Origin: Prochilodus magdalenae
Taxonomy: Eukaryota; Chordata; Actinopteri; Characiformes; Prochilodontidae
Length of the DNA stretch: 64,000 nucleotides
Direction: 5' to 3'
NCBI GenBank assembly: GCA_024036415.1
Contig: JAMWET010001895.1
Coordinates: 42,501 to 106,500 of the forward strand
The notes under the pieces: model-generated
The model's database searches: none
What the model was told of the DNA's origin: nothing
Seen by the model: only the letters and a program-made list of their open reading frames with translations
Translations under genes and position numbers: made by a program
Part shown: positions 1-64,000 of the stretch, piece by piece
How the letters are laid out: every line of letters starts with the position of its first letter
Position numbering within the stretch: position 1 is the first letter of the stretch

Positions 1-159
1 CTGTGGGGCATGCTGTGATCTCTGGTTTCTTATTACACTCATCATCAGAGTAACAGCTGCTCCCGGAAGGAGGTGTGGGAGTGCAGGTGTGTTGGGAAGG
101 AGGATAAAGGTGACCAGGATCAATAACTGATGATAAATTTAGACTGATATGATCAATAT

Positions 160-1085
160 TTATTGAGCTACACATACAGAAGTCTGTCTCTCAGTATGGC
201 GTCGGGCCGCCGTGTTTGCTAACCCAACACGCCAGACGTCTCGGTATGGAGCTGTAGAGGTTCCTAATGGAGTCCTGTGATAATCCATCCCATGCAGCTT
301 GAACATCCTCACACAGTTCCTGCAGATGGTGCGGTAGGGGTGGAGGTGGAGGGACACCAGGCCTTCTGGACGTGTGACTACAGACCGTTCGTCTTGGTGC
401 TGACCACGGTGCCTCCACACACGGATTCGTTGGGCGTCTCCACCAAGACTAAAGCGGGACTCGTCACTGAAGATGACCCGCTGCCATTCTGAGTCCCTCC
501 ATGACAGTCTGGTACGACACCACTGCAGTGTTTGGTGACGGTGACGTGGTGTTGAGGACAGTCATGGTAACGGTCTGTGTGCATGTAGTCCTGCGTGGTG
601 CAGCCGTCTGCCGATGGTGCTGCTCTAACAGGATGACTCATGGAGGACACCACTGCTCGCTGGAGGTCTGTAATGGTGGCTGTTGGGTCAGTCAGGTTCA
701 GAGATGAGACCCGATTCCTTCTGGGTACAGCTATTTGTGCAACTATGCATTTTTTGACAATCAGTGTGGCTTCAGGGCCTTTATCCCACCTCCACCATGC
801 TTTACTGTTGGCACTCAGCATCCCGGTAGGGAGCCATCACTCCAGAGAACACGGTTCTACTGCTCCAGAGTCCAGCGGTGGAGCGTTACACCGCTCAGGC
901 TGTCGCTCGGCCAGGAAGACCCATTTTATGAAGCTCCTGATGATCAGTTCTTGATGTTGCTTCACCAGGTGGATGTGATGTCAACAGCATATCCATTTTC
1001 CATACTACCTGGATGGCACAGAGGTGAACAACTGATTCTGTGGACACCACAGAATCCACTAGGAATCTCGGCATGGCCACTTATA
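160..1085 (-). mobile_element. Decayed Tc1-like transposon fragments
   Basis: Minus-strand frames broken by frameshifts resemble Tc1-family transposase pieces. Around 400-510 there is a DE(S)RF-type DDE motif region (FSDESRFSLGGDA in the better copy near 60.1 kb). Around 191-300 there is a C-terminal end (WDGLSQDSIRNLYSS, then GGPTPY and stop). The stretch 720-1085 holds further Tc1-like bits (KMGLPGRATA; PPLDSGAVEPCSLE). No intact frame remains. The same element recurs at 38744-39165 and 59708-60390. Confidence 0.65.
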
Positions 1086-1645
1086 TTAATTAGGTAGATA
1101 TGAATAAGTGCAACTGCACTTTTACGTGTTTGAAACATCACAGATCAATAATGCTTAAATACTATTTGAATAACCTAATTTATTTGATTGATTATATAGA
1201 GAACACAGAAGTATAATTAAACTCATTTTAATGAATGGGCTTAACATATGAAGCACACGGGTTAAGTTTAGTCTGACGAGCTGGAAATCATTGGCTTTAA
1301 TTATTAAATAATTCTATATATTATTAATGGTTTGAGCTGTTGCATGTGTTGTCCACTTGATGGCGCCAAATTCAGTTTTAATAATTCTGCTGTAGCTTAT
1401 TTATCTGGAGAAGGGAGTGCTGCAGAGAAGTCTGGCCACTGCTGTACATGAACTAAAAGCAATTACCTGCAGAAACAGTCCATTTGTTTAATGTTATAGT
1501 GGAGAACAAACTAGAAAAACTTCAGGACCCATTTTTTCCTGAACTTCTTTGAGTTTTAAGTTTAACAGACTTCACCAATACAAACACATGTACCTGCAAC
1601 ACCTGCAATCTCCAACACGCAAACAAACTTTGATAATCTGAATAA

Positions 1646-1976
1646 TCTTTATTGTTTCAAGTTAGATATCACACAAAGAACCAGACCTGTTTCCAACGCC
1701 CTGCTGGACGTCTACACCGAAGCCCGCTCCATCCTTTAGCTCACACCAAACCTTCACAGGAGGAAGTGAGTTGAGGAGGAAGCAGGTCTTTAAACTGCTG
1801 ATCTGTTTAAGTAGGCCTGAATGAGCAGAAGGAGATTCAGCTACAAAACTGCACTATAGAGAACGTGGTGAAACAGGCTGAGAGCTTTAGATGGAGCTCC
1901 ACAAGAGACGGAAAGCTCAGGATGTTGCAGTCTGGTCTTGGAATGAAAGCGGGTCCTGCTCCGAACGGTCTGGCCT
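1646..1976 (-). promoter_or_regulatory. eif3c: eif3c 3'UTR and poly(A) signal
   Basis: The minus strand after the eif3c stop (1977-1979) has no coding frame of note. It carries AATAAA at 1648-1653, followed by AT-rich sequence. This is the most likely 3' end of the main transcript. Confidence 0.6.
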
Positions 1977-2580
1977 TCAGTAGGAGCTCTGGTTCTGGGA
2001 CCTGTAGCCTCCTCGCTGGTAGCCCTGCTTCTGCTGGTAGCCGCCTTTCTGATCTGAGGTGGAGAAACAACAAAGTTTAATCAGCTGGAGGAGAAGATAC
2101 GGGGCGTGGAGGAGCTACAAACACAAGGACACAATGCTGGCAAATGATGCCAAGAGTCTCAGTACAGCAGAATGGAGGCGGAGGAGGAGGAGGAGGAGGA
2201 GGAGGGAAGAAACAGAAAGTGGTTGGAACAATAATGATCAGGAACCTCATTAATAAAAACCTGTCACTATAGATCTGTTGAGCATTGGGCTACATGTTGA
2301 CGTTTATAGCTCACAGTGTGATCACTAAACCACATCAGCAGGTCTGTACCACCCTAATGAGTGCATCCTATTCATGCTATTTGGGTGACTATTGAGTTCT
2401 TGTGTTTGTTAGCAACTTCAGCCTTGCTGCTTCAATTCCTAACTGTACTGGTGAAGACATGGTCAGGCTGGGACAGCCCCATGCCTATAGGAAAATCATC
2501 ACTGTACTAGGAACAGTGTTTTTTAAATGAGGCTCCAAATCACGAGAGACACACACACAGACAGAGACAGAGAGAGAGAC

Positions 2581-2615
<35 letters not shown>

Positions 2616-5600
2616 CAGACAGACAGAGAGACAGACAGACAGAGAGACAGACAGAGAGACAGACAGAGAGACAGACAGAGAGACAGACACAGAGAGAGAG
2701 AGACAGACACAGAGAGAGAGAGACAGACACAGAGAGAGAGAGACAGACACAGAGAGAGAGAGACAGACACAGAGAGAGAGAGACAGACACAGAGAGAGAG
2801 AGACAGACACAGAGAGAGAGAGACAGACAGAGAGAGAGAGACAGACAGAGAGAGAGAGACAGACAGATAGAAAGAAAGATAGATATATGAATTTATTCTT
2901 AAGCACCTCGTTGGTAACCTTGCCTCTGTTGGTAACCGCCCCTCTGGTCTGAATCTGCACAATGAGGATAGTTTAGAGGCATGCAGCTGAGGATGTGTAC
3001 AGAGGTATGGACTAGGCTACACTTACTGACACTGTCAGTAACACATACGGTACAGAATCAAGTCAAAGGACATCACTTTGGCATCAAGGTCAAACAGACA
3101 TGGTGTTCATGCAGCCCAGTGAAAACGACCAGCTAGCTTCTGAAACACTTTGTACTAAAAAGACAGTCAGAAGTGTTCACAGCGGTGGTAACCAGACGTC
3201 CCCCTCTAAACGCCTCCTCATAGAAAATTACATCAGATGGTAAGCCTGGCATGCTGGCAAAACTCACTTTGGTGGCATATATGTTCCGGTGCATCCTATT
3301 CATGCTATAAGAGGTGGACAGTGGCGTAATTAGTTTGCATGGAAATGTCCATTTCAAGCCTGGACTAATAGAACCTGTTCTCCTGCAGTGTTCTGTGCTG
3401 ATGATGTGAATAGGCGTCAGGGTCAGACTAATGAATGAGCTTCTATTAAAGACTGGTGGACTGAGAGACACTAGAGTCTCTTCACCTACACTGAGCTGAT
3501 GGAGAGTCCTGTTCCAGAAATGATAATAGGACATTAGAGCCGTAATAAACCATACTCCTGTTACTCTCCATACTTCAGTACATCTGAAGGTACATACTTT
3601 AGTACTGGTACTCACCATACTTAAGTACATCTGAAGGTACATACTTTAGTACTGGTACTCTCCATACTTCAGTACATCTGAAGGTACATACTTTAGTACT
3701 GGTACTCACCATACTTCAGTACATCTGAAGGTACATACTTTAGTACTGGTACTCACCATACTTAGGTACATCTGAAGTACACACTTTAGTACTGTTACTC
3801 TCCATACTTAAGTACATCTGAAGGTACATACTTTAGTACTGTTACTCTCCATACTTAAGTACATCTGAAGGTACATACTTTAGTACTGGTACTCACCATA
3901 CTTAAGTACGTCTGAAGGTACATACTTTAGTACTGTTACTCCAGAAGAGGACTAAAGGGAGAAACTGACACTGACCCTGGAGGAGGAGTTTACCTTGGGG
4001 ATCTCTACTTATCTCGGGTACATGGTTTAGGCACCTCCTCCACCACTGTATTTGGGTGACTACTGAGTTCATGTGTTTGTTAGCCACTTCAGCCTTGCTG
4101 CTTTGTTTTCTAACTGAAGCAGCAGAAATCTAGACCCCAAATATATTTGTAAAGGGTTTTCCAATGTGCTACAACTGGGGTAAATGGAATACAGCACTAA
4201 ACTGATTCGTAGAGCTATTCCTTTAACGAGTGAACACAACTGTAGCTGTTCTGGTGAAGACAGGACTGTCAGGACCACAGCAGCCGGGACTGCTCTGTCT
4301 TTATGAAATCGTTACTGTACTAGGAACATATGATCATATGCCGTGTTTTAGGAGGAGGAAGGCCACTACCGTTTACCCCAAAAGGTTAGAAGAAGGAAAG
4401 AAACTGACGTCAAGTGGCCATCTAATGGACAGACTAACGTAGAGAGAGACAGAGAGAAAGAAAGATAGATATATGAATTTATTCTTAAGCACCTCGTTGG
4501 TAACCTTGCCTCTGTTGGTAACCGCCCCTCTGGTCTGAATCTGCACAATGAGGATAGTTTAGAGGCATGCAGCTGAGGATGTGTACAGAGGTATGGACTA
4601 GGCTACACTTACTGACACTGTCAGTAACACATACGGTACAGAATCAAGTCAAAGGACATCACTTTGGCATCAAGGTCAAACAGACATGGGGTTCTTCATG
4701 CAGCCCAGTGAAAATGACCAGCTAGCTTCTGAAACACTTTGTACTAAAGACAGTCAGAAGCGGTGGTAAAGGTAACCAAACGTCCCCCATAGAAAGTTAC
4801 TACATCAGATGGTAAGCCTGGCATGCTGGTAAAACTTGCTTTGGTGGCATGTGTGTTTCGGTGCATGCTATTTATGCTATATTCGGACCGTGGGGGACAG
4901 TGACTCAGTAAATATAGTTAGCTACTATACTAAAGTAGTTTTATTGTGTATCTATGATTCATATTTCCATTTTGGACAAGTCAAATTTAAATCCACTTCA
5001 GTTCAAACTGGTATCTAACTGCTTTACTATATTTCATAGTGGTTGGTGTAGCTCAGCCGATAACACCACTTCCCGCCAGGGTGCCACCTCTACATGTGGG
5101 AGACTGGGGTTCGAATCCCGGGGTGGGTGACTATACTGTACTAAACCATTAACAGCCTTTGGGCAAGACTCCCAACACTAAATTGGCCCACCTGTAATAT
5201 TGATTAACCTCATAAGCCGCTCTGGATAAGAGCGTCAGCTAAACGCCATAAATGTAAATTATATTACGGCAAATTATTCCTTTTAGCTCATGTGGCGTAA
5301 AAATACGCAACGAGTCAAAAAACAAAACGAGCTTATTTATGGATTCTTAGCATTCATTGAAATGTCCATTTCAGGCCTGGACTACATCCAGGAGCACCTG
5401 GTGGAAGGCAGGTAAAGCAAGACAGGGTTAGTAAACAGATTGTTCCTGACTTTGTGGTCATATAGACACAATATAGAAACATGTACACATGTACTCATGA
5501 CTGGTGAGTGTCTTTCCTGAATGCATATAAACTCTGTCCTCTATGGTACATGTGTTTGGCTGGTTTAGGTTTATGAACAGAGACCTACAGATGCAGTAGA

Positions 5601-8244
5601 GTAAACTAATCTGTGATCCTGTTTAAATTAAGTTCTTATTAAACTTCCTACATTTATTAAACTTGCAAACAAGTTAATAAATCTTAAAGTGAAACTTTTA
5701 TAGTTCTAGCTAATGGAACCGGTTCCCCTTCAGTGCTGATGATGTGAATAAACGTCAGTGTCAGACTACTCTCCACACTTAAGTACATCTGAAGGTACAT
5801 TAGTACTGGTACTCCAGTGGAGGACTAAAGGGAGAACTATTCCTTTAATAAGTGTATTTGGGTGACTATCGAGTTATTGTGTTTGTTAGCAGGTGGATGT
5901 GAAGGTGGAGGAAAGAATATATAAATGAATTTATTCTTAAGCACCTCGTTGGTAACCTTGCCTCTGTTGGTAACCGCCCCTCTGGTCTGAATCTGCACAA
6001 TGAGGATAGTTTAGAGGCATGCAGCTGAGGATGTGTACAGAGGTATGGACTATGCTACACTTACTGACACTGTCAGTAACACATACGGTACAGAATCAAG
6101 TCAAAGGACATCACTTTGGCATCAAGGTCAAACAGACATGGGGTTCTTCATGCAGTCCAGTGAAAACGACCAGCTAGCTTCTGAAACACTTTGTACTAAA
6201 GACAGTCAGAAGCGGTGGTAAAGGTAACCAAACGTCCCCCATAGAAAGTTACTACATCAGATGGTAAGCCTGGCATGCTGGTAAAACCTGCTTTGGTGGC
6301 ATGTGTGTTTCGGTGCATGCTATTTATGCTATATTCGGACCGTGGTGGACAGTAACTCAGTAAATATAGTTAGTTACACAATAAAACTACTTTAGTACAG
6401 TATCTGTGATTCATATTTCCATTTTGGACGAGTCAAATTTAAATCCACTTCAGTTCAAACTGGTATCTAACCGCTTTACTATATTTCATAGTGGTTGGTG
6501 TAGCTCAGCCGATAACACCACTTCCCGCCAGGGTGCCACCTCTACATGTGGGAGACTGGGGTTCGAATCCCGGGGTGGGTGACTATACTGTACTAAACCA
6601 TTAACAGTCTTTGGGCAAGACTCCCAACACCACATTGGCCTCCCTGTAATATGATTAACCTCGTAAGCCGCTCTGGATAAGAGCGTCAGCTAAACGCCAT
6701 AAATGTAAATTATATTACGGCAAATTATTCCTTTTGGCTCATGTGGCGTAAAAATACGCAACGAGTCAAAAAACAAAACGAGCTTATTTATGGATTCTTA
6801 GCATCCACGGAAGTGTCCATTTCAGGCCTGGACTACATCCAGGAGCACCTGAAGGAAGGCAGGTAAAGCAGGACGGTGTTAGTAAACAGATTGTTCCTGA
6901 CTTTGTGCTCATATAGACACAATATAGAAACATGTACACATGTACTTGTGACTGGCGAGTGTCTTTTCCTGAATGCATGTAAACTCTGTGTCCTCTATGG
7001 TACATGTGCTTAGCAAGTTTATGTTTATGAACAGAGACCTACAGATGCAGTAGAGTAAACTAATCTATGATCCTGTTAAATTAAGTTCTTATTAAACTTC
7101 CTATATTTATTAACTTGCAACCAAGTTCATAAATCTTAAACTTTTATAGTTCTAGCTAAATGAACCGGTTCTCCTTCAGTGTTCTGTGCTGATGATGTGA
7201 ATAGACGTCAGTGTCAGACTAATGAATGAGCTTCTATTAAAGACTGGTGGACTGAGAGACACTAGAGTCTCTTCACCTACACTGAGCTGATGAGTCCTGT
7301 TCCAGAAATGATAATAGGACATTAGAGCCGTAATAAACCATGCTCCTGTTACTCTCCATACTTCAGTACATCTGAAGGTACATACTTTAGTACCGGTACT
7401 CTCCATACTTAAGTACATCTGAAGGTACTTTAGTACTGGTACTCCAGTGGAGGACTCAAGGGAGAACTATTCCTTTAATAAGTGTATTTGGGTGACTTTC
7501 GTGTTATTGTGTTTGTTAGCAGGTGGATGTGAAGGTGGAGGAAAGAATATATAAATGAATTTATTCTTAAGCACCTCGTTGGTAACCTTGCCTCTGTTGG
7601 TAACCGCCCCTCTGGTCTGAATCTGCACAATGAGGATAGTTTAGAGGCATGCAGCTGAGGATGTGTACAGAGGTATGGACTATGCTACACTTACTGACAC
7701 TGTCAGTAACACATACGGTACAGAATCAAGTCAAAGGACATCACTTTGGCATCAAGGTCAAACAGACATGGTGTTCTTCATGCAGCCCAGTGAAAATGAC
7801 CAGCTAGCTTCTGAAACACTTTGTACTAAAGACAGTCAGAAGTGTTCACAGCGGTGGTGAAGGTAACCAGATGTCTCCCTCTAAAAGCTCCCTCATAGAA
7901 AGATACTACATCAGAGGGTTATGAATACACTACCTGATGTCTGAAATGCTGTTTATGACAGCTTTGAGTTTTAATTCCACTCAGGGTGGAATGATAAATG
8001 CGACAGGTCACTGTGAGACCCCTGGTTACCATCACCAACACTGTGAAGACCATCTAAACATGCAATCTGTTTACATTGTAATAACTAAATTACACAAGAA
8101 TAGCACTGGCTGGACAGGGAAAAAAAAAAAATAAAAAAAAATAAAAAAATAAAAAAAAACCCACACACACACACACACCCCACACCACAAAATGATCCCC
8201 TATCAAATAAAAAAATAATCAATAAAAAAAAAAATCTATACAAC

Positions 8245-8277
<33 letters not shown>

Positions 8278-11200
8278 CTAACAGTAAGCAGTTAAGAATT
8301 TTCAGCCTTTCAATAATCATTGTTTAAGTATCATCGTTTAAGTATAACTTTCTGAAGACACTTACCTCTCTGGTAGCCTTGCTTCTGCTGGTAGCCACCT
8401 TTCTGATCTGTTGAGTGAGAGACTGGGTTGAGTGCACAGCCTAAAAATGGCTCGAGATAAACTGACTGTTGGAGCCATTTATTGTGTGTTTAGATTTTAA
8501 TACATATTGTAAATGTTGTATTAATAATTTAGCAGGATTTTAGTTATATTTCTAATATATGAATATTTGTATCACTGCATTTAAGTGATAAGAACTTGTA
8601 GAAAATGTTTTTTTTTTGTTTGGGATGCAATCTGATTGGCTCCTGAGCTTGGTATAAAAAGCGTGGGCACGCATAAAAGGGCAAAAGCCTTGAGCCGAAG
8701 AGCATCACAGTCTTTTGACTGTCACGTTATTTAATTTTGAGTCAAGAATTCATCTTTTGTTTTGTATTATCTGAAGTTCATAGTAAAAATACAAACTACA
8801 GAAAAAGTCTGGACTTTTTATTTATTTACACGTGTCGCGTGTAAAAGAACTTCGAGGCTAGTGAGTTGCACTCACACTGACATTAATGGCAAATAAAATA
8901 AATCACTAGTGTAGTCTACACAGGCAGCATCCAGCTGTCTTTGGTTGAATACGAGGAAAGTCTTAGGAAACCTGGACCTGCTGGTGCTGAAACTGTAAGA
9001 AGCTGCTCACCTCTGTTGAAGTAGCCTCCGTAGACGCCCTGCTTGAGGTCGAAGACGCGCTCGTTGTTCTCCACCAGGCCCCCAAGCTTCTCTGCCAGCT
9101 GCAGTGCCATGTTCTGCAGGGAGGTGGGCTCCGTCCTGTGCATCACTACCGTCTGAGTGGGCTGGTCCAGAGACGCCTGGGAGAAAGACGAGAGCTCTAG
9201 ACCTTTTCTGTAACCCAGATCTCACCAGAACAGAAGCCAGGAATTCGGTTTACCATGAGCTCCTCGTTGATGATCATTTTGCTGATGATGCTGTGCACTG
9301 TGGGCAACTCCAGCTGAAACATCTCTGCCAAAGTCTCCATACTGAGGAGAACACAGAAGGAGCAGTCACAGACGGGGTTAAACACAGGCTGTTAGCGGTG
9401 CGTTAACTCTACCACTGAGCAGAGACACATGGAGCGTTACCTGATGGAGTCGTATACACTGCTGTAGGTGAACAGGTAAGTGCGCAAAGACTCCTCCTGA
9501 ATCTTCCTGCAAGCACACAGCATAATGCACATCAATCAAACAAAATAAAGAAATGTTAATCTTTTATAAATGCTCGTAGTTTTAATATTTGAAAAGCTTT
9601 TAGAGTAGTGGAGCCTTACATCCATGTTGTAGGTGCCTTAAAATCTCATTACATAAATCCACATTCCAGTTAAAAGCACTAATTAAAAAGACAGCAGCTT
9701 TTGTTTGGTGAGGAATGCTATGCTATGCTATCTGGGCTGGTCACTGGATAGAGTAATTACTCTATAGAACGTAGTCTCTCACTGAAGGACTATATACTCC
9801 CCCCACCATAGCCCATCTGTAGCAGCAGGCAGCCTCAGGTGCTCCAGAGGGTCCTCCTTCTAGTAGTGCTTTTCTATAGCGGCTAAAAACATCTGAGGGT
9901 TGTCTGGATACTTCTAGACAAGCTGTGTACATACTAGGACAGATCAATGGAGTCAATATTTCCCGACACCCATAATTTTGGCCAAAAAAAATAAAAAAAT
10001 AATAATAATAAATTTGAATAAATTAATACATAAATAAATAAATGACAAAAAACTAAATTAACAAATAAAAATAAAAAATTAAATATTTCAGTGTTCTGCT
10101 GAATAATTTATGCCATTTATTTTAAATGAGCTTATTTCTTCACTGTGCGTCACGCCAGAGAACGCTCAAGTCTCACAGCTCTTATTCAGTATTCAAGCCA
10201 AACAGCGCTCCAGACAGAGTAAAGACCAGAACAGAGTCACTAGCTTTAGCACACATGACAGTGACAGACAGCAGCTTCTCATCGCACATACACGTGTGCA
10301 CACTTGCATCCTACCCAAAGAAACACAAACACCAGTTTCACAGCAATGCCATAAATTCACAGCCAGTGTGGAGTGAGGCGCGCTCTATAAACACAGCCAA
10401 TGTGTAGCACGGGATGTATTTAATTCATTGTGCTTTGCTGGTATGTTTAAGGTTAAAAGTGTTGTGTTTTTCTCTGAAAACCGAAACACAAATTTAGCCC
10501 ATTTGGTTTAATGGTGTAAAGTGGCAAAATTCATGAAACACTGCAAAACACCATGTGGTATTCACGTTGTTTGGTTTCAACAAAAAAAAAAAAAAAATCT
10601 GTTATAAAATAACACCTCAAAAACATAGCTAAAGCAAGTCCTTAAATGTTAAACACTGTCAAGTTAACTGAAAAGTTAACAAAATTTGGAATTTTAATGG
10701 GAACAACCTCAGCTGGGATACATTCATTTAGCATACCTGACGAGCATTTCACGCACACGCTGGGCCTCAGGGAACAGGTCCCACACTTTACTGTTCATCT
10801 TCTCGTTGATGATGAAGGAATGGCAGGTGCGCCAGTCTCCCATCTTCATGGCCTTGCTGGCAGCCACCACGTGCTCCCTCATGCTCTCAGGGGGGCCTGT
10901 AGGAGCACAGAGAGGAGATCAGGAGTCAGTTACATGGTCATTAGGCTCCACAGGCTGTGAACTGTTTCCTAATACATCTCACAAGGTCACGCTCAATCCC
11001 ATATGCTTCAATCAATTTACATTTCAACAGAAGTGAATATTTTACTTTAGCCACACACAATCCAAATTAATTAATAATCAAAAGTCAAATTTGTTTGATT
11101 ACCATAACCAAGGCTAATAATGTAATGACATAACATACATCAAATCGTCTGTGTTAGCCGACCACATGTTGCAGAAAGAGCAGAGATTAGGTTGAAAGGT

Positions 11201-14200
11201 GCTGGAGTACTCTTAGAGAACTCCTCTTTCCTCACCCAGAAGGGGCTGTCTCTCGCCCACTCGTAGCTGATGGTGGAACTGCTTGCTGATCATCCTACGA
11301 CGGGCATCGAACTCGTGGGCCGCCATGTAAGGGATTTCCAGCAGCATGGCTGAAACCAGGTACACGCACTCCAGCAGCTCCAGGTTAATGTGCATGTGGA
11401 ACGGAACCTGAGAGAAACGCACGACGATTACACTTCTATTTACTCCAACACTGCGTCTCCCCAAATCCATCCTTTATCTATAGTTTCTACTAGAAGAGGA
11501 GGAAGAGGAGGAGGAGGAGGAGGTGGTGGTGGTGGTGGTGGTGGTGGTATCTGCTATAAATATGAACCTGGCTGTGAAGTTTCTCTGTAGGGTACAGGGG
11601 CCTGATAAGTTGTCATGGGACAGGTGAAGTAGTCGTTACCTGTACACCTACACGTGGACCTACACAGTGAGCGAACGTGCAAAGGAGGTGCCTAATAAAG
11701 TGGCCAGTTAGTGGAAGCACATGGATGGCCCTACCTGCCGCCTCTTCTCGATCTTCTCTTGCTCGGCGTTCCTCTCCTGCATGTTCCTCATGAGCAGGCC
11801 CTGACCCAGCAGTTCCTTGGCTCTGCCGCTTGACTGGATGTCCAGCAGTGCATTGTGGGCATCTTTGATCATGCCCTGGCGGAATGCACAGATGCCCAGC
11901 TGCACCATGGTCCTGTTATACAGGATCTGAACAAGGAAGATGAAACAGATCTATCAAATGAAGCTCAACATGCTTTGGGTGTACCCTAATACAAAGGGGG
12001 ACGGAGAGGGAAATATTCCCACTTCGATACAAGCTTAGCTCGGGTCTGTTTAAGCCATAGAAAATTTGGATGCTCCATTACAGAGGTCTTTAAATCCTGC
12101 TTCCGGTCCCGGAATTTGTGAGCACTTGGTAAACAGAACCTACCAGTCATTACAAAATCCAGACGGGAAACAGCAGTTCTTTAAAAAGGTCTGGATTGGA
12201 AGACCCCTGGTCTACACTAAAGAACCCCTGAACCACTCCCGTTTTAAGGACGTTTGGTTTAGTCCACCTTAAATCCAGATTCCCGTGGTGGAGTTTGCAA
12301 TCACTGATCGTTAGTAGAACCTAGTCATTCCAAAATCCAGAATCAGAAACTCCTCAATGCAAATGAGGACCCTGCTCCATTACATTTACCTACAGAGGGC
12401 AGGCTGGTGTCACTTTCACACACCTGCTGTTTTCACTCTCCGTAATGTCACCATATTTAAACCTGCACGAAGTCCTGCTGGTGCTGCGTCTGAACAGACA
12501 GACTTCCCCCTCTCTGGCAAAGGAGGAAAACCGCACCACCTAGAGTACTGAAGCAGCAATATCTCTAAAGGTCTTTCCAAAACTTTGCAGGAGTAGCCTT
12601 TATCAATTTACTGGCCATTAAATTCCTATCTGATGTTACTTTACCCACAACTCGCTTCACTGAAGCACTTTAGCGAAACTTACAGCGGGTTAAGACTCCA
12701 GATACAGCCTACTGTGTGTACAAACCTGGACGGGAGGATCAGCATGCTGAATGTTGTCCTGCAGGTGGCTCATGAGCATGAGGTCACGGGCCTGGTACCA
12801 CCGGCTGTGCAAGGCGTGGTGGTAGATGTGGCACAGGATGGCGCAGGTACGGATACGGTCAGTGCGATCTTTGGCGTAGATGAACTTGCACAGGCGGTCC
12901 ATGATGATGGCGCTGTCCTCTCCCTCGCTCTCTTCCTGGTCCTGCTCAGACTGTGCGGCAAGAAGGAGAACCAGTTCAGGATATGTACGGTGAGTGATAG
13001 AAGCTGGCACTAGGACATTAACTTAAAACAATATAACAGAGATGCTAATTCAAATGATATTTAAATATCTAAGAGCTTGAAAAAGCAAAAATGCCATATG
13101 GGAAATATCAAAACTATTTCAACAATTTCACATAAGCCCTTAAAATGAACTTTAAGATGTCTTGAGAATCTGGAGAAACCCCGTATACCCCAACTGTTTT
13201 CTATAAACCAGTAAGGATGAGGTTATCAGACTCGGCTCACCTTGGTCTCTCCCTGTATGCCCATGCAGCGGCGGTGGGTCTTGTAGTCGAACTTGTAGTA
13301 GGTGTGCATGATCCTGCGCAGGTAGACGCGACACACCTCCTCTGTGCTGCCTTTACTCTCCAAGTATTGCAGCAGTCGGTCAATGATGTTGCACACACGA
13401 CCTTCATCTTTCAGGTTATCCACATACTCTGAAAAGACAGGACCTTGCATTAATGTGTGGTCATGATGCATGCTGGGTAAAAGCAGCACATGCATGCAGC
13501 TTGACCAGCACCAACATATACAGCCTTGCAAAAATTTAAGAGGCCTCCTGTTACTGATCAGTGTCTCTAGGTGTACAGTGTTTGTGTTGGACCTTAAAGC
13601 GGACCATCAGTAGAGAGGGGGTTTGGCCCTCTGCCAGTCTGTCGCTGTGTTGTCCTGTGTGTTGGCTGCTGGACCTTGTTCTTATAAACCAGACGCTCTT
13701 AGTATCTGCCAGTAAAGCTAGAACCCAACCTTCTGTTCCTCACTAAGAACCTGCTGTACATGTGGAGATGCTGATTTAAGGAGGAACTGAAGTGGTCTCA
13801 TTTATTTCCAGAGCTCTGTGTGTGCGCACGCTCAAGTAATTCCAGTGTGAAGTTAAAATCACTGTCTCTAGCTCATTTCAACAAATCCCCTAATCATAAG
13901 AGCCTACGCCATCAGAGGTTTCTTGATAAAACTACAACGGAATTTTTTTTTTTTTAATTACCATTTAATTGCATGTAACATTTGAAACGGGTTTGGATGG
14001 AAACCCGGCTTATGTAAAAGAGAAATGACTTTGGGAAGGTCTGGGCAAGGCTCACCCTGCGAATGGGGGTCTGTGTTCTGCATGATTTTGGTGAACTCCT
14101 CATCCATCCTCTCCACCAGGGTCAGGATACAGCCACGGACGCGGAAAGGCTGAAACACACAATATATGAACATGGCATTCCAAGTCCGGACAGAACATTT

Positions 14201-17200
14201 CAACTCTTCATAAGGAAAGTAGCTTCCCTCTAACGTTACATGTTCTAATGAACTCCAACCTGCATGAGCTGTATGCTCCACCAAGGCCAGTGTAGAGCCT
14301 GTGCTTAGTAGGAATCAATATTGGGATCAAATAATAGTTCCCGATATTAAGATTAGGCCTACCCATGATACCCATCCAATCATTTTAGTTTACTTGCAAC
14401 ATGTGTTATGCCATAAAATCAGCAGCATCTCACTGAGAATTACATTTATTCTAATATTTTATAATATTAATATTTTTTATTTTTTAAGTTCTAAATTTGA
14501 ACACATTTGAATACGTGTATCAATTTGTTATATTTATCTTTAAAACCTTGTTTAAATTAATCCCTGCATCCTTTCTCAGTGCAAAATACCAGCCACGTCA
14601 CATATTTCCTCCGTTTTCCCCTTCCTCAAACATATTAACATTCAACTAATACTGAATTGCTCATCCCTACAGGATACTTCAGCATTTCAGCTTCTAGGCT
14701 AGTTCATACAAACACAATCGGGAAGACCCATGTCCAAGGTTCAGAGCTGCTGACCTGGTCAGAGACGGCCAGGTTCTCGCTGTCCTCTGCAATGTTCTCG
14801 CCAATGAAGATGTTGCTGTTCTCAAACAGGATGTCCAGCAGCTCATCGATGCACTCCAGACACTTCTTCCACATTTCCGGCTGAGTGGCAGAAAAAACAA
14901 GACGGGAAACAAATGAAGACCAGTAGGAAAACTAACAGTGTGTAGATGATGTAGGTATATATACAAAACTAAAGTCTCCAACCTTCATGAAGGTAGCCAG
15001 ATTGGGGTTGTAGTCATACAGGGAGGCAATGATGTTGAACTTGATCTTCACCGTAATGCCCTGTCCCAGGTTATTCTCGTCGGAAATTGCTGCCAGAGCG
15101 TGGAGGAGCTCAATCTGAGCAGCTCTGTGAAGCACAGACAGAAAGCATTGTAAGAGCTAGCACAGAAAACTCTGGAGATCAAGGGACATTGGTTCTGGGC
15201 CAGAGCTCTGGGCAGTGTCCCCTCTTCTATCCCACAATTCAGCTTTAGACCTCCAGACCGCATCAGCAGATTGAAGTGCTTAAAGAGGAGGAAGGCCAAC
15301 AAGGACCAAGTTTAAAGGATTAGACTGATGCACTGTCAACCGGGGTTCCACCAACAAAGTGCCAGTACTTGTGCCTGCGCCGGTTCCCAGGCTCTAGCGA
15401 GGAGCGATTACGTGTCTAGTGGTGTGCAGTCTTTAGTCTGTAATCAGACCCATAAAAATCCTGTGGCATCTCCCCATCCAGAACCAGCTCTTTCAGCATC
15501 TGCGCTCAGCCCAGAGGGACGGTCATAGACAGCGGTTACACACAGGACTACCTGTACGTGTTTCCTCTGTCCGTAGAACGGTGGACTATTAAAAAGCAGC
15601 ACGTTAAGGTTCTTAGCTATCTGTAGTGGTCGACATTATTGATCTCCTGCTCCAAAACGGCTACATGCTTTGAATGCAACGCCTCCTGGTGTATGACACA
15701 CCCACGTGCACATCAGTGGTGCGACGGCTCCCGAGTTCAGCTCAGTGTAATCCATCCAGAACGTCAGAGACGCACAGGATTCTTTTGATTATACATGCGA
15801 TCACCTGAAGCCTGAACTGGGAAAGAAGAAAACAGCTTACGTGGTGATGGTAGCGGCATGCCCCTTTGCCAATCAATTATTTCCAGTGGAATAGCACAGA
15901 ATGGTTTGAGACTTTGGCACCTGCACCATGTTGGTGGATAAGGGCTAAATGAGAGTGATTAGACAAGACTTACAAGGCTGCTGTCGCTTTTTGGGGCCGA
16001 TACCAATCGCCTTTCAACCAGATTGACTGACAGCTGATAACGATTAAGGACAGGCCTGGACTGCTATGGCCCATTCACACACACAGTAAGATGTTTTCTC
16101 AGATGTACTGATACACCTTTTTTCCAATAAGCACTGCAACTAAACGATTCACACATGGCCATATTACTGGTACCAAGGGTCAGTTGGCTGGTACGCTGAT
16201 TAGCTCAATTGCCAGGTAAAGCAGTCTGTACACACATCATAAATGTTAGGGGAGTGATCACAACTGTGATTTTATATGTACGCAAGTGATGCAGAAAAAC
16301 CACACTGGAGCTCCGTCGTTTCCACCCATTCTCAGAAGTGCCTTCTCGTGTCTGTTCAACCTGGAAGACATTACCGACTGGCTCCCCACCACGCTAGAAA
16401 TCCTCCCGCTAAGCTGCTGCAGAGCTGTGGCCTGGAAGGATCCCAGTTTGACACCCCTGGCCCACAAACAGTGTATCAAACTGCAGTACACACAGTGTAC
16501 CAGGCCTACCTGTCTGTTCCTTTCTTTCCTCGAGCCTGCAGGATCTCGTTGAGCTTCTTCACCACCACGGCCGTGTTGATCTCTGTGCCCTTGGCGAACA
16601 TCTTGGGCTTCTCCTTCACCAGAGGCACTCCACCCCTCACCTTCTCCCACTCGCCTCCCTCCCGCTCCAAGCCTTCCTCGTCACCCTCCTCTTCCAGACG
16701 CTCCTTCTTCTTACTCCTCTTCTTCCTCTCCTCCTTCTTGCGATCACCGCCTAGCCTGTCTCCATCCTGAGCTCTGAGAGAGGGAGGAGAACACTCAAAT
16801 CCTGCTTTCATTTCTCTCAAATCTATACATACAAGTGTACACTGACTCCACTAGAGTTTATATGACTTCTCAGAACTGGACTGGCCGCCGAGTTTCAAAT
16901 CAGCCACCACCATACACATGCACATACAAGTCAAAGATAGCCAAAACGACACACCCGGCACTAAATCCATGCATCTGTGACTGTTACTCACTTCTTGAGG
17001 AAGGCCACAGCCAGGGACGCAGCAGTTCCCTCGTCACCCTCACTCTCGCTGCCACTGTCGGTAGAGTCTGAGCCCCAGATCTCATCATCGTCGTCATCAT
17101 CGTCACTCTCGGATTCATCATCCTAAACCCAGCACCGCCAATTAATACCACCAAAAACATGAACACACTGCCTATTATAATAATTAGTATTTCTTTGGTT

Positions 17201-20200
17201 ATAATTATCTGAACCCCTGAATATCTAGAACTCACAGCTGCTCCCTTGAGGAACTTGCTGGCTTCGGGAGCCGGCTCTGCTGCAGGCTTTTTCTTCATAA
17301 AGCTTTTAGCAGTAACTCCATCGTCGTCACTCTCTGAAGATGAACCTGGAAATCACATACCGAGACAAGCAGACTCTTCATGAACCCAAGTTACCTCTAG
17401 GGTCTGCCTGTAACACTGTCCACCAAAGGGGATATAAATAAAGGGACCCCGGGGGTGTTTGACTAATTGACTGGAACATGCAGCCACTGCTACCCTCACA
17501 GGATGAAAATGGTTGTGACATATTTAGACACTGAATTAAAATAATAAACACTTTTATTAACAATGAGCTTTACAGTGTGTTGAGGGTCAAACTCAAAACA
17601 AGCAGACAATTGTAATTATTCCAACTTCAAAGAAATACAATTAATACCATTAAATGTTATTTATTATTATTATTATTATTATACACACCAGACTCAGCTT
17701 CCTCCCTCTCCTCCTCCTCTTCTGCAGACTGTTCCGGGTTCTGAAAGGAGCCACAAGGTAAGTGACGGCATAGAGACAGCATCGCAGGAATCCAGGCTTC
17801 GTTAAAGTGCCCAGCTTACTGACCTCTTTGTAGTTGGCGATGTCCGTCTCGAAGTCGCGGTTGTATTTGCGGATCTTCTGGCGCAGGGTGCTCAGAGCTT
17901 TGGCGTTGTTTTTGTTCATCTTCTTCTTCCCCTCTTTGTCCTCCCATAGCTGCACAGACAAGTCATATAGAAACTGAGCTGTGGTCCAAACGCTACTTCA
18001 ATCTAGGTACGCTAACAAAATGCAGGTGAGAACCACCACGCTGTGCTTTCCAGAAACACTGTACGTACCTGGTTCAGGTAATCTTCCAGGTCGGCTAGGA
18101 GGCGGATGTAAAACGGCGGCACTCCCTCTTTGTCCACTATAGCTTTACTCTTTAAGAACGCTCGACATAACTGCTCAAACTCCTCCAGACATTTGGCCAT
18201 GTCTCTGATCTTCATGGCATTCCGGATGGTCTTGATCAGGTTCGTCAGCTCCTCAAACCTGAAGCAAAGAAACAAGGTAAGCTGAAGTACAGGGTCAAAC
18301 TAAAGGTCATGAAACTTCCATAAGGATGCTTGTAAGTTCTGAATCGATTTTTCCAAAAACAAAAAATAACAAAATAAAATTTCCCAGTAATTTTTAAAAG
18401 TGTGCAGCTGCTCAGACAAGAAGCAGGTTTGGATGGACGGGGGAACGAAGGAACAGTGTTGGGGATGGACGAGGGAACAGTGTTGGGGATGGACGAGGGA
18501 ACAGTGTTGGGGATGGACGAGGGAACAGTGTTGGGGATGGACGAGGGAACAGTGTTGGGGATGGATGGGGGAACAAAGGAACAGTGTTGGGGATGGATGG
18601 GGGAACAAAGGAACAGTGTTGGGGATGGATGGGGGAACAAAGGAACAGTGTTGGGGATGGATGAAGGAACGAAGGAACAGTGTTGGGGATGGACGAGGGA
18701 ACAGTGTTGGGGATGGACGAGGGAACAGTGTTGGGGATGGACGAGGGAACAGTGTTGGGGATGGACGAGGGAACAGTGTTGGGGATGGACGAGGGAACAG
18801 TGTTGGGGATGGATGAAGCAACGAAGGAACAGTGTTGGGGATGGATGAAGCAACGAAGGAACAGTGTTGGGGATGGATGAAGCAACGAAGGAACAGTGTT
18901 GGGGATGGATGAAGCAACGAAGGATCAGTGTTGGGGATGGATGAAGCAACGAAGGAACAGTGTTGGGGACGGACGAGGGAACGAAGGAACAGTGTTGGGG
19001 ATGGATGAGGGAACGAAGGAACAGTGTTGGGGATGGACGAGGGAACGAAGGAACAGTGTTGGGGACGGACGAGGGAACGAAGGAACAGTGTTGGGGACGG
19101 ACGAGGGAACGAAGGAACAGTGTTGGGGACGGACGAGGGGATGAAGGAACAGTGTTGGGGACGGACGAGGGGATGAAGGAACAGTGTTGGGGATGGATGA
19201 AGGAACGAAGGAACAGTGTTGGGGATGGATGAAGGAACGAAGGAACAGTGTTGGGGATGGATGAAGGAATGAAGGATCAGTGTTGGGGATGGATAAAGGA
19301 ATGAAGGATCAGTGTTGGGGATGGATAAAGGAATGAAGGATCAGTGTTGATGTTGAATAAATGAATGTTGGTAATGGACAGAGGAATGAAGGGGTGACAG
19401 GCAGCTACAGACAGGTGGTCTAGCTTGCTAGTTGTGCTGGTTGGCTTTAGCTCTCCAAGTTTCTCTGACTAAAACTGCTGTGTGGGCGGGGCCAGATATG
19501 TCAATCACGTTACCCAAGATCAGGACCACAGAGTTTACATGGAGGAGAGAAATATGGTGGAACCCAGGCAGTCAGTTATTGGTCAGTGAAACATCCTACT
19601 GAGAGCACACGTTTACCGTTTGGTCTTATTTTGGTTTTTATTACTTGGTGGGTTATATAAAAGCCAGTGTTACCCAGCCCACTCCACAAACCCCCAAAAC
19701 TACACCGACACTCAATAGGATAACAGCCATTTGGAGAGAGGGTGTGTGTATACGGGTCTAGTCCTGCTCTCGAGTTACCTTTAATATGAAGTACATTTTA
19801 AATTTGACTTTTTAAGCACCAAAATACTTCACAACAAACTGTAAATGAATACATACAAAACTTAACCAATTAGCAGATTACACCATTTCATATTATTAAA
19901 CAGCAGGTCAGAGTTTGATGGAAACTGCCATTTTCATGAGCTGTTCTATTGTTTAAAAGAGCTGCGGTGAGAAACGATCAGAGCGCTGAAACCTCCTCAC
20001 CTCTTGTCCTTGGCACTGCGTACCACTCTTTTAGTGTCTTCCTCATCGTCACTCAGCAGCAGGTTCCTGAAAGGAACAAAGAGCAATCAATGGACGTCTA
20101 AACACACATACCCGATTCACATCCTCCACCCCTCAAACGCTGCCACTCACTGCTTGTTGAAAGCAGTCCCGGTTGCTTTAGGGGTGATCTCCTCGGCGGA

Positions 20201-20251
20201 CGAGGACTCCTCCGACTCACTGTCGGATCCGGTGGCGAAGAAACGGGACAT
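1977..20251 (-). CDS. eif3c: Eukaryotic translation initiation factor 3 subunit C (complete, 21 coding exons)
   Basis: Core subunit of eIF3, which binds the 40S ribosome and helps recruit mRNA in the cytoplasm. Coding exons, 5' to 3': 20151-20251, 20001-20066, 18069-18258, 17824-17949, 17689-17740, 17236-17345, 16992-17122, 16510-16773, 14983-15124, 14755-14880, 14056-14149, 13241-13428, 12726-12950, 11735-11926, 11236-11407, 10737-10896, 9441-9506, 9254-9341, 9011-9176, 8366-8407, 1977-2053. All junctions are GT-AG and phases agree. The sum is 2778 nt, 925 aa plus stop, against about 913 aa in human as recalled. The start [15 protein letters not shown] matches the family. Next come [19 protein letters not shown], acidic/Lys-rich linkers, [37 protein letters not shown] and a PCI-type C-terminal region ([14 protein letters not shown]). 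The tail is Gly/Tyr/Gln/Arg rich and ends QNQSSY. Extra in-frame exon copies before the last exon (separate entries) could lengthen it by 16 aa each. Confidence 0.97.
2550..2880. repeat. GACA/GA compound microsatellite
   Basis: Runs of 'gacagacagagagagagaga' type sequence in the last eif3c intron, between the last duplicated exon and the terminal exon. Long Ser/Leu/Val or Arg/Glu/Thr frames here are by-products of the repeat. Confidence 0.95.
2907..2954 (-). CDS. eif3c: eif3c tail exon copy 4 (48 nt, phase 1-1)
   Basis: Fourth identical copy, nearest to the terminal eif3c exon at 1977-2053. It is followed in transcription direction by a long GACA/GA simple repeat (2550-2880). Splice sites and the downstream TAA plus AATAAA are as in the other copies. 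Confidence 0.5.
3560..3940. repeat. 47-bp minisatellite (about 8 copies)
   Basis: Tandem units resembling 'aagtacatctgaaggtacat' followed by 'actttagtactggtact', about 47 bp each. The equivalent places in the other duplication units hold only one or two copies (near 5770-5815 and 7355-7440), so copy number varies within one locus. Confidence 0.9.
4493..4540 (-). CDS. eif3c: eif3c tail exon copy 3 (48 nt, phase 1-1)
   Basis: Third identical copy, 1452 bp from the previous one. Acceptor, reading frame, donor, stop and AATAAA are all kept. The flank past the exon changes into a GACA/GAAAG-type simple repeat, unlike copies 1 and 2, so this unit joins the array at a different breakpoint. Confidence 0.5.
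5040..5262 (+). mobile_element. tRNA-derived SINE (in eif3c duplication unit 2)
   Basis: The 5' part resembles a tRNA with an A-box-like 'ggtgtagctcag' and a perfect B box 'ggttcgaatcc' at 5108-5118. A tRNA-unrelated body follows, then the tail 'gctctggataagagcgtcag' and 'taaatgtaaa'. That tail type is common in teleost SINEs and resembles L2-clade LINE 3' ends (from memory). It is not a functional tRNA, because no acceptor-stem pairing closes after the B box. Confidence 0.8.
5945..5992 (-). CDS. eif3c: eif3c tail exon copy 2 (48 nt, phase 1-1)
   Basis: Identical in sequence to the copy at 7575-7622, including acceptor, weak GTGCTT donor, downstream TAA and AATAAA. It sits 1630 bp further along in the next tandem duplication unit. 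It can add 16 aa ([16 protein letters not shown]) in frame, or end the protein early. Confidence 0.55.
6490..6713 (+). mobile_element. tRNA-derived SINE (in eif3c duplication unit 3)
   Basis: Near-identical to the SINE at 5040-5262 and at the same offset within its duplication unit. It was therefore carried along by the duplication and did not insert independently. Confidence 0.8.
7575..7622 (-). CDS. eif3c: eif3c tail exon copy 1 (48 nt, phase 1-1)
   Basis: This 48-nt block is flanked by an acceptor (TTGTGCAG) and a GT donor (GAG/GTGCTT). It codes [16 protein letters not shown] plus a split Gly. Both ends are phase 1, so inclusion between the 8366-8407 exon and the final exon adds exactly 16 aa. 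It is a clear relative of both neighbouring exons, which code [15 protein letters not shown]. The donor is much weaker than that of 8366-8407 (GTAAGT). If splicing stops here, the frame continues Gly-Ala-stop (TAA at 7567-7569) with AATAAA at 7560-7565 directly after, so it could be an alternative terminal exon. Exon use is inferred; no transcript data were available. Confidence 0.55.
8100..8280. repeat. A-rich, CA and (AAT)n low-complexity block
   Basis: Poly(A)-like runs, a short (CA)n and a (AAT)n tract lie between the duplicated eif3c units and the 42-nt exon. No gene signal is seen here. Confidence 0.9.
8366..8407 (-). CDS. eif3c: eif3c penultimate constitutive exon (42 nt)
   Basis: Acceptor CTCACTCAACAG and strong donor GTAAGT flank a 14-aa, phase 1-1 exon coding [14 protein letters not shown]. 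The terminal exon begins with the same peptide, so this exon and the terminal one are already an older duplication. The 48-nt copies are later additions to the series. Confidence 0.9.
8465..8885 (+). mobile_element. Possible solo LTR
   Basis: A compact promoter-like stretch contains 'ggtataaaaagcg' at about 8651, a pyrimidine/CAGTC start-like region near 8710, and a 3' part with 'ttatttacacgtgtcgcgtg'. The layout resembles a U3-R-U5 unit, but TG/CA ends and a target duplication could not be fixed, and no internal retroelement genes are present. It could be unrelated unique sequence. Confidence 0.3.
9507..10736. other. eif3c intron, no gene seen
   Basis: AT-rich intron with A/T runs (around 9985-10090) and short frames of no recognisable family. 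No RNA gene or clear mobile element was identified. Confidence 0.7.
11927..12725. other. eif3c intron, no gene seen
   Basis: Contains loosely repeated phrases such as 'aaaatccag' and 'ggtttagtcc', probably an old dispersed repeat. No supported gene. Confidence 0.6.
15125..16509. other. eif3c intron, no gene seen
   Basis: Largest coding-region intron without an obvious satellite or transposon. Nothing with a family signature was found on either strand. Confidence 0.6.
18435..19365. repeat. Minisatellite, 24- to 33-bp units, in an eif3c intron
   Basis: Alternating units built on 'ggaacagtgttggggatgga' followed by a short variable part (cgag, or tgaagcaacgaa, or cgagggaacgaa). Unit length steps between about 24, 32 and 33 bp in blocks, showing higher-order structure. 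It lies in the intron between the exons 20001-20066 and 18069-18258. Long open frames on both strands come from the repeat. Confidence 0.95.
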
Positions 20252-20774
20252 CCCAGACGGTCACTGTGCTGCGGGTTACGAGAGAAGGCATTACTCATAC
20301 TACAGTGGGTCCCAGTAGAACATGTACACTGAACTACAGATCGGCTCCCCAAATACAGATTTTAATCAGACAGTGGAATCAGACTGGTCCAACACCATCA
20401 CGGCGCTCTTGCTGCATCAACTAAGTTCAGGGCAGCCAATCAGAACAGGGTCATTTACATATTCATTAATTATAAGGGTTAAATAGGAAGTTTGGCATTA
20501 CATTAGCAACTTCGCACAGAGAACAAGCAAAAACACTAACCTGAATGGAGAACTACAGCTTTTACACCGTGCAGAAAAAAAGATCAAAGTTTTTACACCA
20601 CTAAATATATATTAGAGGTGGAGATATGGAGGAGTACCATACTCTGTACATCAGGAGTATACAATATTCAGCCATGTCCTGCAGTAACGTTCCAGGCTGT
20701 TAAGTGTAAGCCTGTACAGTCTTTAAGACTGTGACAAACATCTATCTAGCTGGATGTGTCTAAAACGTTTACTG

Positions 20775-20821
<47 letters not shown>

Positions 20822-22480
20822 TAATAACAATAATAATAATAATAATAATGAGTGTATAATGAAGGGAAAAACAGGCTGTCTTTGTGCTGAGCACATCAAA
20901 AACACCCACAGTGTTTGTAAACCAGGGGAGGGAATCACTGACGGCCACCTGATACAATTTTATATTAATACAAGTAATGACAACATTACTGCAAAATTAC
21001 AAGGACTGCAAGATATTAACGAGAGCAAAATATCAAACCTGCCATCCAATATATCATGGCACAACGCCGTATTGACTTTTTTCCCCTCCACCCCGCTTTA
21101 AACCCACAAATTTGTGAACTTCATTTACTACATTTCAGTCAAAACCTACACATTTAAACATAGGGAAAAATTTTGATTGGAATGACGTAATGTGATGTGA
21201 CCTCTCCCGATGTTTCAGTTTAACATTATCAAGATATATATGTATACGGTCAGTGGAAGTAGAAACACTAACCAACTGCATGGTTGATCAGGAGAGTAAA
21301 ATTAATCGTTTAACTGGATTTAGGGCAGAACAGTACATAGAAATTATCAATGGCATCTGGATTTATAGATTTTAATAAGGATTTTAACACAGGAAATGTG
21401 TCGAAATACAAGGTGGCTACACGACAACTACAAAATTTAAGATTCTACAAACTAAAAGCCCTGATATTTAATGATCTTGAGCTTCTATATCTGGAGTACT
21501 TTTCAAAATACCACTACTGATACTGAAATCCATCCGTGGCGGAGGGATACAGGCAGGAGGGCTGTGACGCAAAATAGTCCCCAGTGAAAACAGCATGTAT
21601 ACTCTTACTCTGGTTTCTTTCCAGTTTTCCAGTCTGCACACGTGCGCCAAACATGTAATGGTTTATTAAGTGCATTTAAAAACACTGTACACACAATGTT
21701 TGATAACCGTTATAAAAAGACGTCAGCCTTAAACTGTGTTTACACCAGAGGGATACAGCTGCAGTGCGCTGTGAGGCATAACATAGTCCCCACAGACAAC
21801 TTATTATTCTCAGGTTTTCCAGATTTTTCCTTTAATAACATTCCATATAAACAATTAGAGACCACGAGTAGGTTCCCTGGAGGTTCAGATAGTTAATAAA
21901 ATGTCTGTGTTGTAGACATGGTAACCCTGGTTCCTTCTAACGCTGAGTTTAAGGCTGAATTTTCGAGTTTCGGTGGACTTGCTCTTCAGCTAAATGAAAG
22001 AGCCATAATGGTATGGTCTCCAGCTGACGGACTGGTTAGCTTACAGCAGTTAGCACACCGATAAAACACAGTATTTTAGCCGAACGTCAAAACTGACTGA
22101 AATATCCCCGGCACGGTGATCTCATACGGTCCAATTAGCCCCGTTATGCTCCTCTGTCGGTAGCCAGCTGCTCTCGCGCTACCTCCGTGACGTAGCCGTT
22201 AGCTGAAACGACTGCTAATCGTTAGCATAGTGGCTAATACTCAACAGCTGCGGACGGAAAGCTGCACTCGAGCTACGCGCTCGAGCTGAGAAACAAAGCC
22301 CGCTCATTTGAAGGGGGTCCGCGCGCCGCTGTACGCGAGGAGGGCAGGCCCAATCTGCTGAGTGGCGAAATACGGCCCAACACCGGCAGGCAGCGGCGTG
22401 ACGCTGCTGACTGTCTCACTCCCCGCTTCGCGTTCAACAGAATCCGGCTCTTTCCGCAGACGCCCGTGGCGGCCTCTTAC
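20252..22480. other. First eif3c intron (5'UTR intron)
   Basis: Between the inferred non-coding exon 1 donor (22480) and the start-codon exon. A likely acceptor lies just upstream of the ATG (AACCCGCAG or GCAGCACAG near 20265-20275). Contents are a dispersed repeat near 20410-20520, the (AAT)n tract and AT-rich sequence. Dispersed repeat pieces with 'gcaaaatagtccccagtg' are at about 21540-21600 and 21760-21870. Confidence 0.6.
20778..20850. repeat. (AAT)n microsatellite
   Basis: About 24 triplets with two AAC interruptions, in the first eif3c intron. Confidence 0.98.
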
Positions 22481-22760
22481 CTGTTAGCGGACAGAACGAA
22501 GCGCTTGTCGGTGTGCGAGTGTCTTCAAGTCCAGTTTTGGATCCAGATTCGCAGTTTTATGCGCGCGGACTGGCAGCGTGCGCCTCTGAGCCTTATCGGC
22601 GACTTCCGGCGAGACAGGAAAGAGCGAAGGCGCGGCGGAGCTGCAGCGCGAAGCCACACAGGTGGGGACCCTTACTGGACAGGAGTGGTACTGCACATAG
22701 TAACCCCGGGGAGAGAAGAGCGCGGGGACCTGCTCTCACCAGCAGGGGGCACCATTTCAT
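22481..22760 (-). promoter_or_regulatory. eif3c: eif3c CpG-rich promoter and non-coding exon 1
   Basis: A CpG-dense block (about 22140-22760) contains a strong minus-strand donor (CTAACAG/GTAAGAGG, exon end 22481). An ETS/GABP-type GCCGGAAGTC lies at 22601-22610. Just upstream is a pyrimidine stretch, CTCTTTCC, near 22615-22625, which could be a start site of 5'TOP type. The TSS itself is inferred. TATA is absent, as usual for housekeeping genes. Confidence 0.6.
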
Positions 22761-22884
22761 CCAGTGCTGTGTTTCACTTATTCGGAGCGGTGGAGAGACT
22801 TGTGAGCCACTTTACACTGGTGACTAGCTTATTCGCTTAAATCTGACCCTAATCGACAACTATACTGTCTATGACCGGATAAAT

Positions 22885-23490
22885 GAAAGAGGAAATTCCT
22901 CACAGTGGTGATGGTGATGGGAACCAGGGTTCTCCATGTCTACAACACAGATATAGACACCTTATTGACTATCTACACCACCAGTGGACCTATATAAGCC
23001 TTCTGAGTGTTTATATGGAATGCTGATGATGGAAAAATCAGGAACACCTGGAAATGATCAGTTTTCTTTGGGAACTATTTTATGCCTCATAACATCCTGG
23101 ATGTGTCCTTCCACCATGACTGGAATGGAAGACCAAAATCTCTGAACTACTGTAGCACATGTACTGTGATTCCATGCACCAAATTGTATAAGACAGTTTT
23201 CACACGTGTGCAGACTAATATGAAAGAAATCAGAGTAAGAGTATACATACACTGAGAATCCCCAGTACTCAGATTTCAGGGTGTCTTGGATTATTACATA
23301 CAGGGAAACACACATACTCTCTTCACCATCAGGCATCCTGGCCATTCATAACCACCTAATGTAGCAACTTTCTGTGAGGGACGTCTGGTTACCTTCACCT
23401 ACACTATGAGCAGATCTGATCTCCATAACAGAGCATTGACTGCCTTTGTTTACGTCTTAACCAGTAAATGATGCTGAAATTCTGAAACAC
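22885..23490. repeat. Dispersed repeat with 'gacgtctggttacc' signature
   Basis: Same family as 51620-52070, in the opposite sense. It carries 'tattttatgcctcataacat', 'catcaggcatcctggccatt' and 'gagggacgtctggttacctt'. It lies just upstream of the eif3c promoter. Confidence 0.7.
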
Positions 23491-23604
23491 TGGTGGAGTT
23501 CCCCTTTAGGTCAGTCAGCTCTATTATTGTTGGCACCCTTGCTAAAAGAGGAGCTCAGAAACTCCTCAAAGTCTTTTGCTCAGCGTTTCCAGTAGAATCC
23601 AGCA

Positions 23605-23760
23605 TCGCTGTCCAAAGAAAAACAAGTATCCCCATCTCCATCCCCCACCCAAAAAGAAATGTTTGCTGATTTCTTTCCGGCCACTCATCATGGAATTCTT
23701 ACTCAGCGTAAACAGCAGCTGCTGTGTTCGAACGATGCCTAAAACTGAAAATCAACTAAT
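23605..23760. mobile_element. Partial copy of the 62543 MITE family
   Basis: Starts TCGCTGTCCAAAGAAAAACA and continues into 'aacagcagctgctgtgttcg', as in the family. The right end is interrupted near the Tc1 relic that follows. Confidence 0.6.
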
Positions 23761-23839
23761 TTCTTTGGACAAAACGTACACCATCACCAATCATGTTCAC
23801 TCCCCCATCCAAATCATCGACATGCAGACTGCTCCTACA

Positions 23840-24790
23840 GATGTCAGTGAGAGAATGGGTCGCTCTCAGGAGCTCAGGGAATTCCAGCATGGTACTGTGA
23901 TTGGATGCCACCTGGCACAAAGTCCAGTCGTCCCTACTAAACATTCCACAGTCCACCGTCAGTGGAATTAACACAGTGGGAGCGTTTGGGAACGACAGCT
24001 ACTGTGTAGAGTTTCATGGAATGGGTTTCCATGGCTGAGCAGCTGCATCCAAGCTTTACATCACCAAGCACAGTGGTGTAAAGCTCCGCCCCTGGACTCT
24101 AGAGTGGTGGAGGCGTGTTCTTTGGAGTGACCAATCACGCTTCTCCGTCTGGCAATCCCATGGACGAGTCTGGCTTAGGTGGTAGCCAGGAGAACAGGAC
24201 TTGTCTGACTGCACTGTGCCGAGTGTAGGGGGGTGGAGGGGGGATTATGGTGTGGCGGTGGTGTTCAGGAGTTGGGCTCCACCCCTTAGTTCCAGTGAGA
24301 GGAACTCCTAATGCTTCAGCAGACCAAGAGACTCTGGACCATTCCATGCTCCCAACTTTGTGGGGACAGTTTGGGGACGGCCCCTTCCTGTTCCAGCATG
24401 ACCGCACACCAGTGCACAGAGCAAGCTCCATAAAGACATGGGTGAGCGAGTCTGGTGTGGAGGAACTGGACTGGCCTGCACAGAGTCCTGACCTCCACCC
24501 GACAGAACACCTTTGGGATGGATTAGAGTGGAGACTGAGAGCCAGACCTTCTCGTCCAACATCAGTGTCTGACACATGAGCTTCTGGAGGAATGGTCAGA
24601 AATTCCCATAGACACATTCCTAACCCTTGTGGAGAGAATTCCCAGAACAGCTGGAGCTGTTATAGCTGTAAAGGGTGGGCCCTATTATACCCTATGGATT
24701 AAGAATGGAAGTCACTCAGGTTCATATGTGTGTGAAGACAGACGAGTGAATGTGGATCAACCAGCCAATAAAGTAACCCACAGTACAGTC
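23840..24790 (+). mobile_element. Decayed Tc1-like transposon, second family, plus strand
   Basis: Frame pieces in order: MGRSQELREFQHGTVIGCHL from 23855 (typical Tc1 N-terminal helix-turn-helix start), APPLDSRVVEACSLE near 24080, then GGIMVWRWCSG, LPTLWGQFGDGPFLFQHD, ELDWPAQSPDLHPTEHLWD and RLRARPSRPTSVSD from 24240 to 24580. Frameshifts, stops and an internal deletion show it is dead. It lies between the ppp4c 3' end and the eif3c promoter. Confidence 0.85.
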
Positions 24791-24909
24791 CAGACTTCGT
24801 AGTGATGATGAATGTTCTTCAGGTACCGATGTATGTGCAGCACATCACAGTGGAACCGACCCTCAAGCAGCAGGAGATGAGCATAAGGCAAACACCAAAG
24901 CTCAGGATT

Positions 24910-25723
24910 GTATTCATACAAAAGTACAGTTTATTGTCACAAATAATAATAAAAATCAACATTTAGACCTACCGAGAGAACAGTCAAAGGAAAAGAGCAT
25001 GTCTAAAAACAGGTTGGTTCTGCTTCTTGTGTTCCAATTCTTTCCAGTGTAGGTTTATTTAATCGCTGCCGGGTCGGGCTCCTGCTGAGATTCCTTCACA
25101 AAAGTCAAAAATCGGTACGACTATGACCCGAGGGGGAATCAAAAATGAATAAACTAGAACAAAGAGCGGAAATGTCACGTGTGTCCTACATGTTTAAAAG
25201 AGAAGGGGATAGTACGAAAAGATGAATATATAAAAAACAAAACAAAACAAAACAAAAAGGTAATGCGGGTGCCTTTCTTCCAGCCTGCAGATGAGTTCAT
25301 GAAGACGTGGTACGCTAGCTTTGGCGCATCTCCCGAATCCGTCGTTGCCTCAACTGTCCGTAGTGCTATTCACATTAAACTGCCTACAGCTAACAGCGTG
25401 TGTGTACGAGAGCAGGGGACTTCACAGCAGTGTCAGAGGCTATGATGCCGAGTCTGTGTGCAAGAAAAGGTCCAGGTGGGAGAGTGAGAGGCGCACAGAG
25501 AGAGAGAGAGAGAAAGAGAGAGAATGTGCAGGATGCTTAAAGGACCAAAAAAAAAGTACAAAAAGTTTTTAAATGATAAAGGTAAAAAAAAAAAAAAGAA
25601 AAACGAGAGGAAAAAAGAGCACAGTTAAGACAGTTGGGCAGGGAAAGGGCGGATAGATAATAGAAATACGAGCTGATGCAGGACTCCACTTCCTGCAAAA
25701 AGGTTCCTAAAGTCACGCCAGCC
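24910..25723 (-). promoter_or_regulatory. ppp4c: ppp4c 3'UTR and poly(A) signal
   Basis: After the stop (TGA, 25724-25726) the minus strand contains pyrimidine and T-rich tracts and a short CT repeat (25497-25524). AATAAA lies at about 24930-24935, the first good candidate for the transcript end. Confidence 0.55.
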
Positions 25724-27940
25724 TCACAGGAAGTAATCAGCCACTGGTTTTTTAGAGGGAATGCCTCGAGTTTCCTGTGGAGCAGCTTCGAATATGATAA
25801 ACTCCTTCTGCAGGTGCTCGTCCAGCTCCAGGATGGCCGCCACGTTACCACACCTGAGAGAAAAACACACACGTCAGTTATTAACAAGGTGCGGTGAGGC
25901 CATTCGTGTAGTTTTTTTTTTTTTTTTTTTTTAAATAACATTTAGAGGAATTTGTCTTCCACGTTTAACCCATCTATGAAGTGAAACACCCACATATACA
26001 CACCCACTCAAACACAAACACTAGGGGGGCAGTGAGCACTCTTGCACAGAGTGGTGGGGAAGCTCTAGCTGGGGGTTAGGTACCTTGCTCAAAGGCACCT
26101 CAGTCGTATCAGTTCAGGGAATTAAACCGGTGTGACCCTCTGGTCCACAAGGCTGGTTCCCCAACCTCCAGCCTGCCATGACTGCCCCCCAGTGATCTCT
26201 GTTATAATATGCTTGTACATGCTCTATGGGAGAATGTGTCTTTACAACCTTCCTGGGAAGGAGTATGGTATACGTTGGTAACACGGACTGGGAAAGTCAT
26301 TCTGGTTTCCCCCACAGTTCACAGTGTCTACTGGGCAAGAGAGAGACTGTGATAAACTTAACTAAGGGTGAATTCAGGATTGGTTGTCAAGGATCATTTT
26401 GTGAAATACCTGACCTGAAAAAATGGGTGGAATATCCGGTTCACTAGGATATAGGACCAATGTGGAAAATTGACGGCGTGCTGACATATGATTAGCTGGA
26501 GGGTACTTTTCACACCTGCATTGCCTTAATGCTGTCACTACAATGCTGTGTAATTTTGTCTCTGTGGTCTGGCCTGTTTTACTGTCTAATCGAAGTCTGG
26601 AAATACAATCAATTAATCCATCCATCCATTTAACACACACAGGCTTTTACCACAGATACACTCCATTAACACCACGTTTCTTAAAAAGGGTCACGCCAGC
26701 CAAATGAAAATCCTAACCACTGATGTGAACTTTCTTTGCAGAGTTGAAGATTCCAGGTGCTGGAAACCAAAAACTGGGAGGAGCTTTTAACTGATAGAAA
26801 TACCAGTTTGAAATGTGTGTCAAATCTAAACGTCTGACTTTCATTCTTCAGGCAGTTATACACGGCTCTGATCATGGATCTCAAGTTCGCACGGTGCATG
26901 TACACATACCTGTAGCAGTAGTTGGGTGCGGACCACACAGTGAGCACAGTTTCATTGAAGTGCCACTTGTAGCCCTCCATGACGAGCTGGTGGGCTCGGC
27001 AGATCATGTCAATGTCATTAGCGGCGTTAAACTGGGCCACAACGTCGCTGCCAAATAGATACCCTGCTCCTCTCGGGCTCACTCCCCAGCCTGTAGTGTC
27101 TGATCACAAACAGAACAGAGGGCGTTCATTCAGGTGAAGCAGAAATCAAGTCAAAAGCCTTAAAGGCTTCATCAGGTTCACCTTCAACCAGGCCACAGGA
27201 CAGACTGCAGCGAGGAGAACATGTCTGCGTTCAAGTTACCTTCAGGGTCAGACCACAACAGGTCACACATTGGTCCATCGTGTGGCACTTCCTGTTTCCT
27301 GTCGATGGTCCTGATCTGGTCCAGAGTCTGGATGGAAGGTGAGAGGCCGCCGTGCACACAGAAAATCTTTGGAAGAACAGAAGGCTAATTAATATCAGGG
27401 CTGAATGATCATCAGGCACTATTCAGATCACAGGGTCCATGAACAGTACACATGTAGGTGAATGAACCGAAGGACGCTATATCTGAACAAACCCAGACTC
27501 AAATAATCAATCATCAAGTTAGTAATAAGTGGTCTATTACGGTGACTGACCTTGCCGTCGATGATGGCTGAGAGGGACAGGTAGTCGAAGATTTCCGTGC
27601 AGTACCTCCAAACTGTGACCGAGCCGTACTTCCTCAAGCACTCGTCGTAGAAGCCGTACACCTGCGTGATCTGCCTGGACTCATGGTTCCCTCGGATCAG
27701 TGTGATTCTGTCGGGATAGCGCACCTGGGGCGGAGAACGTCAAGCGTTAAAGGGGTTCTTCAATTAAAAAAAAAAAACAAAAAAAAAAAACACTTTTCTA
27801 AATATACAGGTTCTAGTTGGGACCAATTAGCATTCAAACTGCTAACCAAATGTCAGCAGCTTGCCTTACCCATCAGACAAGCCGTCTGAAGGGCCTAAGG
27901 AGAATTACTGAGCGATAAACATGTGTCTGTGTTATATTGT

Positions 27941-27996
<56 letters not shown>

Positions 27997-30900
27997 TAGA
28001 TATATATATAGATATATTTAAAAACCCCAGACGAAGATAGTTAATCGTTATAAATTATGTTATAGATGTTAATAAATGCAACTGACCAGCTTTTTTTTCT
28101 GTCTGCAGGAAAAACAGTAAATACAGCAGTGAGAAACATTCTACGAACCTTAAGAGCCAGAAGCAGGAGGAAAGTCTCCACACTGTAAAAGCCTCTGTCC
28201 ACGAAGTCTCCCATGAAGAGGTAGTTTGTTTCTGGAACATCACCACCCACCTAAAAATACAACCAAACAGGTTCAAATTGAGGTCCACTTAAATATCCTT
28301 CAGGCTGTATACGCATGAGACAAGCACGCCAAGCAAACCTCACCCATTCCAGACTTAATACTGAACACAAAGCGCGCTCTCACACACACACAAAATCATA
28401 ACACAGAAATCTGACACCATTTATATATATTTAAAAAAGAAACGCACACTGACTTGAAGCCCTGTCTTCTAATGTTTTTTTTTTTTTTTAATGTCAGAGG
28501 CACATTGGGGTACGAACAAGACTCACTCTGAAAAGTTCCTTCAGATCGTAAAACTGTCCGTGGATATCACCGCACACCTGTAAGACAAAGAATGTGTGAG
28601 GTTATGTCACAGCACCACAGACTATTCCACAATCTGCATACTTCAGTGTGTGCTGTGTAAGTCCAGTGTTTAGAGAGGAAGCCAGAGAGTCTAAATGTTT
28701 GGCTGGTGGTGGGAGAAATGAGCACATATGGTCTAGAACTCTACTAACCAAAGAACAAACCACAGCTGATCTCACAGAGCCTCCGTCTCCGATACTTGCT
28801 AATTATGATTTAAGGGCATTTCAGTGGATGTACAACAGTTTACTTTCCACACAAACCTGAGGAACAACTAAACCTCATTTATCATCACCCAACAGTCAAT
28901 ATTTTACCTAATATCTATATATACATATTTTTAAAAAAAACTAAATAATATACTAAGTTTATATCTCTACAGAGAACACACTGACGTTTTTCTGCAAGCT
29001 TAGGAACACTATTTCTATTAACGTGCTGAGTTTCAGATGATCAGTTTTTATTTATTAAATAATATATAGAATTAAACATAACACGTGGGCCATATTAGAC
29101 GTCCGTCCTCCCCCCAGTATGTTAAATTGAGTAAATAAACCATAACTGTGTATTTGAGTGTGCAAAAGCGTGTTCTGTGTGGAGGACATGATCACTTGCA
29201 TTCACACAGAATATCAGCACTACGTGGAATTTGACCGGGGCGCCTTCAATCATCTGCACATGACTGTACGTAACCAGTCCTTAGGAAAGCCTGTACACTC
29301 GGTGGCCATCACTGCCAGTTGTATCCAGTCGTAAGAGCCCAAACTACTTAATAAGCAGCTTTAAAACCACTGATGAGACCTCATGAAAGGTTTGGGCCTC
29401 TTGATTCAATAACACACAAATTAGAATGATGTTCTGGCTACACAGACCTACACAACGATGAGGGCGACTTTCCTCCACCCGCGGCATTATCAGCAAGACG
29501 ACTGGCCCCTTATCTTAAAGGGTGGGACTCCTCAGCTGATAAACAGACGACATGCTGAGCATTGAAGCTTCTCCATTCATATTTCAACCTGCCAGTGCCT
29601 CTCCACATACAGTCTCGTACTCCCAGGTTTCTAAATGTATAAAGTGAACATACTTTATTCTCCTCCTACAGAATGTTTACATTTGACTTGCTATATAAAT
29701 AACCCTAATGTGATGCGCACTAATATTTAACGTTGTATAGCATGCTCTTTAATCCTATAGCCATATACCATCAAATGTACATTACAGAATATTATATACT
29801 ATAGAATATATAGTATACTAGGGGTCCACCTGATAACTACAAAGCAGACCACCAGGAAGCTAAAATCAACTTTGACATACAATTTCTCCAGGAATTTTGG
29901 TTAAATAAAAATGATGAAATTAAAACTGGGGAGCTGTGAATATTCTCCAGGATTCTCAGAATTACAAGCACCAAGTCTTACAGCTATCTGCAACATCAAC
30001 CTCTCCATCCTCCTAATCAGTCTCTATTTCTACACGGCCATTGTTGAGCCCCAGGAGCGATGTTTCTCCCGAGTGATCACATGGGAGCCACCAGAGCTGC
30101 CAGAGTCACCAGACAATCATCTACAATGTGGGTCTCCTGTCCTGCTCTTTTCCAGCTCGTCAGCTGGCATTACTACAGCGACCCCAATAGAGCCGCCAGC
30201 ATCAGGCACTGACCATGAACTCTCTCTCTCACTTAAACAGAGAACCTATGGGATTGCTTTACCTTTGCAGTTACTACCCCCTGGATTAATCTGACCCAAT
30301 CTAATAGACGACTCAAGCTCCTTTTCCTTTAACTCGGTCCGTCTTTCCTCACCACTGTTGCCGCTAGTTTGCTCGCGTGCTTCCCTTCCCTACGTCTGTA
30401 CATGGAATCCGTGTTTTTCTTTTACTTTATATAACCGGCTTTTCTGTAAAGCTGCTTTAAGATCATTAGTTGTGAAAAGCCCTATACAAATAAATGTTGA
30501 TTGAATGCACCTCAACAAACCTCTCCAACCTCTCCTGCTACAGCGACATGTTTATTTGTGCATATGATACACATATTTATATTAATACACTAACATGTTA
30601 TACAAGATGTTTCTGGCCCGCTATAAGCTACTGCCTCCACCCGAGTACAGGCTCATTCACCACTAGATAGTGCTTTGTGGCCCACAGGTTAAGAAACCCT
30701 GTCGTATACACCTGTATTATTTTGCACATATGCTTTTCTTTATCTAAACCGAAGAGTAGGAAGACACCTGATGCCCTTCACATACATGGCTGCTGTTCGA
30801 AATTCCCATCTCCATTTTTCCAGTTGTTGGGTTTTTTTTAAACACAGTGTCTGAAAACGTCTGCTTTTTCTTACATTGTCTGTCGATTTCATGATCAACA

Positions 30901-33483
30901 GACCAAAAGAAATGACCCACAGTTACTTGGCTCCACTGACCTACATTAAATGTAGAGCATGTTTTCATCTGCTCATGGGAAGTTAGCATTTTGGAGATAC
31001 GAGGTTGTGTCCTTACAGCAGGGACATAGACATATAGATGACTTGACAGCCTTTAAAGTAAACATGACGCTGAAGTCATTTGCAGTACTCTGGCCAACAC
31101 GTCAAGCACGTGACCTCTACCATGTATCCTAATTTAGTTCCTGGGCCACATCAGCTGTGGTTGAAGCACATGCAGCCACGTTACCACAGCCCAGCTAAGG
31201 GGTAGGAGGCAGTGGTTGACAGTCCCCAAACTTTTTTTTTTTTGTGAGATTGACCCACCATTCGGGACTCGAGCTGAACGGTTCTCTCCTACTTACTGTA
31301 ACTGGCGAATCCACTCTCTGTACATTGCTCTCCTCCACAAGAATCTCCCTACAACAAACAAGAGACAAAATTAATATCAGGACACTGCGTACTGGAACTT
31401 ACATCACACCAATATTTACAGTCGGCTCAAATAAATTCACTGAGCTTCACAGCCTGTGGACTCCAGTGTTTCTTCTGGCATTAACAGCGATGTTGTCCTG
31501 ACAGTCTGTACCCTTCTGGGGAGGCTTTACACAAGAACAGGATGTTGGAACAGGATTTAATTACATTCAGCCCAAGTGCATTACTGAGGTCAGGTACTGA
31601 TGCTGGATGTCCTGTAATGGCCCCCACAGTCACTGCACTGCTCCACCGCCCAATGCTGGGGAGCTTCATAGCCCTCTACCCCAGGCTCAGCACTGGGCAT
31701 GTTGACCTTAGGCTCAGCTGCTCCCGAGCGTCCCAGTTTCAGATTGTTTGAACAGTTCAAAATACATTAAACGCTGAACATACAGCAGGTTACCTGTTCG
31801 TTTTCTGTCTGGTTAATGTTTACACGGCTGAGTAAAGCTCTTTTCAGTCATATTAGGAGAAACAGAGCAGAACTGCTCTTCCAGCACCGAGTCAGCCGAG
31901 GCTCTTAGGCACAGGGCTCATTAACATTATTAGCGCAAACCTAAACATTATGATACCACATACCACAGCCAGGTTTGAATCCAGCTGTCAAGTTTTATTC
32001 TAGCAAACGACTGAAACGGCACCAACAAACGATCCAAATCAGGCCGGATTTCCATCAGCTCCGTTCCAGAGAATGAAAACCCAGTCACACTCGTAAAAAA
32101 CACCAGAAATATGGAACAAGTTTTATAGAGAGGTCTTTAACGTTCAGCAGCTACGTGTCATGTTTTTGCTGAGGTTATTAAATGGGCAAATTCATTTCCA
32201 TATTAACTTACTGCACTTCTCTTTCTTTGGCTAAACACTCCTCCAAATCAAGCAAGCACACAGACTTCTTTAGGAAATTCCATCATTCATTTTTGTTCCT
32301 CTTCAAGACGCAGCTGCAAAAACTCCTGCACACCTCATACGATATATTATGGTAGCCTATTTCCACCACTTACAGGAAAATATGCAAAATAATAAGTCAT
32401 AATTATAAGACATAATGAGATAGCAAGTCATAATTGAGATGCTAAGTCTCTTATGGGAAGTCAAACTTAAGTCAATTAGAAAAATCAAAATTGAGATAGC
32501 AACTCACAATTATGAGATTCATAGTGTTTCATAGTCGTTCGCTACTGCTAGTGACTGAACATATTAGGGATGCCGTCTCTCCTGAGAATATGGACCAAAT
32601 CGAACAGTTTTATTTTGGATAATGAGCAGGCACTTATATTGCTACCCGTGCTGAACGTTCCTGTCGATTAGAAGTCTTATTCAAAAAGGTTCCAGCCTGT
32701 TATGATATTTATGGGGCACCGTTTCCTTTCATAAAAATGCAGTACCAGTATCTACCAGTATTCATTAGCATTTACTGAAAACACACATCAGTAAGAGACA
32801 GATGTTTTGATATGACATGTAGTCCAAAGCAATATTCTATGGCTTATTAATTGTGGTTGGTGTAGCTCAGGGAATAACACCACTACCCTCCAGGGAACCA
32901 CCACCACCACCACATGTGGGAGACTAGGGTTCGATTCCCGGTCTAGGTGACTGCGCTGTGCTACACCAATAAGAGTCATTGGGCAAGACTCTTAACACCA
33001 CATTGACCTACCTGTAAGTCGCTCTGGATAAGAGCGTCAGCTAAATGCCATAAATGTAATTATATTCCAGAAGACCACAACATTTAAGCCCAGTTACTGA
33101 ACTAAATCACTCGCATTCTCTTCATTTCACTGCATCTGTAACCCCACAAACCCCAAACCCTTTCAGTAATGCTAATCCAGGTGGGCCAAGTCCCAAATTC
33201 ACATTTTACAGATGTTTGGTGTCAGAATTGGCAGCCAAGGCCATGAAAAATGTTTGGCTTGGAAGTCCAATAGCTATGCATCCCTGAGACGTACTGCTGT
33301 GTGGGCTGCCTGACTATGAAAAACAGATGCAGCAAACAGAGATTAGGATTAAAAGCCCCTGCAGAACTCTTTCGCTGGTTATTACCTGGCTTTGGCACAC
33401 AAGGCTTTGACCTCATTCTCCTTGATGAGCTCACATCTCCTCAGCTGGTCAATCTGTCTGTCCAGATCACTGATGTCACCCAT
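25724..33483 (-). CDS. ppp4c: Serine/threonine protein phosphatase 4 catalytic subunit (complete)
   Basis: Metal-dependent PPP-family phosphatase acting with regulatory PP4 subunits in DNA repair, centrosome and signalling work. Coding exons: 33386-33483, 31297-31348, 28527-28577, 28149-28250, 27551-27724, 27240-27366, 26910-27099, 25724-25853. The sum is 924 nt, 307 aa, matching the known family length. Start [20 protein letters not shown]. Catalytic signatures: GDIHGQ (53-58), GDFVDRG (from residue 81), RGNHE (112-116), CVHGG (His about 164), SAPNYCYR. The C-terminus ends VADYFL, with the terminal Leu that is carboxymethylated in this family. All splice sites are GT-AG and phases agree. Exon 2, only 52 nt ([17 protein letters not shown]), was found from its family sequence. 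No defects were seen. Confidence 0.98.
26025..26195. repeat. Dispersed teleost-type repeat
   Basis: The stretch with 'gttaggtaccttgctcaaag' and 'gcacctcagtcgtatcagtt' and a closing 'catgactgcccccc' resembles a non-coding interspersed repeat I recall as frequent in fish genomes. It lies in the last ppp4c intron. Confidence 0.5.
27948..28016. repeat. (TA)n/(GATA) microsatellite
   Basis: Long alternating TA run with GATA-like interruptions in a ppp4c intron. Confidence 0.97.
28920..29910. other. ppp4c intron, no gene seen
   Basis: AT-rich intronic sequence between coding exons 3 and 2. No coding, RNA or clear transposon signal. Confidence 0.6.
29920..30510 (+). repeat. Dispersed repeat with LINE/SINE-like 3' end
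   Basis: The end 'tgtaaagctgctttaagatc' and 'agccctatacaaataaatg' is a 3' tail type found on many teleost non-LTR elements (from memory). Upstream is a 127-codon open frame (29911-30294) with no known domain, probably chance within the repeat. Confidence 0.5.
30745..31000. mobile_element. MITE-like repeat, family of 62543-62791
   Basis: Shares 'atttcatgatcaacagacca', 'tggctccactgacctacatt' and an end near 'ttttggagatac' with sequences at 62543-62791 and 63105-63240. Terminal repeats are degraded here. Confidence 0.45.
32855..33062 (+). mobile_element. tRNA-derived SINE, same family
   Basis: 'ggttggtgtagctcag' head, B-box-like 'ggttcgattcc' and tail 'gctctggataagagcgtcag'. It lies in the ppp4c intron between coding exons 1 and 2 and is more diverged from the two eif3c copies than they are from each other. 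Confidence 0.8.
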
Positions 33484-33649
33484 GGTGTATCGCCCAAACA
33501 GTGTCTGTCTGCTTCCCCACGTGCGTCACCGTCCGCCGCCTGCTGCTGCTACCGACAAGGCCTCTCTTAGCGCTTCACTCACAGGCAGACGAGGCAGAGG
33601 CGATGTAGAGGCGGAGCTGAGATGGCACGACGACCCCGGGTTTGGCCAC
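33484..33649 (-). other. ppp4c: ppp4c 5'UTR part of the start-codon exon
   Basis: The exon can be extended upstream of the ATG to an acceptor CCTTTCCGCAG/GTGG at 33649. The sequence is GC-rich with Gly/Arg-type trinucleotides and no upstream in-frame extension of the conserved protein. Confidence 0.55.
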
Positions 33650-35237
33650 CTGCGGAAAGGGATGTAAGGCGTTGTATTAAGGGTTGATATGGCAAAAATG
33701 TAACTTATGTATTGTAAACATAAGTGGTAAGTTACAATTTCTGGCAAGAACAACAAAAAAATAAAAAATTATAAAATCGCTTCAGCATCGTTATCATCGC
33801 AATGTGCGCATGCGCAATACTCGCATTGCAGGAGCTACAGTGTTAAACAAGATAAGCTAAATTAAACATGTCTGTAACTATGTGGTCGTGAGTGGTAAAT
33901 GGAGTGAGGTTGCCACAAGAATCCTCTAGAGACGTCCCAATAGGATTTTATTATGGTGCTACACAAGTGTTTTTCAAAATTTTAGAAAAAAAGAAAATAG
34001 ACATTTTAATAAGACAATTTTTTAAAAACAGCTAGCTCGTTTCTACACATACTAGTAGCTAGTCCCCTGTCGTCCTTTATAACCCAAATGCCCCTCCCCC
34101 TTTCTCAGAGCACACCATTCTATGGATTGCAGGAAAAAGCATTAGGACAGAAGTCACTTCACCCTGTCACTGACACCCCTACAGACATGTTCTCATGAGT
34201 TCAGGAGACAGCAAATCATCTCATCATAATCATCCTGTGTTCTTTCATTTCTTGCAGGATCCACCATGCGAGGACCACCTTACAAACCGACTACACAGGT
34301 AGGTACCTTCCAATTCCAGTAAACACGATCACCATGTCACTAGGTTGCACATAAAGCTGGCTTTAATAAATAATAATAAAGTAATCTGATGTCACCTTAC
34401 AGCGGGTGATATCAGAGGGCCTTGACATCACCACAATGTCATGGAAGGTTTTTTTTTTTGCTGCTGAACTTATTTAAGGCTTCTCGAATACACACAGAAG
34501 GGTAGCCACAGCACTCGCCTGCTTCTGTGTGCAGTGAAAGCGATAATGGAGCATTAACGCCCAAGTACGTCTGGTTCACACTCACAAGAGTGTTAAAAAG
34601 TCTTTATAAGTTTTATTACTATTATGTTCACCCCAAACTATTTATTTACAATAAATTATTATATTATATATCTCATAGGAAATAAGTGCATAGTCCATTT
34701 TCTAACCCCCGATATTGTGCAATCCTAATTTATCCCAGTTACGATAAGTACTGTAATAGTGCTCAGCCCCGAGTCTTACTGGGTTAATATGTACAAGCAG
34801 TCCACTATTTAATAAGGAAATGGCAGAATACTGGCCAGCAGAAAACCAAATCTAAAACAGCACAATTTACAAATTTGGAATTATGTAAATAAGCAGAAAC
34901 TTAGATTTTCAGGGTCCATTTAAAGTAAAGCGGTTACAGTTTATCAATGTTTAATAATGAGTGCAGCAAAACATCAAAATATGGGAAAATATGAACCAGA
35001 AAACAAAAACACTGTCTACTAGCTGTCGCTTCTGTGTAGGTGTTGGTACAGTCTTGGATCTGTAAATAGGAAATAAACAAAGTGGCTCGGTTCCAACACT
35101 CCTCCAGCCAACCAGCAACAGGGGGGCGTTCACGCTTGTGCATGTGCCAGTGGAAACACAGGGGCTATGTGCTGAACCCCACACATTGTGAAGAAAGAGA
35201 GAAAACAAATAAATAAATAAATAAATAAACTTTGGGC

Positions 35238-35385
35238 TTCGTGGGGGTGGCAAGTGAGCTACCACCACACGTGAGAGACTGGGGTTCGATTCCCAGTCTG
35301 AATGACTTGGGCCCACCTGCAATATAATTAATCTTGTAAATTGCTCTGGATTAGAGCGTAAGCTAAATGCCATAAACATACATAT
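35238..35385 (+). mobile_element. Partial SINE of the same family
   Basis: It keeps the B-box region ('ggggttcgattccc') and the degraded tail ('gctctggattagagcgtaag'), but the A-box part is missing. It lies in the 5'UTR intron of ppp4c. Confidence 0.6.
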
Positions 35386-35489
35386 AGGAGAATTCTTACA
35401 ACTGTTTAAAGTTTTGGAAAAGTTTGGTCCGTGAGATGTAACCGGTTCTGATGTTCTGTGAACCAGGGGTCACCATGATGTCTACCACA

Positions 35490-35790
35490 CACAGACACTT
35501 TATGTACTATCGAAACCACCCCACATGTCTTCTGAGCGTTTATATGAAATTCTTTTGGGGACTATATTTCTGCCTCACAACACCCTCCACAGCGTATCCC
35601 TCCACCACGAACAGAGCTTGAGGCCAAAACCTTCCCAAAACTACCACAAACATCAGGCAGTGTATTCACAACCACCGAGGGAGCTTTTAGAGGCGAACGT
35701 CTGGTTCCCATCACTACTGCTCAACGGCCGTAAGCTTCCCTAGAACCGAGCAATTCATGCCAAACCACTCAGAATGACTCTGTTTACATC
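35490..35790. repeat. Dispersed repeat, same family
   Basis: 'ctgcctcacaacaccctcca', 'catcaggcagtgtattcaca' and 'gagggagcttttagaggcga' identify a copy in the ppp4c 5'UTR intron. Confidence 0.7.
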
Positions 35791-36315
35791 CCAACCGATG
35801 GAAAGATTAATGGAATAAAGTGCATTAAGACAGGAAAGGAAAATAAAGCCCATATAAAGCCAAATATGCGCAGGGATGTTATATGACATCACTAAACACA
35901 TCACACCAGACGTCCACTCCCACATTGTTACATAATGGGGTGAAAAGAAGTGAACGATTCATAAGAGGGACCTACTTTTACCTCCCAGGTCTGCAGAGGA
36001 ATTAATCAGGGCGGAACAAAAAACATGGGTGACGTTATAAGCCTTTGCTTACATCACCTACTTGACTTGGCAAGAGCTACTTTATGTCCAACCAGTTCTC
36101 ATAAAATCAAATAGTGGCATATTAACTTTGTTGGAGCTGTCAATAACAGCACTCCAGCCAGGCAGCTATTAAATAACATCTAGATATTAACCACAATTAA
36201 AATGATAGAAATATTAATTGACAGGTAATTAATTATGCTTAGGTTTATGGTCTATAGATAATTCAGTGGAGTTCATGTTGAACTATTCAGTAACTGAAAA
36301 GCACGAAGCTGAAAT

Positions 36316-36441
36316 CAGCTTCTGTTTGGAATTGCCCGTTCCACCTTAAATAGTCCAGCAGTTCCATTCTGGCGCCTGTTTGACGGAGATGGAATGGAAC
36401 TGCTGCACCATTTAAGGTGGAACGGGGAATTCGAAGAAGCT
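36316..36441. mobile_element. Palindromic MITE-like hairpin element
   Basis: Two arms of about 52 bp form a near-perfect inverted repeat around a spacer of about 21 bp. Each arm contains CGTTCCACCTTAAAT and CAGCAGTTCCATTC. Related hairpins occur at 39830-40015 and 52450-52525. It lies upstream of the ppp4c coding exons in the 5'UTR intron. Confidence 0.75.
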
Positions 36442-36993
36442 GCTAAGGGATATGTAGCCAAACTAGCTAGCTAAACTTCGTCACTACAATTTCACACTTT
36501 TCTTAACCATCCAAAAACTGATCGTGGTCATATGTATCGCTCCACACGAACGACAAAAAAGAGACAGACTCAACACTTTCCGGACGGTTTGCTTAACTCT
36601 CCGTCAAACGTTTCGTAATGCAATCGTAGCCGCGACGGCGCTAACAGGCTAGGCTAACGGAACCGCTAGCGAGCAACGTGATGAGGAAAAACGCGATTCA
36701 CACAACTTTCCGAACCTTAAACACGGCGTATACGCCAAACTACAACCGCTGTATCTCTAGTGTTGATGTATATCCCAAAATAACAAAACAAAACAACCGT
36801 TAAATCCGGTATAAACCGGCTACACAGGGACTGGCCGGATAGTCTAGTGAGCTAGCTAGCCAAGTTAGCTTAGCAGCCATGGCCTGGAACGTTTTCAGCG
36901 CAGCGACTCTCCGGCTAAATACACACCGCCAGCTGTCGACACCGAACTAAACAAAGTCTAGACAAGTTAATAAAAAGGAGTTGGTTAAATTAC

Positions 36994-37190
36994 CTGAGCC
37001 ACTTCGATCGTACTTGAAGCGGGGGCAAAGAAAACCGAACAAACTTGCGGCGCGGTTCCTTTTCTTTTCCCTTTGACCGGCTCGTCGTTCCGACCGGCTT
37101 TCAGCGCCTCCCTCCGCCAGCCATCCGCTCAGGAACAAGCCCAGAGTCTACCGCCACCTACAGGCCACCATACCGCACTGCGACAGAGCT
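36994..37190 (-). promoter_or_regulatory. ppp4c: ppp4c promoter and non-coding exon 1
   Basis: A CpG-rich block (about 36560-37190) contains a minus-strand donor GTGGCTCAG/GTAATT (exon end 36994), which would pair with the 33649 acceptor. GC-rich sequence and polypyrimidine runs at 37050-37075 suit a TATA-less start. The precise TSS is not determined. Confidence 0.5.
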
Positions 37191-37329
37191 TAGGTATGTG
37201 CAGCAAAGAGGAACTCCACCCAATTCTCAAAATTCTCCATAGGTGCATCATTAAAACGTGCGTGCTTTGATTTGAAATGGAGTTCTAGAGAAACTTGCAC
37301 CACCGTGGTGGTGATGGGAACAATATATC

Positions 37330-37715
37330 ACATAAAATGGTTAGGGGAATTAATATGAACCTGTGTCCTAGAACATCTGGCTGGAGTAGAACACCATCCA
37401 GGGATCTCCAGTACACCATGAAGATAGCTCCACCTGTATACTAGAACCTCTGACTGGAGTAAAACACCATCCGGGTATCTCCAGTACACCATGAAGATAG
37501 CTCCACCTGTACACTAGAACATCTGACTAGAGTAGAACACCATCCGGGTATCTCCAGTACACCATGAAGATAGCTCCACCTGTATCCTAGAACATCTGAC
37601 TGGAGTAGAAGACCATCCGGGTATCTCCAGTACACCATGAAGATAGCTCCACCTGTATCCTAGAACATCTGACTGGAGTAGAAGACCATCCGGGTATCTC
37701 CAGTAGAACTACAAA
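37330..37715. repeat. 73-bp minisatellite upstream of ppp4c
   Basis: About 4.5 tandem copies with a constant 73-bp period ('ctccacctgt' at 37428, 37501, 37574 and 37647), differing at few positions. It starts about 150 bp upstream of the inferred ppp4c transcription start region. Confidence 0.95.
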
Positions 37716-38299
37716 TCTTCAATTTGATCATATACTACATACTACTCTTAGGCATCCCGTCATCCATCGCAGCCTCACCAGCCAGAGAAAATGGCGGCAG
37801 TTAACACTGGGGAGCTAAACGCAGCCCACTCCGAGTATAACTGTGGGTGTAGTGATTGTAGTGGGGTGTGTGTTCATCAGAATGGTCCTCAGAAAGTTAA
37901 ATATACAGGTCTGAAGATTAATAAAAGATGAACTCGCTTTAGAGGATCAGTTTTAGAGTGAAATAGTCAAGGGGCGCTAACAGCTAGGCTAACCGTATCT
38001 CAGGTGAACTGAGCAGCGTTAGCAGCAGCTAGCTCTAAACAGTGGATACAGTAATAACAGCTCTGAGGTAAATGTGAGGTAACTGGTCATGTGACTGATT
38101 TTTGGTCATGTGATTAGTATACTACACTGTAGGTCATAACCTGTTACTGTCCTGTATATTTTGAATATTTGAAAATGACCATTTTGAATACGGGCCTCTT
38201 TAGATTTTCCACCATTTCCAAAATTCCATGTGAAAACTGAGATATACAGGCAGTTTGCAAAGTCAGTGGAAACCATATGTTCTAAAACTGAAAGTTTAC

Positions 38300-38526
38300 T
38301 TTATTTTATTAGTTTAAAAATATTATACAAAATAAGAAATCTCATTTTAAACAACCATTTTTTCATGGAACAACTGAAAATATAATAAAGAAAGTAAAGA
38401 AAATATTTTTAATATTGCACCGTGAAAAAGAAACTTTTTTTTACATTGCACTGCAGAGAGAAAAGCAAAAGGGAACAAAAATAAGAGCCCTGGTGAACAA
38501 GTGAGTTTCTGTTCTGGTAAATCTCC
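38300..38526 (-). promoter_or_regulatory. apobr: apobr-like 3'UTR and poly(A) signals
   Basis: Two overlapping AATAAA hexamers on the minus strand at 38300-38310 follow the stop codon (38527-38529) by about 220 bp. Confidence 0.6.
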
Positions 38527-52202
<13,676 letters not shown>

Positions 52203-52449
52203 CGCTGAAGACCCTCTGGGAGACCTCGGCTGCTGGCTGAGAGTTACGAACAGGAGAGTCCAAACGGTGGAAGGCGCAGCAGCACCCTCGAGCAGCCCGG
52301 GAGGGGTGGCGGCTCAGAGCTGGAGGCTGTAGCTCCTCGGTTCCTGCTGCTGAGACGATGTGTTCTCTCCGAAGTAGGAAGAAGGACCGTCTGGTCTGAC
52401 CGAGGAGAGACGCGAACTAGAGCTAGCTACTCAGTTGGGCTGCGTCTCG

Positions 52450-52525
52450 TTCGAGTTTTCCGTTCCACCTTAAACCGTCTTAAGGTGGAACGGAAAGTTC
52501 GAATCGGAAGGCAGCTTCAGCCTCG
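52450..52525. repeat. Hairpin in the apobr-like promoter
   Basis: Near-perfect palindrome: 'tttccgttccaccttaaa' faces 'cttaaggtggaacggaaa' across a spacer of a few bases. The arms match the 36316-36441 element. Confidence 0.8.
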
Positions 52526-53594
52526 ATTAGCATCGATCATCGCAGCCAATAGAAGATAGCAGAGGACGTCTACAGGTCTGTGGTGGCGCTAAAAGAGTCA
52601 GTCTCCCTCAATAAACGCCGTTTAGAGCTGCAGCGTCCGGCCACAAACAGCGAGCAACTTCTCTAAACAGCAGCCCAGCCAGCCCACTTCCCCTCACTGT
52701 TCTCAACTCACTGTAAAGTAGCTCAAAGGGAGCGTACTGTTCCCCCCTCCCCACCCAAACCATCACAAGTCATGCACAGGAGACACAGTCTTCACCCCAT
52801 CAAACAGGTGTGCCTTTAAAGGGCCCATATGGAAAACTGAACTACAAACGTTCTTCATATCGTAGCATCAGTGCATCTGCTGTGAGTAGTGCTCTTTTAT
52901 TAAACACCTATAGAAAGGCACACACATTCACATGGAGCTCCTTGAGGAGGTGAGCACCAGACACTTCCCATGGTGTTCTATAAGCTACTTGAGAAAACCA
53001 CCAGTCATAGCACCCCCTCCCCGGTGGATATGGTTGACCATCCCTGGTGACCCACCTTGCACACAGTCCCTGGCACCACTAATGGCCTAGGGCGGTCATT
53101 CCTCAACGTGGGCAGCGACCTTGCTACCACCGCTTCCCACCATGTCATTGGTGCCACTGTCATGGAAGCACCGTTACTCATCAGTCTGCCAGAGGGCGCT
53201 GTCCCACCTCTGACACCACTGTAGCGAAGGTGTAGATTAAGACATCACAGTTTGCCCTAAACTAACTGATTTTGTGATGTCACAAAAGCCAAGGCATTTC
53301 ATAGATCCACATATTCAGCCTACAGCCTGGACTGAGGTATAATATAGGACAGCCAATCAAAACAGGCCTTATTTCCATATGCCAGTATTAAAGGAACAGT
53401 AAAGGAATTGCCGAGATCATAGAAAATAAACATAGTGAGGTGTGGAAATTCAACAGCTTGTTGTGTTTGTGATGTCATGAAAGTCAAAACGTTTACATAC
53501 GGTCTATACGCCCATTCATAATGATATGTCTGTGTGTCAGTCTGGACTGCTATTTAAATGAGGTGCCATATGGGGGAGTCAATCAGAGCAGAGT

Positions 53595-53714
53595 GCATTT
53601 ACATGTTTCAGTCTTAAAGGAACGGTAACCACTTTTTTGAAACTCTAAGCAGTTTATCCTTTAAAGTTAAAAAAGTGTTTACTGTTCCTTTAAGACTGAA
53701 ATGTGTAAATGCTG
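53595..53714. mobile_element. Foldback/MITE-like element
   Basis: Arms 53595-53638 and 53669-53714 are inverted repeats with few mismatches ('tcagtcttaaaggaac' against 'gttcctttaagactga'). The surroundings (53300-53600) share 'cagccaatcagaacag'-like and 'atttacat' phrases with 20430-20480, 54720-55080 and 62900-63070. Confidence 0.65.
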
Positions 53715-55169
53715 TGTTGTCATTGTACCTCAGAGGTTGGAAATAGTACTAACAATATAAAACACAAACACAAATATTGAAGGTTATGGTAATGGGGCAT
53801 ATTGGCTCTTTAATGGAGTGTCAGTGCTGAGCGCTCTTCGGTGGGGGTTTATGAGGCCTGCAGTTTGGGTGTGAGCATCTGTGGTTGATGTGCTCTGCTG
53901 CAGTAGAGGTTAGACAACAGCTATTATAAGCAGGGGGTCGAAATGAGTCTCATTATTACGACTGTCACTTTACACACATCTTCCACACATCTCTCTCTCT
54001 CTCTCGCTTCTACACACGCAGAAAGAATAGACACTTCCTGTGTGTCTGCTTTACTTATCACGGCGAATAATCAACATTGACCAACAGCACAAACAAAACC
54101 ATAACTACACCATGATTCATACTCCCTACCGAGGCTCGGCCTTTGTCACCACAGGTGGTTTAGTGGCACTTCACCACCACAGGCTGGAAAAAGTGATGGT
54201 TATACGCCGTGTTCAGTGGACAGAAACTACGCCTCCGCCAAGACAGCGCCCCTGAGCATCAGTACTGAGATACACCGAGGCGGACTCCAGTCCTGCTGGG
54301 GTACAGCACACACTGCAGCCCCCATGATGAACGATTAAAGGGCACATACCATATGTTTCTTGGATCCAGTGCTTTTTCTATTGAGGCCTATTTGACACAC
54401 TTGTGTGGCTTTCTGCACCACACATGGCCACATTCCAGCTTCTCCTTATCCCTACATATCATAACACACTGTCTCAGGCATAAGGCAGCGTATTCATAAC
54501 CATTTCACAACCATATTTAAAAAAATGGGTGGAATTCCCCTTTAAACGCTGAAACGCAGCAAGGACAAGGACTTTAAACCTTCTGCTGAAGCTAAAGAAA
54601 GATTTGAGGGCTCAACAAGTGGAATGTTTCGGACTTGGCCAAGCCTAAAAAGCTAAAAAGATCCAATTACAGAAATGGTGGGATTTTATATGACGAGGTT
54701 CAACTCATACAGGAAGTCCCATCAAATTAAAGGGCCCATATGCTACTTTTTCCACCTGAGATCCACTTACGATGTTCAGGTGGTTTCACGCACAGGCCAA
54801 CTTCTCTATACACCCTACAATTAAACAGGCTGTTTTTGTCCCATTTAAAGACTGATGCATGCAAATGAGCCCGCTTTTGATTGGCTGCTGTGCATTGCGC
54901 CTGACTAAAACACTACTCCTAACTTCATCATGCGAGTGGGTGGAGCTTAAAAGCTATATAGGCTGAATAGATGGAGACACGGAAATGAAAATGAACTGGA
55001 AATGTATCAGCTTTGTTTCCATATGTGGACTGGAACGCTGGGGCTGTGTTGATGTGTTTGTGCATGATATGGGCCCTTTAAAGTTGGCGTTCTGAACTTT
55101 AACCTCACTCAGAGTTTCGTATCCGTGTGATGTGCCACAGTACAGACTCACAGGCTGCTCTGTTTACAG

Positions 55170-55600
55170 TTCATATAAAAACTTTATTAGCAGTTCTGTC
55201 CCGGTACACAGAACCGTACAGCAGAACCTCGGCAGGAACAGCACAGTCCAACAGGAATATCCCTGATACAAGCAAACTCCCTCAACATGTCGTGACATCT
55301 CAGCAGGTGGTGATTCCAAGCCTCCCAGCGTTCAGCATTCCTCAGTATGTGGGCTCGGGACTCTTTAATCCTTAACTCTTAAAGTGCTTTCAGCTCGTTA
55401 CAGCGTTCTCTGCATTACTGGCACGTATCTAACCCATATTACATTATTAGTAGCTCAGATACATTTAGAACCAATATAGGACAATTAGGAATGCAGAGGT
55501 TCTTGATACCCAGAGTTAAATAAGTGACAAACAGGAAGCAGGTAATAATTTTATCTTCTTTATAAATAAACACAAAGAGGAAAATCCCACTGACAGCACT
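55170..55600 (-). promoter_or_regulatory. Ig-gene 3'UTR and poly(A) signal
   Basis: The minus strand after the stop (TAA, 55601-55603) carries AATAAA at 55183-55188 as the best distal signal. Confidence 0.5.
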
Positions 55601-58600
55601 TTAGGACGAGACTTCCTCTTCTGGCTCTGCGAAAAGAAGAAAGACATAAATTACACAGAGAAGATTTGGGAATGCTGGGAAGCATATCCTGAACTCTAGG
55701 AATGCTGCGAGTTTAAGAGCTGAAATCGTGTCTGTTAGCTCCTGAGTTTCCCTGAACAGCCTTTGGGCTCAAATCATCAAGCCAACTGAGAAATGCTGCT
55801 TTGTTAAAGCTGCCTTGGACTGTATGGACTGAGGAATGAAACAGTCCCTCTTCATAAAAAAACTAGGACAATTTCTCTTATTATTCCAGAATATGGGTCT
55901 TTAAAAAGGGCTGTGTTAAAAAAAAACATTTGTATAAATAAACTTTACCCAGACGCAGCCAAGACATGCCTGATTCCCAACGTTTCACATCTTTAGTTTA
56001 AAACTGGAGGCTAGAAGTCAAAAGTCACCCAAAATCTCTTAGTAAACAACTTATCGACTAATCAGAGGTTGTGTTCCCAACTTGTTGACCAATCAGAGGT
56101 TGTGTTCCCGACTTGTCTGCCAATCAGAGGCTGTGTTCCTGACTTGTCGACCAATCAGAGTTTGTGTTCCCGACTTGTCGACCAATCAGAGTTTGTGTTC
56201 CCGACTTATCGACCAATCAGAGTTTGTGTTCTCAACTTGTCAACCAATCAGAGGATGCGTTCCCAACTTGTCTGCCAATCAGAGGCTGTGTTCCTAACTT
56301 GTCGACCAATCAGAGGCTGTGTTCCCAACTTGTCGACCAATCAGAGGCTGTGATCCCGACTTGTCGACAAATCAGAGGTTGTATTCCCAACTTGTCTGCC
56401 AATCAGAGGCTGTGTTCCCGACTTGTTGACCAATCAGAGTTTGTGTTCCCGACTTGTCGACCAATCAGAGTTTGTGTTCCCGACTTGTTGACCAATCAGA
56501 GTTTGTGTTCTCAACTTGTCGACCAATCAGAGGATGCGTTCCCAACTTGTCTGCCAATCAGAGGCTGTGTTCCTAACTTGTCGACCAATCAGAGGCTGTG
56601 ATCCCGACTTGTCGACAAATCAGAGGTTGTATTCCCAACTTGTCGACCAATCAGAGGTTGTATTCCCAACTTGTCTGCCAATCAGAGGCTGTGTTCCCAA
56701 CTTGTCGACCAATCAGAGGCTGTGTTCCCAACTTGTCTGCCAATCAGAGGCTGTGTTCCCAACTTGTCGACCAATCAGAGGCTGTGTTCCCGACTTGTTG
56801 ACCAATCGGAGGCTGTGTTTCCAACATGTCAACCAATCAGATGCTGTATTCCTGATTTGCTGATCAATCGGAGGCTGTGTTTCTCTAATGTCAACCAATC
56901 AATGGCTGTGTTCCTGAAATGTCAACCAATAAGAGTCTGTGATTCTGAATTGTTGACCAATCAGAGGCTTCGAGCTGGCTCAGAGACGTTTTAAGGATAT
57001 ATATGGAAAATATTTGGGTGACTATTGATTTCTAATTTGAATATTGATTGGAACCTTAGCTTCCCAGCCTTAGAGCTAAATTAGCGCTAAGCAAAAGTTG
57101 AACACCAGACACGACACGGGCTGACATCTGGGTAAGCGGTCAACTGTGGGCATTTTTAATGGCGGCATTCCTTTAATATTCAATAAAAATAATGGCTCAT
57201 AGATACGGTGACAGTTCTGTGTGGTTACCTGTCCAGGTGTGGTAGACAGGTAGGCTGAATGCAGGATGGATAACCTCCACGGTGACTCGGAGACGTTCTT
57301 TCTCCCCTCGTCCTCCCTCCTTCCTCGTGTTCACTGTGTTTATGTAGGAGGGCTCGAGTGCTGTCTCTCCGGCTTCAGTTCCGGAGTCTGATGCCTGCGT
57401 CTGTTTTTCTTCAGGGGGTTCTGTGTGGTTCTCTGGTTCTGTTTCATTCACAGTCTCCACCTCATTTTGGAATAAAGGGTCTGTAAAACACACCAAAAAG
57501 GTTTTCTCTACAGTTCTAAGTCTAGAAAACTAGTTAACGTTCTAGATCTTTCTGTGAGCTAAGATGGGGAAACACTACTCAGGTGTCACTCTAGATCATT
57601 CTAGATCTTTCTCTGTGCTGAGAAGAGAAAACACTACTCAGGTGTCACTCTAGATCATTCTAGATCTATAGCTAGCAAACCTAGCTATCATTAGCCACCA
57701 CAGCCAAACGTCAAGCTGGCCCTTTGTGCGGACCCTTGACTAACCCGTGGGGCTTATAGGGTGTTTCTTGCTATGAACCCACATCTTCATGTTCCAGTTG
57801 TTAGCCGTTTTATGTGTGGTCTAGCTAAAGTGTAGATAAGCTAGCCTTAGCTCTGCCTTAGCTAGAGAGCTAGCTGTCTTCCTCAGCCGTTTTCTGACTG
57901 ACAAACCTGACAACTGAAACATGAAGATGTGGCTTCATAGCAAGAACCCCCTTAAAACCCCACAGACTACAGTGAGTATCTGCTAAGGGCCAGTTTGGCT
58001 ATGCCAGTAGGTGCTAATGTTAGCTAGGTTAGCTCGCTAGTTAGGGCCTAGCATATATCCTCACTTGCTGTCATAATTAGTGTGGCTTCTGTTCAGGGTG
58101 GCCACTTTCATAACCCCAAAAAGGAGGAGAACATAGGAGGTAGTGGTGGGGCACGATACTATAGATACTATAGAACAGAATTAAAATCATAACCTCCCAT
58201 GTAACACGTATGATGCATGTCTGTGACACGGATGTGAGCCAATGGCACATGTAATATTGTTAGTGAGTGAACATTTTAAGTAGTTCCTCCCATAAAATGC
58301 ACTAATGAGCGTCCATCCAGGTATTGCGCCGGACGGAGGACTGGGAGTTGAACAAAAACTGACTGTCTGGCCTAAAACTGGACATGTGGCCACCCCATTT
58401 CTGACACTGTATGAATTACTGTATGAACAATCTTTATGGCTGCTATGACTGATATTACCTATACTGATGTCCATGTTTACAGAAGACAGTGAGATATACA
58501 GTGTCAGAAATCACATCATCAGATCTATTCCAGATATTGGAGAGATAACACCTCCACACAGGACGAGCATGTGGTGATTTAGGCCTGCCGTTAGCACAGC

Positions 58601-61600
58601 TGACGTGTTAGCTGCAGTTGAAAGCTCTTAGGGGAATACTGTGTAAACGTTTCACCAGACCATTCCATGAAGACGGGTTCTCTCGCTGGTGGTATCTGAG
58701 GAACCCTGAAAATGCAGGACAGTTTTGCTTTTGTTTACAGACTGGCTGTCCACTTACGCCCTTGCTGTCAAACTGTCCCCGTCGGTGAGCTGTTTAACTG
58801 GGAACGTCTATCCTTTTATAGAGTACTCACTGCGCAGATGCACGCTTCTCCGGCCGTGTGGGTGCTGCTCGTTCCCCTGGGAGCCTGTAGACCTCACCAA
58901 AGCACACACGCTCAGCAGCTCTCTCTCCCCACTGCTGGTGACTTGCTCTTTCTCTCTGGAGATCAGCTGGGACAGAGTGGAACCCCCGGCAGCCCAAACC
59001 ACCTTAGGGCGTGGGACCCCTCCGGAGAGGCGCATGGAGAACACTCCAACTCCATCCTTCCTCCAGGTCACTGATGGGGAGAGAGGGACGGAGGGAGCCA
59101 CTGGACAAAAGAGAGCAGATATTGAGGATCCTGTTAGACAGCACTCGCTGCCCAGTCAGGGAGGCAGAGCTGTGCACAGTGGTGGTGAAGGTAACCAGAC
59201 GTCCCCCTCTAAAAGCTCCCTCACAGAAAGTTCCTACATGAGATGGTTATGAATACGCTGCCTGATGTCTGAGACGCTGTTTATGATGGTTTCAGCCTTA
59301 CACTTCATTCATGGTGGAGGGATACATGCTGCAGGGTGCTGTGCGGCATAAAATAGTTCCCAAAAATAAATTTCCAGTACAAAAATTGTACAGATATGAG
59401 ATATTAAATGTTTTATCTGATCAGTTCCATTTCTTTTATGAATATACATTCATTGTGAAGGTTGGGACAGGAGCAATTTATAACTTGGATCATTGTGAAA
59501 TGTCCACAGAGTCCACAAATGTCCACTTAAAGGTGATGCAGCTATGTTTGGAGCATCCAGGGAAGAGTCTATTGTGACAGGGGACGAGTCTAGGCTGACC
59601 ACCAAAACAGATCAGCAAAAATCTAACTGGTTAAATGGCAATGTTCCTCTGTGCATGAAGGAAAAGGCTGAAAACCACTGTGACCTTCAACTCCTTAAAA
59701 CTCCTTAAGTGCATATACACTCATCATTAACAGCTTCACCCAAAGGAGGTGTGGGAGTGCAGGTGTGTTGGAAAGAAGGATAAAGGTGACCAGGATCAAT
59801 AACTGGTGATAAATTTAGACTGATATGATCAATATTTATTGAGCTACACATACAGAAGTCTGTCTCTCAGTATGGCGTCGGGCCGCCGTGTTCGCTAACC
59901 CAACACGCCAGACGTCTCGGTATGGGGCTGTAGAGGTTCCTAATGGAGTCCTGTGATAATCCATCCCATGCAGCTTGAACATCCTCACACAGTTCCTGCA
60001 GATGGTGCGGTAGGGGTGGAGGTGGAGGGACACCAGGCCTTCTGGACGTGTGACGACCAACCGTTCATCTTGGCGCTGACCACGGTGCCTCCACACACAG
60101 ATTCGTTGGGCGTCTCCACCAAGACTAAAGCGGGACTCGTCACTGAAGATGACCCGCTGCCATTCTGAGTCACTCCATGACAGTCTGGTACGACACCGCT
60201 GCGGTCTTTGGAGATGGTGACGTGGTGTTAAGGACAGTCGTGGTAACGGTCTGTGTACATGTAGTCCTGTGTGGTGCAGCCGTCTGCCAATGGTGCTACA
60301 CTAACAGGAGGACTCATGGAGGACACCACTGCTCGCTGGAGGTCTGTAGTGGTGGCTGCTGGGTCAGTCAGGTACATGTACATGTGCAGCCGACCCACCA
60401 GGTTTCATTCCTGTGGGTTGATTCCTTCTGGGTTTATCTGGCTCTTTCGGAATTAGAGTTTTATTCTCATATGTGTAAACAAGCATTCCATTGCACAGAA
60501 AGCTTACCCAAGCAAGTTCTCCTCCAGACTCGCTCAATGGGCTCCTGAAGAGAGCAGTGCTCCACCCTGCACACGATCTCTCCGCCCTCCTCCACCTCCT
60601 TCAGGAGAGCCGTGGCCCGGAACGTCCTCGGCTGGGTCTGGATCGGCCCCCAAACCTCCGACACCCCTTTAACCTCATGAGTATCATCCACCTCCTCAAC
60701 ATCCCTCTCCTCGCCCTTACTGGTGCCTCTCTTTAGCCATTTGACGGAGATGTCAGGAGGGTAGAAGCCTGTGATGTCACAGCCCAGGGTCAGGGGTCCC
60801 TCCGGGGGGGATGACGGGGTGCAGCTGATTTCGGACACAGTGGGCTTCTTTATGAACCCTGTGTGAAGGCAAGAAAAAGACATGTCCTCTCATTCAGTTT
60901 CATTCTGTATCTGAACCCATCCTGTTTGTCTTCACCCATAAGCATAGCGTTTGACCTGAAGGGGAAGTCCACCAGCTTTTCTAAATCCCTGCATCATAAA
61001 CTGTCTGCCGTGTAAACAGAGTCATTCAGGGGGTCCGGTGTGGAACAGTCGCTCGTGTGATAGGAATGTGCCACCCATGGCCATCGTTTTGATGTAGTTT
61101 AAGACGGTTTGGGCCTAAAACTGATTTTTTGAAGTACACGTTATGTATGTAGGGATACATGCAGGGTGTTATGAGGCAAAATAGTCCCCCCAAATTTTCC
61201 ATTTTGATGAATCATGATTAGTGACTTAAATATGTGGGTTCTGACACTGTATAACACATGGTTATCTATCAACATGGACTGAATTCATAACCGCTATAGC
61301 TATTCATAGTAGTGATGAATGGAACCAGTGGTTATGAATGGTTATGAATACGCTGCCTGATGTCTGAGATGCTGTTTACGACAGTGTTAAGAAGATCTTG
61401 GACTTAAAATCCATTTAGTGGAAGGATACATGCTGCAGGGCGTTGTTCGGCAAAATAGTCCCCAAAGAAAAGCTACTTATTTCTGGTTCTCCCGACTTTC
61501 CCATCATCAACATTCCATATAACACCCGATAGACGCGTGTAAGTGAGCTGTGGGAATTCTGAGGGGAAAAGTTGGTCGACCTTCCCTTTAATATCACTGA

Positions 61601-63712
61601 AATATCAGTTATGCTAGCCTCTTGTTTACAGGCCCGGCTCTACTAACCTCCCCGTCCTCTCTCACCTTTAGTCTTTCGTGTGATCGGCTGTTTAAGCGAT
61701 AGGTGGTGCACAGTGACCCAGACGGTGGTCTCCCCTCGGTCCAGCTCAGCTTTGGGCAGCTTGCACTGGCTCATGGCTGAGAAGAAGCCCTGGGCGTCTG
61801 GGCGCGGGGCAGCCAGGGATAGCGGGGCAGCAACGGGACACAGCTCACCGCCCTCACAGAACCAGCGGAAGGTGATGATGTCCGGGTGGAAGTGAGAGGC
61901 CTTTACGGTCAGCGTGACGATACCTGGAGAGGGACAGGCTGTTACTGACACTGAGGACAGACTGATACGTATGGACTGCACACTGTAAAAGTAGTCCCTG
62001 TGGGTAGGCGTGTATACATGCAGGTATGTGGGATAGATACCTGTGTCCTCACTGGGTTCTGAGAGCTGGATCTCCGACACATCCGGCGGTGCTGAACAAG
62101 GAAAATAAATAAGTGGGAGGTAAAGAAGCAGCCAGAACTTGACAGTACAGGTCAGAGGTCACCTACTCATAAGCCATATGGACTCCTAGGCCCTACTGTC
62201 CTGTCCTGTGTATGCACGCAAAGGGCAAGAGCACTAGGCTTAAAGAGCCCATATGCATTGGACATCAGTATGGGATATCAGTATGTAAAGTCATTATGAG
62301 GTGGTGTCACCTCAGGGGACGGCTTGGGAACGCCCACACCTGTACAAGTTGTGTAGAAGTTGTGAGTGAGGCTGAGCAGCCCAGTGATTCAGATCTTATT
62401 GCCACGTGTGTGCTTATACAGGTGTGGCCGTTCCCAAAGCATCCTCTGAAGTACCGCCAATTCATAATTAATTTACATATTAATGTTCACACACACACAG
62501 TGTATAGACACACTACGTGTGTTTAGTATGTGCACACACATATCGTCCCTGTCCAAAGAAAAACAAGTATCTCCAAAATGGCAACTTTACAGGAGAGGCC
62601 AAAAACCTCATTCAATTTTAATGTAAGTCAATGGAACCAGACGTCTTACCAAGCACTTTTGGGCCATTTCAATTGGTCCATTCTTCATGCAAATCTCACA
62701 AAGTGTAAACAGGAGCTGCACTGTTCAAATGATGCGTAAAAGTCAAAATGGACAAAAATGGAGATACATGTTTTTCATTGGACAGCGACGATATATATAT
62801 ATATATATATTCACAAGTCAGAGTTGCAGTGCATGTCCTTCCTGGCCCGTACAGCCCATACACCTGAGCTAATCTGCCTGTTTTGAGTTTACTGTGTCTC
62901 TGATGTGACCAAAACCAACATATTTACATATATCTGCATATTTGGCCTACAGAGGTTTAGCTCCACCGACCTCCACTGTAGCTATATATGGTGTTGTTAT
63001 CCCGAACTGCTTTTAGAATGTGCCAGCCAATCTGAACAGAGCTCATTTACATATCTTTACATGTTTAAAGAAAAAGTTATTTTATGTTGATTATTGCTTT
63101 GATGCCTCGTTTGAATACAGCAGCTGCTGTATACACTGGGTGTACATTTCATGATCAATGGACCAACAGAAACAGCCCAGAACTGCTTGGGAGAAACTCA
63201 GGTTTTCGGGCTCTCCTGTAAAGCTGAAATTTTGGAGATAGGTGTGATGATCTATGAGTCCTAAAGGCCCAGCCTGTTTAATATGAAGGGTTAAAGGGAG
63301 GGTGGAGATGGGGCTTGTGTTTACCTTCTCCAGAATAACCATGTGGAACTAATGCACAGGCTGAAGTGAGCGAGCTCCTGGCTGGTTCTGTATATTCAGG
63401 GAGATGCTAAAAACAGCTGCAAGGCAAACACAGGCCTAGTTTGAACAGGCTTACCCAGCACGGTGAACTTCTCCGACACTTTCTCCATCACTATCTTGTC
63501 TTTGCCTTTGTAGGACATCTGGCATTTGAAGACTGCCCCCTTGTGGACGGACAGGTTTGGAATGAAGGTGAAGGAGGAGATCAGCTGTTTGATGGGTCCT
63601 GAAGAGTGCAGGGGCTGCCGGGTGTGCAGTTTGTAATACCCCGGGGCGGTGGCTGACAGCAGGGGGGCTTTCTCAGACACTAGAGACACGCGGGAGATCC
63701 TTGGGGTGTGGC
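55601..63712 (-). CDS. Immunoglobulin-superfamily protein, C1-type domains (5' end outside window)
   Basis: Exons, 5' to 3': 63455-63712, 62041-62091, 61666-61923, 60508-60858, 58831-59100, 57229-57480, 55601-55626. Internal exons are all phase 1-1, the hallmark of Ig-domain exons, and all sites are GT-AG. Domain A (63455-63712): FTFIPNLSVHKGAVFKCQMS. Domain B (62041-62091 plus 61666-61923): ASHFHPDIITFRWF and TVWVTVHHLSL. Domain C (60508-60858) is a good C1 set: LGCDITGFYPPDISVKWLK and GEIVCRVEHCSL. Domain D (58831-59100): GGVPRPKVVWAAGG and LLSVCALVRS. It is followed by an acidic linker and LRVTVEVIHPAFSLPVYHTW (57229-57480), then a short end PEEEVSS. No transmembrane segment was seen, so it may be secreted, or a membrane exon was missed. 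SIRP-, tapasin- or B7-like ancestry is possible. I do not recognise a specific gene. Confidence 0.8.
56045..56965. repeat. 31-bp minisatellite rich in CCAAT motifs
   Basis: About 29 units of 'cccaacttgtcgaccaatca' plus 'gaggctgtgtt'. Most units keep CCAATCAG, the core of an NF-Y site. The array lies in the last intron of the Ig-domain gene. The open frames (VCVPDLSTNQ-type repeats) are not considered coding. Confidence 0.96.
57490..58700. other. Ig-gene intron, no gene seen
   Basis: Contains a short direct duplication of 'tcactctagatcattctaga' type sequence (57580-57665) and a loose inverted pair around 57720-57990 ('acatcttcatgttccagttg' and 'caactgaaacatgaagatgt'). No coding signal. Confidence 0.6.
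59708..60390 (-). mobile_element. Tc1-like transposon relic, best of three copies
   Basis: Over 90% alike by eye to 160-700. The minus strand encodes a DDE region (VIFSDESRFSLGGDA) and WRHRGQRQDE before frameshifts break the frame. It lies in an intron of the Ig-domain gene between exons 60508-60858 and 58831-59100. Confidence 0.7.
62543..62791. mobile_element. MITE with 32-bp terminal inverted repeats
   Basis: Left end TCGTCCCTGTCCAAAGAAAA (62543 on) and right end (62760-62791), whose reverse complement starts TCGTCGCTGTCCAATGAAAA, match at about 28 of 32 positions. Flanking TA on both sides suggests a Tc1/mariner-type target duplication. It is 249 bp, non-coding, in an intron of the Ig-domain gene. 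Confidence 0.8.
63105..63240. mobile_element. Partial copy of the same MITE family
   Basis: 'cagcagctgctgtatacact', 'catttcatgatcaatggacc' and 'gaaattttggagata' align with internal parts and one end of the 62543-62791 element, in opposite orientation. Confidence 0.5.
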
Positions 63713-64000
63713 CTGAGGGGTAAACGGGACCCGAGCTTTTCTCTCCTGAGAAGGAGAAAGAGAGGTTAATGACAGTGGAAGTCTGGAACTGTTAGCATAG
63801 TGCTACTGTCTGTGGGTGTGCTCATCAGTGCCCACAGTGTGGCGTTGTTCAGTAATCTCCATCCTGATCAGAGATGGAGTTGATTATGTTGTCTATGAAC
63901 ACAGAATTCATAATAGCTATAGCTGTTTATAGCTCTGTGTTAATCTCAGTCCAGGGTTAGTCCGTGTACAGTCTCAGAACAGGGGCTGTGGTTTTAATGT
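63713..64000. other. Ig-gene intron at window edge
   Basis: Upstream of the acceptor at 63712. No further exon of the Ig-domain gene is visible before the window ends, so the signal peptide and any V-type domain must lie beyond it. Confidence 0.7.

Follow-up and report, generated by a model that had tools for sequence, protein, structure and literature searches.

Among the closest described counterparts of the exons reported here are the neural microexons of eIF4G1 and eIF4G3, whose inclusion enhances phase separation and granule association in mice (Gonatopoulos-Pournatzis 2020, as cited in PMC10551640), and the Tyr-rich alternative exons of the hnRNP A/D proteins, splicing regulators in mammals (Gueroussov 2017, as cited in PMC10551640). 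Like the eif3c cassette of the fish Prochilodus magdalenae, which is probably optional as well, the eIF4G1/eIF4G3 microexons are optional short exons in a low-complexity region of a core initiation factor. However, they belong to an unrelated gene and are shorter, single neural exons tested in mice, whereas the eif3c exon is multicopy and is described here from sequence. The hnRNP A/D exons are optional too and add disordered Tyr-rich sequence, as the eif3c cassettes may do, but they lie in mammalian splicing regulators and not in a fish translation factor with multiplied identical exons. Mutually exclusive tandem exons, as described in PMC9013439 and PMC9741552, share with eif3c the tandem duplication of an exon together with its intron. 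They differ in being exclusive, a mode of use that was rejected for the eif3c cassettes on finding that the annotated isoform X1 of Astyanax joins three copies of the 48-nt type and isoform X8 two. Regarding eIF3 itself, a role of the c subunit has been reported in the binding of pyrimidine-rich 5′ UTRs (PMC13044287). Among the open-licence papers listed for eIF3c splicing, isoforms, exons, microexons, exon duplication and the C-terminal tail, none dealt with this tail in its title or the opening lines of its abstract, and the word 'isoform' is absent from the available part of a 2026 eIF3 review.

The DNA analysed here, called the window, is a stretch of 64,000 nt from P. magdalenae. Our preferred explanation, held with moderate confidence, is that eif3c contains an alternative exon that was amplified tandemly with its control and that would tune the length of a multivalent tail.

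The eif3c gene and its repeat exons

The minus strand of the window carries eif3c, for which a model of 25 coding exons was assembled from six-frame pieces (Table 1). Each internal exon of this model is preceded by AG and followed by GT. The product comprises 989 aa if every exon is included and 925 aa if the four 48-nt exons are skipped. The 94 C-terminal residues of the 925-aa form match eIF3c chains in the PDB, with a best E of 3.8e-32; these chains are mammalian. In addition, the protein is 97% identical to Colossoma eIF3c over its first 873 residues. Judged by these sequence matches along the protein, the gene is that of eIF3 subunit C. A Pfam search with a 158-aa piece of the tail gave no match. 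The PDB chains contain a single repeat, RDQKDGYRKNEGYMR, and up to six are possible in the Prochilodus gene. The deposited gene model of the species, P0032 (Prochilodus magdalenae, NFI96_018361, partial), equals ours from residue 35 on, minus the cassettes, and its unusual N-terminus corresponds to a different reading frame of the window sequence. The annotation behind P0032 used homology together with pooled RNA-seq (PMC9893009), and the skipping of all four 48-nt exons in this model speaks mildly against their frequent inclusion.

Table 1. Features of eif3c in the window (positions are those of the window).
Feature	Position	Strand	Basis
eif3c coding region, 25 exons	1977..20251	-	splice model, 925/989 aa; PDB match; P0032 identity
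Exon 19, last exon of the folded domain, ending in ...YGGYFNR, phase 1	9011..9176	-	splice model
42-nt exon, donor GAG/gtaagt strong (8/9 matches)	8366..8407	-	splice model
Conserved upstream intron core of c1; TGCATG 7779-7784, 7648-7653	7623..7847	-	alignment, motif scan
48-nt cassette exon copy 1 (c1)	7575..7622	-	splice model, pairwise identity
Conserved upstream intron core of c2; TGCATG 6149-6154, 6018-6023	5993..6217	-	alignment, motif scan
48-nt cassette exon copy 2 (c2)	5945..5992	-	splice model, pairwise identity
Conserved upstream intron core of c3; TGCATG 4697-4702, 4566-4571	4541..4765	-	alignment, motif scan
48-nt cassette exon copy 3 (c3)	4493..4540	-	splice model, pairwise identity
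Conserved upstream intron core of c4; TGCATG 3108-3113, 2980-2985	2955..3179	-	alignment, motif scan
48-nt cassette exon copy 4 (c4)	2907..2954	-	splice model, pairwise identity
Terminal coding exon, 25 residues then stop	1977..2053	-	splice model

All internal repeat exons, of the 42-nt and the 48-nt type alike, are phase 1-1. As expected of cassette exons, the 48-nt copies combine this symmetric phase with AG/GT borders, and skipping or including them leaves the frame intact (925 + 16n aa). The splice model confirmed the coordinates, exon sizes, phases and isoform lengths (925-989 aa) proposed in a previous sequence-only reading of this DNA, and the identity of the four 48-nt exons claimed there was borne out, with no difference in 6/6 pairs. 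That reading also had all the repeat exons begin with one shared motif; the motif is present, but in the 48-nt exons two residues (DS) come first. No 48-type copy was found in the intron preceding the 42-nt exon (8408-9010), unlike in Astyanax. Many authors set the upper limit for microexons lower than 48 nt, and the exon falls outside such a limit. It does fall within the definition of at most 51 nt quoted in PMC12064062. Over 14 codons, the 42-nt and 48-nt exons are separated by 7 synonymous base changes, out of 7.0 to 8.3 synonymous sites, and by 3 nonsynonymous ones that amount to two K to R replacements and nothing else. Synonymous change is thus near saturation, indicating an old divergence of the two exon types with retention of their peptide. 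Nothing else in the window suggests as strongly that the 48-nt exon codes for protein or did so for a long time.

Tandem units, their conserved core and their splice signals

The cassette units are spaced 1586, 1452 and 1630 nt apart, and aligned stretches between them are 89.6-94.6% identical. Since exon and intron were duplicated together and the peptide recurs in other fish, the array is more than a chance resemblance. The units contain a 47-bp minisatellite and SINE-like sequence. A dispersed repeat was rejected as the source of the exon: blastn of a unit against the window outside the array returned only intron-derived pieces, at 32847-33066. The sole Rfam match in the window at gathering scores was a LINE tail at 33001, and ARAGORN gave no match over the window.

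Divergence is unevenly distributed within the units. A core of ~287 nt per copy, made of upstream intron, exon and a short downstream piece, differs by 0.7-1.4%, against 5-16% in the flanks. The core was delimited as -225 to +61 relative to the exon start after the alignment had been viewed, so that the following P values are optimistic: differences in the core and in the rest of the unit numbered 3/287 and 55/1013 for c3-c2 (Fisher P 6e-4), 3/287 and 11/212 for c2-c1 (P 0.011), 4/282 and 25/156 for c4-c3 (P 9e-9), and 2/285 and 9/81 for c4-c1 (P 3e-5). These are four of the six pairs; the other two were viewed in binned alignment only. The flanks of c4 differ by 11-16%, yet the exon is unchanged across all four copies. 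In a single genome such as this, the slow core fits with selection on the exon and its splicing control, with gene conversion, or with homogenisation by short-read polishing.

If modest long-read coverage and short-read polishing had distorted the assembly, the copy number or the copy identity would be wrong. The genome is a hybrid assembly with PacBio reads at 17.6x, polished by Racon and by NextPolish with Illumina reads, and its authors report unresolved repeats (PMC9893009). Nevertheless, we consider such an error improbable. The unit lengths differ and the flanks diverge by 5-16% with indels, which argues against a single unit repeated by error; moreover, the array is shorter than the mean long read of 9230 bp (PMC9893009), and several copies also occur in Astyanax proteins. 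The sequence-only reading had asked whether the repeats were collapsed or expanded by assembly error. Pursued on the assembly sequence alone, this check found no N in the window and a single match for exon 19 in the genome.

A second alternative accepts the array but denies its extra copies a function: one 48-nt cassette works or once worked, and the others arose as a side effect of the instability of introns rich in repeats, are skipped for the most part and are kept alike by gene conversion. The minisatellite and SINE-like sequence in the units and the absence of all four copies from P0032 are in line with it, and gene conversion would also yield the near-identical core. However, three copies are joined in one annotated protein, Astyanax isoform X1, and the exon has stayed the same in four copies despite the divergence of the c4 flanks. 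We regard this explanation as possible but unlikely.

The donor of every 48-nt copy reads GAG/gtgctt, with 5/9 matches to CAG/GTAAGT, the fewest in the gene and a score shared with six other donors. The acceptor has 10 pyrimidines in 16, equal to five others, and that of exon 7 has 7. Given these ties, the splice-site weakness of the 48-nt exons is relative only. A donor of this kind left unused would turn the cassette into an alternative last exon, read through to QRGA-stop and polyadenylated at AATAAA, and would give short tails without the last 25 residues. The QRGA-stop is present in 4/4 copies with AATAAA 10 nt past the exon (chance of a site so placed ~0.012), and read-through tails are annotated in carp (P0071, P0076) and in trout, whitefish and pike (P0033, P0038, P0043). 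Yet the AATAAA counts once, the copies being duplicates, the read-through tails are predictions, and the named isoforms of characiforms splice onward to the terminal exon. This outcome appears improbable.

Within 225 nt upstream of each 48-nt exon, TGCATG occurs twice per copy. None was found in the 225 nt downstream of these copies or in the 225-nt flanks of the 42-nt and terminal exons. The cassette cores thereby hold 8/14 of the TGCATG in eif3c introns (15,305 nt). For two TGCATG in one core, a shuffle gave P 0.014 and the window's rate a Poisson P of 0.004, the pair in four duplicate copies counting as one observation. (U)GCAUG is bound by RBFOX proteins, whose attachment upstream of an exon tends to lead to its skipping (PMC10551640). 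Each 48-nt copy has the (U)GCAUG near the exon that marks RBFOX-regulated exons, as a sequence motif only. RBFOX-type control of the 48-nt exons may be proposed on this basis, with skipping predicted where RBFOX is high.

The cassette in other fish

Three protein searches were run, for which the best 120 of 1015, 120 of 234 and 120 of 128 matches were listed. From the first two, 131 eIF3c proteins were fetched, and the 48-type pattern was defined after their tails had been viewed. Among the matches listed, 38/131 carry the cassette. Four characiforms (Astyanax mexicanus, Colossoma macropomum, Pygocentrus nattereri and Hoplias malabaricus) account for nine of the 38 and 17 named cypriniforms for 27, leaving two others. 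The pattern left out P0113 and P0114 (Sinocyclocheilus), which have a DQRGGY repeat. Five further proteins from the third search, checked by eye, have no 48-type cassette. In the proteins listed for eleven catfish species, for Electrophorus and for Chanos there are no more than two repeats, and the absence from these catfish indicates that the cassette is dispensable. Other extra repeats or Gly-rich extensions were seen among the fetched proteins in gar, paddlefish, tarpon, two eels, shad and anchovy, as well as in salmonids, pike, mudminnow, stickleback and wolf eel.

In 13 species, the matches listed include both proteins that carry the cassette and proteins that lack it, mostly predicted models, as is typical of a cassette exon: Carassius carassius, C. 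auratus, Onychostoma macrolepis, Cyprinus carpio, Sinocyclocheilus anshuiensis, S. rhinocerous, Myxocyprinus asiaticus, Culter alburnus, Megalobrama amblycephala, Ctenopharyngodon idella, Misgurnus anguillicaudatus, Paramisgurnus dabryanus and Pygocentrus nattereri. In 11/13 species, leaving out S. rhinocerous and Pygocentrus, both forms lie on equally long contigs and so probably derive from one gene. Two cassette-including proteins, P0018 (943 aa, longest contig 3455 bases) and P0026 (918 aa, 2988 bases), come from contigs too short for an intron-bearing gene and are likely to represent transcripts that include the cassette.

As in Prochilodus, the otophysan cassette lies between the 42-type repeat and the terminal exon and is 16 residues long; in the 13 species it is optional among the proteins listed. 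It differs in being present as one copy in the proteins listed (including those of Colossoma, Pygocentrus and Hoplias), except in Astyanax, where isoform X9 has one 48-type copy, X8 two and X1 three. In Astyanax X1, one of them precedes the 42-type repeat, an order not seen in Prochilodus, which hints at a separate amplification. The first two residues of the carp cassettes differ from those of Prochilodus, and K mostly stands where Prochilodus has R; two carp proteins, P0126 and P0131, have the 48-type but lack the 42-type repeat. In Colossoma X1 the cassette is followed by GTSYR, as if from a second donor 15 nt on. The otophysan cassettes are known from proteins and the Prochilodus array from genomic DNA. 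Of the earlier proposal, the amplified, frame-neutral cassette stands, and its alternative use is seen in the annotated proteins of relatives (the 13 species, and Astyanax with 1-3 copies). The cassette is found in other fish too; what is special in Prochilodus is the copy number. To judge from the protein sequences, the cassette family is broader than was held, and a matching cassette is common to many otophysan fish.

Tail length and its possible role

The 16 residues contributed by one cassette include 2 Tyr, 3 Arg, 5 Gln, 3 Gly and 2 Asp. From zero to four cassettes, the tail from YGGYFNR on grows from 46 to 110 residues, its Tyr from 8 to 16 and its Arg from 4 to 16. An AlphaFold2 model of Astyanax X1 built with 22 sequences is poor (mean pLDDT 43); the tail is all coil in it (pLDDT 26-28), which weakly suggests that the eIF3c tail is disordered.

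The most economical account of these observations is that an alternative exon of otophysans was amplified together with its control region. It would have started as an alternative eif3c cassette that probably predates the split between Characiformes and Cypriniformes. In Prochilodus, tandem amplification would have raised it to four copies, each with its upstream intron and likely its splicing control. With weak donors and frame-neutral copies, zero to four could be included, and inclusion in P. magdalenae mRNA may be presumed. Every inclusion would lengthen the C-terminal tail of eIF3c by 16 residues. The tail would then act as a length-adjustable multivalent arm, altering the contacts of eIF3 with RNA or with other low-complexity proteins. 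By analogy with the eIF4G microexons and the hnRNP Tyr-rich exons, a changed valency of a disordered arm on eIF3 is the likely consequence, and the cassettes may affect RNA contact or condensation.

A more far-reaching and rather doubtful proposal is a length rheostat, in which the evolving copy number (1 to 4) and the inclusion level would together dose identical Tyr/Arg/Gln repeats carried by the initiation complex and give graded, tissue-specific translation control. Control would then lie, just as speculatively, in repeat number rather than in a two-form switch.

Core initiation factors are mostly viewed as fixed machines. The present analysis reveals a conserved exon family that is absent from the deposited P. 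magdalenae gene model. If the tail is dosed by identical exons, the gene would offer a natural series of 0-4 repeats in an otherwise unchanged protein with which to probe tail valency in eIF3, and it would be a case of evolving exon copy number within an essential gene. With one to three copies carried by related fish, the length of the eIF3c tail may be tuned both by splicing and by evolution.

Repeats and other reading frames in the window

Several repeats lie in or near the array of units, the duplicated stretches that each carry one of the four identical 48-nt cassette exons of eif3c; these are collected below together with reading frames found elsewhere in the window. A Pfam search of the 1701-aa frame returned no match. 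One of the two Tc1-like frames was searched in Pfam, and its sole match fell below the cutoff (E 0.0027).

Positions of repeats and additional reading frames
Feature	Position	Strand	Remarks
Repeat sequence	5033-5290 and 6485-6740 (approximate)		Intron of two units; also occurs at 32847-33066
UnaL2 LINE 3′ element	33001-33054		Adjoins the 32847-33066 repeat
47-bp minisatellite	3558-3941		About 8 copies, within one unit
Long GACA/GAGA repeat	2559-2883		Past the last 48-nt exon copy
Stop-to-stop frame, 1701 aa	43742-48847	minus	Acidic, internal repeats
Immunoglobulin C1-set domain frame	60467-60889	minus	E 7e-10
Frames similar to Tc1-type transposase pieces	160-836 and 59836-60300	minus	
Frame similar to protein phosphatase catalytic exon	26681-27103	minus	Metallophos, E 0.00085, just below cutoff

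N-terminus of the deposited eIF3c

The deposited eIF3c of Prochilodus magdalenae (P0032) starts in a different frame (HSDRLGC..., 20101-20361, minus strand) and lacks the N-terminus that the window encodes at 20251 on the minus strand.

eIF3c tails in other fish

In carp (P0071, P0076) and in trout, whitefish and pike (P0033, P0038, P0043), some annotated eIF3c tails continue beyond a repeat exon's donor site and stop early. Their endings (GGYEH..., GAY...) resemble the QRGA-stop predicted for Prochilodus magdalenae if a 48-nt exon were read through its donor. Long Gly-rich tail extensions were observed in wolf eel, stickleback and salmonid proteins (P0088, P0110, P0112, P0115, P0116), and apparently represent a different route to a longer eIF3c tail.
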